NCBI RefSeq assembly: GCF_900103485.1
Contig: NZ_FNHW01000006.1
Coordinates: 1-64,000 of the forward strand
DNA: 64,000 bases
DNA from: Fictibacillus solisalsi
GTDB lineage: Bacteria > Bacillota > Bacilli > Bacillales > Fictibacillaceae
Direction: 5' to 3'
In this document: in pieces, positions 1 to 64,000 of the stretch
How the letters are laid out: each line of letters opens with the position of its first letter
How positions within the stretch are numbered: the stretch's first letter is position 1
Made by a program: the position numbers and the translations under genes
Notes under the pieces: generated by a model
The model's input: only the letters and a program-made list of their open reading frames with translations
Databases searched by the model: none
Told to the model about the DNA's origin: nothing

Positions 1-29
1 CAGATACTAATCGGTCGAGGGCTTATCCT
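1..29 (+). rRNA. 23S rRNA, 3' end (partial)
   Basis: The first bases read as the conserved 3' terminus of Bacillus 23S rRNA (actaatcggtcgagggctta). Only the last ~29 nt are inside the window, and the mature end is placed by similarity, so it could be off by a few bases. Positions 30-139 are the 23S-5S spacer, in which I see nothing else. Confidence 0.8.
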
Positions 30-139
30 TAATTATCAGTACGTTTGGATGAAGTTATCTAGTTTTGAGGGAATATGCCTCAAAAACAAAAGGTTTGTCA
101 GCGACGAAGAAGATCGCCGTTGATCACAAACCGATATAT

Positions 140-256
140 GTCTGGTGGCAATAGCGAAGAGGTCACACCCGTTCCCATACCGAACACGGAAGTTAAGCTC
201 TTCAGCGCCGATGGTAGTTGGGGGCTTCCCCCTGTTAGAGTAGGACGTTGCCGGGC
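140..256 (+). rRNA. 5S ribosomal RNA
   Basis: About 117 nt with the standard Bacillus 5S landmarks: a 5' end tctggtggcaatagcgaaga, the central cacccgttcccataccgaac and a 3' end gtaggacgttgccgggc that pairs with the 5' end. It follows the 23S tail in the normal rrn order, and a rho-independent terminator lies 8 nt downstream. The exact 5' nucleotide (140 or 141) is uncertain. Confidence 0.95.
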
Positions 257-263
257 AAAGACG

Positions 264-297
264 AAGCACTGCTGAGAAATCAGCGGTGCTTTTTTAT
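264..297 (+). terminator. rRNA operon terminator
   Basis: An 11-bp stem (AGCACTGCTGA / TCAGCGGTGCT, one G-U pair) with a GAAA-like loop, followed by a run of T. It ends the rrn operon. Confidence 0.9.
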
Positions 298-326
298 TTT
301 GTCATGGAATGAAAATGACGTGATCT

Positions 327-446
327 GCAAGTAAATCGTGTCGAACCGCAAGTAAATTCCCAATCCCCGCAACTAAATCATGTCGAACCGCAAGTAAGAG
401 AGGCCAACCCGCAACTAAATGATGTCGAACCGCAACTAACGCAGGG
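327..446 (+). repeat. 21-bp-period tandem repeat, ~5.7 units
   Basis: Units start at 327, 348, 369, 390, 411 and 432. Each begins GCAA(G/C)TAA, and units 1, 3 and 5 continue A-TC/TG-tgTCGAACC, so there is also a 42-bp alternation. The period is seven codons, and one frame is open across it (Pro-Gln-Val/Leu-Asn-x-Val-Glu type), but I find no start codon or ribosome site in that frame. From 447 to 722 I see only a small hairpin (acaggt/acctgt, 533-550). Confidence 0.75.
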
Positions 447-722
447 AAAAGGGAACAAACCAGACTCCAAAGTCCGCTTCGCCATCATGATAAACCCCTA
501 ATTCGTCCGATTAAATTTAATAAAACTTACCAACAGGTCCACGAACCTGTCAGAAACTTTAATTAGCCTCTTTAAGATATAAGAAAGAAGACAAAGTTGT
601 ATAATCGGCTCCTATATTCAAATTTTCTTTTTCGTTGATAAGCTGTATACTTATAGAGGTGGATGCGAAAAGAACCCTTATTTATCAAGGGATAGGGCGA
701 TATCCTCATTAAATGAATGAGT

Positions 723-770
723 TTGTCGAAATACATACTATATGATAAAATAAGCATGAAAGCGCTTTAA
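723..770 (+). promoter_or_regulatory. Promoter with overlapping cre site for the permease
   Basis: A sigma-A-like promoter is visible: TTGTCG (723-728), 17 bp, TAAAAT (746-751). At 757-770 lies TGAAAGCGCTTTAA, which matches the CcpA cre consensus at 13 of 14 positions and sits on the expected start point. CcpA repression of the downstream permease is inferred from position. Confidence 0.7.
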
Positions 771-796
771 TTTGAAAGCAGGGAGGACAACATGAA

Positions 797-2179
797 ATGA
801 AGCAACAAGAGGAACTTCATCGTGGATTGGAATCAAGACATATTACGCTGATGTCACTTGGCGCCGCAATTGGTGTAGGATTATTTTTGGGTTCAGCCAG
901 TGCGATTAAGCTCGCAGGTCCGGCCATTCTTATAGCCTATACTATTGCAGGAGCTGTTATGTTTCTTATTATGCGTGCACTTGGGGAGATGGCGATTCAC
1001 AATCCCGTTGCCGGCTCTTTCAGCCGATATGCGAAGGATCATCTGGGACCGCTTTCCGGCTATATCACCGGGTGGAATTACTGGTTCTTATGGGTCGTTA
1101 CCTGTATGGCCGAGATTACAGCTGTGGGGATCTATATGGAGAAGTGGTTCCCAAACGTGCCGAATTGGATTTGGGCACTTGCAGCCCTCGTGATCATGGC
1201 TGCGGTAAACTTAATTACTGCCAAAGCATATGGCGAATTTGAATTCTGGTTTGCCATGATTAAGATAGTTGCCATTATCGCTTTGATTGTTTCTGGTTTG
1301 GGTATTATTTTCTTTGGATTCGGAAATCACGGAATTGCGACTGGAATCAGCAACCTCTGGTCACATGGAGGATTTGCTCCAAACGGATTTAAAGGCATTT
1401 TGATGTCCATGCAAATGGTCATGTTCGCGTTCCTGGGAATTGAGATGATCGGTGTAACCGCCGGGGAAGTCAAGAACCCCAAAAAGGTTTTGGCAAGGGC
1501 GATTAACACCGTGTTCTGGAGAATTTTATTATTCTACGTTGGTGCTTTATTTGTTATCATGTCCATTTATCCATGGAATGAAATCGGGACAACAGGAAGC
1601 CCGTTTGTGCTCACATTTGAGAAAATTGGTATCGTACAAGCAGCCGGTATCATTAACTTTGTAGTATTAACAGCGGCGCTTTCCAGCTGTAACAGCGGTA
1701 TCTTCAGTACTGGACGTATGCTGTTTAACCTGGCACAGCAAGAACAGGCACCTAAAGGGCTGAAAAAGATCAGCTCCAACGGTGTTCCATCAAAGGCCAT
1801 TTTACTTTCCGCAGGGGCATTGCTCATTGGGGTAGTGCTTAACTACTTGTTCCCGGGTTCTGCCGTATTTGTATGGATCACAAGTATCTCTACATTCGGT
1901 GCAATCTGGACATGGGGAACAATTCTTCTTTCCCAAATGAAGTTCAGAAGGTCATTGTCAGCGGACGAGCTTAAGGAATTGAAGTTCAAGACGCCATTCT
2001 GGCCGTACGGTTCATATATTGCTTTAGCGTTTTTACTGATGGTAATCGGGATCATGGGCTACTTCAAAGATACACGTGTTGCCCTCATCGTCGGTCCAAT
2101 TTGGATCTTGGGGCTTGTAGCCTTTTATTATGGAAAAGGACTTCATAAAAAGAATAAAGATCAGGAAAAAGTGGCATAA
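797..2179 (+). CDS. APC-family amino acid permease (ProY/HutT-like)
   Basis: A 460-residue integral membrane protein of the amino acid transporter (AAT) branch of the APC superfamily. It probably carries out proton-coupled uptake of an amino acid across the cytoplasmic membrane. The N-terminus has the family signature (SRHITLMSLGAAIGVGLFLG, about residues 14-33) and roughly 12 hydrophobic segments follow. From memory it resembles E. coli ProY most, especially around FSRYA, GYITGWNY and SIYPWN, but substrate cannot be read from sequence; proline, histidine or another amino acid is possible. The ATG at 792 leads straight to a stop, so the start is 797, 10 nt after GGGAGG. It is monocistronic and preceded by a cre site, so glucose repression is likely. 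Confidence 0.9.
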   Translation: MKQQEELHRGLESRHITLMSLGAAIGVGLFLGSASAIKLAGPAILIAYTIAGAVMFLIMRALGEMAIHNPVAGSFSRYAKDHLGPLSGYITGWNYWFLWVVTCMAEITAVGIYMEKWFPNVPNWIWALAALVIMAAVNLITAKAYGEFEFWFAMIKIVAIIALIVSGLGIIFFGFGNHGIATGISNLWSHGGFAPNGFKGILMSMQMVMFAFLGIEMIGVTAGEVKNPKKVLARAINTVFWRILLFYVGALFVIMSIYPWNEIGTTGSPFVLTFEKIGIVQAAGIINFVVLTAALSSCNSGIFSTGRMLFNLAQQEQAPKGLKKISSNGVPSKAILLSAGALLIGVVLNYLFPGSAVFVWITSISTFGAIWTWGTILLSQMKFRRSLSADELKELKFKTPFWPYGSYIALAFLLMVIGIMGYFKDTRVALIVGPIWILGLVAFYYGKGLHKKNKDQEKVA

Positions 2180-2189
2180 TGATAATCAG

Positions 2190-2219
2190 TTGTGCGTCAG
2201 CGATCACGCTGGCGTGCAA
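2190..2219 (+). terminator. Hairpin after permease
   Basis: A 13-bp stem (TTGTGCGTCAGCG / CGCTGGCGTGCAA) with loop ATCA just after the permease stop. It lacks a clean T-tract directly after the stem, so termination is probable rather than certain. Confidence 0.55.
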
Positions 2220-2305
2220 CTTCCTTAAAAAAAAGGGTTGCATGAAAACGGATTCCATGATATATTTATTATTGTCGACTCGGACATACAAATGAATTAC
2301 TTTTT

Positions 2306-2325
2306 TATCATCGCGGGGTGGAGCA
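2306..2325 (+). repeat. Partial duplicate of tRNA-fMet 5' end
   Basis: The 20 bp here are identical to 2441-2460, which is the last 6 nt upstream plus the first 14 nt of the tRNA-fMet gene. After that the sequences diverge, so no second tRNA is encoded. Confidence 0.85.
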
Positions 2326-2446
2326 ACGAGCGTTACAGCACGAGTAAGCTTCGAGTAACCTTGACGGATATAAAAGTAAGGATCAGCTTGTAGAGGAAGA
2401 GGTTAAGCTTCGGAAGAATAACATCATCCGTTAGCATTCATATCAT

Positions 2447-2523
<77 letters not shown>

Positions 2524-2560
2524 ATTTAATTTATCTGCTCACCATGAGTAAATGATAAAT

Positions 2561-2636
2561 GGATCCGTGGTGTAGCGGTTAACATGCCTGCCTGTCACGC
2601 AGGAGATCGCCGGTTCGATCCCGGTCGGGTCCGCCA
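2561..2636 (+). tRNA. tRNA-Asp(GTC)
   Basis: A 76-nt cloverleaf with anticodon GTC (cctGTCAcgc), acceptor stem GGATCCG/CGGGTCC, T-loop GGTTCGATCCC and encoded CCA. It lies 37 nt after the initiator tRNA and is probably co-transcribed with it. Confidence 0.95.
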
Positions 2637-2647
2637 TCTTTAAACGT

Positions 2648-2677
2648 AAACGAAACAATTTGTTTCGTGTTTTTTTA
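2648..2677 (+). terminator. tRNA cluster terminator
   Basis: Stem ACGAAACA/TGTTTCGT with a short loop followed by seven T residues, 12 nt after tRNA-Asp. Confidence 0.85.
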
Positions 2678-2729
2678 TGTAAAAATAGGTTTTTTGGTTG
2701 AAATAAGATAAACTAATAAAAGAACACAT

Positions 2730-2764
2730 AACCCTTAGGATCTCAGATGCCTAGGGTTTTTTCA
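2730..2764 (+). terminator. Hairpin with T-tract upstream of thiL
   Basis: Stem AACCCTTAGG / CCTAGGGTT with one bulge followed by six T. It may be a second terminator or a leader attenuator for the thiL operon. The rest of 2765-2861 holds three similar ggttttttcataag-type strings and nothing else that I recognise. Confidence 0.55.
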
Positions 2765-2861
2765 TAAGAAAAAACAAAGGGTTTTTTGAAAAGAGAAATT
2801 AAAAGGTTTTTTCATAAGTAAAAAAGTTCAAAGTTAAATTCGCAAAGGAAAGGTACATACG

Positions 2862-3842
2862 ATGCGGGATGAGTTTGAGTGGATTAAAACGATCAGTCCG
2901 GCTGGCCACCGTCAGTCGTCTGTCATACAGGGAATCGGCGATGATGCGGCCCTTGTTCAAGGTTCATCCTGGGATCAGATTGTGTGCTTGGACACGATGG
3001 TGGAGGGTATCCATTTCACCAGTGAGACGATGACCCCTTATCATGTGGGTTATAAGGCGCTGGCTGCAAACATCAGCGATATTGCGGCCATGGGCGGTGT
3101 TCCTCTTTTCTATCTGGTTTCCATTGCGATTCCTTCCACTTGGGAGGAGGACAGGCTTTCCCAAGTTTATAAAGGAATGGCTGACCTGGCTGAGGGGTAT
3201 GAGATGGATCTGATTGGCGGTGACACGGTTTCAACTAAGGGACCGCTCGTTTTGTCGGTTACCGTCATCGGACAAGTGGAGCCGGGCAGAAAATTGCTCA
3301 GAAGCAATGCCAAGCCGGGTGACGTAGTGTTTTTATCAGGATCTGTTGGCGACTCGGCAGGCGGCCTGAAACTGTTGCTGGAACGGTCGGTGACAGGTGC
3401 TTTTACCGCAGAAGAAAAACAACTCGTAAAAGCGCACCAGCTTCCCGAACCGCATGTGGGGCCGGGACGGATTTTGGCTTCCCTCGACAAACGGGTGGCA
3501 CTAAATGACATCAGTGACGGTGTGGCGAGCGAGGCGAATGAGATTGCTGAAGCGAGCGGAGTGGCTCTTACCCTTTTTCATGACAAGCTTCCCAGAAGTC
3601 CGGTGCTTCGGATGTATCCAGAGGATCAACAAGATCAATGGATTCTTTTTGGCGGAGAGGATTATAAGCTGATCGGGACGATGTCTCCAAAGGACTTTTC
3701 ACAGGTAGAAGCTGCTTGCAAGAAGGCGGGATATACGTTAACTGTCATCGGTGAGGTTTCCGGCGGGGAGCCCGGAGTGCGGCTTAAAAAAGGATCACAC
3801 ATGGAACCGCTGTTGAAGGCTGGATACAATCATTTTTCGTAA
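2862..3842 (+). CDS. thiL: Thiamine-monophosphate kinase
   Basis: A 326-residue cytoplasmic enzyme that phosphorylates thiamine monophosphate to thiamine diphosphate using ATP. Metal- and nucleotide-binding segments of the PurM/ThiL fold are visible: IGDDAAL (25-31), LDTMVEGIHF (about 43-52), NISDIAAMGG (about 70-79), LIGGDT (about 116-121) and GGEDYKL near residue 265. Length is typical. AGGAAAGG precedes the ATG. It is the first gene of a tight operon thiL-tsaE-tsaB-rimI-tsaD, the usual Bacillus order, so it is transcribed with the tRNA t6A genes. Confidence 0.97.
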   Translation: MRDEFEWIKTISPAGHRQSSVIQGIGDDAALVQGSSWDQIVCLDTMVEGIHFTSETMTPYHVGYKALAANISDIAAMGGVPLFYLVSIAIPSTWEEDRLSQVYKGMADLAEGYEMDLIGGDTVSTKGPLVLSVTVIGQVEPGRKLLRSNAKPGDVVFLSGSVGDSAGGLKLLLERSVTGAFTAEEKQLVKAHQLPEPHVGPGRILASLDKRVALNDISDGVASEANEIAEASGVALTLFHDKLPRSPVLRMYPEDQQDQWILFGGEDYKLIGTMSPKDFSQVEAACKKAGYTLTVIGEVSGGEPGVRLKKGSHMEPLLKAGYNHFS

Positions 3843-3856
3843 TAGAGGTGCATCAA

Positions 3857-4312
3857 ATGGAACAATTAATAATAAGTACAACCTCTCCTGAAGAAACGGC
3901 GGAACTGGCTGAAAAGCTTAGCACCCTGCTTCAGGCTGGTGATGTTCTGACACTCGAAGGAGATTTGGGTGCGGGCAAAACAACGTTTACTAAAGGTCTT
4001 GCCAAGGGGCTTGGAGTTAAACGGGTCGTCAATTCGCCAACCTTCACGATCATCAAAGAATATAAAGGGCGCGTGCCTTTTTATCATATGGATGTATACC
4101 GGCTGGAAGACAGTGATGAGGATCTGGGATTTGAGGAATATTTTGAAGGCGAAGGAGTGACGGTGGTCGAGTGGGCACAGTTCATTGCCGACCGTCTTCC
4201 CGAAGAACGATTAAATATTGATATCCGGCGTACGGGAGATGAGACAAGGGAATTAAAGTTCACTCCTTCCGGTGAACGGTTTATTAAGGTATGTAAGGAG
4301 TTAGAAAAATGA
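3857..4312 (+). CDS. tsaE: tRNA t6A biosynthesis ATPase TsaE
   Basis: A 151-residue P-loop ATPase of the TsaBDE complex, which adds threonylcarbamoyl to A37 of ANN-decoding tRNAs. The Walker A motif GDLGAGKT lies at 35-42 and the family motif NSPTF at 59-63, followed by the HMDVYRL segment. I choose ATG 3857, 6 nt after the site AGAGGTG; a GTG at 3848 is in frame but overlaps that ribosome site. The gene lies 14 nt after thiL and overlaps tsaB by 4 nt (ATGA), so translation is coupled. Confidence 0.95.
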   Translation: MEQLIISTTSPEETAELAEKLSTLLQAGDVLTLEGDLGAGKTTFTKGLAKGLGVKRVVNSPTFTIIKEYKGRVPFYHMDVYRLEDSDEDLGFEEYFEGEGVTVVEWAQFIADRLPEERLNIDIRRTGDETRELKFTPSGERFIKVCKELEK

Positions 4313-5001
4313 AAGCTCTGGCGATCGACACCTCCAACCTCGTAATGGGAATCGCGGTACTGGATGGCGAAAAAGTGATCGGTGAATATATTACTAATCT
4401 AAAAAAGAATCATTCTGTTCGGGTGATGCCGGCAATTCATGACGTTATGAAAGAAGCGAACGTCAAGCCGGCCGAGCTGGACCGAATTATTGCGGCGAAA
4501 GGACCGGGTTCCTATACCGGTGTAAGAATTGGGGTAACCATCGCCAAAACCATGGCCTGGACGCTGAAAAAAGAACTTGTAGGTGTCTCAAGCCTGGAAG
4601 TGGTGGCGCAAAACGGCAAGTATTTTGGCGGGTATGTCTGTCCACTGTTTGATGCCAGACGCACCCAGCTGTATACAGGGCTGTATGGCAAAAAAGACGG
4701 ACAGTTTCAAGCCGTAAAAGAAGATCGCCTTGTATTGAGGGATAACTGGTTGAGCGAGCTGAAAAAGCTGGATCAGCCGGTTCTGTTTCTAGGGAATGAC
4801 CTTGATATGCACAAGGAACGGATTTTCGAGGAGCTTGGCGATCAGGCGGTGTTTGGAGGTATTGCAGACCACAATCCGCGCCCTTCAGAATTGGGGAGGA
4901 TCGGTGTGGAACGTGAGCCGGAACCGGTTCATCATTTTGTGCCCAGTTACCTTCAGCTTGCAGAAGCGGAAGCCAATTGGCTGGCAGCTCAGAAAAAGTA
5001 G
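4309..5001 (+). CDS. tsaB: tRNA t6A biosynthesis protein TsaB
   Basis: A 230-residue ASKHA-fold protein that pairs with TsaD and supports t6A transfer; it has no independent catalysis. The glycine-rich family motif GPGSYTGVRIG is at about 65-75, after an N-terminal AIDTSN phosphate-loop relic. Its start overlaps the tsaE stop (ATGA). It was formerly called YeaZ/YdiC. Confidence 0.95.
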   Translation: MKALAIDTSNLVMGIAVLDGEKVIGEYITNLKKNHSVRVMPAIHDVMKEANVKPAELDRIIAAKGPGSYTGVRIGVTIAKTMAWTLKKELVGVSSLEVVAQNGKYFGGYVCPLFDARRTQLYTGLYGKKDGQFQAVKEDRLVLRDNWLSELKKLDQPVLFLGNDLDMHKERIFEELGDQAVFGGIADHNPRPSELGRIGVEREPEPVHHFVPSYLQLAEAEANWLAAQKK

Positions 5002-5010
5002 GTGCGAAAC

Positions 5011-5460
5011 ATGGAGGAGACGTTCACATACAGGTTGGCAACGGTCCATGATCTTCAGGACATTTTAGAGATTGAGCATGCGTCCTTTACGCTGCCCTGG
5101 ACACAGGAGGCGTTCTACAACGAGATTGTGCATAATCAATTTGCTTATTATCTTCTGATTGAAGCGGACGGGAGGACCGTTGGTTACTGCGGTGTCTGGG
5201 TGATCATAGATGATGCGCATATTACTAATGTAGCCATACGGCCCGAATACCGGGGCAGAAAGCTTGGAGAAGCGATTATGCGCCAGGCGATGCATCTGGC
5301 CGGAAGGTATGGTGCGGCAAGGCTCAGCCTTGAAGTAAGAGTGACCAATTATGTGGCACAAAATTTATACCGCAAGCTGGGTTTCCAGGATGGCGGTATC
5401 CGAAAAAAATATTACAGCGACAACGGGGAAGACGCGTTAGTCATGTGGGTGATGCTTTAA
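5011..5460 (+). CDS. rimI: Ribosomal protein bS18 N-alanine acetyltransferase
   Basis: A 149-residue GNAT-fold acetyltransferase. The acetyl-CoA loop RGRKLGEAI is visible in the middle, with the VAIRPEYRG lead-in typical of RimI, and the C-terminal [21 protein letters not shown] signature is present. The family acetylates the N-terminus of ribosomal protein S18. ATG 5011 is preceded by AAGTAGGTG; a GTG at 5002 is possible but would overlap that site. Its stop overlaps the tsaD start by one base (TAATG). Confidence 0.93.
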
Positions 5461-6476
5461 TGAAACAAGATGAAATCATATTATCAATTGAAACGAGCTG
5501 TGACGAAACAGCTGTCGCGCTGATCAAAAATGGGACCGAGATTCTCGCAAACGTGGTGGCTTCACAGATTGAAAGCCATAAACGGTTCGGCGGGGTGGTT
5601 CCGGAAGTCGCTTCGCGCCATCACGTGGAACAGATGACGGTCGTGACAGAGGAAGCACTACAGCAGGCAGGGCTTACGATGGAGGATGTGACCGCTGTGG
5701 CGGTAACGGAAGGACCGGGGCTTGTCGGAGCGCTTTTGATCGGAGTGAACGCGGCCAAGGCGCTGGCGTTTGCTCATGGGTTGCCATTGGTGCCGGTGCA
5801 TCATATTGCCGGTCATATCTATGCGAACCGACTGATCACTGAAATGAAGTTTCCGCTTCTGGCTCTTGTGGTTTCAGGAGGGCATACGGAGCTTGTTCTG
5901 ATGGAAAAGCACGGATCATTTGAGGTGATTGGCGAGACACGGGACGACGCAGCGGGAGAAGCCTATGACAAAGTGGCCCGTACGCTTAACCTACCGTACC
6001 CGGGAGGACCTCATATCGATAAGCTCGCACAAAACGGCGAGCCGGTGCTGAAGCTTCCGCGGGCCTGGCTTGAACCGGATTCGTATGACTTTAGCTTCAG
6101 CGGGCTGAAATCGGCTGTGATCAATACGGTTCATAATGCCGCCCAGCGTGGAGAAACAATCCGACCGGAAGACCTGGCCGCAAGTTTCCAGGCTTCGGTC
6201 GTCGAAGTGCTTGTGGAAAAAGCCGCACGGGCCGCACGGGAAAACAACGTCAAGCAGGTGTTGTTAGCTGGTGGTGTAGCAGCGAACCAGGGACTGCGCA
6301 AGGCACTGGAAGAGCGGTTCTCGGATCTTCCACAGGAGCTTGTCATTCCGCCGCTCTATTTATGCACAGATAACGCAGCGATGATTGGTGCTGCGGGCAG
6401 TGTAGCGTATCAAAAGGGCAAAAGAGCCGACTGGGCGCTAAATGGCGTGCCGGGACTGGATCTGGAAGCTCAATAA
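5460..6476 (+). CDS. tsaD: tRNA N6-adenosine threonylcarbamoyltransferase
   Basis: A 338-residue catalytic subunit of the t6A complex (older names gcp, ydiE). It transfers the threonylcarbamoyl group from its AMP adduct to tRNA A37. The metal-binding pair H115 and H119 lies in VHHIAGH, with SGGHTEL and the C-terminal [10 protein letters not shown] segment also present. The ATG at 5460 shares its A with the rimI stop; the upstream GTG is not needed. Last gene of the thiL operon, with a terminator 8 nt downstream. Confidence 0.97.
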
Positions 6477-6483
6477 ATGCAAG

Positions 6484-6520
6484 GAAATCCCTTCTTATCA
6501 ACAGATGAGAAGGGATTTTT
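6484..6520 (+). terminator. thiL-tsaD operon terminator
   Basis: Stem AAATCCCTTCTtATC / GATgAGAAGGGATTT followed by T residues, immediately after tsaD. Confidence 0.9.
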
Positions 6521-6544
6521 TGATTTGTTTGTTCATTTTGTCCC

Positions 6545-6738
6545 TACTTGTGGATGTGGACAAACTTATCCACAGGTCAGACGAATTTGTGTGTAAATAA
6601 AATGAAAGCAGAAAAAACGCTAATTCCACCTGTGTATAAAATACTGTGGATAACTATCGGTTGATCTGTGGATAATGTGCATAAGTGTGTGAATTGAGGA
6701 ATTTTATCCTGTTTTTATGTGTATAAGTATGTGGATAC
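6545..6738. promoter_or_regulatory. DnaA-box cluster downstream of tsaD
   Basis: Three perfect DnaA boxes TTATCCACA are present: 6566-6574 on the + strand, and 6645-6653 and 6667-6675 on the - strand. Single-mismatch copies lie at 6555-6563, 6631-6639, 6676-6684, 6718-6726 and 6730-6738. Eight boxes in under 200 bp is far above chance. From memory, B. subtilis has a DnaA-box cluster next to gcp (tsaD) that titrates DnaA and restrains initiation, so position as well as sequence appears conserved. The region has no gene. Confidence 0.85.
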
Positions 6739-6758
6739 TGTGAATTGTTTAAAAATAA

Positions 6759-6786
6759 AAACAATGGCTTGTTGCCATTGTTTTAA
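6759..6786 (-). terminator. Terminator overlapping abc-f stop
   Basis: Stem AAAACAATGGC / GCCATTGTTTT; on the - strand it is followed by T-rich sequence. The stem includes the stop codon of the ABC-F gene. Confidence 0.8.
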
Positions 6787-8723
6787 TTCTCTTCCTGAAG
6801 TTGTTCCCATTCTTCCATCAACAGTTCCATTTCAGCGCTCAATGCCTCGATCTGCTCATTGTGCTTCTGGGTTTTTTCATAATCCTGAAAGATTTCAGGG
6901 TCACACAAAGCTTCTTCATGCTCGGCCTGGCGGGCTTCAAGGGTCTCTAAAAGACCTTCAATCTCTTCAATCCTTCTCAGGCGCTTCCGGTCTTCCCGCT
7001 TAGCTGCTTTATCCTGACGGTAGCTGCCAACGGGCGGTTCATCTTTTTTGGCAGAGGGAGCAGAGGCTTCTTGGCTTTTTTTCAGGAATTCTTCCCGTTC
7101 TCTCGTTTCTGTTTTCTTATCCACATAGTAATCATAGTCACCGAGATAGTTGGTAATCTGGGTGCGGGACAGTTCGGCTACCTTTGTGGCGATCCTGTTG
7201 ATAAAGTAACGGTCGTGGGAAACAAAGACGATCGTTCCCGGATAATTAATCAGCGCCTGCTCGAGGACTTCCTTGCTGTCGAGGTCCAGATGGTTCGTCG
7301 GCTCGTCCAGAAGAAGCAGGTTGGCTTTTTGCATCATCAGCTTAGCGAGAGCGAGCCGTGCTTTTTGTCCGCCGCTCAGCTCATTGACGAGCTTTAGTAC
7401 ATCGTCACCGCTGAACAGAAAGTTTCCGAGAATGGTGCGAATCTCTTTTTCCGTTTTGTCCGGATATTCATCCCACAGCTCGTTCAGCAGGGTTTTCCTG
7501 GAGTTCAGGTTGGCCTGCTCCTGCTCGTAGTGGCCGATCTTCACATTGGCTCCATACCGGATGGTGCCATCAAGAAGCGGAAGCTGTTTTAAAATCGCCT
7601 TTAGCAGGGTGGATTTTCCGATACCGTTCGGCCCGACAAGCGCTACTGCATCCTGACGGGATACATCGTAATTGATGTTGGTAATGAGCGGGATTCCGTC
7701 CTCATAGCCGGTCGCCACATTTTCAAGCTTCAGCACATCATTTCCGCTCTGCCGCTCAATATCAAACATGAAGGAAGCGGACTTCTCATCACCGAGCGGC
7801 TTGTCCATCACTTCCATGCGCTCAAGTTGCTTTCTGCGGCTCTGCGCGCGTTTGGTGGTAGAGGCGCGGACCAGGTTTTTCTGGACAAAATCCTGAAGCT
7901 TGGCGATTTCGTCCTGTTGCTTTTCGTACGCTTTCATGTCGAGGGCGAGACGTTCGGCCTTCTGCTCCAGAAACTGCGTGTAGTTTCCTTTATATTTGTA
8001 GGAGCGGTGCCGCGTAATTTCATAGACCGTGGTTACGATTTTGTCCAGGAAGTAACGGTCATGGGATACGAGCAGAATGGCGCCTGGATAGGACTGAAGG
8101 TATTGCTCCAGCCAGGAAAGTGTTTCGATGTCCAGGTGGTTGGTCGGCTCATCGAGAATCAAGAGGTCTGGCTTGGTTAAGAGCAGTTTCGCCAGTGCGA
8201 GTCTCGTTTTCTGTCCGCCGCTTAAGGTTGCTACTGATGTTGCGGGATCAAAGTCGGCGAACTGAAACCCGTGGAGCACGGTGCGGATTTCTGCTTCGTA
8301 CTGATAACCGCCTGCTTCCTTAAACGTGATCTGCAGCTCATCGTATTCTTTTAACAGCTTGTTGTAGCTGTTTTCGTCTTCAATCAGCGCAGGGTCACCC
8401 ATGCGGCTTTCCATGCTGCGCAGCTGTTTTTCCATTTTTCGAAGCGGTTCAAACACACTCAGCATCTCATCCCAGATGGAGAGGCTTGATTCGAGGCCCG
8501 TGTCCTGTGCGAGATAGCCCACCTTGACGCCTTTTGGCATAATGAGCTGTCCTGAATCATAGGACAGGTCGCCGGTAATGATTTTCAACAGCGTGGATTT
8601 ACCCGCTCCGTTTCTTCCAACGAGCGCGATCCGGTCGCGTGTTTGGACTTCGAGCTTAATATTCGATAAAATAGGGTCAGCCCCAAACGATTTTGTTAAG
8701 TCATTCACTTGCAAAATAATCAC
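6783..8723 (-). CDS. ABC-F family ATP-binding protein (YdiF-like)
   Basis: A 646-residue soluble protein with two ABC ATPase domains and no membrane segment, as in ribosome-associated ABC-F proteins. Domain 1 has Walker A GRNGAGKST (about 36-44) and signature LSGGQKTR; a charged linker follows; domain 2 has GPNGIGKST and LSGGQKAR. Each domain has the LLLDEPTNHLD Walker B typical of ABC-F. A charged coiled-coil tail ends the protein. The start is GTG (8721-8723) after GAGGTGAC on the - strand. The context tsaD-ydiF-moaC-rex matches Bacillus, so the B. subtilis counterpart is probably YdiF, but resistance versus housekeeping function cannot be told. Confidence 0.93.
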   Translation of the reverse strand: MIILQVNDLTKSFGADPILSNIKLEVQTRDRIALVGRNGAGKSTLLKIITGDLSYDSGQLIMPKGVKVGYLAQDTGLESSLSIWDEMLSVFEPLRKMEKQLRSMESRMGDPALIEDENSYNKLLKEYDELQITFKEAGGYQYEAEIRTVLHGFQFADFDPATSVATLSGGQKTRLALAKLLLTKPDLLILDEPTNHLDIETLSWLEQYLQSYPGAILLVSHDRYFLDKIVTTVYEITRHRSYKYKGNYTQFLEQKAERLALDMKAYEKQQDEIAKLQDFVQKNLVRASTTKRAQSRRKQLERMEVMDKPLGDEKSASFMFDIERQSGNDVLKLENVATGYEDGIPLITNINYDVSRQDAVALVGPNGIGKSTLLKAILKQLPLLDGTIRYGANVKIGHYEQEQANLNSRKTLLNELWDEYPDKTEKEIRTILGNFLFSGDDVLKLVNELSGGQKARLALAKLMMQKANLLLLDEPTNHLDLDSKEVLEQALINYPGTIVFVSHDRYFINRIATKVAELSRTQITNYLGDYDYYVDKKTETREREEFLKKSQEASAPSAKKDEPPVGSYRQDKAAKREDRKRLRRIEEIEGLLETLEARQAEHEEALCDPEIFQDYEKTQKHNEQIEALSAEMELLMEEWEQLQEEN

Positions 8724-8957
8724 TGTACGTCACCTCAAATTCCTGTCAACAAAACATCAAGAAACAGACGGGGTGCAAAACGACAAAAAATGCACGGGGT
8801 TACGCCTGTTTTGCTGTAATCTGTCTACTCTTAGTGTAGCCTACAAAAGCAAAGCCGGGCAACTAATCAATGTTCAACATATTGTTATATATTCAGAGAA
8901 GAAGCAACTGCCATTCTATAGTAAGATAGTGTATATTTTAGGAAGAAGGAGTAGGAA

Positions 8958-9443
8958 ATGGGATCTTTTACGCATTTTAACGAACAGGGACGAGCAAAAA
9001 TGGTGGATATTTCTGACAAGGATGTGACAGTCCGCACCGCTGTGGCCCACAGTTCCATTTTTGTGAATCCAGAAATTCACACAAAGATCACTGAAGGTTC
9101 CTTCAAAAAAGGAGATGTGCTCGCTGTGGCACAGGTGGCGGGAATTATGGCGGCCAAAAAAACCTCCGACTGGATCCCAATGTGCCATCCGCTCGCTCTT
9201 ACGGGTGTGGATATTTCCTTTCAGTGGGATCATGAGGATGAGGGATACCGGCTGCATATTGAAGCAGCGGTGAAGACCAAAGGCAATACAGGGGTTGAAA
9301 TGGAAGCTTTGACGGCGGCAAGTGCTGTCGCGCTGACCGTTTATGACATGTGCAAGGCGGTTGATAAGGCCATGGTTATTGGACCGACTTATCTTCAGAG
9401 TAAAACCGGGGGAAAAAACGGGGATTTTCAACGTTCCAAGTAA
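8958..9443 (+). CDS. moaC: Cyclic pyranopterin monophosphate synthase
   Basis: A 161-residue enzyme that, after MoaA, forms cyclic pyranopterin monophosphate in molybdenum cofactor synthesis. The active-site region MCHPL is at about 75-79, the GVEMEAL segment at about 111-117, and YDMCKAVDK (catalytic Asp and Lys) at about 127-135. Length and motifs are those of the family. AGAAGGAG lies upstream of the ATG. It precedes rex by 49 nt, as in Bacillus, although no shared pathway links the two. Confidence 0.97.
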
Positions 9444-9492
9444 AAAATATGATAAACTATAGATAAGCTTTCTGAATTGTGGAGGCTACAAA

Positions 9493-10140
9493 ATGACTCA
9501 AGAACAGATAAAGATACCGCAAGCAACCGCGAAGAGACTGCCGCTGTATTACCGCTTTTTAAAGAACCTTTCCATTTCTGGAAAGCAGCGTGTATCCTCG
9601 GCAGAGCTCAGCGAAGCAGTAAAAGTAGATTCAGCAACCATCCGAAGGGATTTTTCCTATTTTGGCGCACTCGGAAAAAAAGGATATGGCTATAACGTAA
9701 ATTATCTGTTGTCCTTTTTCCGGAAAACGCTTAATCAGGACGAAGTGACGAAGGTGGCCTTGATTGGTGTCGGGAATTTAGGCACCGCTTTCCTTCACTA
9801 TAACTTTATTAAGAACAACAATACGGTCATCCAGGTCGCGTTTGACGTGGATCCGGACAAGGTTGGTAAGGAAGTAGCGGGAGTTCCGGTTCATTCGATC
9901 GACAATATGGTCGATGAGCTTCGGGAAAGTGATGTGGAGGTTGCCATTCTGACCGTACCGGTCGGCGTTGCCCAGCATACGGCGGACAAGCTTGCTGATG
10001 CAGGGATTAAAGGCCTGTTGAACTTCACGCCGGCGCGCCTGACTTTGCCTCCTGAAATCAGGGTGCACCATATTGACCTGGCTGTGGAATTGCAGTCATT
10101 GATTTATTTTATGAAGCATTATCCGTCAGATGAAATATAG
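9493..10140 (+). CDS. rex: Redox-sensing transcriptional repressor Rex
   Basis: A 215-residue repressor that senses the NADH/NAD+ ratio and controls fermentation and respiration genes. The N-terminal winged helix carries [12 protein letters not shown] (about 48-59), and the Rossmann domain has GVGNLGTA (about 91-98). The C-terminal swapped helix ends with the typical IYFMKHY. Full length. It lies between moaC and the tat genes, with tatA 30 nt downstream. Confidence 0.97.
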
Positions 10141-10170
10141 AAGTTCAAATTACTTGAAGGAGGAACTGGG

Positions 10171-10359
10171 ATGATTGGAACAGGCAGTGCGATTGTGATT
10201 GCAGCGGCAGCATTAGTCATGTTTGGACCGAAGAAGCTTCCGGAACTCGGACGTGCAGCCGGAAGAACGCTAAGGGAGTTCAAGAATGCCACACAAGGGC
10301 TTATGGACGAGGACGATAAGAAAGAGAAAGAGGCTTCTAAAACACACGAACAGAAGTAG
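10171..10359 (+). CDS. tatA: Sec-independent translocase TatA
   Basis: A 62-residue protein with one N-terminal membrane helix, the conserved FGPKKLPELGRAAGRTLREF amphipathic segment (about 18-37) and an acidic/basic soluble tail. It forms the pore-like part of the twin-arginine system that exports folded proteins. GAAGGAGG precedes the ATG. It sits 17 nt before tatC, making a minimal TatA-TatC pair as in Gram-positives, where TatA does the work of TatA and TatB. Confidence 0.95.
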   Translation: MIGTGSAIVIAAAALVMFGPKKLPELGRAAGRTLREFKNATQGLMDEDDKKEKEASKTHEQK

Positions 10360-10376
10360 CAGTTAGGATGAACATC

Positions 10377-11147
10377 ATGACAGAAAAAAACATGTCGGTC
10401 TATGATCATCTGGGAGAATTAAGAAACCGCATCATCATCACGGCGGCTTTCTTTTTTGTCTTTATGGTTGTAGGTCTCTTTTTTGCCAAACCCGTCATTG
10501 TATACTTGCAAAGTGATCCTGTGGCACAAGACATTCAAATGAATGCCTTCAATCTTACGGACCCGCTGAAAGTGTATTTTGATTTTTCCTTTATCATTGC
10601 ACTTCTGCTCACACTTCCGGTAGGACTCTACCAAATCTGGGCCTTCATCAGCCCGGGTCTATTTGAGAATGAAAGAAAGGTCACGCTGTCGTACATTCCC
10701 ATTTCGTTTCTGTTGTTCGCAGCGGGACTTGCTTTTGCCTATTTCATTCTTTTCCCGATGGTGGTTCACTTCATGTCCAACATTGCTGATTCCCTGAACG
10801 TCGAAGGGGAGTACGGGATCAACGAATACTTTTCCTTTTTATTTGGGCTTGTCCTGCCGTTCGGGCTGCTGTTTCAGTTCCCGGTCCTCATCATGTTCCT
10901 GACGAGGCTTGGCCTGATCACTCCACAATTCCTGCGGAAGATCAGGAAGTTTTCGTATTTCGGCATACTTGTGATTGCCGGAATCATCAGCCCGCCAGAA
11001 TTGATTTCACATTTAACCGTAACCGTTCCGCTGATCATCCTGTACGAAATCAGCATCATGATTTCGGCCAACGCTTACAAAAAGAGGCTGAGAGCGGAGG
11101 AAGAAGCCAGACTTGATCTGGAGCTGAAGGAAACACACCTCGATTAA
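10377..11147 (+). CDS. tatC: Sec-independent translocase TatC
   Basis: A polytopic membrane protein of about 256 residues with six predicted membrane segments. It recognises twin-arginine signal peptides and partners with TatA. The N-terminal HLGELRNRI and the loop FISPGLFENERK are diagnostic. The ATG at 10377 has GTTAGG at suitable spacing; an in-frame ATG at 10368 lies too close to it, so the start is somewhat open. A terminator overlaps the stop codon. Confidence 0.95.
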   Translation: MTEKNMSVYDHLGELRNRIIITAAFFFVFMVVGLFFAKPVIVYLQSDPVAQDIQMNAFNLTDPLKVYFDFSFIIALLLTLPVGLYQIWAFISPGLFENERKVTLSYIPISFLLFAAGLAFAYFILFPMVVHFMSNIADSLNVEGEYGINEYFSFLFGLVLPFGLLFQFPVLIMFLTRLGLITPQFLRKIRKFSYFGILVIAGIISPPELISHLTVTVPLIILYEISIMISANAYKKRLRAEEEARLDLELKETHLD

Positions 11148-11165
11148 GAGGTGTGTTTTTTTGTT
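11131..11165 (+). terminator. tat operon terminator
   Basis: Stem AAACACACCTC / GAGGTGTGTTT with loop GATTAA, followed by T residues. The tatC stop codon is in the loop. Confidence 0.9.
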
Positions 11166-11276
11166 GTGTCGATCATGGTCGAAAAGGGAATACTTAGGAA
11201 ATGGTTCTTATGAATGGACACCTGGAGTGTGTTTACTGATAATGAAAGATAAATCAGAAGAAGAGAAGGCGATACG

Positions 11277-12746
11277 ATGACACAAGAAAAAGGAAATGCT
11301 GCGGGCTGGAAGTTGGAAAACAGCTATGCGGATTTGCCAAAGGCATTTTTCTCCCTCATCAAGGTTAAACCTGTGGACTCACCAGAACTGGTTGTTCTGA
11401 ACCACTCACTGGCGGAGTCTCTCGGTTTGAAAGCCAAGGCGCTTGAGAGCGAGGAAGGGATTCAGGTATTGGCCGGAAATGAGGTTCCTGAAGGATCAGT
11501 ACCGCTCGCTCAAGCTTACGCCGGGCATCAATTTGGAAACTTTACGATGCTTGGTGACGGACGCGCTCTCCTGATCGGAGAACAGATGACGCCAGGCGGA
11601 GAGCGATACGATATCCAGTTGAAGGGTTCCGGACGGACGCCCTACTCCCGCGGAGGTGATGGACGGGCGGCGCTCGGGCCCATGCTCCGTGAATATATCA
11701 TTTCTGAAGCGATGCACGGGCTTGGGATTCCGACGACCCGCAGCCTGGCGGTTGTTAAGACAGGTGAGCCCATTTACCGTGAATCCCAATTGAACGGAGC
11801 GATTATGACGAGAGTGGCGGCGAGCCATCTTCGGGTTGGAACCTTCGAATATGGCGCTAATTTTGCCGAAAAGGAAGATTTGAAAGCATTGGCCGATTAC
11901 GCGATTGAACGTCACTATCCGGACATCAAAAAAGATAAAAATCCGTATGTGTCCCTGCTTAGGGAAGTGCAGAAACGCCAGGCGGCTCTCATCGCCAAAT
12001 GGCAGATGATTGGATTTATTCACGGGGTAATGAATACCGATAACATGACGATCAGCGGGGAGACCATTGATTACGGTCCCTGTGCGTTTATGGATACGTA
12101 CAATCCGGCAACCGTCTTTAGTTCGATCGATGTTCAAGGCCGCTACGCCTACGGCAACCAGCCGCCGATCGCCGGGTGGAACCTTACCCGCTTTGCGGAA
12201 GCCCTTCTGCCGTTGTTCCACGACGACCAGGAGAAGGCGATTGAACTCGCTCAGGACGCGCTTTCGGAATATCCGCTCGTGTTCAACACCGCCTGGGTGA
12301 AGGGAATGAGATGCAAGCTCGGTTTGTTTAATGAAGAGGAAGCGGATGAAGCTCTGATTCTCGATCTGCTGAAAATCATGAATAAAGAGAAAGCCGACTA
12401 TACGAACACATTCCGCGCTCTTACTCTTGATGACAGAAAGTTTTCTCTGTTTGTGTACCAGGACTTTCAGGAGTGGGAGAAGCGCTGGCAGGAGCGGCGC
12501 AAAAGACAGCCGGAATCCGACAAAGAATCGAAAGACCTGATGTGCAGGCATAATCCTGCTATTATTCCAAGAAATCACCGGGTAGAAGAGGCCCTTGAAG
12601 CAGCCGAAGAAGGAGATTTGGGTTTGATGGAGAAATTAGTATCTGTACTGAAAGATCCGTATGCCTATTCGACAGAGCAGGAGGAGTACAGTGCACCGCC
12701 TCCTCCGTCTTTGGCCATGAGTTACCAAACGTTTTGCGGAACATGA
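11277..12746 (+). CDS. selO: Protein adenylyltransferase SelO
   Basis: A 489-residue pseudokinase-fold enzyme (UPF0061, YdiU) that transfers AMP from ATP to Ser/Thr/Tyr residues of target proteins. Visible family segments are [52 protein letters not shown] and the metal-binding MNTDNM followed by DYGPCAF. Length is typical of bacterial SelO; no terminal selenocysteine is seen, as expected for prokaryotes. It stands alone, and a bidirectional terminator separates it from ydiK. Regulation is not evident. Confidence 0.93.
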
Positions 12747-12751
12747 TGATA

Positions 12752-12795
12752 AAAAAATCCGGCTGAGACATGAACGTCCAGCCGGATTTCTTTTA
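12752..12795. terminator. Bidirectional terminator between selO and ydiK
   Basis: Perfect 11-bp stem AAATCCGGCTG / CAGCCGGATTT with an inner GAC/GTC, flanked by A on the left and T on the right, so it can serve both converging genes. Confidence 0.85.
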
Positions 12796-12993
12796 CTTCT
12801 TGTATTTTTTTATGTGGCGGTGCAGCCGGTAATATTTGATCGCGTTGGCGAAATCAAAGGTGGCCACGAGCATGGTAATCAGTGTCCAGATTCCGGTAAC
12901 GCCGTATTCCGACGAATAATGGATGGCGAGCCAGGTGAATAGGACACCCATAACCGTGTATAACCCGCTCATAAAAAATGGTGATGTTCTCAT
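12793..12993 (-). CDS. ydiK: YdiK-like small membrane protein
   Basis: 66 residues with two hydrophobic segments and a basic tail (RLHRHIKKYKK). It matches B. subtilis YdiK (DUF4305) in size, topology and place beside ydiL. Function unknown. Its ATG overlaps the ydiL stop by one base (TAATG), so it is translated with ydiL. Confidence 0.75.
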   Translation of the reverse strand: MRTSPFFMSGLYTVMGVLFTWLAIHYSSEYGVTGIWTLITMLVATFDFANAIKYYRLHRHIKKYKK

Positions 12994-13706
12994 TAGAAAA
13001 GTCCCCCAATAATCATCTGCATTTTCTCGGCTTTATCCTGTAAATCATTGATCTTGTCAGCAAATATCACCTGGACAAGCATCACGAGTGTATTCATGGA
13101 GACATGGGCGACAATGGGAACAAGCAACCGTTTTGTTTTTACATACAAAAAAGCAAAGACAAAGCCCATGGCTGTATAAACGAGCAGGTGGGTAAAGTCG
13201 AAGTGAACCGCTGCGAAAATTAGGGAGCTAATGATAGCAGCAATCACAAAGTTAAATCGTCTATACAGACTGCCAAAAATAATCTTACGGAAAATAATTT
13301 CTTCCAAAATCGGTCCTGCAATGGACGTTACGATCATAAAGTAGGGAGTGGCCTTGGCAATCTTGACAAGCATCTCGGTGTTCTCTGATCCCTGCTTGAT
13401 GCCAAATACATTGATTTCAATGATGCCCGCAACAATTTGTGCGCCGTAGGCGAGGAAAATTCCCCCGATGGCCCACTTGACTGCCGAAGCCCCTGAAACG
13501 CGGCCGCCCCGAAGCGCCGGGTCTTTCATATCAGGAATGAGCAGCAAGAGCACAATCACGAGGGCAACAAGAAAGCTGATGGTTCCCCAAAGACCGGCCC
13601 AGTGTTCTCGCGGAACGTTCAGCGAGTTCAAGATCGGGTAGCCGACGTAGCCCGAAAGCTGCATCAGGATATAAGTCAGTACGATCCATAAATAGCGCTT
13701 CGTCAA
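12993..13706 (-). CDS. ydiL: CPBP-family intramembrane glutamic endopeptidase (YdiL-like)
   Basis: A 237-residue membrane protein with about seven hydrophobic segments. The CPBP (Abi/Rce1-like) motifs are present: EEIIFR (motif 1 EExxxR), FAAVHFDFTH (motif 2, FxxxH) and HVSMN (motif 3). The family includes prenyl-protein proteases and proteins of bacteriocin self-immunity, but the substrate here is unknown. The start is TTG at 13704-13706, after AAAGGAG. In Bacillus ydiK-ydiL also lie next to groESL. Confidence 0.85.
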   Translation of the reverse strand: MTKRYLWIVLTYILMQLSGYVGYPILNSLNVPREHWAGLWGTISFLVALVIVLLLLIPDMKDPALRGGRVSGASAVKWAIGGIFLAYGAQIVAGIIEINVFGIKQGSENTEMLVKIAKATPYFMIVTSIAGPILEEIIFRKIIFGSLYRRFNFVIAAIISSLIFAAVHFDFTHLLVYTAMGFVFAFLYVKTKRLLVPIVAHVSMNTLVMLVQVIFADKINDLQDKAEKMQMIIGGLF

Positions 13707-13846
13707 TGTGAAATTTCTCCTTTAATCAAGTTCAGTTGGGTCATGTTTTCAGCATGCCCATGTATCTCTTTATTCTAACATAGATTGCTTGAAAACATGG
13801 CATGATACCCCTTTCAGAAAATTTTCAGGAATTTTTAAGGTGATGC

Positions 13847-13913
13847 TTGCAAAGTGGAAAAAAATTATTTAATATAGGAAATGGAGTTAGCACTCAGTAA
13901 ATCAGAGTGCTAA
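13847..13913 (+). promoter_or_regulatory. groESL promoter with CIRCE element
   Basis: Promoter TTGCAA (13847-13852), 17 bp, TAATAT (13870-13875). The CIRCE operator follows as a perfect 9-bp inverted repeat with 9-bp spacer: TTAGCACTC (13887-13895) and GAGTGCTAA (13905-13913). HrcA repressor binding here, with induction by heat, is established for this element in Firmicutes. Confidence 0.97.
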
Positions 13914-13954
13914 TAATAATAAAACTTTCTAATATTTTGAGGAGGGTGTTTCAC

Positions 13955-14239
13955 TTGTTAAAGCCACTAGGTGATCGCATTGTGATTGAGCTTGTAGAAG
14001 GTGAAGAAAAGACTGCAAGCGGGATCGTACTACCAGACTCTGCAAAGGAAAAGCCACAAGAAGGCAAAGTCGTTGCAGTTGGATCAGGCCGCGTAACTGA
14101 GCAAGGAGAACGCGTAGCGCTAGAAGTCTCTCAAGGAGATTCTATCATCTTTTCAAAATACGCAGGAACTGAAGTGAAGTATCAAGGTAAAGAGTACCTT
14201 ATCCTTCGTGAAACTGATGTATTGGCTGTTATCGGCTAA
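13955..14239 (+). CDS. groES: Co-chaperonin GroES
   Basis: A 94-residue cap of the GroEL folding chamber. It begins [11 protein letters not shown] and carries the mobile-loop region [19 protein letters not shown], then the [19 protein letters not shown] end of the family. The start is TTG at 13955, 7 nt after GAGGAGGG. Controlled by CIRCE upstream and co-transcribed with groEL; the 81-nt spacer has a small hairpin (AGCTACA/TGTGTAGCT, 14263-14280). Confidence 0.97.
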
Positions 14240-14284
14240 TCTCAACAACCTACAAACTAAATAGCTACATATGTGTAGCTTTAA

Positions 14285-15961
<1,677 letters not shown>

Positions 15962-16016
15962 TTTAGCTCTTAAAACCTTTAATATGCCAAGGTTTTAAAG
16001 GCGAATACGTCATTTT

Positions 16017-16034
16017 AGGTGCCGAAAAGGTGCC
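16017..16034. promoter_or_regulatory. Putative left integrase arm sites
   Basis: AGGTGCCGAAAAGGTGCC contains two direct GGTGCC copies about 60 bp inside attL. The same GGTGCCGAA word recurs near attR, so these may be arm-type binding sites for the integrase N-terminal domain. This is inference. Confidence 0.5.
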
Positions 16035-16057
16035 TGAACCTTTCCAAACAATAAAAA

Positions 16058-17248
16058 TTAGAGGCTTCTCATTAGTTGAGCAAACTTTTGGGAGGCTTCT
16101 TTTTTTCTGTCTTTGGTAATGTGTAAATAAACTTGGGTTGTAGTTTTATCTTCTGTATGGCCAAGTCGATCCATAATTTCAAGCAATTCAACATCTGCTT
16201 CTGCTAACAATGATGTGTGAGTGTGTCGTAAGGAATGTGGTGTTAGTCTTTTATTTAAAAAAGGTGTTTTCTTCAACAAGCTTTGCATTCGGTTTTCTAT
16301 GGTCTTAATAAAATGTGGATAACCAAAATAAGGAGCATTTAATCTTCCAAAAACAAAGTCTTTATTATAATAATCTCTACCAATTTGTAATTTAATTTCA
16401 TTCTGTTTTAATTTATGTTTTTGTAATGCGCTGATAACTTCATCTTCAACATCGATCTTACGAATAGACCCCTTGGTTTTAGGAGGAAGTAATTTATAGT
16501 CTTTTGTATTATTTTTAGGATTATAGTAAGTTTTGGTTATATTTAAGGTATTCTCTTCAAAGTCAATATCCTTCCACTTTAGGGCTAATAATTCACCAGC
16601 TCTAAGACCAGTCCAGGCTAGAGTTAAAAAGATAACATAGTCATCAATTTCCCCCTGTGTTTTAGCAGTGTTTAAGAATCTCTTTAATTCATGCTTTTCT
16701 AGATACTTATCTTCTACTTTCTCATTTTCAATATCTTCAACTGTCTTTTTATCTTTAGGAATAAAGGCATACTCGGTTGGGTCAAATAATATCAGATCTT
16801 GTTCCATTGCTCTTTTAAATATCATCCTTGCTGTTCCGTGTATTCCAGAAATGGTATTATGGGCTAATAGTTCCTTTTTCTTCAAATTATTTAATAAGTT
16901 TTGATACATTCTTTTAGTGATATCTTTGATCTTATACTTAGCAAAATACCTATTTAAATGCCCTATTTCGTGGTTTCTAACTCGGATAGTACTAATTTTT
17001 ACGTCTGTCTCACTATAGACATCAAGCCACTCTTCTGCCATTTCTTCGAAAGTTATATTTGTATCTTCAAATTTTTTACCAGTTGTTTTACGTTCGAATT
17101 CTTTAAGAGCGTCCTTAGCATCCTTGTGTTTTACAAAGCCTTTTTTAACAATCCTTTTACGTGCGCCAGTTTGTGGATCGATGCCATTCTCTACAACATA
17201 CATCCACCGATCCCCTTTTTTAGTTTCGTATTTTTTTACATAAGCCAT
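16058..17248 (-). CDS. int: Tyrosine recombinase (ICE integrase)
   Basis: A 396-residue tyrosine recombinase that should integrate and excise the element at groEL. The N-terminal arm-binding region (about 1-60, AP2-like) is followed by a SAM-like core-binding domain (about 65-165) and the catalytic domain with R216 (TGLRAGE), H338 and R341 (HSLRH), H364 (LGHT) and nucleophile Y374 (VYLH). All catalytic residues are present. I choose the ATG at 17246-17248, preceded by AGGGAGG on the - strand. The gene is transcribed towards attL, 96 nt from groEL and opposite to it. A decayed copy of its 3' end is found at 39672-39757. Confidence 0.95.
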   Translation of the reverse strand: MAYVKKYETKKGDRWMYVVENGIDPQTGARKRIVKKGFVKHKDAKDALKEFERKTTGKKFEDTNITFEEMAEEWLDVYSETDVKISTIRVRNHEIGHLNRYFAKYKIKDITKRMYQNLLNNLKKKELLAHNTISGIHGTARMIFKRAMEQDLILFDPTEYAFIPKDKKTVEDIENEKVEDKYLEKHELKRFLNTAKTQGEIDDYVIFLTLAWTGLRAGELLALKWKDIDFEENTLNITKTYYNPKNNTKDYKLLPPKTKGSIRKIDVEDEVISALQKHKLKQNEIKLQIGRDYYNKDFVFGRLNAPYFGYPHFIKTIENRMQSLLKKTPFLNKRLTPHSLRHTHTSLLAEADVELLEIMDRLGHTEDKTTTQVYLHITKDRKKEASQKFAQLMRSL

Positions 17249-17270
17249 TTCAATTCCTCCCTTACTTTTC

Positions 17271-18359
17271 TTATTCAGGGGTAAAAGTGCGAAGTCCCTC
17301 AATGTTCATTTTTGTTTTTAGATATTTCTTTTTTTCTCCTCTAATATTTTCTTTTAACATCTGTTCCATTTCTAATGTTAATTTACATCCATTTAATTGA
17401 AACTTACGGTTGAACTTTCCTGAGCAACTTAAAGAGCAAAATTTACTTTTAAATTTATACTTTTTTAATTGATAAAACATACGTTTTTCAAATTCTCCTA
17501 TATGACCACATTCAGGACATTTAAATATCAACATGTTTTTTCCGTATTTAGGAACATCTAAAAGCATATCGAACTTTTCTTTTTTTCGCTTTAAGTTCAC
17601 TGGTGGATTCCAAGAGTATAGCCATTCTGCGATTCTAACTACAGGTTTAACTCCACCATATGAGAGTCGATATATACTTTTATTCTTGGATAGCTTATTA
17701 GGTACTAATCCTATCTCTTTTTGAAAGACATCCCTTATGCCTATTAATACATCTTTTGTTCCGCATATTGCAAAATTAGCCATTTTACTAACAGGGTTAA
17801 AGGAGATTCCACCATTTCCATCAAAAATACCAAGGATAAATGGGCGATGATCAGTCACAATCTGGTGAGGATATTTCAGTAGAAATGTTTTTCTAGGCAT
17901 TAATCCATACTTAAGCAAATCATTGTAGATCCTAGAGCTTCCTATTTGTAATTTTGCATACTCATTACCTATACAATATCCACTCGTTTGTTTTTCAAGT
18001 TTAATAGGGTGTTCAGCTTGTAAAAGTTCTTTAAAGTACTCCAAAATGTAACTGTCTTTTTTTTGTATCTTAATAGAGAAACCCTTATATTTTTTGTCTG
18101 GATAATCAAAGACATTACCATCACTATATATCCAACCTAAAAAATAAAGTTTCTGTGGATCATCTAATTCATTAAAATAATCTTCATTTAAACTGTATCT
18201 TCGCTTAACATAAGAATAGCCGTGTTTTATAAGGTGCCTTTTAATTACCCTATGACATGTATCAAATTGTTTAGCAATTTGTCGCAAAGATATATTATCC
18301 TCTTGGTGAAGTTTATTAAACAGAATAGCATCCACAGTGGAAAAATTTGATTTTCCCAT
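17271..18359 (-). CDS. LAGLIDADG homing endonuclease-like protein
   Basis: A 362-residue protein between int and immA, where ICEBs1 has nothing. After an N-terminal helix-turn-helix-like region (about 15-48, LRQIAKQF then RVIKRHLIKHG), two LAGLIDADG motifs are visible: FLGWIYSDG at 73-81 with the acidic residue D80, and ILGIFDGNG at 175-183, where the acidic position is N182 instead of Asp. A C-terminal zinc-finger-like pair follows: C281-x2-C284 and C308-x3-C312. Monomeric two-motif enzymes use one acid from each motif, so the Asn could weaken cleavage or favour nicking (inference). No intron or intein borders are seen; it is free-standing. AGGAGG precedes the ATG. Confidence 0.85.
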   Translation of the reverse strand: MGKSNFSTVDAILFNKLHQEDNISLRQIAKQFDTCHRVIKRHLIKHGYSYVKRRYSLNEDYFNELDDPQKLYFLGWIYSDGNVFDYPDKKYKGFSIKIQKKDSYILEYFKELLQAEHPIKLEKQTSGYCIGNEYAKLQIGSSRIYNDLLKYGLMPRKTFLLKYPHQIVTDHRPFILGIFDGNGGISFNPVSKMANFAICGTKDVLIGIRDVFQKEIGLVPNKLSKNKSIYRLSYGGVKPVVRIAEWLYSWNPPVNLKRKKEKFDMLLDVPKYGKNMLIFKCPECGHIGEFEKRMFYQLKKYKFKSKFCSLSCSGKFNRKFQLNGCKLTLEMEQMLKENIRGEKKKYLKTKMNIEGLRTFTPE

Positions 18360-18410
18360 AAACAGTCCTCCTAAACTTTCGTTTTTTTATAAATGCTGTT
18401 CGACTTAATT

Positions 18411-18604
18411 TCACATCAACGGCACTAAGTATAGAGTTTCAAAATCATCTCGATCAAAATAATTAAATGGGGCAATAATTTCAAAAAAGTAAGTTTCTTG
18501 ATCCCAAGGGATTTCATTGTATCTAAAAGATAGCCCGTACCAGTAAGGACTAAATTCTCATCGATATATTCATAAAATACATGTTGTTTAGGCTTGTTAA
18601 TCAA
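18411..18604 (-). pseudogene. Frame-broken small ORF after immA
   Basis: On the - strand a frame opens at a TTG that overlaps the immA stop and runs to about GTG (Asn-Leu-Val-Leu-Thr-Gly-Thr-Gly). Coherent coding continues in another frame (SFRYNEIPWDQETYFFE ... LYLVPLM) to a stop at 18411. One frameshift would join them into about 64 residues. No family is recognised. It may be a decayed gene or a sequence unrelated to protein coding. Confidence 0.35.
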
Positions 18605-19209
18605 ACTCCCTGCTTTTCCTTTTTCTTTTCAATTTGTAAATAAAGCTTGTCCAAAAGAGCTTTAGTTTCATTAGACCAATTATCAGGATTAGACTTTGGA
18701 TAAATAGAATCCATATAAACTTTGAATTCTTGATCTGACTTTGATAACTGCAACTGATTTCTAAAGTGTATAAGACGTTTCTTTGCGAACGCCTCAGTAA
18801 CATTGAACTTTTCTACAACAAAAGGAATGCCATCTTGTATATTGAAATAATTAGCGACATTGTTCTTAATCAGCATAAATGTAGGTGTACAAAATTGAAG
18901 TGCAAAGTTTTCTGCCTTTGCTTCTTGAATATCTAGTAATTGATTTCTCATTAGTAATAACTGATTTCCTTCTTGTCTTAACAAATGACACAGTTCATGA
19001 CCAAAATCCTCCCATTGTTCTTCAGGTGAAAGTCTTGAATCAATTATAATTTCTTCATTATAAACACGACTAGAAAATTTCTCGAAATGAATAGAAATAC
19101 CTAAGCGGGCCGCAATGTCTAACAAATTAAGTTGGTGAGGATAGTAAACGTCAATGTTTAAATAAAATTCTTTAATCCAGTCTTCTAATAATGTTGTTTG
19201 ATACTTCAT
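18601..19209 (-). CDS. immA: ImmA/IrrE-type anti-repressor metalloprotease
   Basis: A 202-residue protein with the zinc-protease motif GHELCH (HExxH) at about residues 70-75. In ICEBs1 ImmA cleaves the repressor ImmR after DNA damage or Rap signalling and so induces the element; the same role is expected here by position next to immR. Residues after about 110 are a helical region without known motifs. It lies downstream of immR with a 76-nt gap and is probably co-transcribed with it. Confidence 0.9.
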   Translation of the reverse strand: MKYQTTLLEDWIKEFYLNIDVYYPHQLNLLDIAARLGISIHFEKFSSRVYNEEIIIDSRLSPEEQWEDFGHELCHLLRQEGNQLLLMRNQLLDIQEAKAENFALQFCTPTFMLIKNNVANYFNIQDGIPFVVEKFNVTEAFAKKRLIHFRNQLQLSKSDQEFKVYMDSIYPKSNPDNWSNETKALLDKLYLQIEKKKEKQGV

Positions 19210-19285
19210 TGGTCAGCCTCCTTTTAAAACATATGTTCGCATAAATTTTGTAAAGAAAAGCTCTAAAAATAGAGCTTTTTATCAT

Positions 19286-19621
19286 TTAATCTCTTTCTTT
19301 AATAAATTCCCAAAAACGAATTAATTCTTCAATTTTTTCTTCAGGTGCATCCTTTAAATCTTTAAAAAATATTTGTGTTTTAGGATCAAGAAATTCCTTC
19401 CACATTGCATCAGGGGAATGGGTATTCTCATTTCCTGTTATTAAGTAGTCAATGGAAACATCAAACAAAGAAGATAATTTTTTTAAGGAATCAAAGTCGG
19501 GTTGGGCTTCTTCTTTTTCATACTTACCATAAGCTTGGCGAGTAATTCCCAAATAAGCTGCCAACTCTTGCTGAGACATTTTTTTATTGGCTCTCAGTTT
19601 TTTTAATCTACTAGAAAACAT
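19286..19621 (-). CDS. immR: ImmR-type XRE repressor
   Basis: A 111-residue repressor with an N-terminal Cro/C1 helix-turn-helix (MSQQELAAYLGITRQAYGKYE, about 15-35) and a C-terminal extension expected to carry the ImmA cleavage region. It is divergent from the next gene across a region with four 15-bp palindromes that should be its operators. Its role is to keep conjugation genes and excision off, and to give immunity to a second copy of the element. Confidence 0.9.
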   Translation of the reverse strand: MFSSRLKKLRANKKMSQQELAAYLGITRQAYGKYEKEEAQPDFDSLKKLSSLFDVSIDYLITGNENTHSPDAMWKEFLDPKTQIFFKDLKDAPEEKIEELIRFWEFIKERD

Positions 19622-19665
19622 ATAATTTTCCTCATTTCAGAATCATCTATATTAAATATTATATA

Positions 19666-19770
19666 GCAACCAAAAGTTGCTTTCTATAAATGCAACTAAA
19701 AGTTTCTAAAAAGGGTTGACAGTAACTTTAAGTTGCGTATAATAATAAACATAAGGCAACCAAAAGTTGC
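19666..19770. promoter_or_regulatory. ImmR operator array and divergent promoter
   Basis: Four copies of a 15-bp palindrome with consensus GCAACYAAAAGTTGC: 19666-19680 (perfect), 19692-19706, 19722-19736 and 19756-19770 (perfect). The rightward promoter is TTGACA (19716-19721), 16 bp, TATAAT (19738-19743), and the third palindrome fills its spacer exactly, so a bound repressor would block RNA polymerase. The others can control immR itself. Confidence 0.85.
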
Positions 19771-19785
19771 GAAGGAGGTGAAAAA

Positions 19786-19992
19786 ATGACTCGGCAAGAA
19801 CTACAAAAGTTGTTAACAAAGAAGAGAACTAATTTAGGGTATACGCATCAAGAAATAGCAGATTTACTTGGTACAGGTATTACGAGGCAATATTATGGCA
19901 TGATTGAAAAAGGAGAACGCAGACCCTCTGTAAATATAGCAAAAAAGCTAGGTGAACTTCTTGGGATTAATTGGACCGTTTTTTTTGAATAA
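19786..19992 (+). CDS. Small XRE-family DNA-binding protein
   Basis: A 68-residue protein made almost only of a helix-turn-helix (YTHQEIADLLGTGITRQYYG, then IEKGERRPSVNIAKKLG). It is the first gene of the rightward ICE transcript, right after the ImmR operators, with GAAGGAGGTG before its ATG. It could be a Cro-like antagonist or take the xis position of ICEBs1; the sequence looks Cro-like rather than MerR-like, so the excisionase role is doubtful. Confidence 0.75.
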   Translation: MTRQELQKLLTKKRTNLGYTHQEIADLLGTGITRQYYGMIEKGERRPSVNIAKKLGELLGINWTVFFE

Positions 19993-20022
19993 AAATGCAA
20001 CCTAAGGTTGCTTTTTGTGGAA
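19993..20022 (+). terminator. Hairpin between two small ICE genes
   Basis: AAAAATGCAACC-TAA-GGTTGCTTTTT is a self-complementary hairpin with a T-tract. It is also a near match to the ImmR operator, so it may act as attenuator, operator, or both. Confidence 0.5.
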
Positions 20023-20034
20023 GGAGGAGTTAAT

Positions 20035-20337
20035 ATGCCACAGACAACTATGACCTTTGATCAAATAGAAACAGAGTTTTTAAAAATGCGTTTAGAAAAA
20101 TTAATTCAATCAGCTTATGAAAAAGGTGTAAAAGACGGAATGGGGTGTTTTTCTTATCCTCCAGTACTAAGAAACAGTCATTTAGCTGATATTTTACAAA
20201 TTGCTCCTACAACTGTTATTAAAGTGACGAGTAATCCCTCATTTCCGAGGTTGAAAAATATAAAAGGTCGTTATCCGCGTGATCTTGTTTTTGAATGGAT
20301 ACAAGAGAATTCTACGTACTTAAAGGAAGTGGTTTAA
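20035..20337 (+). CDS. Small ICE protein, possibly DNA-binding/excisionase-like
   Basis: A 100-residue protein starting at ATG 20035 after GGAAGGAGGAG. The C-terminal half (SHLADILQIAPTTVIKVTSN, then YPRDLVFEWIQEN) looks like a winged-helix DNA-binding segment of the DUF771/phage-regulator kind. Its place between regulators and helP makes it an excisionase candidate, but that is inference from position. Confidence 0.55.
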   Translation: MPQTTMTFDQIETEFLKMRLEKLIQSAYEKGVKDGMGCFSYPPVLRNSHLADILQIAPTTVIKVTSNPSFPRLKNIKGRYPRDLVFEWIQENSTYLKEVV

Positions 20338-20747
20338 TGAATTAATAAGAATGTTTTGTCGATTAAGATTGGTTATCTGGAATGGAGTTTGAAAAAGAAT
20401 CTTATCTGAAGGTGTTCTTTGAAAACTACATATAGACAAGAAAGCGACCTTGACTAGAATCAAGAACGCTATTTAGAAGATTAGACACCTTTATTATATG
20501 GCAATCTTGATGAAAAGTCATCCGTTAGTATTGAGTGAATACAGTTATCACTTTCTAAAATACTGTAGCAGGCTAGAAAAAGTGTGCGAAATAGCTGTAT
20601 ACAGCTTGATGGCTATAAATTAGCCTACTAAGGTTGCCATGAAAGGTGAAGAACCAAGAGCGACTTATAAGCGCCATGATGGAATCAGACCCGGAGCGAA
20701 TAAAGAATTAAAACTTAAAGTAAAATAAAATGAAATGGGGAATAAAA
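20338..20747 (+). other. 410-bp structured non-coding leader before helP
   Basis: No convincing gene. Several inverted repeats are visible: CTTGA/TCAAG near 20450, a long-range pair TAGCAGGCTA (20566-20575) with TAGCCTACTA (20621-20630), and inside it the perfect 14-bp palindrome AGCTGTATACAGCT (20593-20606). Together they could fold an RNA leader controlling the conjugation operon, or mark a replication or protein-binding region. Confidence 0.5.
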
Positions 20748-21143
20748 ATGGAATTGAAATATATCGTACCTGACAAAGAAAAGACTTTTGGAGCAATGAA
20801 TTTCTTAGGATATAACCGGGACCGTTTTCAATATGATCGTGTTAATAATCGCCGTACAGATATTTTAGAAGCCCGTGTTTATAATCTAGGGTCAAGTGGT
20901 CAAGGTGGCCAAATTGAAGTAACTATTCCTGGTGATGTTGAATTGAAGGAATTAGATTTTAATGAACCTGTTGAATTGGTGAACCCTATGATTACTTCCT
21001 CTGCTCAAGCTAATGGGAATTTTGCGACTGTTCGATGGACGGTAACTGCGGATGATATTGTTCCATTAAAATCACGTTCAGCAAATACTGGTTCAAATTC
21101 TGCTTCCAAAACTCTTAATCCATCTGGTGATGATAAAAAATAA
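20748..21143 (+). CDS. helP: HelP-like helicase processivity protein (YdcP family)
   Basis: A 131-residue member of the YdcP/DUF961 family. In ICEBs1 HelP works with the host helicase PcrA to unwind element DNA after nicking by NicK, allowing rolling-circle replication and transfer. The conserved TFGAMNFLGYNR and EVTIPG segments are visible. I choose ATG 20748, 7 nt after GGGG; the ATG at 20730 lacks a site. It is the first transfer gene, 33 nt before conQ. Confidence 0.85.
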   Translation: MELKYIVPDKEKTFGAMNFLGYNRDRFQYDRVNNRRTDILEARVYNLGSSGQGGQIEVTIPGDVELKELDFNEPVELVNPMITSSAQANGNFATVRWTVTADDIVPLKSRSANTGSNSASKTLNPSGDDKK

Positions 21144-21176
21144 GAGAGTATATAGATAGCTGTGAAAGGAGGAATC

Positions 21177-22604
21177 ATGATCTTTGAATTTTTTAAAAAT
21201 AAATTGTGGAAATATAGAGGATCTAGGATTAGGCCTCGAATGAGGAACTCTATAAAAAGAGTGGGCGCTTTTATATTTGCGTCTACTTTTTTTATATCCA
21301 TGTTTATCTTTTGGAAAGATCATTTGTTGTATTCCAAAATACTTGAGATTATAGAAGTATTTAACTGGAATGTTCCTTTGGTTTTAAAAAGCGTTATGTT
21401 CTCTATTTTGATAGGTATAGGGACTGTTGTTGTAGCTTATTTTCTTTTTTATGAATGCCTTAAGAAATTGCTTCATAAACAAAAAATTGCACGAATGATT
21501 TTTTCTAACAAGTTTTACGAAAAAGAAAATATCAGAGTGAAGAAGCTTTTTTCGGATGAAACATATTTGAAAGAAAAAATAACGTATTTCCCTAGAATGT
21601 ATTATAGGGTGAAGAATAATTACATTTATATTCGTATTGGCATGGACATGAGCCGTTTTCAAAATCGTTTTCTGGACTTAGGAAAGGATTTAGAGAACGG
21701 CTTGTTTTGTGACCTTGTTGATCAGGAAATGGAGGAAGGTTTTGTCTGCTTTAAATTGCTGTACGACGTTCGTAAAAACCGTATTTCGATTGATGAGGCA
21801 GTAGCTGAGAATGGGAGTTTCCGTTTGATGAAGCATATTTCATGGCATTTTGATAAGTTGCCCCATATGTTAATTGCCGGAGGAACTGGCGGAGGAAAAA
21901 CTTATTTTATACTGACAGTAATTAAAGCCTGCATTGGTGTTGGTGCAGAGGTGAAAATATTAGATCCCAAGCATGCAGATTTAGCTGACTTGGAAGAAGT
22001 GCTTCCAGGAAAGGTTTTTTCAAAAAAGAACGGCATTCTAATGTGTTTGAGGAAGTCGGTTGATAGCATGATGCAAAGAATGGATGAAATGAAGAAGATG
22101 CCGAATTACAAGACAGGTGTAAACTATGCCTATTTAGGCTTGGAGCCTGTTTTCATTTTCTTTGATGAGTATGTCGCATTTATGGACTTACTGGACATGA
22201 AAGAGAGAAATGAAGCCTTATCCTACATGAAACAATTAGTCATGCTGGGAAGGCAGGCCGGTTACTTTCTAGTTTTAGGGGCGCAGCGTCCAGATGCAAA
22301 ATATTTGGTTGACGGTATTCGTGATCAATTTAGTTTTCGGGTTTCACTCGGATTAATGTCTGAAACAGGTTACGGGATGATGTTTGGTGATTGTGATAAA
22401 GCATTCGTCAATAAAAAAGTAACAGGGCGAGGTTATGCAGACATGGGAACAGGAACTGTATTTGAATTTTACAGCCCTTTTGTGCCTAAGGGATATGATT
22501 TTATGCGAGCGATTGAAAACGAGCTGGTGGGAGTGCAGGAGCGCAGGCGACGGCAGTCGCCAGCGGCAGCGAAAGCGACCAAGCGGAACCAGCAGAAGGG
22601 GTGA
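21177..22604 (+). CDS. conQ: Conjugation coupling protein ConQ (FtsK/SpoIIIE family)
   Basis: A 475-residue membrane-anchored ATPase that delivers the relaxase-DNA complex to the mating channel. Two N-terminal membrane segments (about 23-45 and 68-95) precede a P-loop domain with Walker A IAGGTGGGKT (about residue 230) and Walker B FIFFDEY. ATG 21177 follows AAAGGAGG. The C-terminus is Arg/Lys/Ala-rich. It sits directly before nicK, as in ICEBs1. Confidence 0.92.
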   Translation: MIFEFFKNKLWKYRGSRIRPRMRNSIKRVGAFIFASTFFISMFIFWKDHLLYSKILEIIEVFNWNVPLVLKSVMFSILIGIGTVVVAYFLFYECLKKLLHKQKIARMIFSNKFYEKENIRVKKLFSDETYLKEKITYFPRMYYRVKNNYIYIRIGMDMSRFQNRFLDLGKDLENGLFCDLVDQEMEEGFVCFKLLYDVRKNRISIDEAVAENGSFRLMKHISWHFDKLPHMLIAGGTGGGKTYFILTVIKACIGVGAEVKILDPKHADLADLEEVLPGKVFSKKNGILMCLRKSVDSMMQRMDEMKKMPNYKTGVNYAYLGLEPVFIFFDEYVAFMDLLDMKERNEALSYMKQLVMLGRQAGYFLVLGAQRPDAKYLVDGIRDQFSFRVSLGLMSETGYGMMFGDCDKAFVNKKVTGRGYADMGTGTVFEFYSPFVPKGYDFMRAIENELVGVQERRRRQSPAAAKATKRNQQKG

Positions 22605-22614
22605 GCGTTAGCGA

Positions 22615-23673
22615 ATGACTGAACTACAAATACCCCCCCATGCTAACAGGGGGGTAGTAATCGTAAAAGAAGATAAAGAAAACATTGAAAAGCCTTTAAT
22701 ATCAATGGTTGACTATATTCGAGTTACTTTTAAAACACACGATATTGATTATATTCTTGAAAACGTGGTTCATCTAAGAAAAGATTACATGACTGAAAAG
22801 TCATCCGGTTTTTACGGTTACATTGGAACATTTGAGTTAGATCAAATTAAAGTCTTTTATTCAGCGCTTGACGATAACAGAGGTATTCTTGTAGAAATGT
22901 CAGGTAAAGGTTGTCGCCAATTTGAATCTTTTTTGAAATGTCGTAAAAAAACATGGTTTGATTTTTTTCAAGACTGTATAGAAAACAAGGGTACTTTTAC
23001 ACGCTTCGATTTAGCGATTGATGATAAAAGAACGTATTTCTCTATTCCTGAATTGTTGAAAAAAGCCCAAAAGGGCGAATGTATTTCTAGGTTCAGAAAA
23101 TCCGACTTTAATGGCTCTTTTGATTTAGTCGATGGCGGGTTAGGGGGAACAACCATTTATTTTGGGTCTAAAAAATCAGAAGCGTACCTTTGTTTCTATG
23201 AAAAGAACCATGAGCAGTCAGAAAAATATAATATTCCACTGGAAGAGATCGGCGAATGGAACCGTTATGAGTTACGTTTGAAAAATGATAGAGCGCAAGT
23301 TGCTGTGAAGGCTTTAATCACTCAAAAGAATTTAACGTATATCGCTTTAAAGATCATAAATAATTACGTAAGGTTCGTTGATGCTGACGAAAACATCACA
23401 AGAGAGTATTGGAAAACGAGCCCTCTTTGGTCTGAATTTATAGGCGACGTTGAAAAATTGAGTTTGTATACAAAACCTGATGCAGACTTTTACAGGAAGT
23501 CAAGAAACTGGCTTCAAAATTCATGTGCGCCAACCATGAAAATGGTGTTAGAAGTGGATAAACATTTAGGTTCTACTGATCTATCAGACATGATCTTAAA
23601 TGCTGAAATGTCAGATAAACAAGAAAAAATGTTAGAGGTTTTCTTGGCTGAAATCACTGATATGGTGGTTTGA
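22615..23673 (+). CDS. nicK: Relaxase NicK
   Basis: A 352-residue relaxase of the Rep_trans (pT181 replication initiator-like) family. It nicks oriT, stays on the 5' end, and pilots the strand into the recipient; it also starts rolling-circle replication of the excised element. Visible segments are VDYIRVTFKT, FYGYIGTFE, FTRFDLAIDD and GEWNRYELRLK. Its own 5' coding region contains the oriT inverted repeat. The gene starts 10 nt after conQ, without a strong separate promoter. Confidence 0.93.
   Translation: MTELQIPPHANRGVVIVKEDKENIEKPLISMVDYIRVTFKTHDIDYILENVVHLRKDYMTEKSSGFYGYIGTFELDQIKVFYSALDDNRGILVEMSGKGCRQFESFLKCRKKTWFDFFQDCIENKGTFTRFDLAIDDKRTYFSIPELLKKAQKGECISRFRKSDFNGSFDLVDGGLGGTTIYFGSKKSEAYLCFYEKNHEQSEKYNIPLEEIGEWNRYELRLKNDRAQVAVKALITQKNLTYIALKIINNYVRFVDADENITREYWKTSPLWSEFIGDVEKLSLYTKPDADFYRKSRNWLQNSCAPTMKMVLEVDKHLGSTDLSDMILNAEMSDKQEKMLEVFLAEITDMVV
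22632..22655 (+). promoter_or_regulatory. oriT: Origin of transfer (oriT)
   Basis: A 7-bp inverted repeat ACCCCCC (22632-22638) and GGGGGGT (22649-22655) with a 10-nt loop (catgctaaca), inside the first codons of nicK. From memory this is the same arrangement and almost the same sequence as the ICEBs1 oriT, where NicK cuts within the loop side of the repeat. The nick position itself cannot be read from sequence. Confidence 0.9.
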
Positions 23674-24028
23674 AAGTTTTGAAAAGTAGGAGAGTTAACT
23701 TAATCTGTTTTAATCTTTCCTTGTTTTAGGGTGAGGATGGTTGGGGTGTGGGGGTTATCCCCCTCATAGCGTGAATGAATATGGATAAAGGACCATTCTA
23801 TGAACGGTAGCTCTGGCGGTTCGGTGGGTATAATAAATTGAGTAAGTCGACTACTTCAACTCCTCGTTTTAGGTATGTCGGCTTGGCGACAATTTAGCAC
23901 CTACCGAATTTCGGAAAGCAAGGGGAAAAGAGTGGAGATTTTTTTGAGCGATAGCGTTCCAAAGGACAAAAAAATACTACTCGGCCCTTGCTTGGAGAAA
24001 AGCTTAAGGTCATGAAAGGGGAGATTGT
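23674..24028 (+). other. Non-coding region with probable single-strand origin (sso)
   Basis: 355 bp without a gene, just after nicK, where ICEBs1 has sso1. The part 23846-23998 holds AGCAAGGG (23917-23924) and its complement CCCTTGCT (23985-23992) forming a long hairpin. The unpaired region contains TAGCGT (23952-23957), which resembles the CS-6 primer-start box of rolling-circle plasmid sso elements. Smaller hairpins (tgtcggcttggcgaca, gaatttc) lie upstream. Function: to prime complementary-strand synthesis by host RNA polymerase after transfer (inference). Confidence 0.65.
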
Positions 24029-24295
24029 ATGTTCTATGTAAATATAATTAATCGTGCATACCTTGAAAGCGAATTAGAGCGTCATGGGCTTATGGATTTA
24101 GCAGAAGAATTAATTGAGAGAGTAATAGAAAATGTATCCCAATATGATGTATATGAAAGAATTCCTATTTATGTTGTTTCTGTTGTGAATGATGTTCTTA
24201 AGAAGGTGCATGCCCAATTTAATATTCTTGAAAATGAGGGTGAGGAAGAACAGATGAAACTTGTTGAATTTGAGACATTAACCCTTTCAGAATAA
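24029..24295 (+). CDS. Hypothetical small ICE protein
   Basis: An 88-residue soluble, acidic protein with no motif I recognise; helices dominate (ELIERVIENV, VVNDVLKKVHAQF). AAAGGGGAG precedes the ATG. Its place between nicK and conB corresponds to the small ydcS/ydcT/yddA genes of ICEBs1. Function unknown. Confidence 0.7.
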   Translation: MFYVNIINRAYLESELERHGLMDLAEELIERVIENVSQYDVYERIPIYVVSVVNDVLKKVHAQFNILENEGEEEQMKLVEFETLTLSE

Positions 24296-24319
24296 AGTGA
24301 ATGGTGGTGTTTAAACTCT

Positions 24320-24637
24320 ATGACTGCTATTGACAGGGAGTTTAAACGACTAGGTTTCAATGTTGGCATTTCGTTGAAAGTATTTGTCAGAAGTATAAGT
24401 AAAGACTGTATCTTGGTGGTGGAAGGCTCTAGATTAAAAGGATTTTCGGAATATCGTTATACGTTTTATAAAACAAAGCATTTGCCAGATGGTCGAATGA
24501 CGTGTCTAAAAGTTTATATGGAGAATGAAAGTATAAGAAGGGTGTTACCATACGTAGCATCCTTTTTATCATTCTTAGAAAGAATCAAACAGATTAAAAA
24601 GAAGGAGTGTGAAGAAGTTGCTTCAAAAGGAAAATGA
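24320..24637 (+). CDS. Hypothetical small ICE protein
   Basis: A 105-residue basic protein, mixed alpha/beta in appearance, with no recognised domain. Its 3' end overlaps the start of conB by about 20 nt, which suggests coupled translation. By position it corresponds to yddA of ICEBs1. The ribosome site is weak (GGTGGT). Confidence 0.65.
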   Translation: MTAIDREFKRLGFNVGISLKVFVRSISKDCILVVEGSRLKGFSEYRYTFYKTKHLPDGRMTCLKVYMENESIRRVLPYVASFLSFLERIKQIKKKECEEVASKGK

Positions 24638-25682
24638 GTCTGAAAAAAAAGAAGAATCTTTCTTTCGCGCTGTTCATCAAAAATTAAACCGAGTAAAAAA
24701 ACCAGGAAAAGCAAAGAAAGTAGTACCTAAAGATCGCTCGAAAATGGTTGCAGTGACATTATGGGCCTTACTTTCTTCCCTTCTAATATTTTCTCTTTTG
24801 GCTGTTCTACTTTCTGTGAATACACGCTCAGTTATAAATGAAGTAAGAAGAGATTTTAATAAGCCGACAGAAGATGAACAAATACAAATGTCAGTTACAG
24901 CAGCTGAAAATTTTTTATCAGGGTTTATTCATGAATATGTCAATGTGAAAAACGATATGGATTCCATTGAACAAAGGAAAGAGAAGTTGGAAAGTTATAT
25001 GGTTACTAAGGTTGATGGAATTTTTGAAGATGAAAGGAGGTATGATCTAACTGGACTAAAAGGGAATCGTATATTGAATGAATACAACTTGTATAACGTC
25101 AAGAAAGAAAAAGGTTATAACCTTTTTCAATATAAAGTGAACTATACTAATCAGTTTCCAGTGGAAAAAGAAGTGGAGAAAACGGTGAAAGATGGAAAGA
25201 AGGAAAAGAAAGTGAAAGAAAAGGTTATGGAGATTCAAGAAGCAGAAAAACAACTATTATTGAATATTCCTGTAGCGAATAAAGGAGATGCTTTTGCGGT
25301 CAATGCTGTTCCATATTTCACACGGATTTATGATTTAAAAGGAAAAATAATCTCTTTTAAAAAGGAGCATACGAGGGAGGAATATACCGGCTCGAAAAAA
25401 GAGTCTATCGAAAAGTTCTTGCAATCCTTCTTTGAGAAATATGCCTCCCAAAAGAAGGAAGATATGGTTTATATGATGAAAAAGCCAGAATCATTACAAG
25501 ACAGTTTGTCTTTCGGTTATGTAGAGAATGTGAAAATCTTCGAAACGAAAAAAGGCTTTGAAGTTTCTTGTGATGTGGAGTTTAAAGAAAAAGAGAATGA
25601 GATTCCAGTAAAAGAACCCTTCACATTAGAACTGACGGAAACTAGTGGGCAGTTTTATGTAAAAGATCTTAAACACCAATAA
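24618..25682 (+). CDS. conB: Conjugation channel protein ConB (VirB8/TcpC-like)
   Basis: A 354-residue bitopic membrane protein with a charged cytoplasmic N-terminus, one membrane helix (about 47-70) and two extracytoplasmic NTF2-like domains, the layout of TcpC/ConB. It is a structural part of the Gram-positive type IV secretion channel. I choose TTG 24618, 10 nt after GGAG; the GTG at 24609 lies on the ribosome site. conC follows 12 nt later. A lysine/glutamate-rich insert near residues 190-215 looks like a flexible loop. Confidence 0.85.
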   Translation: MLQKENESEKKEESFFRAVHQKLNRVKKPGKAKKVVPKDRSKMVAVTLWALLSSLLIFSLLAVLLSVNTRSVINEVRRDFNKPTEDEQIQMSVTAAENFLSGFIHEYVNVKNDMDSIEQRKEKLESYMVTKVDGIFEDERRYDLTGLKGNRILNEYNLYNVKKEKGYNLFQYKVNYTNQFPVEKEVEKTVKDGKKEKKVKEKVMEIQEAEKQLLLNIPVANKGDAFAVNAVPYFTRIYDLKGKIISFKKEHTREEYTGSKKESIEKFLQSFFEKYASQKKEDMVYMMKKPESLQDSLSFGYVENVKIFETKKGFEVSCDVEFKEKENEIPVKEPFTLELTETSGQFYVKDLKHQ

Positions 25683-25694
25683 GGAGGAGAAAAA

Positions 25695-25940
25695 ATGGAT
25701 CTATTGGTTATTTTAAATGCTACTAACCTGCCTGATTTGAGTGGTGTCGAAACTTGGGGTAAAACGGTTGTTGTACAGTTTATTACCATTGTTGTTATGT
25801 TTATTGCTGCTAAACATGTAATGAAACTGAAATTAGGTGGCGTTCTTGCAGTATGCTGTGTTGGAGGTGCTGTTACTTGGATTATTCAGCACTGGTCTAA
25901 ATTTTCGGGATGGATTGAGGGTTTCATGAATGGTATGTAG
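25695..25940 (+). CDS. conC: Conjugation protein ConC (TcpD-like)
   Basis: An 81-residue membrane protein with two hydrophobic segments, preceded by AAGGAGGAG. Size, topology and position between conB and conD match ICEBs1 ConC. Its function in the channel is not well known, and in ICEBs1 it is dispensable as far as I recall. Confidence 0.75.
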   Translation: MDLLVILNATNLPDLSGVETWGKTVVVQFITIVVMFIAAKHVMKLKLGGVLAVCCVGGAVTWIIQHWSKFSGWIEGFMNGM

Positions 25941-25949
25941 GAGGACGAT

Positions 25950-26477
25950 ATGATGGGTCGCTTCGTCTTTAATTATCGTAAGGCAATGAGAGAACCGAAA
26001 AAAATTCGACAATTAACGGAGCATTATTCCTTGCCTTTCTCGATTGAGCTGATACCTGCGCTGAACTATTTTATTTTTGTTGGACTTTGTTTTGGCTTTT
26101 GGTATGGTGTGAGGATGGTATTTCCTAATGCTTTTGATAAAACATTTATTCTTGTGATATTTGGGATTCCATTGCTTTTCACAACCTTGGTTACAAAAAT
26201 AAAACCAGAAGGAAAAAATATTTATTTATACTTTTTTGATTTGATAAAGTATTATTTCATGATTAAACTTCCTCAAAAAAAGTTTTGTAATGATCGTAAA
26301 GTTGAATTTAGTTATGATGAAGAAATTGAATTTCGCAAATTAGTAAAGGTGGTGGGCATTTCGAATGAAAACAAAAACCCCTATGAAGGCTACACACAAA
26401 AATTTATTGTTGACAAGAACGGGAGACATTTGGGCGTATTACCGAGTGAGAAGCAATTCGATACCTATGCAGAATAA
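25950..26477 (+). CDS. conD: Conjugation protein ConD (TcpE-like)
   Basis: A 175-residue membrane protein with a soluble N-terminus, two hydrophobic segments (about 36-55 and 62-82) and a soluble C-terminal half. It matches ConD/TcpE of the Gram-positive mating channel. AGGAGG lies before the ATG pair at 25950. Its last 113 nt also encode the start of ConE in another frame. Confidence 0.82.
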   Translation: MMGRFVFNYRKAMREPKKIRQLTEHYSLPFSIELIPALNYFIFVGLCFGFWYGVRMVFPNAFDKTFILVIFGIPLLFTTLVTKIKPEGKNIYLYFFDLIKYYFMIKLPQKKFCNDRKVEFSYDEEIEFRKLVKVVGISNENKNPYEGYTQKFIVDKNGRHLGVLPSEKQFDTYAE

Positions 26478-28860
26478 GGAAAAGGTGAATTCTTATAAAA
26501 AGAGATGGAAACATTTATTCGAAGAAATTACATCTTATGAGGACTTTCATTTGATGATGTATCCAAGTGAATACGAATTAGAAAAGCGATTTAAGGATTT
26601 AGAAACAGATATTGCAGAAGATGCTATTGACTTGGCTTGTTACTACAATGAGGAAACAGTAAGGCTATTGGAACAACGGTTAGGAAGGTTAACAAAGTAT
26701 GATTTCATTTTTGGTGTAAAACTGAAAAATAGCCTTGTAAACATCAGTATGGAAGTAAAGGAAAATTTATTATCTCTTTTTAATACGGCGACTGATACAG
26801 TCGTCAAAATGCTTGGGTGGGAACAAAACGTTCCCACCTCTTTTTTTGGAAAGTATGAGGAGGTTGAAGAGACATTAGCCAATATTATGGCTTCTGTTTG
26901 CGGTGAAAGGCTTTCTGAAAATGAAATGGTGTATATCAACCGTTATCATTTCATTCGTGGTTTAAAGCACCAAACAAAGGAAGAAAGTGAAATGAAAAAG
27001 GTTGATTCGATTACAAATACGATTATAGACCCTACAAACCCCTCTGTTTTAAACCTTCATAGTGATCAAGATGAAGGTTATTCGTCATTCGTTGTCATTG
27101 ATGAGTTTCTTCATAACATGGCAGAAAGTGATTTGTTTTATGAAGCCCAATCGTTGCCGTTTCCAGTTGAAATACAAATGAAAGTGCAAGTGGAGTCAAA
27201 ATCCTTAACGAAAACCGCATTAAATATAAAGAAACAACAATTAAAGGAAGAACAATGGGAACAACATAGCACAGGAGATAGAAGTGACGTGTCAACCGTT
27301 ACCAGTGCCACAATGGTAAGGCATTTACAAGACGAGATTAAGAAAGAAGAAGTGTTCTTGATGAATTGGCTAGCAGTTATTGTGGTTCATGGAGACACGA
27401 AAAAGGAATGTGTTAGGAAGGCTACAATTGTAAGGCGTCATTTGAAAGGGGCTGGAATCACCTGTAGACTTCCTGTTGCTGACCAATTGAATTTGTTTTA
27501 TAAAATGTTGCCAGGTGAAAAATTAGACATTACGGATAAGAATTGGGTTCAAAAAACAACTCAAGATGGGTTGGCTGAATGTTTATTCGCCGTCAATTCT
27601 GATGTCGGTTCTAAAATAGGCTTCTTTCTTGGATGGGTGGATCGTTTTATAGAACATACCGATTTAGAGAGTGCAATTTATTCGAGTCGGGATTTTGTGT
27701 TATTTCACCCATTTTTAGCAAATCAGCAATTGAAAGGTTCAAAAACACGTTCGCCGCATTGTTTGATTACAGGGGATACAGGAAACGGGAAATCCTATTT
27801 GGCTAAATTGATTTTTAACTATATCACTATGCTAAACGTGAAATCCCTTTACATTGACCCAAAAAAAGAGATGCGTAAATGGATTCGACAAGTCTTAAAT
27901 GATCAAGAAATCCTTAAAAAATTCCCTTTATATATCTCTCATCTAGAGAAATATCACTATATCACGTTAGATCATCAAGATAAACAGAATTGGGGGGCAT
28001 TGGACCCTATTTCTTTTTTGCCTCCGATGAGAGCGAAAGAATTAATCGAGGTGATTTTTGAACAGATATACGATTTTAAAGGGAAAGATGATGTAAGTAC
28101 AGCGTTTCTTAAGGCAACTTCAAATGTGATTGAGCGTAAAGAAAGAGGCGAAAAAGTCGGCTCGCTCCATATCATTAGAGAAATGCAAAATCATGAAGAA
28201 TTAGCTGTAAGAAAAGCAGGCGATTACTTGAATGAAGTAGCTGCTGATTCAATTTTAAAATTATGTATTCATGACGGTTCTAATCCGGCGTTGTCATTAA
28301 AAAGACGGGTTACCATTTTAGAAGTAGAAAATATGGATTTACCGGAACAGTCAGAGCGATTCGAAAACTATACAAAATCTCAATTGAAATCAAGTGCTGT
28401 CATGTTTGCACTAGGCAAGTTTTGTGAACTGTTCGGTATGAATCCAGAGGAACAAACTGTTGAATTTATTGATGAAGCGTGGATATTTACAACATCTCCG
28501 CAAGGGAAAAAAGTAGAAAGACAAATGCGTAGGATTGGTCGATCATACAACAATGCAGAATATTTTATTTCGCAGTCAACAAAGGACGCTTTAAAAGAGG
28601 AGGATTCAGGAAACTTTGGGGTGGCTTTTGCTTTTGATGAACCAACAGAACGTGAAGAAGTGTTGAAATGGGTGAACATGGAGGTAACAAAAGAAAATAT
28701 AAAAATGATGGAATCGATGTTCCAAGGGCAATGCTTGTTTAAAGATTATTATGGTCGTACTTCCAAGATTTCAATTGAGTGCCTTTTTGAAGAATGGGAA
28801 GGTACATTAAAGACTGTTGAGAAAAAAGCAGTGGCATTTGCAGAGGAAGAGTATATTTAA
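26365..28860 (+). CDS. conE: Conjugation ATPase ConE (VirB4-like)
   Basis: An 831-residue ATPase that powers the mating channel from the cytoplasmic face. The P-loop is GDTGNGKS (about residue 473) and the Walker B region is VEFIDEAWIF; the N-terminal VirB4 domain begins NLLLTRTGDIWAYYRV. That homology starts inside the conD overlap, so the upstream ATG 26365 (with GGTGGTGGG before it) is preferred over ATG 26467. The 113-nt overlap with conD is long. Confidence 0.92.
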   Translation: MKTKTPMKATHKNLLLTRTGDIWAYYRVRSNSIPMQNKEKVNSYKKRWKHLFEEITSYEDFHLMMYPSEYELEKRFKDLETDIAEDAIDLACYYNEETVRLLEQRLGRLTKYDFIFGVKLKNSLVNISMEVKENLLSLFNTATDTVVKMLGWEQNVPTSFFGKYEEVEETLANIMASVCGERLSENEMVYINRYHFIRGLKHQTKEESEMKKVDSITNTIIDPTNPSVLNLHSDQDEGYSSFVVIDEFLHNMAESDLFYEAQSLPFPVEIQMKVQVESKSLTKTALNIKKQQLKEEQWEQHSTGDRSDVSTVTSATMVRHLQDEIKKEEVFLMNWLAVIVVHGDTKKECVRKATIVRRHLKGAGITCRLPVADQLNLFYKMLPGEKLDITDKNWVQKTTQDGLAECLFAVNSDVGSKIGFFLGWVDRFIEHTDLESAIYSSRDFVLFHPFLANQQLKGSKTRSPHCLITGDTGNGKSYLAKLIFNYITMLNVKSLYIDPKKEMRKWIRQVLNDQEILKKFPLYISHLEKYHYITLDHQDKQNWGALDPISFLPPMRAKELIEVIFEQIYDFKGKDDVSTAFLKATSNVIERKERGEKVGSLHIIREMQNHEELAVRKAGDYLNEVAADSILKLCIHDGSNPALSLKRRVTILEVENMDLPEQSERFENYTKSQLKSSAVMFALGKFCELFGMNPEEQTVEFIDEAWIFTTSPQGKKVERQMRRIGRSYNNAEYFISQSTKDALKEEDSGNFGVAFAFDEPTEREEVLKWVNMEVTKENIKMMESMFQGQCLFKDYYGRTSKISIECLFEEWEGTLKTVEKKAVAFAEEEYI

Positions 28861-28874
28861 GGAGGGGGGTAGTG

Positions 28875-30782
28875 ATGAAAAGAAAAAGGATTCTTTTGCT
28901 TTCAGTTGTAATTTTGTTATTGGCTTCATTCATTAAGACGGATTCAGTGTTGGCGGCAGAAGGTGATATAACCACTCAACCTAAAAGTGAAAAGGTGGGT
29001 GGTGTTGAATTAGAAGTAAAGCGATTTCCTTTATCTCGTTACCAAGCAAATAACGAGGATTCCGATAGTCATATAAAAGGGGCATTTGTAGGTTTGACAA
29101 ACGTCACTTTTTCTTTTGCAGGGAATATTATACGTGTCGTTGATGCAGGTATGGATACTTTGTATAATCTCCAACCAATTGATAAATTTGCGGATTCGAT
29201 GACGAATGTATCGAAAACAGTATATAAAACATTAAAAAGTAATTTTGGAGAAGTGCTTTTTATTTTTGTTTGTGGCTATATTGTCTATCTATATGCGGTA
29301 AGAGGAAGCGCAAAGGAAGCTATGAGACGGAGTACCCTCTTTATTTGTGTGTTGGTTATTGGTGGACTATGGATGTCCAACGCTGGTTATTATATGAAGG
29401 TTCTGAATGCATTGTCAGTTGAAACACAAGGGAAGTTATTAGTTGCCGGTAATGGATTTGTTGGCATCGTGAAAGATGAGGGGAATTACGTTAATAACTC
29501 AAAAATTGAAAAAGGAAAAGAAATGGAAGGTACGGTAGCGATTATGCGTAATGTTTACTTTAATCTGGCATTAAAAAAACCGTACTTAATTGTAAATTAT
29601 GATGAAACGAGTGAAAAGAAAATAAACAAAAAAGGAAGTGGTGAAAAAGGTGATTTAAATCGAATCGATACACTTCTATCTTATAAATTATCGGATGAAG
29701 GTGAAAAGGGAAAACTTGAATACTTAAAGGAATACGAGAAAGGGAAATACGGTAATGAAGCTGTAACTTCTGGAAATGTTTATAACCAGTTAGGTCAATC
29801 TATTATCGCAGTGTTGGTAGCTTTTGTATTGGGCATTCCTTTTCTAGGGTTGGCGTTTCTAAATTTCTTCCTTCAAATCATGGCACTAGCGATTGTGTTT
29901 TTTATTCCTTTTGCTTTTATGATTTCGTATATTCCTCAACTTGCCTATTCTGGTTTTGTTACTTTAGGACGGCTTGGGAGTGTTTTTCTTCTTAAAGCAA
30001 TGTTGGGCATCTTAATTTTCTTTGTATATGTGATGTGCTTTGTCGTAGATCAATTGATACCCCCGAATGGATTCGGAATGTATCTGTTAAATGTCATTGT
30101 GTTGTCCGCCATATTGTGGATTGGATTTAAAAAGAGAGATTCCATTATCAAGTTTGTAACGGCAGGAAAAGTGTTATCAATTGATAATAATATGATGGAA
30201 AATGTACGAAAAGAAATGGTTCAACCTTCGTGGGAAACGGCGAAGAAAGGTGCGACTACTTTAGGGTCGGGTGTGTCGAATATGTTCAGTCATTTTGCAA
30301 AAAGTTTTCGTAATAGGTCGGGAGATGTCGGCTCTGATGATGGTGTTTCAAAGGATGCATCTGCCGGACGCGAATTTGGGATAGATGGCGATGCTGTTAC
30401 TCTTTCAAGGACACCTCAAAAAGGAGAAACATTTAATAATCCAAATCTAAATGGAAATAAAAAAATTGACCGAAAACCGCAATATTTATTTAAGCAGGAT
30501 CATCAACAATCCATACCACCCGGTGATGTTTATCATCCTCAAGGGAAGAAAGAGCTTAGACATGAAGGAACGAAGACGCCTGTTGTGGATACTATTCTTA
30601 AAGAAGGAGTGTACAAGGTTACGAGATCAACAGGCTTGCAAGAGAAAATAAGGGAAAATCGAACAGATCAGAAAGAATTTAGTAAAAGAAAACAATTTGA
30701 GAATAGATCGAACGGATTTAAACCGCAGGGTGATTCAGAAATACAAATAGTAGATAGACTGAGAAGGGGCGAAAGAACATGA
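28875..30782 (+). CDS. conG: Conjugation membrane protein ConG (VirB6-like)
   Basis: A 635-residue polytopic membrane protein. A cleavable or anchoring N-terminal hydrophobic segment (about 6-23, ending VLAAEG) is followed by membrane helices near 115-165 and a cluster at 300-430, then a long polar C-terminal tail. This is the ConG layout, the probable central channel subunit. ATG 28875 follows GGAGGGG. conE is 14 nt upstream and cwlT 22 nt downstream. Confidence 0.88.
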   Translation: MKRKRILLLSVVILLLASFIKTDSVLAAEGDITTQPKSEKVGGVELEVKRFPLSRYQANNEDSDSHIKGAFVGLTNVTFSFAGNIIRVVDAGMDTLYNLQPIDKFADSMTNVSKTVYKTLKSNFGEVLFIFVCGYIVYLYAVRGSAKEAMRRSTLFICVLVIGGLWMSNAGYYMKVLNALSVETQGKLLVAGNGFVGIVKDEGNYVNNSKIEKGKEMEGTVAIMRNVYFNLALKKPYLIVNYDETSEKKINKKGSGEKGDLNRIDTLLSYKLSDEGEKGKLEYLKEYEKGKYGNEAVTSGNVYNQLGQSIIAVLVAFVLGIPFLGLAFLNFFLQIMALAIVFFIPFAFMISYIPQLAYSGFVTLGRLGSVFLLKAMLGILIFFVYVMCFVVDQLIPPNGFGMYLLNVIVLSAILWIGFKKRDSIIKFVTAGKVLSIDNNMMENVRKEMVQPSWETAKKGATTLGSGVSNMFSHFAKSFRNRSGDVGSDDGVSKDASAGREFGIDGDAVTLSRTPQKGETFNNPNLNGNKKIDRKPQYLFKQDHQQSIPPGDVYHPQGKKELRHEGTKTPVVDTILKEGVYKVTRSTGLQEKIRENRTDQKEFSKRKQFENRSNGFKPQGDSEIQIVDRLRRGERT

Positions 30783-30804
30783 TGAGTAGAAAGGAGAGAT
30801 TTAC

Positions 30805-31785
30805 TTGAAAAAAATCTTTCTTGTATTCTTGTTGTCCCCTGTTATTTGTTTGATGATCATGTGTACTGTTGTTGTCATGATAATGTCTGGGGACCATGAG
30901 ATAGAAAATGATAAGATAGGCGGTGGTGATGGTGATTATATAACGAACAGTATAAGTCTTGAAGTAGAACGTTTTCGTACTGTTTTTGAAAAATATGCTC
31001 GTCAAGAAGGAGTCTATAATCAATTAAATGTCATTATGGCGCTCACCATGCAGGAAAGTGGTGGGCGCTATTTAGATATCATGCAAAGTTCGGAAAGTAT
31101 TGGTTTACCTCCAAACAGCATTACTGACCCGGAATTATCCATTAAGATTGGTGTAAAATACTTTGCCAGTATGTTAAAACAAGCAGACTATGATGTTCAT
31201 CTAGCCCTTCAATCGTATAATTTCGGAAATCGCTTTATCGGATATGCAAAGGAACGAGGGGGCTATTCAAAAAAAGTGGCTCAATCCTTTAGTAGTATGA
31301 TGGCTGTTAAAATGGGCTGGTCTCGATATGGTGATCCTGATTATGTAGATCATGTTATGCGTTATCTGAAAAGTTCAAATCATACTTTTAAACTTGTGAA
31401 TGGTTCGATAAAGGAGTATGAAATAGCCATGAAAGAAGCTTCGAAATATGAAGGGCAGCCATATGTTTGGGGGGGCTCTAATCCGAGTGATGGTTTTGAC
31501 TGTAGTGGATTAACACAATGGAGTTATAAACAATCAGGAATTCTTTTGCCAAGAACGGCGCAAGAACAATATTACAGGTCGAAACGGGTTGATGAACAAG
31601 ATGCCAAAGCAGGCGATCTTGTTTTTTTTACGGGGACATATGCAGGTAAATATATTACCCATGTTGGTATATATGTAGGTGAGGGCAGGATGTTTAACTC
31701 TAATGGTAGTGGGATTCAATACTCTAATCTTAAATCCGGTTACTGGCGAGAACATTTGGTTTCATTCGGGAGAATTAATAATTAA
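30805..31785 (+). CDS. cwlT: Bifunctional cell-wall hydrolase CwlT
   Basis: A 326-residue exported enzyme with an N-terminal membrane anchor (about 1-28), a lysozyme-like lytic domain (about 50-185, with the catalytic Glu in TMQESGG) and an NlpC/P60 endopeptidase domain (about 205-326) with Cys in DGFDCSGLT and His in THVGIYVG. It opens peptidoglycan so the channel can be built, and is essential for ICEBs1 transfer. The start is TTG at 30805. Confidence 0.93.
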   Translation: MKKIFLVFLLSPVICLMIMCTVVVMIMSGDHEIENDKIGGGDGDYITNSISLEVERFRTVFEKYARQEGVYNQLNVIMALTMQESGGRYLDIMQSSESIGLPPNSITDPELSIKIGVKYFASMLKQADYDVHLALQSYNFGNRFIGYAKERGGYSKKVAQSFSSMMAVKMGWSRYGDPDYVDHVMRYLKSSNHTFKLVNGSIKEYEIAMKEASKYEGQPYVWGGSNPSDGFDCSGLTQWSYKQSGILLPRTAQEQYYRSKRVDEQDAKAGDLVFFTGTYAGKYITHVGIYVGEGRMFNSNGSGIQYSNLKSGYWREHLVSFGRINN

Positions 31786-31798
31786 GGAGTGATAACAG

Positions 31799-32317
31799 TT
31801 GAATAAGTTAATTGTTATTTTGACTTGTGGCGTTTTATTGATTGGATACACTTTTTTTATTAAAGGGATTACTGGACTTTCTTATAATGAAAAAATAGAA
31901 TCATTGAATAAACAAAATGTGATACAAAAGAAAAAAATAGAAGAATTGAGTCAAACGATGAATGAAAGAAGCGTTTCGAAAAATAGAGCATTTTTTGAAG
32001 CGCTTTTTAATTACACTGATATAGATAAGCGCTATGAAAAAGTACAGAATTTGACAACTGAAAAAGGTTTTGCTTTTGCTTTTCCTTCAAGAAGTGATCA
32101 AAAGCATACAGTGAGTGTAAAAAGCGAATTGTTGTCATTGGAGAATTATTCAAAGATTGATGGTTCTGGTTCGAATGAATTGTTTCTTAATGTTGTTGAG
32201 GTAGCTGTCACAGCAAATTCTGTGACAACCAATCAAACGTTAATTATACAAACGTCCTTGATAAAAGAAAAAAATAAATGGCTGGTTGATGATGTACAGG
32301 TGAAAGGAAATGGATGA
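31799..32317 (+). CDS. YddI-like conjugation-operon protein
   Basis: A 172-residue protein with one N-terminal membrane helix (about 5-22), a short coiled-coil-like stretch (about 32-58) and an extracytoplasmic domain that looks NTF2-like. It begins with TTG 31799 after AAGGAGTGA, 13 nt after cwlT. Position matches yddI of ICEBs1; role unknown, probably part of or near the channel. Confidence 0.7.
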   Translation: MNKLIVILTCGVLLIGYTFFIKGITGLSYNEKIESLNKQNVIQKKKIEELSQTMNERSVSKNRAFFEALFNYTDIDKRYEKVQNLTTEKGFAFAFPSRSDQKHTVSVKSELLSLENYSKIDGSGSNELFLNVVEVAVTANSVTTNQTLIIQTSLIKEKNKWLVDDVQVKGNG

Positions 32318-32373
32318 AACATGGAAAATAAAGAATAGATTATATATACTGAATATTAAAAAGGGAGGGCATC

Positions 32374-32757
32374 ATGACATTGAAAAGAATTTTTATTTTC
32401 CTTAGTCTTATCATGATAGTTGTTCTAAGTGCTTGTGGTGGGAATAAGTATGATGAAGCGATTGATAATGTAATTAATCAAGAAAAAAAAGATCGTGAAA
32501 AAGATGGGCTGGATGCAAAAAAAATATCCAGAGACAATGCTAACATACGTGTTTATGATGGCGGTAAGTTTATTCAAGTAGCTTATTATATAGATGATAC
32601 AGATCGTAAACTTTATTATTATTATGAAAAGCTTGGGGATTCGTATGAGGAAATGAGTGATATGCCGGGAAGTGGAGAAGGTGATCGCTTGGGCCTAGAT
32701 AAGAAAACGCCAGATTATCAAGAAGTTAAGGGAAAAGAAACAAAGATAGAAGAGTAG
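32374..32757 (+). CDS. YddJ-like exclusion lipoprotein
   Basis: A 127-residue lipoprotein: basic N-terminus, hydrophobic core and lipobox LSAC with the lipidated C21, then an acidic soluble domain of the DUF4467 kind. In ICEBs1 YddJ sits on the cell surface and blocks redundant transfer into cells that already hold the element, acting on ConG of the donor. GGGAGGG precedes the ATG. It is the last gene of the transfer operon before cargo. Confidence 0.78.
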   Translation: MTLKRIFIFLSLIMIVVLSACGGNKYDEAIDNVINQEKKDREKDGLDAKKISRDNANIRVYDGGKFIQVAYYIDDTDRKLYYYYEKLGDSYEEMSDMPGSGEGDRLGLDKKTPDYQEVKGKETKIEE

Positions 32758-32955
32758 ATCCAATGTTGTCTACTCTATTTTGTGTTTTTTCAGTGTTAAC
32801 CAAACATATATTCTTGTATAATAAAGTTAGGATGGTGATAAATATGCTTCGTGACCGAGGGAAGATGCAGGGCAGATATGTATACCGACTTATCTATATA
32901 AAGAGCTTAAGGGAATAAATACGAAAACTGAAACCGATTTGAGGGAGGGGACAGA

Positions 32956-33069
32956 ATGGACAAACCTAAACCTTTTTTCGAAAAGTTTTTGAAAAAGAGT
33001 TTGTTTCTAATAAATGAAAAAATCGGTAATTATTCCTTAGTACCATTCAGAGCAGTGGTGTTGCAATAA
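32956..33069 (+). CDS. Possible 37-residue peptide
   Basis: A short frame preceded by a strong ribosome site (GAGGGAGGGG, 6 nt spacing). The peptide is Lys/Phe-rich at the N-terminus (MDKPKPFFEKFLKK) and ends VPFRAVVLQ. It has no signal peptide and no family that I know. It may be a small regulatory peptide or the remnant of a longer gene. Confidence 0.35.
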   Translation: MDKPKPFFEKFLKKSLFLINEKIGNYSLVPFRAVVLQ

Positions 33070-33166
33070 TTAACGGAAGTGATAAAATAGTACAGACGTA
33101 TTGCTGAAACACATAAGAAAGATATTAACAGCTAAAAAGCGCAAAGGTGGAAGGTTTATTAAACTA

Positions 33167-33190
33167 AAACACCCTAGGGTGTTTTTTTTA
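33167..33190 (+). terminator. Transfer operon terminator
   Basis: AACACCC-TAGGGTGTT hairpin with eight T residues, downstream of yddJ and the possible peptide. Confidence 0.8.
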
Positions 33191-33435
33191 TGCCTTATAA
33201 AGAGTGATATAATGGATTAAATGATAAGAAGGGCGAGCCTGATCTATCAGTGGAAAATGTGTATTTAACTTAAAAGTAGAAGGACATAAGAGCTAGCTAT
33301 TTAAACCGCACATTTGAGAGGACCGACAGAATTATGGGGAAGATAAAAAGGGTTTAAATGAGGCGAACGTATATTCTTATGTTTAGTTGAATATTTTTGT
33401 CGAAAATAATCGGATTGATAAAGGTGATATATATA

Positions 33436-34392
33436 ATGGAAATGAATAAAAGACAAGTATATAAATGTAAAACTTGTCAAAAAGAAACGAATGCTCCTTT
33501 AGGTACTGAAAGAGAAAAAAAAATGTTATGTAAAGATTGTTTTGGTAAACGAAAAGATAAAAGGAAAAATCAATTAAATGGTTTAACAGGTAGTGAGTGG
33601 GCAAAAAAAAGTATTAGTGTAAAAGAATACCCAGATGTTAGAAGTGAAAAACAACGCATTCATGGAGCCAGCTTTCCAAAATCTTTAGCTAAAGAACATA
33701 TTGAAATTTACACTAAACAAGGAGATGTAGTCCTTGACCCATTTTTAGGTGTGGGAACAACTGTCGATGCTTGTTTAGAATTAGGTAGAAATTCTGTTGG
33801 AATAGAATTAAACCAAGAATTTATAACTTTAGCACAAGAAGACTTAACTGAACTGGATAAATTATCTGCTAAGATTTTTCATGGAGATAGTCGGAACTTA
33901 ACTAAATTTGTTGATGAAGAGAGCATTGATTTTATATTAACGAGTCCACCTTATGCTAATTTATTGCAAAATATTAACGGAGCCTTTGCTCATAAGTGGA
34001 GAGAGCATTCAGATTTAGACCCAATTACTAATGCAAGGCCGTATTCTAAGAATGAATCCGACATTGGTAATATGTCTTATAATGAATCTCTACTATCAAT
34101 AAGAAAAGTAATGGAAGAGTGTTTTATTGTACAAAAATTCGAAACTTATGCAGTATGGGTTGTGAAAGATTTTAGATCATTAAAGGAATCTGTACCCTAT
34201 GTTAATTTTCACGGCGACGTTATAAGAGCTGCTGAAGATGTGGGATATTATTTATGGGATATAAGGATTTATGATCAAACTAAGTTTCGCCCTCTAGTTG
34301 TACTGGGATACCCTTCAAGGAATTATTATATGAATATAGGGCATTCTTATATATTAGTTTTTAAAAAAACAAATAAATTACCAAAAAGGTGA
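33436..34392 (+). CDS. DNA methyltransferase, TSPPY type, with zinc-ribbon N-terminus
   Basis: A 318-residue DNA methyltransferase. The SAM-binding motif I is DPFLGVGTT (101-109) and the catalytic motif IV is TSPPY (169-173), which is typical of N4-cytosine and some N6-adenine enzymes. The N-terminus adds a zinc-ribbon-like knuckle pair: C11-x2-C14 and C32-x2-C35. ATG 33436 follows AAAGGTGA; a TTG at 33397 is possible but unsupported. It overlaps or abuts the next methyltransferase (GTGA), so the two are co-translated. Together with the PLD nuclease downstream it forms a restriction-modification cargo. Target sequence unknown. Confidence 0.88.
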   Translation: MEMNKRQVYKCKTCQKETNAPLGTEREKKMLCKDCFGKRKDKRKNQLNGLTGSEWAKKSISVKEYPDVRSEKQRIHGASFPKSLAKEHIEIYTKQGDVVLDPFLGVGTTVDACLELGRNSVGIELNQEFITLAQEDLTELDKLSAKIFHGDSRNLTKFVDEESIDFILTSPPYANLLQNINGAFAHKWREHSDLDPITNARPYSKNESDIGNMSYNESLLSIRKVMEECFIVQKFETYAVWVVKDFRSLKESVPYVNFHGDVIRAAEDVGYYLWDIRIYDQTKFRPLVVLGYPSRNYYMNIGHSYILVFKKTNKLPKR

Positions 34393-34397
34393 CAAAT

Positions 34398-35531
34398 ATG
34401 CAAATGATTCAGAAATTCAAGATGGATTTAGATAATATTTTAAAAACTGAAAAGGCTAATTTAACTCATAATTTTCACCCTTATCCTGCAAAATTTATAC
34501 CTCAAATGCCAAGAGAAATAATGAATTATCTTAATATAACCAAAGGTTCAAAAATCTTAGATCCTTTTTGTGGTTCTGGTACTACCTTAGTTGAAGCATG
34601 TTTATTAGGTATAGATTCTGTAGGTGTGGATTCAAATCCAATAGCAATATTATCAAGTAAAGTTAAAAGTACACCTCTAAATGAAAATCAACTGTCAACA
34701 TTAGACTCTTTTTTAAATTCTTTAATGTTACAAAAAGCAAACGTGGATTATGAAATTGCTGATGAAAAACTTAATAATTTCAAAAATAGAGATCATTGGT
34801 TTGAAAGAAATATGTTTATTGAACTAATGTATATAAAGGGTTTAATCTCAACACTTGATGATATTCAAGTAAAAGATTTTTTTAGATTGGCATTATCTTC
34901 TATTGTTGTTAAGTGTTCAAATCAAGATAGTGATACACGTTGGGTTGCGAGGAGCAAGGATTTACCAAATGGCTATGCATTTGATTCTTTTATTAAGAAG
35001 TCAAATGATATGATAAATAGAATAAAAGAATTTAGTAATGCACAAAAAGGCATTTCTCAAGTTTTCTATGGTGATTCTAGGAATTTATCTTTTTTAGAGA
35101 ACAATGTTATTGATCATATAATAACATCTCCACCGTATTTAAACTCATTTGATTATTACTTATATCATAAACTAAGGATGTTCATATTGGGCTATGACCA
35201 TAAAGAAGCTCAAGAATTAGAAATCGGTTCACGAAATAAACATAATGATAAAAAGCATGGAATGAATACTTATTTTGATAGTATAAAAGAGGTATTTACA
35301 GAAAGTTATCGTGTTCTAAAACCGAATGGAATATGTTGTGTAGTTATTGGAGATTCCATTGTAAAATCTGAACTGGTAGAAATGGATAAAGAGTATAGAA
35401 GAGTTTTTGAAGATATTGGTTATGAATATATAGAATGTTTTTCATATAATCAACGTAAATATACTAATTCCTTTACAAAAAATCTTAAAACTCAATACAA
35501 GAATGGACATTTTATATTTTTTAAAAAATAA
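34398..35531 (+). CDS. DNA methyltransferase, TSPPY type
   Basis: A 377-residue DNA methyltransferase with motif I DPFCGSGTT (55-63), preceded by FHPYPAKFIPQMP, and motif IV TSPPY (243-247). Between them lies a long helical insert, a probable target-recognition region. Starts at ATG 34398 after AAAAAGGTG; a GTG at 34389 overlapping the previous stop is the alternative. Two different methyltransferases beside one nuclease suggest an asymmetric target with one enzyme per strand, as in type IIS systems. Confidence 0.87.
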   Translation: MQMIQKFKMDLDNILKTEKANLTHNFHPYPAKFIPQMPREIMNYLNITKGSKILDPFCGSGTTLVEACLLGIDSVGVDSNPIAILSSKVKSTPLNENQLSTLDSFLNSLMLQKANVDYEIADEKLNNFKNRDHWFERNMFIELMYIKGLISTLDDIQVKDFFRLALSSIVVKCSNQDSDTRWVARSKDLPNGYAFDSFIKKSNDMINRIKEFSNAQKGISQVFYGDSRNLSFLENNVIDHIITSPPYLNSFDYYLYHKLRMFILGYDHKEAQELEIGSRNKHNDKKHGMNTYFDSIKEVFTESYRVLKPNGICCVVIGDSIVKSELVEMDKEYRRVFEDIGYEYIECFSYNQRKYTNSFTKNLKTQYKNGHFIFFKK

Positions 35532-35543
35532 ACATTGGTAATA

Positions 35544-35607
35544 TTGAACTACTCCTATTTTTGGTATAAAATTACTATTATTATAGTTAATTTTAGGAAA
35601 TAGGAGT
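35544..35607 (+). promoter_or_regulatory. Endonuclease promoter inside an inverted repeat
   Basis: Promoter TTGAAC (35544-35549), 17 bp, TAAAAT (35567-35572). A perfect 10-bp inverted repeat flanks it: ACTCCTATTT (35551-35560, in the promoter spacer) and AAATAGGAGT (35598-35607, covering the ribosome site). A read-through mRNA from the methyltransferases could fold and hide the endonuclease ribosome site, while mRNA from the local promoter lacks the first arm. It could also be a protein operator. Both are inference. Confidence 0.65.
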
Positions 35608-35614
35608 GTTTTTA

Positions 35615-36739
35615 TTGAACGTCAAAATAATTTCACAACCAATTAGTAATTCTGTGGGGTCTATTATAAATGACTTGGCAAAAGAAGATTGGAATTCATT
35701 CTATTGTATGGTAGCTTATGCAAAATCAAGTGGTGTATTGAGAATAGAACCATCGATAAGAGAATTAAAAGATAAAGGTACTAAATGTTATTTTGTTGTT
35801 GGTATCGATCAAAAAAATACTTCATATGAGGCATTAGAACAATTACATGAACTAGTTGATGAATTATATATTTATCATAATGAAGATATTAATAGTACCT
35901 TTCATCCTAAAATATACCTTTTTGAAAATGATGAAAAAGCTGTAGTTATTGTTGGCTCCAACAATTTAACTGGGGGAGGTTTATACACAAATAATGAGCA
36001 AAGTATAGAGTATTCTATGGATTTACGTTTAAAAGAAGACCTGCTTAATTATCAAATGTTACTAGATACCTATAAAATGTACTCAAATGAACAGTCTGAG
36101 TTATCAAATAGAGTAGATTTGAATTTTTTAAAACAACTAAATGATAATAACTATACGGAAAAGGAATACCAATTAGAAAAACAACGAAAAAGAAAAATGA
36201 ATATTATAAGAGAAAAATTGTTTGGTTTTATTAGAGTAATACCCCCAAAGTTACCAAAGAAAAAAAATATGGAATCCACCAGTAAAGTACTAGGTAAGGA
36301 AAGAAAAGTTAATTATAAAATTTTACATGAAGGATTTTGGAAAAGGTTAAGTAAGTGGGATGTATCTCCAACAAGTGCACCTGGACAAATTGTTATACCG
36401 ATTCGTTTTATGCCATTATTTCCGAATTTCTCTGGACTTTTACCAACTCCTATGCAAGCTCAACAGGAAGAAGTTTACTTCAATGTACTTTTCATTGATG
36501 AAGACGGTACTCAAATTTTACTAAAGAATACTCGAGCGATTCATTATGTACCTGCAGCAACACATGGTAGACCAAATCCTGAGTTGAGATTTACTTTTTT
36601 AAATAAAAAGGTATTTAATGTGTTTAAAAAAGATGATGTTTTAGCATTTTATAAAACGGATGAGGAAAATATTGAGTTTATAATCAAACGAAATCCCACA
36701 CTCGCGGAAAATGGAAAAAAATTCGGCTTTTTTGAATGA
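35615..36739 (+). CDS. PLD-family restriction endonuclease (NgoFVII/BfiI-like)
   Basis: A 374-residue nuclease. The N-terminal domain (about 1-200) has a single phospholipase-D active site: H97 and K99 in FHPKIYLF, then GSNNLTGGG (114-122). Such enzymes dimerise to make one active site and need no metal. The C-terminal domain (about 225-374) would bind DNA; it ends GKKFGFF, which recalls the B3-like domain of BfiI (comparison from memory). Starts at TTG 35615 after ATAGGAG; GTG 35606 lies on the ribosome site. It has its own promoter, separate from the two methyltransferases, which allows methylation before cutting. Confidence 0.82.
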   Translation: MNVKIISQPISNSVGSIINDLAKEDWNSFYCMVAYAKSSGVLRIEPSIRELKDKGTKCYFVVGIDQKNTSYEALEQLHELVDELYIYHNEDINSTFHPKIYLFENDEKAVVIVGSNNLTGGGLYTNNEQSIEYSMDLRLKEDLLNYQMLLDTYKMYSNEQSELSNRVDLNFLKQLNDNNYTEKEYQLEKQRKRKMNIIREKLFGFIRVIPPKLPKKKNMESTSKVLGKERKVNYKILHEGFWKRLSKWDVSPTSAPGQIVIPIRFMPLFPNFSGLLPTPMQAQQEEVYFNVLFIDEDGTQILLKNTRAIHYVPAATHGRPNPELRFTFLNKKVFNVFKKDDVLAFYKTDEENIEFIIKRNPTLAENGKKFGFFE

Positions 36740-37445
36740 TAAAAAATATTCATTACTTTAATAGCGGGTAATAAACTTTTATATAATGTATGAAACGAGG
36801 ATGTTTCAAAAAATGTTTGTTAAGCATCTTTTTCTCTATTCCATTTATAGCCTATCCTATACAATAAAATTCTTAACTTTAGCATTGGCTGTTATCATAG
36901 GTTTTCCTTATTCATGACCTCTGAGATAGGGGTTGCATCTTACGATGCTATACCACTAGTTCAATATTTTAGTATACATGTTTCTGATTCAAAAAAAGTT
37001 AAACGAACCCAAGCTCGTCAAAGGATGAAAGTATGGGATGCTAAATACATTGATCTTAGGCATGTTATAGTGGAAAATTGATATTTTAATCAATCTTTTT
37101 TATAAAACCAAACTCCACATAAACATTAAACCCACGCATTTTGATCACTCTTTGCTCAAAATGTGTGGGTTTCTCTATAATAAAATCAACGTTTGCAAAA
37201 TGCTTTTAATAGAACTTTATTCGAAGCTACACTTAGGTGTAGTTTTGTAAAAAATATTGATCATTTAATACAAAGTTCGATTATTTAAAATAAAGTTTGA
37301 TTAAAAATCCCGTGTTGATCTATACAGGATTTTTTCTTATTCCACAACTGGGCCAGATAATAAGACTGGATCTTTATCAATTCAAAAAGGTTAGATGCTG
37401 AACAAAAGAAAAGAGATATAATATATTCAAATAAGGAGGTGTAAT
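36740..37445. other. 700-bp cargo-end region, mostly non-coding
   Basis: A+T-rich region with one weak open frame (36914-37081, 55 residues, SKKVKRTQARQRMKVWDAKY in the middle, no ribosome site), possibly the tail of a decayed gene. A strong 16-bp hairpin lies at 37129-37171 and smaller ones near 37219-37236 (GCTACAC/GTGTAG) and 37305-37336. I see no recognisable gene such as rapI-phrI here. Confidence 0.5.
37129..37175 (+). terminator. Strong hairpin downstream of the endonuclease
   Basis: Stem AACCCACGCATTTTGA / TCAAAATGTGTGGGTT (16 bp, one G-U) followed by TTCTCT. Likely a terminator for the restriction gene. Confidence 0.7.
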
Positions 37446-37649
37446 ATGGCTTATAAGATATTTATGAAAAATAAATTTGATGGAAGTCTTGAAGAAGCTG
37501 ATGATGAAATATATCATAGTAAAGAAGATGCTGAATACGCTTTAGACGAAGCAATTAATAATTTTATGACAGGGGCAGAAGTACTTGAACTGTCTGGAGA
37601 ATGCTATGAAGATCCAAATGATTATGAATTTATGATAAAGAAAATTTAA
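37446..37649 (+). CDS. Hypothetical small acidic protein near attR
   Basis: A 67-residue acidic protein (many Glu/Asp; SKEDAEYALDEAINNF, ELSGECYEDPNDYEF) with no membrane segment and no recognised family. AAGGAGGTG precedes the ATG and a clear terminator follows, so it is a real unit. It is the last ICE gene before attR; small acidic proteins in this place are sometimes DNA mimics or anti-defence factors, which is only a thought. Confidence 0.65.
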   Translation: MAYKIFMKNKFDGSLEEADDEIYHSKEDAEYALDEAINNFMTGAEVLELSGECYEDPNDYEFMIKKI

Positions 37650-37657
37650 TTTTAGGT

Positions 37658-37697
37658 AAAAAGGGTAAAGTATATTTTCTGTCTTACCCTTTTTATT
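37658..37697 (+). terminator. Terminator after the last ICE gene
   Basis: Stem AAAAGGGTAA / TTACCCTTTT followed by T-rich sequence. Confidence 0.75.
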
Positions 37698-37812
37698 TCA
37701 TTTTGTTAGACAAAGCTTATTTAATATGGGAATCGTTCAATACTGCAATCGGGTGCGTTTGTGGAATAACTCAATAGCTTCTTGCTAACGATCCGTTTAT
37801 TAGAAAAAAACC

Positions 37813-37848
37813 TAGGCACCAAAAAAGGTGCCGAATGGGTGCCGAAAA
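37813..37848. promoter_or_regulatory. Putative right integrase arm sites
   Basis: GGTGCC appears three times: inverted at 37813-37820 (TAGGCACC), then AGGTGCCGAA (37826-37835) and GGTGCCGAAAA (37838-37848). The same word is repeated near attL, so these are candidate arm sites for Int or accessory protein binding. Confidence 0.5.
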
Positions 37849-37959
37849 CGATATTATTTTATATTATTGAGTGAATATTTTAGTGGAGAACAAATGTTTT
37901 GTTGTATACTTTAATTAAGGTTAGATTGTATGATGTTCTCATGTAAAACTCCACAATCT

Positions 37960-37977
37960 ATGGGCGGCATGATGTAA
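37960..37977 (+). repeat. attR core
   Basis: Exact copy of the 18-bp groEL 3' end, ATGGGCGGCATGATGTAA, without the rest of groEL. It marks the right end of the ICE. Confidence 0.92.
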
Positions 37978-38334
37978 GGCTTTTGAGCCAAGCGTCGGAG
38001 GAATAGCTTAAGCTATTTCTCTCCCTATTTTGACTCAATTTTCACTCATTTTGTGAAGTAGTCATGGAAATGACTTATATCAAAAGCAAAAACCACTTCC
38101 TATAAAAATTAGGGAGTGGTTTTTTGTGTTGTTAAAATTTACATATCAATACTTTTGGGTGACAGGCGATTTAGAGGCAAGGAAACTATTCCTTGCCTCT
38201 ATTAACATTTTAATAGAGGCGAAGACCGTAGAAAAGCCTTATAGCTTGTCTAAAAAAGTGGCCGTTGCGACGGCCATTATCCAGTGATCCGTTTTTCATA
38301 TTATGAGTTAATATTGTATCAGGGAGGCAAGGAG
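37978..38334. other. Former groEL downstream region
   Basis: No gene. It should be the sequence that originally followed groEL. It holds a rho-independent terminator (38088-38126; AAAAACCACTTCC / AGGGAGTGGTTTTTT), a perfect 12-bp stem AGAGGCAAGGAA / TTCCTTGCCTCT (38171-38198) and a GGCCGT/ACGGCC hairpin (38261-38277). Confidence 0.6.
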
Positions 38335-39601
38335 ATGAGTTCAACAAATAAAAATGAACAAGATTTGTTACTGTTTCTTTCGAAAAATGAAGGTTATGTT
38401 ACTTCGAAGGATCTCCTAGACGTACTAAATGTTTCTCAAAAAACAGTATATCGTTTAATAAAGAATATTAACGATGATTACGTGGATGGTCCTTTAATTA
38501 TTTCTGAAAGAGGGAGAGGGTATAAACTAGATTACGAAAAATATATTAACTCTCAAAAGGCAAATAAAAAATACAAAGAAAAACAGTTTTCTCCTAACGA
38601 GAGACGTAATCGAATTATGGAAGAATTATTGTTGTCTTCGCCTAAACCTATAAATATTTATCACTTATTTAGTAAGTATTATGTAGGAGACTCCGTTACT
38701 TTTAATGATGAACAAATAATGAGCGAAGAGCTTAAAAAGTATAATTTAGTTCTTGAGCGAAAAAACAGAACGCTAGCCATACTAGGGGATGAAGTTAATA
38801 TTCGAAAGGCAATAAAAGATATTATTGAAATCTTTAATGCGATTGATATTGATGATTTAAAAAGGAATCAAGAGCTTCATTTCAATCAGTACGATGTTTT
38901 ATTTATATTGGATCAATTAAGAAAGGTCGAAGAAGATTTAGATATAACGATTCCCTATCCATAATATTGAAAAGTATTTGAACAATCCTTTGCCAGATAG
39001 TGAGGTATATTTCCTATTTCAGTATTTAGTGTCATCAAGAATGCAGGGATCTCTTGCTATCACTTCCACTTTTTCATCAGAAGTTATCCAAGTAACGAAA
39101 GCGTATATTGAAGGAATGAGTACTAGCTTAGGAATTGATATAGACAGCCAGTCTATTTTTATTGATTTAGCCAACCATATCAAACCGATGCTTAATCGAT
39201 TAGGGCATAAGATTCGAATTAAAAACAGCTTGTTAAGTCAGATTAAGGTAACGTATGAAGAAGTATTTTTGGGCGTAACAAACGTATCCGAATGGATAAG
39301 TGAAACATTTAACTTACCAGCCATAAATGACGATGAAAATGGGTTTATCACCCTATATTTTGCAAAAGCAATTGAAACGGGCCAATATCATCGTCCAATA
39401 AAAACACTAATCATGTGTACGACAGGAATTGGAACTTCAGAACTTTTAAAAGCAAAAGTTTCAAAGAAATTCCCCGAGTTAGAAATTGTAGATATAGTAG
39501 CGTCTCGAAATACAAATTTGTTAAAAGAGAAATACTCAGATGCTGAATTAATCCTGAGTACTGTTCATATTAAGGAAGAAGTAGCCATTCCTTATTTATG
39601 A
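38335..39601 (+). pseudogene. Broken PRD-domain transcription regulator (LicR/ManR-like)
   Basis: Two frames together encode a PTS-controlled regulator. The first (38335-38964) has an N-terminal HTH (VTSKDLLDVLNVSQKTVYRL), a second HTH region and the start of PRD1. The second (from about 38962) continues PRD1, PRD2 (DLANHIKPMLNRLGHKIRI, then DENGFITLYFAKAIE) and an EIIB-like domain (MCTTGIGTSELL). One extra base near 38960-38963 breaks the frame (reading PYP-NIEKYL when corrected). The protein then stops after VAIPYL, without the EIIA domain usual in this family. AGGGAGG precedes the ATG. No PTS operon is adjacent, so it is most likely a relic. Confidence 0.75.
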
Positions 39602-39671
39602 GGACATGACTGGGAAAGTAATAACGAAAGTACTATCATAAAAATCAAGAGTCCGAGGATTTGAGTAAATA

Positions 39672-39757
39672 GAGAAGCTTCTCATTAGTTGAGCAAACTT
39701 TTGAGAAGCTTTTTTTCTGTCATAAACTGTAGTTTCATCTGCTGTATGACCAAGTCG
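39672..39757 (-). pseudogene. Remnant of a second integrase 3' end
   Basis: The + strand here closely matches 16056-16178, the 3' end of int: gcttctcattagttgagcaa is identical, and the match resumes at ctgtatgaccaagtcg after a deletion of about 21 bp. It encodes only decayed pieces of the last residues (QKFAQLMRSL end) and the LGH region. So a related element once had its int end here. Confidence 0.8.
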
Positions 39758-39817
39758 GTGTGGTAGAAATTGTCGTCAACAAGATTGATCATGGCAGGCC
39801 ACTTAATGGAGTAAAAT

Positions 39818-39853
39818 AAATCTGACCGTTTCCAGAGGAAACGGTCAGATTGA
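39818..39853 (-). terminator. fabF terminator
   Basis: Perfect stem TCTGACCGTTTCC / GGAAACGGTCAGA with a 3-nt loop, followed on the - strand by T-rich sequence. Confidence 0.8.
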
Positions 39854-39869
39854 AGAGAACAACGATTAT

Positions 39870-41105
39870 TCACTCGTATTTCTTTAAAACAATAGCCGCA
39901 TTATGACCTCCGAAACCAAATGAGTTAGATAGGCCCGTATTTATTTTCACCTGGCGGGCAACAGCTGGTACATAATCTAAATCACATAATGAATCAGGAT
40001 TTTCTAAGTTAATTGTTGGAGGAACGATCCCTTCCTTTAAGCTCATTACTAAAGCAATTGCTTCAACTCCACCAGCTGCTCCTAACATATGACCAAGCAT
40101 TGATTTATTAGCTGTTATTGGAATCTGATAAGCTTGTTTTCCAAACAGTTGCTTAATAGCCATCGTTTCAGAGATATCCCCCACTTTTGTACTTGTTGCA
40201 TGGGCACTGATCACATCAATGTCTTCGGGTGATAGATTGGCACTTTTTATAGCTGACCTCATTGCAAGATACGCACCTTTACCTTCCGGATGTGTCGCTA
40301 CGATATGGTGTGCGTCTGAACTTGCACCATATCCAATGACTTCTGCATAAATCTTTGCATCTCTTCGCAAAGCATGAGATAAAGATTCCAAAATTAGAAT
40401 TCCAGCACCTTCTGACATAACAAATCCATCCCGATTTTCATCAAATGGACGACTAGCCTTAGTGGGATCATCGTTTCTTGTTGATAATGCTGTCGCATTA
40501 CCAAAGCTTGCTATTGATAGGTCTGTTATAGCTGCCTCTGTTCCACCAGCAAACACAGCGTCAACATCACCAGAACGAATGAGTCTGAAGGCTTCTCCTA
40601 TAGCTGTATTTCCAATTGCACAAGCAGAAACGGGTGACATAGAAGGTCCCATTGCGTTCCACTTGATACTAATGTGTGCTGCAGCGGCATTAGAAATCAT
40701 GGCAGGTACTAGGGCAGGGCTGACTCTTCTCGGCCCCTTCTGCCTAAGCGTATCCATATTTTCAATAAAGGTTTCAATTCCTCCTATACCTGAACCTACG
40801 TATACGCCTAACCTTTCCACATCTATACGATCGAGGTCTAACTTAGAATCTGCCCAAGCTTGTTCAGCAGCTGCCAAGGCAAATTGAGAAAACCGATCTA
40901 AACGTCTTGCCTCGTTTTTTCCTAATACTTCATCTGCATTAAAACCTTGTACAATACCTGCAATTTTTGTCTTATGGTTCGTAACATCAAATGTATCAAT
41001 AGTGGATATACCAGATACCCCGTTAATCAGATTGTTCCAATATGTTTTGATATTGTTTCCTATAGGAGAAACTACTCCCATACCGGTAATCACAACTCTT
41101 TCCAC
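39870..41105 (-). CDS. fabF: Beta-ketoacyl-ACP synthase II (second FabF)
   Basis: A 411-residue condensing enzyme that extends acyl-ACP with malonyl-ACP in fatty acid synthesis. The Cys-His-His triad is visible: Cys in VSACAIGNTAIGEA, His in ISAHATSTKVGD and His in NKSMLGHMLGAAGG; the GFGGHNA end is present. The best start is GTG 41105 (MERVVITGMG), 7 nt after GGAGG; the ATG six bases upstream lies too close to that site. No fabH or other fab genes are near and it is divergent from its own XRE regulator, so this is probably an accessory copy rather than the main fabHA-fabF locus. Confidence 0.93.
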   Translation of the reverse strand: MERVVITGMGVVSPIGNNIKTYWNNLINGVSGISTIDTFDVTNHKTKIAGIVQGFNADEVLGKNEARRLDRFSQFALAAAEQAWADSKLDLDRIDVERLGVYVGSGIGGIETFIENMDTLRQKGPRRVSPALVPAMISNAAAAHISIKWNAMGPSMSPVSACAIGNTAIGEAFRLIRSGDVDAVFAGGTEAAITDLSIASFGNATALSTRNDDPTKASRPFDENRDGFVMSEGAGILILESLSHALRRDAKIYAEVIGYGASSDAHHIVATHPEGKGAYLAMRSAIKSANLSPEDIDVISAHATSTKVGDISETMAIKQLFGKQAYQIPITANKSMLGHMLGAAGGVEAIALVMSLKEGIVPPTINLENPDSLCDLDYVPAVARQVKINTGLSNSFGFGGHNAAIVLKKYE

Positions 41106-41149
41106 TTTCATTCCTCCAAATCACTTATTTACTTGTATTTTACAGCTGT

Positions 41150-41187
41150 TTTATCCTATTACAAGGGATTGTTTATCCTGGTATAAT
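41150..41187. promoter_or_regulatory. Overlapping divergent promoters with direct-repeat operator
   Basis: Rightward promoter TTACAA (41159-41164), 17 bp, TATAAT (41182-41187). The complement of that TTACAA is TTGTAA, which serves as -35 for a leftward promoter with TAAAAT 16 bp away. Two TTTATCCT copies (41150-41157 and 41172-41179), 22 bp apart, flank the shared -35 and are good candidates for the regulator's operator. Confidence 0.6.
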
Positions 41188-41226
41188 ATCTACTAGGATG
41201 AATTGATAGGACGAGGAGTTTTAAAA

Positions 41227-42078
41227 ATGAATGAAAAAACCAGGTTTGAAGCGTTGTCGACATTCTTAAAGGCTAAGCGTGCCCAAATTAAGCCGGAATC
41301 TATTGGTTTGCCTGCCGGTACCCGGAGAAGAACACCTGGACTGCGGAGAGAAGAGGTTGCACAATTAGCAGGTGTTAGTACCACTTGGTATACATGGTTA
41401 GAGCAAGGGAGGGATATAAAGGTTTCTTCAAGTGTACTTGATTGTATTTCTACAGCTCTGCAGTTAAATAATGATGAAAAAGACTACTTATATGACCTGG
41501 CATTAGAAGCAAAGTCGGAAATTACAAATCCAAAAAAGGATCCATCAGAGCTTAGCCCTTCTTTAAAACGAATACTGGCTGAATTAATTTATTGCCCAAC
41601 AATCATTACAGATCGGCATTGCCATATTGTAGGCTGGAATCCTGCTGCTGCACATGTTTTTTTAGATTTTGGACAAATACCAAATAATGAAAGAAATTTG
41701 ATTCGTTTAGTGTTCACTAGAAAAGAATTAAAAGCATTAGCCGTCAATTGGGAACATTTTGCGAAAGGTTTTCTTGCTATTTTCCGCAGCTATTATGGGC
41801 ACTATTTAGGCGATGAATGGTACAGTCAATTTATTAAAGAAATGAGTCATTCACATTCAGAATTCCAGAACCTATGGCAAGAAAGTCAAGTGAGTAAAGC
41901 TCCAGAAATGATAATTGAATTCAGACATGCTAAAGCAGGCAAAATGTTGTTTAATTTAACTTCTCTTCAGGTTCAAGGTGATATGGATCTACGGTGCAGT
42001 ATCTATACACCAGTTGAGGAAACAGACACAGAAAATAAATTAAAGCGATTAATGAAGAGGGTTTCCGTTGAAAATTAA
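41227..42078 (+). CDS. XRE regulator with MmyB-like ligand domain
   Basis: A 283-residue regulator. The N-terminal HTH shows the RRRTPGLRREEVAQLAGVS signature (about 28-46) and WYTWLEQGRDI; the C-terminal part (about 100-260) is the MmyB-like PAS/ligand domain (TDRHCHIVGWNPAA). MmyB-like regulators are thought to bind fatty-acid-type ligands, which fits the divergent fabF. ATG 41227 follows GAGGAG. It may repress fabF and itself; this is inference. Confidence 0.85.
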   Translation: MNEKTRFEALSTFLKAKRAQIKPESIGLPAGTRRRTPGLRREEVAQLAGVSTTWYTWLEQGRDIKVSSSVLDCISTALQLNNDEKDYLYDLALEAKSEITNPKKDPSELSPSLKRILAELIYCPTIITDRHCHIVGWNPAAAHVFLDFGQIPNNERNLIRLVFTRKELKALAVNWEHFAKGFLAIFRSYYGHYLGDEWYSQFIKEMSHSHSEFQNLWQESQVSKAPEMIIEFRHAKAGKMLFNLTSLQVQGDMDLRCSIYTPVEETDTENKLKRLMKRVSVEN

Positions 42079-42564
42079 AAAACAGGGAAATGACCTGATT
42101 ACTGAACGAGGTCATTAATCCCTGTGGAAAGAGCTAACTTTGGTACAAGTTGATTAAATTTGTGCGTTAATTTGGCGACCCGCATTTTCACATTAGTGAA
42201 TCATGTTGGGATGACCTGTCATTTCTTGCATTAGGCGTCGGAAAATCGATTGGCTCTGCTGCTGCAGGTCAATTAATAGTATAAGTTCTTACTCCTTTTA
42301 CCTAATCACAACCACAATGTTTATTCTTTTTTTTCTTTTTGCGGCATAAAAGACAATTCGTGAACTAGTTGTAAACACTAGTTGTAAATTTAACAACTTA
42401 TCAAAAGAGCATTTCTTTATAATAAGAAATGTTTTTAATTTTGCCGAAACTAAAAAAATGCAAATAACAGTAATAATGGTAATTAAATTTCGATATCAAT
42501 TTATTGCAAAACGATAAATTAAGTGTTAAAGTTATTTTATTATTGAGTCAGTGAGGTGTATTTT
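42079..42564. other. Non-coding region with a gene scrap
   Basis: A long imperfect hairpin (ACAGGGA ... TCCCTGT, 42083-42123) follows the XRE gene. At 42182-42283 a frame without start encodes WDDLSFLALGVGKSIGSAAA and stops, which looks like the end of a lost gene (function not recognised). The rest is A+T-rich. Confidence 0.4.
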
Positions 42565-43047
42565 GTGAAACACGTTACGACCTTCTTTTTAAAGTTAGCT
42601 GTTATTTTTATCGGAATCCCAGTTCTTGCATTGTGTATATTTTTGGTGCCCAAGTTTGGGAATTTTGCAGGAGGATTATATCCTGATATTGCTTTTATGA
42701 AATCTCTCGTTTTAATCGATATGTACGCGGCAGCGATACCCTTTTACTTCGCTCTGTATCAAGCCTTTAAACTTCTTAGCTATATTGATAAGAGCCAAGC
42801 TTTCTCGGAATTATCGGTAAAGGCTTTAAAGAAGATAAAATATTGTGCCATCACAATCAGTGTCCTGTACCTGCTAGGTACGCCACTCTACTACCTCGTA
42901 GCGAAAAGAGTTGACCCTCCAAGTATCATGCCAATCGGATTCGTTATTATTTTCTCTTCTATAGTTATCGCCGTTTTTGCAGCTGTTCTCCAAAGTCTTT
43001 TACAAGAAGCTATTACTATTAAATCAGAAAATGATTTAACGGTTTAA
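42565..43047 (+). CDS. DUF2975 membrane protein (YoaS-like)
   Basis: A 160-residue protein with four hydrophobic segments, typical of DUF2975. It begins at GTG 42565, 8 nt after GTGAGG. The next gene is a small YozG-like XRE regulator 10 nt away; this pair is common in Firmicutes, as in B. subtilis yoaS-yozG. Function unknown. Confidence 0.8.
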   Translation: MKHVTTFFLKLAVIFIGIPVLALCIFLVPKFGNFAGGLYPDIAFMKSLVLIDMYAAAIPFYFALYQAFKLLSYIDKSQAFSELSVKALKKIKYCAITISVLYLLGTPLYYLVAKRVDPPSIMPIGFVIIFSSIVIAVFAAVLQSLLQEAITIKSENDLTV

Positions 43048-43057
43048 GGTGTAGAAA

Positions 43058-43276
43058 ATGGCAATTATTATTAATATTGATGTTATGTTAGCAAAACGAA
43101 AAATGAGCGTAACGGAGCTTGCAGAGAGGGTTGGAATTACTATAGCGAATATTTCCATTCTGAAAAATGGGAAAGCAAAAGCGGTTCGTTTTTCAACATT
43201 AGAAGCGATATGTAAGACGTTGGATTGTCAGCCAGGTGATATTTTGGAATACAAAAGCGACGAAGCCACTCATTAA
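43058..43276 (+). CDS. Small XRE regulator (YozG-like)
   Basis: A 72-residue Cro/C1-type HTH protein (MSVTELAERVGITIANISIL) with the end CKTLDCQPGDILEYK typical of YozG. Co-transcribed with the DUF2975 gene, which it probably regulates. Confidence 0.85.
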   Translation: MAIIINIDVMLAKRKMSVTELAERVGITIANISILKNGKAKAVRFSTLEAICKTLDCQPGDILEYKSDEATH

Positions 43277-43324
43277 CAACAGACAACAAATTTGTTTAAA
43301 GAGTTTTTTCGGATAAAGAAAAAT

Positions 43325-43362
43325 AGACCATCAAATAGCTTGCCATTTGATGGTCATTTTTA
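43325..43362 (+). terminator. Terminator after the YozG-like gene
   Basis: Stem GACCATCAAAT / ATTTGATGGTC followed by T-rich sequence. Confidence 0.85.
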
Positions 43363-43423
43363 TATGCATTTTTAAGTTTTGTGAAAGAACCAATTACCGA
43401 AGGAATTGGTGTTTTGTCGTTGT

Positions 43424-43786
43424 TTATGTTGTCTTTCCTTCCAATTGCCGCTTCGCTCTGATAAAGGCAATGAATTGCTGCATTTCTTCTTTGGAAAGGG
43501 AGAGGCCGTCGACCGACAGATTTAAAGTAGACAGCTCCGTCAATTCCATGCATGGGACGGATGTATCATCATCCAACTGAGGAGCTTGATGATCGACTCT
43601 GCCCAGAATGTAATCGGTGGATGTGTCAAATAAATCAGCGATTTGTGCAATGGCTTCCAATGAAGGGCGGCGGTGCCCCGATTCGTAGCCTGCATATGTA
43701 CTTTTGGCAATTCCGAGCCGGTCAGCTGTATACTGCAACGACCACCTTTTGCTCTTCCTTAAATTTGTTAATCTCGTTAAAATCAT
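43424..43786 (-). CDS. ansR: Repressor of asparaginase operon AnsR
   Basis: A 120-residue XRE repressor. The N-terminal WSLQYTADRLGIAKSTYAGY and the GHRRPSLEAIAQIADLFDTS segment are nearly those of B. subtilis AnsR as I remember it, and the C-terminal tail has the same SVDGLSLSKEEMQQFIAFIR style. It is divergent from ansA-ansB and should repress them until aspartate or asparagine is present. AGGGAG precedes the ATG. Confidence 0.92.
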   Translation of the reverse strand: MILTRLTNLRKSKRWSLQYTADRLGIAKSTYAGYESGHRRPSLEAIAQIADLFDTSTDYILGRVDHQAPQLDDDTSVPCMELTELSTLNLSVDGLSLSKEEMQQFIAFIRAKRQLEGKTT

Positions 43787-43845
43787 ATTTTAACTCCCTA
43801 ACTCCTCTATAATTTCGTTCATTATAGCACAGATGAAAATAAAAT

Positions 43846-43923
43846 GTACGCGTATTGCGTAAAATGGTCTTGATTTCCCACGTAATCATCACTATAATTG
43901 CGTATGTAGTACGCGTAACGCAT
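43846..43923. promoter_or_regulatory. ansAB promoter with AnsR operator candidates
   Basis: Promoter TTGATT (43870-43875), 17 bp, TATAAT (43893-43898). Two related words flank it: TACGCGTATTGCGTA (43847-43861) upstream and ATTGCG-TATGTAG-TACGCGTAACGCAT (43897-43923) just after the -10. The second overlaps the start point and would block transcription when bound by AnsR. Confidence 0.65.
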
Positions 43924-43985
43924 ATTTAACAATAAGTTAAACACTCGTTTAATTTTGATAGAAATGGCTTTTAGGAGGGGTTAGG

Positions 43986-44972
43986 TTGAAGAAGTTGATG
44001 CTGCTTACGACCGGTGGAACGATTGCCTCGCTCGAAGGGGAAAATGGGCTCGTTCCTGAGATGACAGCCGACGAGATTCTACGTCATGTGCCGGGATTTG
44101 ATCTGCCTTGCAAGATTGATAGTAAGGCTTTGCTTAATATTGATAGTACGAATATGCAGCCGGAATATTGGGTTGAAATGGCTAAAGCGGTTTATGAGCA
44201 TTACGAGGAGTACGACGGTTTTGTGATCACGCATGGAACAGACACGATGGCTTATACTTCAGCTGCTCTCTCCTATATGCTGCAAGACCTCGAAAAACCG
44301 GTGGTGGTTACAGGTTCTCAAATCCCCATTTCTTTTAAGAAAACCGATGCGAAACGAAATATCGCTGATGCGGTTCGCTTTGCTTGTGAGGAAATCGGCG
44401 GCGTATATGTTGTTTTTGATGGGAGAGTCATCCAGGGAACAAGGGCCATCAAGCTGAGGACGAAGAGCTATGATTCGTTTGAAAGTATCAACTATCCTTA
44501 TATTGCTTCAATCTATAAAGATCATATTGAGTACACGAAGCCTGCTCATTCTCCACAGAAGAAGAAAATTAAGCTCGATACGTCACTTTGTACCGATGTT
44601 TCTCTGGTAAAATTATATCCTGGGATGAAGCCGGAATTCTTTGATTACCTGAAGACCCAATACCAGGGAATTGTGATCGAAAGTTATGGAAGCGGTGGCA
44701 TTCCGTTTCAGGGCAGAAATATATTAGAGAAATTGGACGAGCTGATTGAGTGTGGAATCCCCGTTGTCATTACGACACAATGCTTGGAAGAAGGGGAGGA
44801 TATTGAGATATATGAGGTAGGGCGGAAAGTAAATCAAAACGTCATCCGTTCGAGAAACATGAATACAGAAGCCATCGTTCCTAAGTTCATGTGGGTTTTG
44901 GGTAAGACGCAGGACCCACGCAAAGTGAAGGAATGGATGGAAACCCCAATTGCAGATGATATTACATTCTAA
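43986..44972 (+). CDS. ansA: L-asparaginase (type I)
   Basis: A 328-residue cytoplasmic enzyme that hydrolyses asparagine to aspartate and ammonia. Both threonine motifs are present: [12 protein letters not shown] near the N-terminus (first catalytic Thr) and [13 protein letters not shown] (about 80-92). No signal peptide, so it is type I. The start is TTG at 43986 after AGGAGGGG. ansB follows 22 nt later, so aspartate is passed directly to the next enzyme. Confidence 0.95.
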
Positions 44973-44994
44973 AACACATAAGGGAGCAGGGGAA

Positions 44995-46431
44995 ATGATA
45001 ACAAGTGAGACATCTTACCGAATTGAAAAGGACTTTCTCGGTGAAAAGGAACTTCCTGCAGACGTATACTACGGAATTCAAACATCACGCGCTGTAGATA
45101 ATTTTCAAATCACCGGATACAGAATTCATAAAGAAATGATACATGCATTGGCTATCGTGAAGAAGGCTGCTGCTTTGGCCAATATGGATGTCCACCGTCT
45201 CTATAAAGGACTGGGGGAGCCAATTGTTCAAGCGGCGGATGAAATTCTGGAAGGGCAATGGCACGAGTACTTTATCGTTGATCCGATTCAGGGCGGTGCC
45301 GGGACTTCGATGAACATGAACGCTAATGAAGTCATCGCCAACCGCGCACTGGAACTGCTTGGCCATAATAAAGGTGACTACTTAAAACTAAGCCCGAACA
45401 CTCACGTGAACATGTCACAATCAACGAACGACGTGTTCCCGACAGCCATTCATATTTCGACCCTTCGATTGCTGGAGAAGCTGCTGGCTACGATGAATGA
45501 CATGCTGGACGTATTCAGAAAAAAAGCCGTACAGTTCGACCACGTCATAAAAATGGGGCGCACCCATCTCCAGGATGCGGTACCGATTCGTCTTGGACAG
45601 GAGTTTGAAGCGTACAGCCGGGTATTGGAACGCGACATTAAGCGGATTAAACAGACACGCGAGCATCTTTACGAAGTGAATATGGGAGCGACAGCTGTAG
45701 GGACAGGTTTAAATGCCGATCCAGAGTATATTGAAAATGTGGTGAAGCATCTTGCGGACATAAGCGGATTGCCGCTTATCGGGGCTGAGCACCTGGTGGA
45801 TGCGACCCAGAACACCGATGCATACACAGAAGTGTCAGCGGCGTTGAAGGTCTGCATGATGAACATGTCCAAGATCGCGAACGACATACGATTGATGGCC
45901 TCCGGTCCGCGTGCGGGGCTTGGTGAACTGATCTTGCCGTCGCGTCAGCCTGGTTCGTCCATTATGCCTGGAAAAGTGAACCCGGTCATGCCGGAACTGA
46001 TTAACCAAGTCGCCTTTCAGGTAATTGGCAACGACCTTACGATTTGCTCGGCATCAGAAGCGGGACAGTTGGAATTAAACGTCATGGAGCCTGTACTCGT
46101 CTTTAACCTTCTTCAATCCATCAGTATCATGAATAATGCGTTCCGAAGCTTTACCGATTACTGTCTGTCCGGAATTGAGGCAAATGAAGACCGGATGAAA
46201 GAATATGTGGAACGAAGCGTGGGAATCATTACAGCCGTCAATCCGCACTTGGGATATGAAGCGTGTGCGCGAATTGCACGGGAAGCCATTCTAACAGGCA
46301 AATCGGTACGAGAGCTTTGTCTCCTGTATGATGTTTTGACAGAGGAAGAACTCGATTTGATATTAAACCCATTTGAAATGACAAACCCTGGAATAGCCGG
46401 TGGTGCTCTTCTCGATAAAATGAATGGATAA
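44995..46431 (+). CDS. ansB: Aspartate ammonia-lyase
   Basis: A 478-residue enzyme of the fumarase/aspartase superfamily that converts aspartate to fumarate and ammonia. The superfamily signature GSSIMPGKVNPVMPE is intact, and SQSTNDVFPT and GRTHLQDAVP mark the active site. ATG 44995 follows GGGAGCAGGGG. With ansA it forms a two-step path from asparagine to fumarate, controlled by AnsR. A bidirectional terminator follows. Confidence 0.95.
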   Translation: MITSETSYRIEKDFLGEKELPADVYYGIQTSRAVDNFQITGYRIHKEMIHALAIVKKAAALANMDVHRLYKGLGEPIVQAADEILEGQWHEYFIVDPIQGGAGTSMNMNANEVIANRALELLGHNKGDYLKLSPNTHVNMSQSTNDVFPTAIHISTLRLLEKLLATMNDMLDVFRKKAVQFDHVIKMGRTHLQDAVPIRLGQEFEAYSRVLERDIKRIKQTREHLYEVNMGATAVGTGLNADPEYIENVVKHLADISGLPLIGAEHLVDATQNTDAYTEVSAALKVCMMNMSKIANDIRLMASGPRAGLGELILPSRQPGSSIMPGKVNPVMPELINQVAFQVIGNDLTICSASEAGQLELNVMEPVLVFNLLQSISIMNNAFRSFTDYCLSGIEANEDRMKEYVERSVGIITAVNPHLGYEACARIAREAILTGKSVRELCLLYDVLTEEELDLILNPFEMTNPGIAGGALLDKMNG

Positions 46432-46432
46432 G

Positions 46433-46467
46433 AAAAAGATGGTGAGCAATGCTCACCATCTTTTTTG
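46433..46467. terminator. Bidirectional terminator between ansB and gbsR
   Basis: Perfect stem AAAAAGATGGTGAGC / GCTCACCATCTTTTT; serves both converging genes. Confidence 0.92.
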
Positions 46468-47019
46468 TTAATCTTTTTGCTCTTTTGGCAAAAACTCAAA
46501 GATCCTGCCGCTTCTTATATTTTCAACCAGGTCATCCAGCCAGTGATAGTAAGTTTTGGATTCTTCCAGCTGGTCGTAGTATTTTTTTGCTTTTGCCACG
46601 ATTTCTGGCGTACTATGGGAATCTTTTATGACTTCTATAAAATCTTCCTGTGCTTCTTTAATGGCCGCCAAATTTATTTTTACTTCGCGTTCCCACATTT
46701 GACAGTAGAACGCCATAAAAGAACGGAAGAAATTCTTCTCCGCTGCATACGTATGTTTCCTGGAACCGCGTGTATAGGTTTTTTTAACCATGTCGATTTC
46801 CTGGAGCCTGCGGACGCTGGTACTCATACTTGGTTTGCTCATGCCGAGCTCGGTTCGCATTTCATCAAGCGTCATCTGGTCTTCAAAATACATGGTCGCA
46901 TATAAATTTGCCGCAGCAGGGGTTACCCCATATAAATCCATGGTCTCTGCAATGGCACCAATGACTTTATCCTTGGCTTCTTCTATTTTTACGTCCGGTC
47001 TCCCGGTGGCTTTACTCAT
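46468..47019 (-). CDS. gbsR: Choline-responsive repressor GbsR
   Basis: A 183-residue MarR-like winged-helix repressor of the GbsR family. The HTH is MTLDEMRTELGMSKPSMSTSVRRL (split here as about 49-72), and the C-terminal dimer and ligand region contains the aromatic-rich segment TYYHWLDDL. In B. subtilis GbsR binds choline and controls gbsAB and opuB. Here it is divergent from gbsA, consistent with the same role. Confidence 0.92.
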   Translation of the reverse strand: MSKATGRPDVKIEEAKDKVIGAIAETMDLYGVTPAAANLYATMYFEDQMTLDEMRTELGMSKPSMSTSVRRLQEIDMVKKTYTRGSRKHTYAAEKNFFRSFMAFYCQMWEREVKINLAAIKEAQEDFIEVIKDSHSTPEIVAKAKKYYDQLEESKTYYHWLDDLVENIRSGRIFEFLPKEQKD

Positions 47020-47180
47020 AGGAACGCTCCTCCGATAAAAAATAACTCAGTTAAATCTTTATCAAATCTTCTTTACGTACTTAATGGTAACGCGTCCAGC
47101 TTCCAAATGTCTACTTTCCCGCTCATCATCACCTTTATAATTTCCCTTTACTATTTGCAGATGTATGGCTTTTTATGACT

Positions 47181-47217
47181 TTGACATCAATAAATAGACA
47201 TGTTACGTTAATAACGT
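47181..47217 (+). promoter_or_regulatory. gbsA promoter region with palindrome
   Basis: TTGACA at 47181-47186 with a weak -10 (TACGTT, 47204-47209) 17 bp away. A 13-bp palindrome ACGTTAaTAACGT (47205-47217) overlaps that -10, a plausible GbsR operator. No experiment supports it. Confidence 0.45.
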
Positions 47218-47268
47218 TAAATAAATTCTGAACGAAATTAATATAAATCAAAAACGGAGTTGATAGGA

Positions 47269-48747
47269 TTGGATCTGAAACTACAACTACAACATTACAT
47301 TAACGGTAAATGGGTTGGCGCCGACTCGGAGAATACGCGGGATATTATTAATCCATTCAATCAGGAAGTCATTGCTACGGTCCCAGAGGGTGACGAATCC
47401 GATGCAAAGGCAGCCATCGCTGCGGCACGAGAAGCCTTTGATAACGGAGAATGGGCTTCAACCCCGGCCACAGAGCGAGGGGCTGTCGTACGAAAGATGG
47501 CTGAATTAATAGAAAGAGACAAAGAAGAACTCGCATATTTAGAATCATTGGATACTGGCAAGACAATGGAGGAAAGCCGCGGGGACATGGATGATATCGC
47601 TGGCGTATTCCGTTATTATGCTGAGCTTGCAGATAAAGATGGCGGGGAGCTGATTGATTCTCCAGTATCCAACTCGATCAGCCGAGTGGTTCGCGAACCA
47701 GTAGGTGTTTGCGGGCAAATTACGCCTTGGAACTATCCCTTGCTTCAAGCGTCCTGGAAGCTGGCCCCGGCGCTTGCCACTGGAAATACGCTAATTATGA
47801 AGCCAAGTGAAATTACACCACTGACTACGATAAAAGTATTTCAGCTCATGGAAGAAGCAGGAGTACCAGCCGGTGTCGTTAACCTTGTTCTTGGTTCAGG
47901 CGCAACGATTGGAGCAGAGCTGTCCAGTAACGAGGATGTTGACCTTATTTCGTTTACCGGCGGTATTGTGACCGGGAAGAAAATCATGCAGGCGGCAAGC
48001 TCGAATGTGAAGAAGCTGGCACTGGAGCTTGGCGGGAAAAACCCAAATATCATATTTGCAGATGCTGATTTTGAAATAGCGGTCGATCAAGCGCTAAACG
48101 GTGTTTTCTTCCACGCAGGACAAATCTGTTCCGCAGGTACACGGCTGATTGTAGAAGAAAGCATTCACGATGAGTTCGTACAGGCGCTTGTGGAGCGGGT
48201 GAAACAATTCAAGCTGGGAAGCGGATTTGACGAAGGAACCCAAATGGGACCGCTCATTTCAGCTGAACACCGTGCAAAGGTAGAAAAATATGTAGAAACA
48301 GGGATCAACGAAGGCGCAACATTGGCCGTTGGCGGCAAACGTCCGGAAGATCCAGAACTGCAAAAAGGATTTTTCTATTTGCCTACGATCTTCACTGACT
48401 GCACCACAGAAATGGCCATTGTTCAAGAAGAAGCGTTTGGTCCGGTAATGACGGTTGAGAAATTCTCTGCAGAAGAAGAAGCGGTTAAGCTTGCAAATGA
48501 CTCCATCTACGGACTCGCTGGCGGTGTTTGGACAAAAGACATCGCAAAAGCGGAACGCTGTGCAGGGAAGATGCGCATGGGCACGGTTTGGATCAATGAT
48601 TTCAATCTGTATTTCCCACACGCTCCTTGGGGTGGATACAAGCAGTCCGGTATTGGACGCGAGCTAGGTAAATCAGGTCTTGAAGAATATACAGAAACAA
48701 AGCATATCTTCCAAAATCTTAAGCCTGAACCGATTAACTGGTTCTAA
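47269..48747 (+). CDS. gbsA: Betaine aldehyde dehydrogenase
   Basis: A 492-residue NAD(P)-dependent aldehyde dehydrogenase that oxidises betaine aldehyde to the osmoprotectant glycine betaine. The catalytic Glu lies in LELGGKNP and Cys in FHAGQICSAGTR; the cofactor loop is SFTGG. TTG 47269 has CGGAG at 9 nt; a TTG at 47260 is too close to it. Followed 57 nt later by betA. Osmotic stress with choline should induce the pair. Confidence 0.94.
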   Translation: MDLKLQLQHYINGKWVGADSENTRDIINPFNQEVIATVPEGDESDAKAAIAAAREAFDNGEWASTPATERGAVVRKMAELIERDKEELAYLESLDTGKTMEESRGDMDDIAGVFRYYAELADKDGGELIDSPVSNSISRVVREPVGVCGQITPWNYPLLQASWKLAPALATGNTLIMKPSEITPLTTIKVFQLMEEAGVPAGVVNLVLGSGATIGAELSSNEDVDLISFTGGIVTGKKIMQAASSNVKKLALELGGKNPNIIFADADFEIAVDQALNGVFFHAGQICSAGTRLIVEESIHDEFVQALVERVKQFKLGSGFDEGTQMGPLISAEHRAKVEKYVETGINEGATLAVGGKRPEDPELQKGFFYLPTIFTDCTTEMAIVQEEAFGPVMTVEKFSAEEEAVKLANDSIYGLAGGVWTKDIAKAERCAGKMRMGTVWINDFNLYFPHAPWGGYKQSGIGRELGKSGLEEYTETKHIFQNLKPEPINWF

Positions 48748-48804
48748 GCTGCCGATTCGGTTTAAGAAAGAAGGGATCGACTCAACAACTAGGAGGAACA
48801 AACG

Positions 48805-50496
48805 ATGACTGACACATATGACATTGTAATCGTTGGCGGCGGCAGTGCGGGTTCTGTACTCGGCGACCGTCTTAGTGCAGATGGAAAGAAAAGTGTTCTT
48901 GTTTTAGAAGCAGGACGCAGTGATTATTCATGGGATTTACTCATTCAAATGCCGGCAGCGTTGCCGTTTCCAGCAGGCAAAAGCCTCTATGACTGGAAAT
49001 ATCAATCTGACCCTGAGCCGCATATGGGCGGCCGACGAATCAAACATGCCCGGGGAAAGGTACTTGGAGGTTCCAGTTCCATCAATGGGATGATTTATCA
49101 GCGCGGAAATCCGATGGACTATGAACGTTGGGGAGCCGACGCGGGGATGGAAACATGGGATTTTGCGCACTGCCTTCCGTATTTCAAGCGTCTGGAAAAT
49201 GCGTTAGGATCACCAGACGATGATCTTCGCGGCCATGACGGGCCGATTAAATTGGAACGCGGGCCAGCCACAAATCCCTTATTCCAAGCCTTCTTTAACT
49301 CAGCGGTAGAGGCGGGTTATTCAAGAACGCCGGATGTGAACGGCTTCCGCCAGGAGGGGTTCGGGCCGTTCGATAAGCATGTGTACAAAGGCCAGCGCTT
49401 GTCCGCTTCACGTGCCTATCTTCACCCGGCCATGAAGCGTGAGAACCTGACCGTGTTGACACGGGCTTTCGTTAAGAATATTGACTTTGAAGGCAGGAAA
49501 GCGAAAGGATTAACCTATCAACGAAACGGAAAGAAGCATCAAGTGAAAGCAGGAGAAGTCATCCTTTCAGGTGGTGCGATCAACACGCCGCAGCTTCTTC
49601 AATTATCTGGTGTAGGCGACGCGAAGCACCTTCGTTCACTTGGAATCAAACCGGTTGTCAATCTTCCAGGTGTGGGAGAAAACCTTCAGGATCACCTTGA
49701 AGTTTATGTACAGCATGCTTGTCCGCTTCCGGTTTCTGAACAGCCGAATTTAAATAAATTGCGCATGCCTTGGATTGGTTTGCAGTGGATGCTTAACCGT
49801 ACAGGCCCGGCTGCCACCAACCACTTTGAAGGCGGAGGATTTGTCCGTTCCAATGAAGATGTTAAGTATCCGAATCTGATGTATCACTTCCTTCCGGTCG
49901 CGGTACGTTACGATGGACAAAAAGCGGAAACCGCTCACGGATTCCAAGTTCACGTTGGACCAATGTACTCCGATGCCCGCGGATCATTAAAGATTCGTTC
50001 AACCGATCCGAAAGAGCATCCAAGCATGGTCTACAACTATCTTTCTACCGAACAGGACAAACGCGAGTGGGTTGAGGCCATAAGAGTGACACGTAACATC
50101 TTGTCTCAACCAGCGATGAAGCCTTATAACATAGGGGAAATCTCACCTGGACCGTCTGTTGAAACAGACGAGGAAATTTTGGATTGGGTAAGAGAAGATG
50201 CGGAAACAGCCCTTCATCCGTCATGCACGGCCAAAATGGGACCTGCTTCAGATCCTATGGCTGTTGTCGACCCGAATACGATGAAGGTTCACGGACTTGA
50301 AAACGTACGGGTCGTTGATGCATCAGCTATGCCTTACGTAACAAACGGCAACATCCATGCACCTGTATTGATGCTGGCCGAAAAGGCAGCAGACCTCATC
50401 CTCGGCCGTAAACCACTGGACCCGATTCACGCCGATTTCTATCGCCATGGCGTACATCCGGCAGATGCTGGGACACTAGGTACAATAACTAAATAA
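48805..50496 (+). CDS. betA: Choline dehydrogenase (GMC oxidoreductase)
   Basis: A 563-residue FAD enzyme that oxidises choline to betaine aldehyde at the membrane. The N-terminal dinucleotide motif [15 protein letters not shown] is at about 11-25, GMC signature 1 [17 protein letters not shown] at about 85-101, and the C-terminal SCTAKMG and [15 protein letters not shown] are present. AGGAGG precedes ATG. In B. subtilis this step is done by GbsB, an iron alcohol dehydrogenase; here a GMC enzyme stands in its place beside gbsA. Confidence 0.95.
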
Positions 50497-50504
50497 CCCA
50501 ATAA

Positions 50505-50538
50505 CAAAAACCACTTCCCATGGGGAGGTGGTTTTTTG
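50505..50538. terminator. Terminator after betA
   Basis: Stem AAAAACCACTTCCC / GGGGAGGTGGTTTTTT; bidirectional between betA and the RCC1 gene. It is similar in sequence to the hairpin at 38088-38126. Confidence 0.9.
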
Positions 50539-50549
50539 CATTTAATAAA

Positions 50550-51446
50550 CTAATTGCCGGGTAGTTGGAGATCGTACCAGTCACTTACATTACATTGACC
50601 ATAATCATTATCACCAACAGCAATCACCGTGCCGTCCGCTTTAAGGCCAACGGTATGGGCGCAACCCGCAGCAATTGCTACAATATTGCACCAGGCATTT
50701 ACATTGCATTGCTCATATTCATTCCAGCCCACAGCCACTACAGTACCGTCCGATTTGAGGCCAACGGTATGCTTGCTGCCGACCGCTATCGTAACAATAT
50801 CACTCCAGCCGCTTACATTACATTGGCCCGCCTTATTTTGCCCTACAGCAACCGTTGTGCCATCCGACTTAAGCCCAGCAGTATGAAGATAACCCGCCGC
50901 AACTGCCACGATGTTGTGCCAGTCACTTACATTACATTGACGATATCTATTATTACCTACGGCCATTACTGTACCGTCAGATTTAAGACCGAGTGTATGC
51001 CAGTCACCAGCCGCAATTGCCACAATATCATGCCAGTCGCTTACATTGCATTCACCTTCATAATTTCGGCCCACGGCTACCACTGAACCATCCGATTTTA
51101 GCCCGATGGTACGACACCACCCGGCCGCAACCGCTGCAATATCGTGCCAGTCGTTTACAGTGCATTGGTTATGCTTATTCCAACCCACAGCCACAACTGT
51201 GCCATCGGACTTAAGGCCAATGGTATGAGCATTACCCGTGTTCGTTGCCATATGAACATTACTAGCCGCGACCGCTGCAATATCATGCCAGTCGCTTACA
51301 TTGCATTCACCTTCATTATTTCGGCCCACAGCTACCACCGAACCATCCGATTTAAGCCCAACGGTATGACGTCGACCCGCTGCTATGGTATTTGTCGGCC
51401 ACTTCTTCACCTTTAACGCGGATTCTTTTGATGAATTGGAAACCAT
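50550..51446 (-). CDS. RCC1-repeat beta-propeller protein
   Basis: A 298-residue protein made of seven RCC1-like repeats of about 38 residues (consensus W-x-D-I-x-A-V-A-A-G-x-x-H-T-x-G-L-K-S-D-G-T-V-V-A-V-G) ending with QCNVSDW. Seven blades would close a propeller. Every blade has a Cys in (E/Q)C(N/T)V, which is unusual. The second repeat has an 8-residue insertion. No signal peptide or membrane helix. Function unknown; in eukaryotes RCC1 folds mediate protein binding or nucleotide exchange. ATG preceded by GGAGG on the - strand. Confidence 0.8.
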   Translation of the reverse strand: MVSNSSKESALKVKKWPTNTIAAGRRHTVGLKSDGSVVAVGRNNEGECNVSDWHDIAAVAASNVHMATNTGNAHTIGLKSDGTVVAVGWNKHNQCTVNDWHDIAAVAAGWCRTIGLKSDGSVVAVGRNYEGECNVSDWHDIVAIAAGDWHTLGLKSDGTVMAVGNNRYRQCNVSDWHNIVAVAAGYLHTAGLKSDGTTVAVGQNKAGQCNVSGWSDIVTIAVGSKHTVGLKSDGTVVAVGWNEYEQCNVNAWCNIVAIAAGCAHTVGLKADGTVIAVGDNDYGQCNVSDWYDLQLPGN

Positions 51447-51695
51447 GTTTTACCTCCTAAAAGCAACTGGTTTGGATGTATGATCAATGTGTTATTTTAA
51501 ACAAATTATTTAAGGCATAGATAAATGAGATTACCACAAAAATATTTCACGCAATTTTTATAAATCCTCTTTTCTATTATCGCTAAAAAATGACAAGCAT
51601 TGTAAACCTCTTTTGTGCTAAGCAAGCTATCAATCGAAAAAAACGAAAAGCGACCAGAGGTTGGGCGAAAAGGACTTCAAATAAATCTCAAAATA

Positions 51696-51731
51696 AAAAA
51701 CCAGATCCTTTTGAAACAGGCTCTGGTTTTG
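51696..51731 (-). terminator. Terminator after emrB-like gene
   Basis: Imperfect stem AAAACCAGATCC / GGCTCTGGTTTT with T-rich flank on the - strand. The 210 bp before it towards the RCC1 gene hold nothing I recognise. Confidence 0.75.
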
Positions 51732-51746
51732 TTATTACTATTCTCC

Positions 51747-53243
51747 TTATGCTTCCTTCACAACAGCCTTCTTGAACGCCACTTTCTTTTTCTCTCCGGA
51801 TGATTGGTCTGTACGCTTGATAAAGAATGAAAGCAGCAGTCCGAGAATGCCAATCCCCACAATCACAAGATAAGCATCATTAATCCCCTGAATAGAAGCT
51901 TCCATAATCATATGCTGCTGGGTTTCACCCTTTGCCGCACCTGCTGCTGCCATCTCTGAGAAATGGGTTTTGGTACGATTGGTCATGACAGTCACAAGAA
52001 GTGACGTACCGATGGCACCGGCCACTTGTTTAATGGTATTCGAGATGGCGGTACCGTGCGCATGAAGCTTGGCTGGAAGCTGATTGAGCCCTGCGGTTTG
52101 AATTGGCATTAGCAGCAATGCCATCCCGATTCTGCGGCCGGTGGACATGAGAACCAAATAGGTGTAGCTTGTTGAATCTGTCAGGTCAATAAACCCAATG
52201 GTGGTAATGATCGTGATGACCATTCCGATTACAGATAGCCATTTGGCACCAAATCGGTCAAACAGTTTTCCGGTAACAGGCATCAGGAAGCCCATTACAA
52301 GCGCTCCCGGCAATAAAAGCAGTCCGGATTCCAGGGCGGTAAAGCCGCGGGCGTTTTGAAGATACAACGGCAGAAGCATCATATCTGCATACATAATCAT
52401 TGTAATCGCAATATTGATAATGGTGGTTAGCGAGAACATGTTGTATTTGAAGGCACCGAGATCAAGCAATGGATCCTTCAATACGAGCTGTCTCCAGGTA
52501 AACAATACGAGGGCAATGATTCCACCAATTAACGTGACAAGTACCTCCGTGTTCGACCATCCTGCACTGCCGGCCCGGCTAAAGCTGTAGAGAAGGGCAC
52601 CGAATCCAATGGTGGAAAGAATAACGCTGGTCATATCGACTTTGCTAAAGATTCGTTCGGATACATTTTTCAGAAAAACAAAACCTAAGACAATGACAAG
52701 AACGGCAAACGGGATCATGCCGTAGAACATGGTTTCCCAAGCGAAGTTCTCCAATATATAACCGGCAAGCGTAGGGCCTATGGCAGGGGCGAAGATTACG
52801 GCAAACCCAACCATCCCCATGGCCGATCCCCTTTTATCGGGAGGGAAGATGGCCAATACCACATTCATGAGAAGCGGCATTATAATTCCGGCGCCTGCTG
52901 CCTGAATCATACGGCCAGTCAACAGAACGGGGAAGTTAGAGGCAATGGCTGATATGATCGTTCCCACAAGGAAAATGATCATCGATGCCTGGAAAAGCTG
53001 ACGTGTGGAAAACCTTTGAATCAAATAAGCGGTGATTGGAATTAGAACACCGTTCACCAGCATATACCCTGTAGTCAGCCACTGGGCAGTAGCGGCGGTA
53101 ATATTAAAATCCTTCATTAATTCAGGTGTTGCAACACTCATGACGGTTTGGTTCAAGATCGCCAAAAAGGCACCCAGGATTAAGATGAACAAGACGGGCC
53201 CCTTTTTAATCGAGCCACTCTGTATATCTGTACTTTTACTCAC
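51747..53243 (-). CDS. DHA2-family (EmrB/LmrB-like) multidrug efflux MFS transporter
   Basis: A 498-residue major facilitator with about 14 membrane segments, typical of drug:H+ antiporter family 2. Motif C-like TGRMIQAAGAGIIMPLL is visible in segment 4-5, and STGRRIGMALLLMPIQ in the second half. It probably exports toxic organic compounds. The start is GTG (53241-53243) with GGAGG upstream. Divergent from a TetR repressor, which should control it. Confidence 0.9.
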   Translation of the reverse strand: MSKSTDIQSGSIKKGPVLFILILGAFLAILNQTVMSVATPELMKDFNITAATAQWLTTGYMLVNGVLIPITAYLIQRFSTRQLFQASMIIFLVGTIISAIASNFPVLLTGRMIQAAGAGIIMPLLMNVVLAIFPPDKRGSAMGMVGFAVIFAPAIGPTLAGYILENFAWETMFYGMIPFAVLVIVLGFVFLKNVSERIFSKVDMTSVILSTIGFGALLYSFSRAGSAGWSNTEVLVTLIGGIIALVLFTWRQLVLKDPLLDLGAFKYNMFSLTTIINIAITMIMYADMMLLPLYLQNARGFTALESGLLLLPGALVMGFLMPVTGKLFDRFGAKWLSVIGMVITIITTIGFIDLTDSTSYTYLVLMSTGRRIGMALLLMPIQTAGLNQLPAKLHAHGTAISNTIKQVAGAIGTSLLVTVMTNRTKTHFSEMAAAGAAKGETQQHMIMEASIQGINDAYLVIVGIGILGLLLSFFIKRTDQSSGEKKKVAFKKAVVKEA

Positions 53244-53461
53244 TCTGTTCCATCCTCCAATAAAACGTGGACTAAATTTACAATGTGTTGTATAGTTGAC
53301 ATTGCATAAAATACATTATATTGATATCCACTGAATTTACAAGCAACGATTAGGAGGAATGTGTAAAGTAATTGACACTCTGTTTTCTTTTGTTGTTTAT
53401 CCTTTAAATTTAAGACGAAAACGGAAAAATTGTAGTTTTGGTATGGGAGAGAGGAAAAGTC

Positions 53462-54055
53462 ATGAAGGAAACGAAAAAAACCGATCCGCGAATCCTGCGC
53501 ACCCGGCAATTGATTCGGGATGCCTTTGTCCAGCTGCTTCAAGAACGGGACATCGAGAAAATAACGGTAAACAGTATCGCGGAACGAGCTACTATCAACC
53601 GTGTGACCTTCTATCTGCATTATCGGGACATTCCCGATATGCTAGAAAAAATGGCGGACGATATGATTGAGGAGATAGTTCAGGCTCTGAATCGCTCACC
53701 GGTTGATGACAATGCTCAGGATGGCGGGTACTGGCCAAAAATGGTGCAATTCATTGAGCATATTGCCGAACATGCTGAATTTTACAAAGTGATCCTTGCG
53801 GTGAAACGGACACCGATCTTTATGGAGCGCTTATTAATCCTGGTCACTGATATGATGGAAGAGAACCTTGAAAAAGAAGGGAACAATTCCTTCATTTCAA
53901 AAGCCGGCATTCCAACCGACATAGCCATGTGGTACGTGTCTTCCGCGTTGTTTGGAACGATTATTGGATGGCTGCGCAACGACATGCCGTATTCTCCGCA
54001 TTATTTAGCCAAGCAGTTTTATCAGTTGCTGCCGGGTAAAGGCGATAAAGGGTAA
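53462..54055 (+). CDS. TetR/AcrR-family repressor
   Basis: A 197-residue regulator: HTH domain at the N-terminus (ITVNSIAERATINRVTFYLHY, about 36-56) and a variable ligand-binding C-terminal half. ATG 53462 follows AGAGGAAAA. It faces away from the efflux gene across a 218-bp gap and probably represses it until a substrate binds. Inducer unknown. Confidence 0.88.
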   Translation: MKETKKTDPRILRTRQLIRDAFVQLLQERDIEKITVNSIAERATINRVTFYLHYRDIPDMLEKMADDMIEEIVQALNRSPVDDNAQDGGYWPKMVQFIEHIAEHAEFYKVILAVKRTPIFMERLLILVTDMMEENLEKEGNNSFISKAGIPTDIAMWYVSSALFGTIIGWLRNDMPYSPHYLAKQFYQLLPGKGDKG

Positions 54056-54061
54056 ATAGAA

Positions 54062-54106
54062 AAGAGGCTTCCTAAAAGTTCGGTAACTTTTAAAGAAGCC
54101 TCCTTT
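54062..54106 (+). terminator. Terminator after tetR gene
   Basis: Stem GAGGCTTC...AAAAGTT / AACTTTT...GAAGCCTC, followed by CTTTCT. Confidence 0.8.
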
Positions 54107-54125
54107 CTGAGGACGGGGAATGGTT

Positions 54126-54614
54126 TTATTTATTCAATTCAACTGTTTCGTTAACATCTGCCGATTGAGCATTTTGCCCTGTTATTCGTTTAAACATGAA
54201 CGCTATTCTCTTTGTAAAACTGCCGGTTTCCCAATATTCAGCAGCTTCTACTTTTACTTTTATCAAGACAATGTTGGGATCATCATAAGTGGTTTGCATA
54301 ATTTTGTCATAGGCGAATCCCCACAATTCCTTCTTCTTAGCTAAATCCTCAACGATTTCCGCTCTTCCACGGATGGAAACATAGGATTTACCTGCATAAG
54401 CCACATTTACTTCTTGATTGTGTAAAATTTCATCATATTTATTCGTCTCTTTTTTAGTGAAAAACCATAAGTCACCGTCAAATTCAACTTCTTGGGTTTT
54501 CATTGGACGAGAAACCAGTCCTTCTTTCGTTACCGTGGTCAGCATGGCCGTGTCTATGTCTTTGATTAATTCTCTTACGGTTTCCATTTCTTTTTGTTCC
54601 ATCGTGTTAGACAT
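54126..54614 (-). CDS. PNPOx-fold general stress protein (YdaG-like)
   Basis: A 162-residue protein of the flavin-binding pyridoxamine-phosphate-oxidase fold, general stress protein 26 type. Segments AMLTTVTKEG and LVSRPMKTQEVEFDGDLWFF (about 26-57) and KSYVSIRGRAEI are characteristic. Enzyme activity unknown. The start ATG 54614 follows GAGGTGAGGG on the - strand; an upstream GTG is less likely. Confidence 0.85.
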   Translation of the reverse strand: MSNTMEQKEMETVRELIKDIDTAMLTTVTKEGLVSRPMKTQEVEFDGDLWFFTKKETNKYDEILHNQEVNVAYAGKSYVSIRGRAEIVEDLAKKKELWGFAYDKIMQTTYDDPNIVLIKVKVEAAEYWETGSFTKRIAFMFKRITGQNAQSADVNETVELNK

Positions 54615-54731
54615 TTCCCTCACCTCGTAAAAGTGTAATAGTGGTATATTCCCCTTTACACCAACTTTTACTCTGGTATGGTCATTACGATACGAACTCT
54701 AAATTGAAACCAATTCCCATCCATACGATTG

Positions 54732-55169
54732 TTATTCGGGCATTTTCCGCGCCGTAACAGCGAGCCTGTTCCAAGCGTTGATTACGACGATTTGCATAAT
54801 GATTTCGGACATTTGCTTTTCATCAAAATATCGTGCAGCTTCATTGTAGACATCATCAGGAACATGTGACTCTGCGACGAGGGTTACAGCTTCTGTCAGA
54901 GCAAGAACCGCCCGTTCTTCCGGAGTAAAATAGGGAGTCTCCCTCCAAGCATTTAATGCATAGATCCTTTGCTCGGTTTCACCTATTTCGCGCGCCTCCT
55001 TTGTATGCATATTCAGGCAAAATGCGCAGCCGTTGATTTGTGATGCCCGAATTTTGATCAGTTCCTTTAGTTTCTTATCAATACTCGTGCCGGATACATA
55101 TTTCTCTACGGCAAACATCGCCTGATAGGCGCCTGGTTCCACGTCTTCCATTCGAATTCTTTCTTTCAT
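54732..55169 (-). CDS. AhpD/CMD-like alkylhydroperoxidase domain protein
   Basis: A 145-residue all-helical protein of the carboxymuconolactone decarboxylase/AhpD family. The redox pair C-x2-C and the family His are in NGCAFCLNMHTKEAR (about 47-61), and ALNAWRET and INAWNRLAV follow. Proteins of this type reduce peroxides or organic adducts. I choose ATG 55169, preceded by GGAGGGA. Confidence 0.85.
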   Translation of the reverse strand: MKERIRMEDVEPGAYQAMFAVEKYVSGTSIDKKLKELIKIRASQINGCAFCLNMHTKEAREIGETEQRIYALNAWRETPYFTPEERAVLALTEAVTLVAESHVPDDVYNEAARYFDEKQMSEIIMQIVVINAWNRLAVTARKMPE

Positions 55170-55312
55170 TCTTTTTCCCTCCATACAACTTTTTTGTCTG
55201 ACACTTACAAGACGAAACAGCCTCTTACTTTGTGACAAAATAAACAGAAGTTCAGAGAAAAACTTCTTGTTAGCGATTAGGCTTCTGTATCTATAGCCAG
55301 GAATTTATATGT

Positions 55313-55596
55313 AACGATTCAAGGAAGACCAAGTAAGGGCGAGCTGCATGCCGGGTTCTCATTTGAATCATTGGATTTTGAAGGAATGCGTTAAACTATG
55401 GAGAAGTTGTGGTTTTGGAAGAAGAAATACCGGAGTTTCAAGGCAGCTTGTTAGTAAAGGATTTATCATTGGTGCTCTGCACAATCATTGGCTGTTTATC
55501 AAGCCAACCATCCTTTATATTCACTTTCAATCGGTTGAACCGCCGTTGACTTTTGCAAAGAAAGCAGCGGAGGCACTTGTTGTTTTAAAGGAGTGA
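55313..55596 (+). pseudogene. Decayed DUF1259 gene fragment
   Basis: Three frames joined by two frameshifts read as one protein: GELHAGFSFESLDFEG, then NALNYGEVVVLEEEIPEFQ, then LVSKGFIIGALHNHWL, ILYIHFQSVEPPL and AKKAAEALVVL to the stop at 55596. The ALHNH...LYIHF segment matches the DUF1259 (LppY/LpqO) family as I know it. The N-terminal half and a proper start are missing. Not functional as it stands. Confidence 0.65.
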
Positions 55597-55761
55597 AGTC
55601 CAAAAGGACATGTAGAACAGGGTTAATGACCATAAGCTGTTACGTAAGGGCTAAGAAGGACTTTTTGCTTCATGTTTGAGCTTTCTCTATCGCCCCTTTC
55701 TCTAATGACTTTTATACCCATCGGGCGATCAGCAGGACGGGAAAGAATGTGTGTGCAAAAT

Positions 55762-55800
55762 AAACAATAGCCCAACGTGTAAGCCGGGCTATTGTTTATT
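55762..55800. terminator. Bidirectional terminator
   Basis: Stem AAACAATAGCCC / GGGCTATTGTTT with T-rich flanks on both sides. It terminates the 48-residue gene on the - strand. 55597-55761 has nothing that I recognise. Confidence 0.85.
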
Positions 55801-55806
55801 TTTTTG

Positions 55807-55953
55807 TTATCTTTCCGTAACCTCTTCATCCACAAAACGGGTACCCGTAAATGCACCTCTTTGGTTACTCGGGTTTTCTATGGTTGAGACATAATCCTCT
55901 GGTTTCTTATTTGAGGCAATGATTCGTTTGCTGCCAAGAGTTTTATGTTCCAT
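55807..55953 (-). CDS. Small conserved-looking protein, 48 residues
   Basis: A short but well framed gene: GGGGGAAT ribosome site, ATG at 55951-55953, 48 codons, and a terminator right after. The peptide MEHKTLGSKRIIASNKKPED... ends RFVDEEVTER, is hydrophilic and has no signal peptide. It resembles short Bacillus proteins of unknown function, but I cannot name the family. Confidence 0.6.
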   Translation of the reverse strand: MEHKTLGSKRIIASNKKPEDYVSTIENPSNQRGAFTGTRFVDEEVTER

Positions 55954-56047
55954 TTTTAGATTCCCCCAGTAATTTTTTGAATATGAAATATTGCATATTT
56001 TAGGTCGAATAGCAAAAAGTCGATCATAATACTTTCTATTGATTACC

Positions 56048-56221
56048 TCACTGCTGTTGCTGACCTTGTCCCTGCATCCCAGATCCCATTCCCATCATAT
56101 TAGAAGCGAGGGGCACAATATTTTTCATTTTCCCACCATTCCCGCTCATCATTTGATAAGCAGCAATACCAACTCCAACCGAAGCAATAATGGGTAAGAT
56201 ACTGTTTAGGTTTGTTTTCAT
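56048..56221 (-). CDS. Small Met/Gln-rich protein, 57 residues
   Basis: Starts MKTNLNSILPIIASVGVGIA, with one hydrophobic segment, then MMSGNGGKMKNIVPLASNMM and a Gly-Met-Gln tail ending in five Gln. GAGGTGTT precedes the ATG. It looks like a small membrane or spore-associated Bacillus protein (DUF3918-like at best); not identified. Confidence 0.55.
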   Translation of the reverse strand: MKTNLNSILPIIASVGVGIAAYQMMSGNGGKMKNIVPLASNMMGMGSGMQGQGQQQQ

Positions 56222-56405
56222 CTACAACACCTCGTTTTGGGAATTAGTTCATTTCTGAACCAATACTATTTTGTCTTAAATAAATTGATTAAATTAAGGA
56301 GATTGTTACCAAAGCCGCTTAACCATTAGATTAAATTTCAATTGATGCATAATTTAATTGGAACTCCTCATGCTAAAAATGAAGGAAAAGAAAGGAGTGA
56401 ACGTA

Positions 56406-56912
56406 TTGAATAAGAAACACAGATTTATTCAGCTCATGATGGTCATTATCTTGACAGCTGCTTTATCAGCCTGTATGAATCGAAACGATAATAATCAGCA
56501 GGGGATGGAGAATCGGAACAAAAGTATGAGGAACATAAGCACGGATGAAAATACAGGCGACAATGAGAACCGGGGCAACCGACTGGACATTGCAAATGAG
56601 GCAGCTGATGAAGTTGCCAAGCTGCCGGAAGTACGCAGGGCCAATGTAATCGTTACAGATAACAACGCTTATGTGGCAGCTGTTCTGGAGGATGGCACCA
56701 ATGGCAAGCTGACAAAGGATACCGAGAAAAAAATAGCAGATAGAGTAAAAAGCACAGACCCGGATATCAACAACGTATTTGTGTCCACTAACCCTGACTT
56801 TGTGGACCGTGTTCAAAAGTACGTGGACGATGTTCAGGCCGGAAAACCGGTCAGAGGGTTCTTTGATGAATTCAGCGAGATGGTTCAAAGACTATTCCCA
56901 ACCCAAAGATAA
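56406..56912 (+). CDS. YhcN/YlaJ-family sporulation lipoprotein
   Basis: A 168-residue lipoprotein with a signal peptide, lipobox LSAC and lipidated C23, then an Asn/Asp-rich linker and the YhcN/YlaJ domain (AADEVAKLPEVRRANVIVTD, then AYVAAVLEDG and IADRVKSTDPDINNVFVSTN). Family members are in the spore inner membrane region in Bacillus. The start is TTG 56406, 8 nt after AAAGGAG. Supports a spore former. Confidence 0.85.
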   Translation: MNKKHRFIQLMMVIILTAALSACMNRNDNNQQGMENRNKSMRNISTDENTGDNENRGNRLDIANEAADEVAKLPEVRRANVIVTDNNAYVAAVLEDGTNGKLTKDTEKKIADRVKSTDPDINNVFVSTNPDFVDRVQKYVDDVQAGKPVRGFFDEFSEMVQRLFPTQR

Positions 56913-56935
56913 GGTTTTAAAAAGTTTGAACAAAA

Positions 56936-56976
56936 AATAAGGACAAGAGCTAAGCGCTCTTGCCTTATTTTTTTGT
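56936..56976. terminator. Terminator after YhcN-like gene
   Basis: Stem AATAAGGaCAAGAGC / GCTCTTGcCTTATT with T-tract on the + strand and A-tract before it, so likely bidirectional. Confidence 0.85.
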
Positions 56977-57082
56977 TAAATCTATTCATTTTCTGTGCAG
57001 CTTTACCACCTTATATTTCATTGAGCATGAACAGCAGCTCTTTTTAAGGTGTTGCTCCATAGGATTTGTTGCATGCTGTACC

Positions 57083-57601
57083 CTATATCACTCTCTGCTT
57101 GATCCGCGCCACAAGCGGCACAACAATAATGCCAGCAATGACAACCTGCAGGAAGTTGCCAGGGATGGAGCCGAACGGCTGGATCCAGTTGTGGTAAAGG
57201 ATGACTTCGGCAAAATAATAGCCAACGATTTTGATGACAAGGGCTGTGATGACTGCCAGTGTATTGACCAGCACTTTGTTGCCGGGGACTTTTTCGGAGA
57301 TCAGCCCAGCCACATAGCCCATCGCTCCTACAATTACGAAGGTGAACGGTGCCCATATCGTCCATGGGGAGAGCAAATCATATAAGCCCATTCCGAAGGC
57401 CCCTGCAACGGCGCCTGTTTTTCTGCCGAACACAAAGGCGGCGATAAACAATGGAACATTGCCCAGGTGGATTAATCCACCGTTCCCCATGATAGGGAGC
57501 TTTATGTTAATAAACACGGTTGCCACATAGGTCAAACCGATGAAAAGTGCATTGATGACTAATGCTCTTGTTCTAGTCGCTCTTACTGCTGTAGTACTCA
57601 C
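57083..57601 (-). CDS. ECF transporter S component
   Basis: A 172-residue integral membrane protein with about six hydrophobic segments. The features IHLGNVPLFIAAFVFGRKTGA and GMGLYDLLSPW are those of substrate-binding S components (vitamin or precursor uptake) that work with a shared EcfAAT module encoded elsewhere. Substrate cannot be told (HmpT/ThiW, QueT and others are similar). Best start: GTG 57601 after AAAGAGG, giving STTAVRATRT; longer forms exist upstream but cross a perfect palindrome. Confidence 0.8.
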   Translation of the reverse strand: MSTTAVRATRTRALVINALFIGLTYVATVFINIKLPIMGNGGLIHLGNVPLFIAAFVFGRKTGAVAGAFGMGLYDLLSPWTIWAPFTFVIVGAMGYVAGLISEKVPGNKVLVNTLAVITALVIKIVGYYFAEVILYHNWIQPFGSIPGNFLQVVIAGIIVVPLVARIKQRVI

Positions 57602-57622
57602 AATAGTAACCTCTTTCGTCTT

Positions 57623-57638
57623 TAACGAATATTCGTTA
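57623..57638. promoter_or_regulatory. Perfect 16-bp palindrome upstream of ECF gene
   Basis: TAACGAAT-ATTCGTTA lies just before the S-component start, downstream of a TATAAT (- strand; ATTATA at 57662-57667). A good operator candidate for an unknown repressor. Confidence 0.55.
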
Positions 57639-57793
57639 TTAATTGGGATTTCCCACTCATCTATTATAGCCACCTGTGACGTTTTAGAAAATAGTGAAAT
57701 GAAAGAAACCTTAAGTTTGTTAAAATAGATACGTATGAAAGAGTTTACTGCGCTATTTTTAATAGAGAATTTTTACCGAAGGAGGGGGTTGCG

Positions 57794-59557
57794 CTGTTAC
57801 AGCTGCTGCCTTTAATGCTTGAGCGGGCGGGGGTTCTCGTGATGGTGGCTTTTTTGCTTTCCAGATTGAAATCATTCCGGCAAATCGTTCATCAAGAGCA
57901 TAATCAAAAAGAAAAGATGCTTCTTATCCTGATATTCGGCGCTTTTGGCATCATCAGCAACTATACCGGGATCGAGATAAATAATGGAGCCATCGTGTCG
58001 CAAACCTGGCAGGCGGATGTGGATTATGATGCGGCCATTGCGAACACTCGAATCATGGGTGTAGCCATTGGCGGATTGCTCGGCGGGCCCATCGTTGGCT
58101 TGGGTGTGGGACTAATTGCTGGTCTCCACCGTTTGACGCTCGGCGGGTTCACGGCTGAAGCCTGTGCGATTTCCACCATTCTGGCAGGATTAATCACAGG
58201 TTTGCTTGGCCGCCGATTTGGCATCATCGGAAGGAACCGCTCACCGTGGGGAGCAGTAGCGGTAGGGATTTTGATGGAGATCATCCAGATGGGTGTCATT
58301 TTGCTGACTGCACGTCCGTTTGAAGCGGCTTCTCATTTGGTTGAGGTAATCGCCATACCGATGATTACGATCAATGGGCTCGGAACGCTCATTTTTATCA
58401 TGATCATCCAAAGCATTTTAATGGAGGAAGAGCGTACTCGCGCGCTTCAAACCCATAATGCGCTTCAGATTGCTCAGCAAACGCTTCCTTTTTTCCGTCA
58501 GGGCTTAAATTTTCATTCCTGCGGGGAGGCAGCGAAGATCATTTTGCAAGCAACTAAGGCGGATGCTATATCGATCACGGATAAGAAACAGGTGCTGGCT
58601 CATGCCGGAGCGGCTTCAGACCATCACCAGCCTGGTCAAAACATGGCAACCCTGTTGACGAAAAAGGTCATTGAAAACGGGAAGATCTTGATTGCCAGGT
58701 CAACAGAGGAAATCCAGTGCTATCGAGAAAATTGTCCATTGCAGGCCGCGATCGTTGTTCCTTTGCAGGTTCGCGATGAAACGGTGGGCTCACTGAAGCT
58801 GTACTTTGAGGACGCGGAAAAGCTCGATCAGGTGGAGCAAGAGCTGGCGGAAGGCTTAAGCAAGCTGTTTTCCACTCAGCTGGAACTGGCAGAAGCGGAG
58901 CGACAGCAAAAATTATTAAAGGATGCTGAGGTAAAAGCTTTGCAGGCGCAAGTACACCCGCACTTTTTGTTTAATGCCATCAATACCATTTCAAGCCTTG
59001 TCCGGACGGATGCACAAAAAGCAAGGAAACTCTTGATTCAGCTGGGCGTGTTCTTTCGCAGCAACCTGCAGGGAGCACGGCATTTGCTGATTCCGTTGGA
59101 AAAGGAAATTGAACATGTGGAGGCCTATCTGTCACTCGAGCAAGCGCGTTTTCCGGGTAAATATGAAGTGGAGTTTGATATCGAGCCGCAACTGAACCAT
59201 GTACTCATACCGCCATTTACGCTGCAGCCTTTGGTAGAAAATGCGATCCGCCATGCGTTTTCTAACAGGAAACAGGGAAACGTGAAGGTTACCGCTTATA
59301 TGAATCGGGACAAAATGATGTTAACAACTGAAGACAATGGCAAGGGGATTCCTGCCGACCTGATCCAATCGCTCGGAAAGGAGTCGGTCCGCTCCGAAGA
59401 GGGGACCGGAACTGCACTTTGGAACATACGGAAGCGAATACAGGAGATCTACGGAATGGAGGGTTCCTTTATGATTCAAAGTGAACAGGATTCAGGAACA
59501 AAGGTGACCATGACCCTGCCATTAACCCAAAACAAGTGGAGTGAAAATGATGTTTAA
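57794..59557 (+). CDS. LytS-type sensor histidine kinase
   Basis: A 587-residue membrane kinase: five to six N-terminal helices (5TM-5TMR_LYT domain, about 1-210), a GAF-like domain (about 225-350), HisKA-like phosphoacceptor His in QVHPHFLFNAINTI (about 390-403) and an HATPase end (LVENAIRHAF, then DNGKGIP and GTGTALWNIR). No ATG fits the ribosome site: GGAGG (57781-57785) is 8 nt before CTG 57794, which restores the usual LQLLPLMLER start, whereas ATG 57815 is 29 nt away. Its 3' end overlaps the response regulator gene. Confidence 0.9.
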   Translation: MLQLLPLMLERAGVLVMVAFLLSRLKSFRQIVHQEHNQKEKMLLILIFGAFGIISNYTGIEINNGAIVSQTWQADVDYDAAIANTRIMGVAIGGLLGGPIVGLGVGLIAGLHRLTLGGFTAEACAISTILAGLITGLLGRRFGIIGRNRSPWGAVAVGILMEIIQMGVILLTARPFEAASHLVEVIAIPMITINGLGTLIFIMIIQSILMEEERTRALQTHNALQIAQQTLPFFRQGLNFHSCGEAAKIILQATKADAISITDKKQVLAHAGAASDHHQPGQNMATLLTKKVIENGKILIARSTEEIQCYRENCPLQAAIVVPLQVRDETVGSLKLYFEDAEKLDQVEQELAEGLSKLFSTQLELAEAERQQKLLKDAEVKALQAQVHPHFLFNAINTISSLVRTDAQKARKLLIQLGVFFRSNLQGARHLLIPLEKEIEHVEAYLSLEQARFPGKYEVEFDIEPQLNHVLIPPFTLQPLVENAIRHAFSNRKQGNVKVTAYMNRDKMMLTTEDNGKGIPADLIQSLGKESVRSEEGTGTALWNIRKRIQEIYGMEGSFMIQSEQDSGTKVTMTLPLTQNKWSENDV

Positions 59558-60296
59558 GGCATTTATCGTTGATGATGAGCCGTTAGCCAGAGATGAACTG
59601 GAGTATTTGTTAAAAAGAAGCAAGCAAGTGGAGATTGTGGGTCAAGATGATTCCATCGAGAGTTCGATAAGCCAGCTTCAAGAGCTGCCGGTCGATGTGA
59701 TTTTCCTGGACATCCAACTGGCGGATGAAAGCGGGTTGGACTTGGCGGAAAAGATCATGGACCTTGATCCCCGTCCAGAAATTGTGTTTGCAACGGCGTA
59801 TGATGAGTACGCGCTGAAAGCTTTTGATCTGCAAGCCATTGACTACATCATGAAGCCGTTTGATGAAACCAGGGTCCAAAAGACGGTGGAAAAAGTGGCC
59901 AAGGTGATCAAGGGGAAAGAAAACCGGACAAGCCCGCCTCCAGAGCAAGGGGTGACCACCGGAAAACAAACGGACAAGCTGGCAGTGACCGTTGATGAGC
60001 GGATCGTGCTGATTGCTGTTTCTGACATTGTATCGATCGGAGCGGTTGAGGGAAAAACAGTGATTGTCACCGATCAGCAACGGTACGAGGTGAATGAGCC
60101 GTTGGTCACCTATGAGAGAAAGCTGCAGCAGAAATCGATCATTCGCGTGCATCGCGGATACCTGGTGAATTTGGATAAAATTGTGGAGATCCAGCCCTGG
60201 TTTAACTCCACCTATAACCTGATCATGAAGGACGGAGAGAAAATCCCGGTCAGTCGGACGTTTACAAAAAATTTGAAAGAGCATTTCGGCTTTTAA
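59550..60296 (+). CDS. LytTR-family response regulator
   Basis: A 248-residue response regulator: receiver domain (about 1-120) with acidic pocket VDDE (9-12), phospho-Asp in VIFLDIQL and Lys in YIMKPFD, and a LytTR DNA-binding domain (about 145-245, IVSIGAVEGKTVIV, then HRGYLVNLDKI). ATG 59550 overlaps the kinase stop by 8 nt. The neighbour cstA lies 135 nt downstream, probably its target, as in the BtsSR-BtsT and LytST-LrgAB pyruvate systems. Confidence 0.92.
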   Translation: MFKAFIVDDEPLARDELEYLLKRSKQVEIVGQDDSIESSISQLQELPVDVIFLDIQLADESGLDLAEKIMDLDPRPEIVFATAYDEYALKAFDLQAIDYIMKPFDETRVQKTVEKVAKVIKGKENRTSPPPEQGVTTGKQTDKLAVTVDERIVLIAVSDIVSIGAVEGKTVIVTDQQRYEVNEPLVTYERKLQQKSIIRVHRGYLVNLDKIVEIQPWFNSTYNLIMKDGEKIPVSRTFTKNLKEHFGF

Positions 60297-60365
60297 AAGA
60301 TGCAATTCAATGGCTGGATCATGTCATTCAGCTCCTTGTTTTTGCATTTTAAAATGAAAACCCTC

Positions 60366-60379
60366 TGTGAACGCTTTCA
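60366..60379 (+). promoter_or_regulatory. cre site upstream of cstA
   Basis: TGTGAACGCTTTCA matches the CcpA cre consensus at 13 of 14 positions, 53 nt before the cstA start. Glucose repression of cstA would fit its name (carbon starvation). Confidence 0.7.
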
Positions 60380-60431
60380 TTTAGTAAGATGAAGGATACA
60401 TAAATGAAAAGAGGCAGAGGGGGAGAATAAA

Positions 60432-62228
60432 TTGAATGCGGTTTCAATTGTTATCGGATCCATTTGTATATTAATGATAGCTTATCGGTTATATGGAACG
60501 TTCATGGCGGCAAAGGTCATGAAATTAAATGATGCTAAGCCGACCCCGGCACACGAATTAAATGATGGGAAGGATTATGTTCCAACCAATAAATGGGTAA
60601 CGTTCGGACATCACTTTGCAGCGATTGCAGCTGCCGGACCACTCGTTGGTCCCATTCTGGCGGCACAATTCGGCTACCTTCCAGGGCTGCTTTGGCTATT
60701 GATCGGTGCGGTACTGGGCGGAGCAGTCCATGATGTCGTTGTATTATTTGCTTCCATGCGCAAAAAAGGGAAATCGCTTTCTGAAGTGGCAAAAGATGAA
60801 CTAGGTCCTGTAGCTGGTTTTTGTACAGGCCTTGCGATGCTCTTTATTATTACAATCACAATGGCCGGCCTGTCCATGGTTGTTCTTCATGCGCTTGAAA
60901 ACAACCCATGGGGTACGTTTGCTGTCGGTATCACCATTCCCATCGCGATGGGAGTAGGGATTGTTTATAAGAAAACAGGCAACTTGAAAGTCACGTCAAC
61001 GATCGGATTTATTTTACTTATGGTCGGCGTCTTTATGGGCCCTCAAATTCAAGAGACCGCCCTTGGCGATTGGCTGACGCTTGATACGAAAGTGTTGGCT
61101 ATCATTTTGCCAATCTATGCCTTCTTTGCCGCAGCACTGCCGGTATGGCTGCTCCTGGCACCACGGGATTACTTGAGCAGTTTTATGAAAATTGGTGTGT
61201 TCATTGCCTTGATTATCGGTGTCTTTATTATTAACCCATCGATTGAATTTCCGGCCTTTACAAAATTCGTTAATGGCGGTGGCCCGATTTTAGCGGGTCC
61301 GGTTTGGCCGTTTATCTCGATTACGATTGCCTGTGGAGCGATCTCCGGATTCCACGCCTTTGTAGGTTCAGGTACGACACCTAAGATGCTTGATAAATGG
61401 TCGGATATTAAAGTCGTTGGCTTTGGCGGAATGCTTGTGGAATGCCTGGTGGCGATCATGGCCTTGATCGCAGCAACTGCGCTTCATCCGGCGGACTATT
61501 TTGCGATCAACTCCACTCCTGAGGTATTTAAAGCATTGGGAATGGATGTTGTAAATTTGCCAGAACTCAGCCGTGAAATCGGTCTGGATCTGGAAGGCAG
61601 AACAGGCGGAGCAGTAACGCTTGCGGTCGGGATGACCTATATCTTTACCGGAATTCCCTGGTTCGCCAAGCTTTCCGCTTATTTCTTCCAGTTCGTGGTT
61701 ATGTTTGAAGCGGTATTCATCTTGACAGCGATTGATGCAGGAACACGTGTCTCCCGCTACTTGATCCAGGATTTCTTTGGTGAATTTTATAAGCCGCTGA
61801 AGAAGACAGACTGGCTTCCGGGTTCCATTATCGCCAGTGCGCTTGCCTGCTTCATGTGGGGCTATCTTCTGTACTCCGGGGATATTGGGTCGATCTGGGC
61901 ACTCTTCGGGGTATCCAACCAGATGATGGCCTCCATTGGTTTGATTATTGGAGGAACGGTTATTTTGAAAGTAGCCGACAAGAGACGATACATGCTCACG
62001 TGCCTTGTCCCGCTGGCCTATCTCTTTGTTACCGTCAATTATGCCGGTTACTGGATGGTCAAGAATGTTTACCTTAACCCGGATAACCCGGGCTACAATA
62101 TGCTGAATGCTGTACTTTCTGTGATCATGCTGATCCTCGGAGTTATCATTATGGTGGCTGCAATTAAGAAATGGCTGGAGATGTGGAACTCCCCAAGCCG
62201 GCAGCTGGAGGATGCCAAATCGGCATGA
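60432..62228 (+). CDS. cstA: CstA-family carbon starvation/pyruvate transporter
   Basis: A 598-residue protein with about 15 membrane segments. It contains family segments HHFAAIAAAGPLVGPILAAQ, GAVHDVVVLFASMRKKGKSL and GTTPKMLDKW. CstA/BtsT proteins import pyruvate (and perhaps peptides) with protons or sodium when carbon is short. Start: TTG 60432 after GGGGGAG. A cre site and an adjacent LytS/LytT pair suggest double control by glucose and by an external signal, likely pyruvate. Confidence 0.93.
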   Translation: MNAVSIVIGSICILMIAYRLYGTFMAAKVMKLNDAKPTPAHELNDGKDYVPTNKWVTFGHHFAAIAAAGPLVGPILAAQFGYLPGLLWLLIGAVLGGAVHDVVVLFASMRKKGKSLSEVAKDELGPVAGFCTGLAMLFIITITMAGLSMVVLHALENNPWGTFAVGITIPIAMGVGIVYKKTGNLKVTSTIGFILLMVGVFMGPQIQETALGDWLTLDTKVLAIILPIYAFFAAALPVWLLLAPRDYLSSFMKIGVFIALIIGVFIINPSIEFPAFTKFVNGGGPILAGPVWPFISITIACGAISGFHAFVGSGTTPKMLDKWSDIKVVGFGGMLVECLVAIMALIAATALHPADYFAINSTPEVFKALGMDVVNLPELSREIGLDLEGRTGGAVTLAVGMTYIFTGIPWFAKLSAYFFQFVVMFEAVFILTAIDAGTRVSRYLIQDFFGEFYKPLKKTDWLPGSIIASALACFMWGYLLYSGDIGSIWALFGVSNQMMASIGLIIGGTVILKVADKRRYMLTCLVPLAYLFVTVNYAGYWMVKNVYLNPDNPGYNMLNAVLSVIMLILGVIIMVAAIKKWLEMWNSPSRQLEDAKSA

Positions 62229-62245
62229 TTTATAAAAAACGATTG

Positions 62246-62275
62246 AGCCGCCAAATTAAAGTTTGGCGGCTTTCT
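62246..62275 (+). terminator. cstA terminator
   Basis: Stem AGCCGCCAAA / TTTGGCGGCT then TTCTG. Two similar GCCGCC hairpins recur at 62506-62536 and 62795-62820. Confidence 0.85.
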
Positions 62276-62907
62276 GCTTATTCCTCTTTGAACTGACGAA
62301 TCTTTTCAACAATTGTATGGTGTTCCATACCATCATAAACAAAGAACTGTGGAGCAGCAGGAAGGTCAAACGATCTGCTGGCTGTAAAAAAAATCATACA
62401 AGACATAAAACAGTACCTGGACCATAATAACCTGCTGCAATTACAGGGACTTTCATGTCTTCATCATTTATGCAAAAAGCTAAAACTTTATTAGCCACCC
62501 TGTTGAAAGCCGCCAAAATTGTACGTGTGCGGCTTTTACTTTTGGACGCTATAACCCACACCATTCATAGATTTTTTCATAGATTAATAGTAAGACCAAT
62601 CGGGGAACACCCCTCCTTTGATTGGTCCCAAACAATTGTTTTCAACTTTACGTACTGGTGGCTGTAATAGATAAAAAATAAGGGTAGAAATGCTCTTTTT
62701 TACATAACTTGCAACAGGAATATGGTCATTTAATTCACAACCGTCTTGTCCCACCACTCGCCTTTCCCCATGGTTAACGATTAAACAGATGAAGGCCGCC
62801 AAAATTAGATTTGGCGGCATTTTTGTTATTTTTAGAAAAAGATAGTGAAGTTATGGTTAACTATTGATAATATATTGCTATAAGAGATGGGAATAGGGGG
62901 TAAACCA
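62276..62907. other. Eroded intergenic region with three related hairpins
   Basis: No intact gene. On the - strand, 62279-62390 encodes a C-terminal scrap (SFDLPAAPQFFVYDGMEHH ending KIRQFKEE) and 62394-62460 another (MKVPVIAAGYYGPGTVL) in a different frame, as if from one decayed gene; family not recognised. Hairpins with GCCGCC/GGCGGC stems lie at 62246, 62506 and 62795. TTGATAATATATT (62864-62876) is near the deoR start. Confidence 0.5.
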
Positions 62908-63663
62908 ATGATCAAGGAAAAGCGAATTAACAGGATACAGAACTATGTTTCGGAGCATGACTCGGTTTCACTTGACGAGTTGGTTTTAGTTTTTGGCGTA
63001 TCCAAAAATACAATCCGGCGTGATATACAAGTGCTGGTTGACCGTGGGAAATTGAAAAAGGTATATGGCGGGGTCACGATAAATCATAAGACACTCGAAT
63101 CCATTCAGGATCGAAGAAAACGAAATCAGGAACAAAAAGCATCGATTGTTAAAGAGGCATCAAGGTTTGTGGAAGATGGAGACAGTATCTTTATCGATTC
63201 AGGAACGACAACGATTGAAATGTTTGAATACATTAAGGGCCGAAATCTTATGATTTTTACAAACAGCATAGAGCTGGTGGTTCGCGCCCTGCCATATGAG
63301 GAATTGAATGTCATGTTAATTGGAGGGATGCTGGATCGCAAAACGGACTCGTTCGGCGATCCGCGGAATCTGGATTTGTTGAGCAATTACAATATCAAGA
63401 AGGCCTTTATGGCATCGACCGGAATCTCACTCTCTAATGGTGTCACAAATGCATCGCCACTCGAAAGCCAATTGAAAAAAGAGATCGTGCACAGAAGCTC
63501 CGAAGTCTTCTTATTGGTGGATCATGATAAATTTGATAGATACGGGCTGATTACTTACTGTGAACTGGATGAGATCGATTATATCGTTACCAATGCCGCC
63601 CCGAATACAGCCTATACCGAGTACGCAGGCAAAAATAATATCCAACTGGTTGTTTCCCATTGA
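62908..63663 (+). CDS. DeoR-family transcription regulator
   Basis: A 251-residue sugar-phosphate-responsive repressor: HTH at 17-40 (SLDELVLVFGVSKNTIRRDI) with the family segment GKLKKVYGGV, and a C-terminal effector domain with DSGTT (about 97-101), VVRALPYEELNVMLIGG and DHDKFDRYG. Similar to IolR/GlcR-type regulators. The best start is ATG 62908 after AGGGGG. A close paralogue follows at 63778; no sugar genes are in view. Confidence 0.88.
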   Translation: MIKEKRINRIQNYVSEHDSVSLDELVLVFGVSKNTIRRDIQVLVDRGKLKKVYGGVTINHKTLESIQDRRKRNQEQKASIVKEASRFVEDGDSIFIDSGTTTIEMFEYIKGRNLMIFTNSIELVVRALPYEELNVMLIGGMLDRKTDSFGDPRNLDLLSNYNIKKAFMASTGISLSNGVTNASPLESQLKKEIVHRSSEVFLLVDHDKFDRYGLITYCELDEIDYIVTNAAPNTAYTEYAGKNNIQLVVSH

Positions 63664-63777
63664 AAATTCTTAAAAAAACATGAAGTTTTGAGCATTTGTT
63701 GGTAATATATATTTAAAATGGTATGATAAAATGTAAGCGGTTAAAAAAGTACAGGTACGAATTTAAGGTGGAATAAC

Positions 63778-64000
63778 ATGATTAAAGATAAGCGAATAAA
63801 AAAAATTAAAGAATATGTCATGGAGCATGAATCTGCTTCCCTGGACGAATTGGTTACAGTATTTGATGTGTCCAAAAACACGATCAGACGTGATGTACAG
63901 GAATTGGTGGATAATGGCGAACTTAAAAAAGTGTATGGCGGGGTTTCTGCCATCCATAAAAAATTGGAGTCTTTCCAGGACCGGCAAGTCCGGAACCTGC
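63778..64000 (+). CDS. Second DeoR-family regulator (partial)
   Basis: The first 74 codons of a paralogue of the preceding regulator: MIKDKRIKKIKEYVMEHESA, then the HTH SLDELVTVFDVSKNTIRRDV and KKVYGG. It is cut by the window end. AAGGTGG precedes the ATG. A motif similar to that upstream of the first gene, TTGGTAATATAT, lies at 63699-63710, so both may share an operator. Confidence 0.88.
   Translation, partial: MIKDKRIKKIKEYVMEHESASLDELVTVFDVSKNTIRRDVQELVDNGELKKVYGGVSAIHKKLESFQDRQVRNL

What the first reader, a model, noticed from the sequence alone, without database searches (positions are those of the whole stretch)
33436..36739. Two TSPPY methyltransferases plus a PLD-fold nuclease as ICE cargo
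The single HxK...GSNN active site, the separate C-terminal domain and the GKKFGF ending point to the NgoFVII/BfiI kind of metal-independent restriction enzyme. Two different methyltransferases beside it suggest an asymmetric recognition site. One has a fused four-cysteine zinc knuckle. This would protect the host from phage and stabilise the element by post-segregational killing. The target site may be new.
Basis: partly seen in the sequence, partly recalled or inferred. Interest (0 to 1): 0.82.

Follow-up and report, generated by a model that had tools for sequence, protein, structure and literature searches.

The report
BfiI-like restriction system inside an ICE
A bacterial mobile element carries two DNA-marking enzymes and a DNA-cutting enzyme of a known but uncommon sort, probably to attack invading DNA; it is mostly ordinary, with an unusual possible switch that could hold back the cutter.

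Summary
Window 33436-36739 encodes two TSPPY methyltransferases (M1, with an N-terminal CxxC-x17-CxxC motif, and M2) and a PLD nuclease (R) with a single HPK...GSNN site. They lie at the right end of a 22.0-kb ICEBs1-like element whose ends I place at an 18-bp repeat of the groEL 3' end. Best reading: a Type IIS-like restriction-modification cassette of the BfiI/NgoFVII kind. R's N-terminal domain passes the NgoFVII Pfam cutoff and a nine-row family profile matches BfiI. All 13 full-length R relatives that I kept have a methyltransferase gene within about 3.5 kb, 11 as next gene. R's C-terminal half is unmatched by sequence, so its fold, target and activity stay open; structure prediction failed. 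Two oddities: M1's cysteine motif was absent from 19 of 19 M1 relatives, and R's ribosome-binding site is paired with a perfect 10-nt arm, which might delay R. Against this, hairpins before pvuIIR had no significant effect when tested (PMC2997769). New member of a known kind; moderate-to-low interest.

The parts
33436..34392 (+). M1: amino-methyltransferase, motif I before TSPPY, with N-terminal CxxC-x17-CxxC motif (residues 11-35)
   Evidence: PF01555 2.9e-29; motif positions
34398..35531 (+). M2: amino-methyltransferase, motif I and TSPPY about 190 residues apart
   Evidence: PF01555 4.4e-20; motif positions
35544..35572 (+). promoter-like site TTGAAC-17-TAAAAT, spacer holds the 5' arm of the inverted repeat
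   Evidence: 9 of 12 consensus matches; such sites are no commoner here than in shuffles (35 against a mean of 32.4)
35551..35607 (+). perfect 10-nt inverted repeat: ACTCCTATTT 35551-35560 and AAATAGGAGT 35598-35607; the right arm contains R's AGGAG
35615..36739 (+). R: PLD-fold nuclease (N-terminal domain) with an unmatched C-terminal half (from about residue 221)
   Evidence: PF09565 6.2e-6 and PF13091 3.2e-7; profile match to BfiI 9.9e-13; C-terminus
15944..15961 (+). left attachment repeat, last 18 bases of groEL with its stop codon
37960..37977 (+). right attachment repeat, same 18 bases
16058..17302 (-). tyrosine integrase of the element
   Evidence: PF00589 1.6e-23
18601..32757 (.). ICEBs1-like backbone: ImmA- and ImmR-like genes, DUF961, FtsK-like, Rep_trans relaxase, TcpC, TcpE, AAA_10 ATPase, lysozyme/NlpC-P60 protein, DUF4467 lipoprotein
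   Evidence: the FtsK-like match is just below its Pfam cutoff

Best explanation
A mobile restriction-modification cassette of the BfiI/NgoFVII kind, carried as right-end cargo of an ICEBs1-like element integrated at the groEL 3' end. M1 and M2 would each methylate one strand of a non-palindromic site. R would dimerise to form one metal-independent PLD active site, bind the unmethylated site through its C-terminal half and cut nearby. The effect would be defence against phage and plasmid DNA, with addiction to the element as a side effect. Gene order M1-M2-R, and a hairpin that hides R's ribosome-binding site in transcripts reading in from M2, would favour methylation before cutting after conjugative entry. 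Shown: genes, domains, active-site motif, element ends, the inverted repeat and its predicted pairing, and the methyltransferase neighbourhood of R's relatives. Inferred: DNA binding by the C-terminus, one strand per methyltransferase, cleavage, timing and benefit.
For: R: RE_NgoFVII and PLDc_2 above cutoff; family profile to BfiI 9.9e-13 and R.NgoVII 0.0068; hhalign to a BfiI orthologue 96.3% over 142 N-terminal columns. Two distinct methyltransferases directly upstream. Of 13 full-length R relatives kept, a methyltransferase is the next gene in 11 and lies within about 3.5 kb in the other 2; in 3 of them it is one protein with two TSPPY motifs. A BfiI orthologue (3.5e-145) follows two methyltransferases on plasmid pVL1_4, the first 32% identical to M2. 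Element ends: exact 18-bp repeat. Hidden ribosome-binding site: fold -23.3 kcal/mol, z -3.14; 2 of 420 genes, R included, have such an arm.
Against: The C-terminal half matches no known DNA-binding family by sequence; BfiI_DBD is not matched. R alone reaches BfiI only at E 0.31. The profile also matches a PLD-helicase at 1.7e-11, and PADLOC's best R match is DrmC, 4.4e-8, so the N-terminal domain alone does not prove a Type II enzyme. No structure was obtained. The leader's energy is not itself rare: 99 of 420 leaders fold as stably or better. Tested hairpins before pvuIIR had no significant effect (PMC2997769).
Confidence: 0.7

Rival explanations
1. R is the PLD-B3 subunit of an ATP-dependent CglI/NgoAVII-type enzyme that needs a helicase-like partner.
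For: R.CglI is described as a PLD nuclease with a B3-like DNA-binding domain (PMC5737866, passages); the R family profile matches R.NgoVII 4rct at 0.0068.
Against: No open frame of helicase size lies between 32758 and 38283 (frames of 60 aa or more); the match to BfiI is much stronger. A partner elsewhere in the genome was not sought.
Confidence: 0.08
2. M1 and M2 are solitary methyltransferases (for example protecting the element from host restriction) and R is a separate PLD effector, for instance a nuclease that acts on modified DNA or in abortive infection.
For: PADLOC lists DrmC, ZacB and a Type IV enzyme above any Type II enzyme for R. R has its own promoter-like site and an 84-base gap from M2. 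M1-type genes often occur without R: 31 of 398 phylum genomes have M1 relatives, but only the own genome has a full-length R relative in the profile search of 398 phylum genomes at E up to 1e-15.
Against: 11 of 13 kept R relatives have a methyltransferase as next gene.
Confidence: 0.13
3. About the inverted repeat only: it is a DNA operator (for M1's cysteine domain or another protein) or a weak terminator between M2 and R, not an RNA switch; or it is inert.
For: The half-site occurs exactly only twice in 32600-38000, astride the possible promoter. The right arm is followed by GTTTTT. RBS-occluding hairpins before pvuIIR proved inert (PMC2997769).
Against: The arm covers the Shine-Dalgarno core exactly and pairs it fully, which only 2 of 420 genes do, R included. 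No exact copy of the half-site lies upstream of M1 in 32600-33436. The terminator scan did not list it, but its loop limit of 8 bases excludes it by design.
Confidence: 0.5

Closest known systems
BfiI / BmrI (Type IIS, ACTGGG)
   Same: N-terminal PLD nuclease with one HxK site per chain, second half C-terminal to it, ending GK(K/R)FG(F/Y); two methyltransferases upstream in the BfiI-type locus of pVL1_4
   Different: R is no orthologue: E 0.31 alone, BfiI_DBD not matched; M1 is of another methyltransferase branch with a cysteine motif
NgoFVII family (PF09565; GCSGC enzymes)
   Same: R passes the Pfam cutoff of the N-terminal PLD domain; the review names NgoFVII and AspCNI as PLD-type enzymes (PMC4081073, passage)
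   Different: match covers residues 38-150 only; site unknown; two different methyltransferases here
CglI / NgoAVII (ATP-dependent PLD-B3)
   Same: PLD nuclease; weak profile match to 4rct, 0.0068
   Different: no helicase-like gene beside R
ICEBs1 with the anti-phage gene spbK
   Same: backbone type; anti-phage cargo sought among constitutive genes toward the ends of the element (PMC8880864, abstract and passages)
   Different: spbK is a TIR abortive-infection gene; here a restriction cassette; groEL as integration site (ICEBs1's tRNA-Leu site is recalled, from no call)

Membership tests
PLD-type restriction endonuclease (BfiI/NgoFVII) | PLD nuclease domain with a single HxK...GSxN motif per chain | tested here: met
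   HPK 97 only, GSNN 114; PF09565 and PF13091 above cutoff
PLD-type restriction endonuclease (BfiI/NgoFVII) | C-terminal B3-like DNA-binding domain | tested here: inconclusive
   No BfiI_DBD match for residues 221-374, no PDB match; only a co-linear, non-significant stretch of the family profile on BfiI 238-344, i-E 22. Fold prediction failed
BfiI orthologue | full-length similarity to BfiI including PF18243 | tested here: not met
   contrast L051, 3.5e-145 and 2.1e-70
Type II RM system for an asymmetric site | nuclease gene beside one or two methyltransferase genes | tested here: met
   M1-M2-R, gaps as; families
Type II RM system for an asymmetric site | methylation of each strand of a non-palindromic site; cleavage of unmethylated DNA | not testable with these tools
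   needs methylome and cleavage assay
BfiI-type enzyme | cleavage without metal or ATP | not testable with these tools
   needs biochemistry
CglI/NgoAVII-type enzyme | helicase-like ATPase gene beside R | tested here: not met
   no such frame in 32758-38283
ICEBs1-like ICE | integrase, ImmA/ImmR-like regulators, relaxase, coupling protein, VirB4-like ATPase and cell-wall hydrolase between att repeats | tested here: met
   the FtsK-like match is just below its cutoff

The most novel reading that the evidence does not exclude
The cassette uses a two-transcript timing device. After conjugative entry, transcripts from the methyltransferase genes read into R but hide its ribosome-binding site in a 10-bp stem. 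R is translated well only from its own promoter, whose spacer is the stem's 5' arm, so that this transcript lacks the arm. M1's cysteine motif, absent from the relatives checked, binds the inverted repeat and gates that promoter, so that the first methyltransferase doubles as the controller of a PLD endonuclease with a new DNA-binding domain and a new target site.
Probability: 0.12. Interest if true: 0.6.

Novelty: new member of a known kind. Interest (0 to 1): 0.36.

Why it matters
The review describes BfiI as very unusual among studied Type IIS enzymes, with over 40 putative PLD-type relatives (PMC4081073, passages). One with an unmatched recognition half could have a new target site and a metal-independent cut. 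A restriction system on an ICE must methylate host and element DNA before R appears; the hidden ribosome-binding site offers a directly testable way to do so without a controller gene. The find also suggests that restriction-modification is among the defence cargo at the ends of ICEBs1-like elements.

Tried and rejected
Close relatives of R: the single-protein scans, which use short exact peptide patterns and so reach close relatives only, gave none in genome contigs or viral contigs; tblastn gave none in phages. M1 alone gave none in genome contigs. In the searches of 60 relatives and 398 phylum genomes all listed matches other than R itself are open frames of 614-1071 aa, except three short ones (L018-L020) that I did not examine; I take the long ones to be PLD-helicase proteins, from frame length only, and set them aside.

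R-relative count: kept 13 (L021, L022, L023, L024, L025, L026, L027, L028, L029, L053, L054, L055, L061). Dropped: repeat fetches of the same contigs (L052, L059, L060, L062, L063, L064); L056 and L065, of another architecture and without a methyltransferase motif among their frames of 150 aa or more, so counting them too would give 13 of 15; L057 and L058, short matches, not examined; and seven plasmid records not fetched (H68, H69, H71-H75). L051 was found through M2, not R, and is not counted.

Profile route: A1 was too divergent for a genome-contig scan. Target-site prediction was not attempted; I had no relative with a known site. Conservation of the inverted repeat could not be tested for want of close relatives. 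The promoter call is no stronger than chance. Co-transcription with the conjugation genes seems unlikely because terminator-like stems at 32751-32776 and 33166-33185 lie between, but this was not tested.
Full report
What is there. Three genes lie head to tail: M1 33436-34392, M2 34398-35531 and R 35615-36739. M2 starts six positions after M1's last base and R starts 84 positions after M2's last base. M1 and M2 match the DNA methylase family PF01555 (2.9e-29 and 4.4e-20); R matches PLDc_2 and the NgoFVII PLD domain above both cutoffs. M1 has cysteines at 11, 14, 32 and 35, a CxxC-x17-CxxC spacing; the zinc-family matches are all below their cutoffs. R has a single HPK and GSNN and ends GKKFGFFE.

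Where it is. The element's left end holds a tyrosine integrase on the minus strand, then ImmA- and ImmR-like genes, DUF961, an FtsK-like protein, a Rep_trans relaxase, TcpC, TcpE, an AAA_10 ATPase, a lysozyme/NlpC-P60 protein and a DUF4467 lipoprotein: the anatomy of ICEBs1 (gene order recalled). An exact 18-bp repeat, the last bases of groEL with its stop, occurs at 15944-15961 and 37960-37977 and nowhere else in the window, which gives a 22.0-kb element. Relatives of the integrase at E up to 1e-60 occur in 11 of 34 genomes of the family, own included; in the two others whose flanks I compared, the integrase also follows groEL. The RM genes have 29.0% G+C against 34.8% for the backbone and 47.1% and 43.0% for the left and right flanks. 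A decayed relative in genome G021 matches the window up to 32786, with no blastn match to the RM genes in the 30 kb compared, so these genes look like exchangeable cargo. Terminator-like stems at 32751-32776 and 33166-33185 lie between them and the conjugation genes. In ICEBs1 the anti-phage gene spbK was sought among constitutively expressed genes toward the ends (PMC8880864, abstract and passages).

What R is. Alone R reaches BfiI only at E 0.31. A profile of R and eight viral-contig relatives reaches BfiI (2c1l) at 9.9e-13, a putative helicase (7clg) at 1.7e-11 and R.NgoVII (4rct) at 0.0068. hhalign with a BfiI orthologue gives 96.3% over 142 N-terminal columns. PADLOC's best matches for R are DrmC (4.4e-8), ZacB and a Type IV enzyme, with Type II enzymes weaker (2.8e-4, 0.0096), a result against a confident Type II label from the nuclease domain alone. 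The C-terminal half is the open question: no match in Pfam, PDB, 72,556 plasmid records or 397 genomes of the class other than its own; a profile of five relatives' C-termini does not recover it. Only the family profile shows a second, co-linear but non-significant stretch (i-E 22) on BfiI 238-344. BfiI_DBD is not matched, whereas the Methylobacterium orthologue matches it at 2.1e-70. R is thus a PLD-type enzyme by nuclease domain and context, not an orthologue of BfiI. The structure job was interrupted and a new one was not accepted.

Context of R's relatives. Of 13 full-length relatives kept, the next gene is a methyltransferase in 11 (L021, L022, L024, L026, L027, L028, L029, L053, L054, L055, L061); in L023 and L025 one lies within about 3.5 kb. 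In L054, L055 and L061 it is a single protein of 923-990 aa with two TSPPY motifs. Two further PLD loci of other architecture, L056 and L065, had no methyltransferase motif; the other rows dropped are in Tried and rejected. Plasmid pVL1_4 of Methylobacterium indicum (L051) holds a BfiI orthologue (3.5e-145) after two methyltransferases, the first 32% identical to M2. M1 relatives at E up to 1e-25 occur in 31 of 398 phylum genomes, own included. Among 19 M1 relatives whose loci I read, an M2-like gene follows in L043 and L047 and the start of one in L126; the third gene of L047 matches a PADLOC Type II enzyme (5.1e-67), and the gene before M1 in L043 matched nothing. I saw the trio of an M1-like gene, an M2-like gene and a PLD gene only in the window. 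None of the 19 has a CxxC-x(8-25)-CxxC motif.

How it likely works. M1 and M2 would each protect one strand of an asymmetric site and R would cut unprotected DNA. The Type II review (PMC4081073, passages read) says that BfiI is a homodimer with one catalytic site at the interface and a B3-like C-terminal domain, that PLD-type enzymes are far from rare, with over 40 putative ones, and that many enzymes with asymmetric sites come with one or two methyltransferases that each modify one strand. That makes this cassette a further member, with the target unknown.

Control of R. Before R lie ACTCCTATTT (35551-35560) and its exact complement AAATAGGAGT (35598-35607), which contains R's AGGAG. The leader folds at -23.3 kcal/mol, z -3.14; 1 of 200 shuffles folds as well. 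A script took 420 genes with a Shine-Dalgarno motif from 617 kb of the same genome: 2 of 420, R included, have a complementary arm of at least 10 nt, and 2 of 420, R included, have the motif paired as fully; but 99 of 420 leaders fold at least as stably, so it is the pairing of the motif, not the energy, that is rare. A promoter-like site TTGAAC-17-TAAAAT has the 5' arm in its spacer; a transcript from it would lack that arm, and predicted pairing of the five bases falls from 1.0 each to 0.14-0.80. The promoter is weak evidence, since such sites are as frequent in shuffles. For PvuII, disrupting hairpins that could occlude the pvuIIR site had no significant effect, and 9 of 11 C-dependent systems had such predicted hairpins (PMC2997769, abstract and passages). 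The idea is therefore not new in kind; the stem here is longer than the PvuII one of -4.6 kcal/mol, though folded over a longer stretch.

Rivals. A CglI-type enzyme lacks its partner gene here (PMC5737866, passages). Solitary methyltransferases beside an unrelated PLD effector are disfavoured, not excluded, by the neighbourhood of R's relatives. The inverted repeat could be an operator, a weak terminator or inert.

Literature scope. Searches on BfiI with phospholipase D (15 of 16 listed), ICEBs1 with RM cargo (15 of 17), RM with Shine-Dalgarno hairpins, NgoFVII (10 of 12), ICEBs1 with groEL, BfiI with BmrI and methyltransferase, spbK (8 of 10), PLD endonuclease with ICE and zinc finger with RM methyltransferase listed no paper that, by title and start of abstract, describes a BfiI-like system on an ICEBs1-like element. 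I read only the passages named above, so this is no proof of absence from print.

Verdict. An intact-looking BfiI/NgoFVII-like RM cassette on an ICE whose ends I could place. It is mostly ordinary; the unmatched recognition half, the cysteine motif and the hidden ribosome-binding site are the parts worth a bench test.

Noticed in passing
17271-18359 (-): 362-aa frame overlapping the integrase start, with two LGWIYSDGN/LGIFDGNG-like motifs that recall LAGLIDADG homing endonucleases (recalled; no Pfam match at E 0.001).
   Followed up: partly
39677-39703 and 16064-16090: A 27-bp exact repeat of the integrase 3' end lies outside the element, beyond attR; it may be a remnant of a second, related integrase.
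   Followed up: partly
L096, L097 (genomes G003, G031): Integrases of the same family sit after groEL in two other genomes of the family, and L096 has a second partial groEL match at 17002-17149: the groEL 3' end looks like a recurrent insertion site.
   Followed up: partly
L023:7074-8318 and L026:8066-9319: EcoRI-type methyltransferases with an N-terminal RelB-like domain beside PLD nucleases; the plasmid record labels the first a RelB/DinJ antitoxin.
   Followed up: no
37446-37649: 67-aa acidic frame with a good ribosome-binding site between R and attR; no Pfam or PADLOC family, two weak sub-cutoff NCBIfam matches.
   Followed up: no
L091 near base 10793: The only other of the 420 genes with a long complement of its Shine-Dalgarno region (15 nt).
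   Followed up: no
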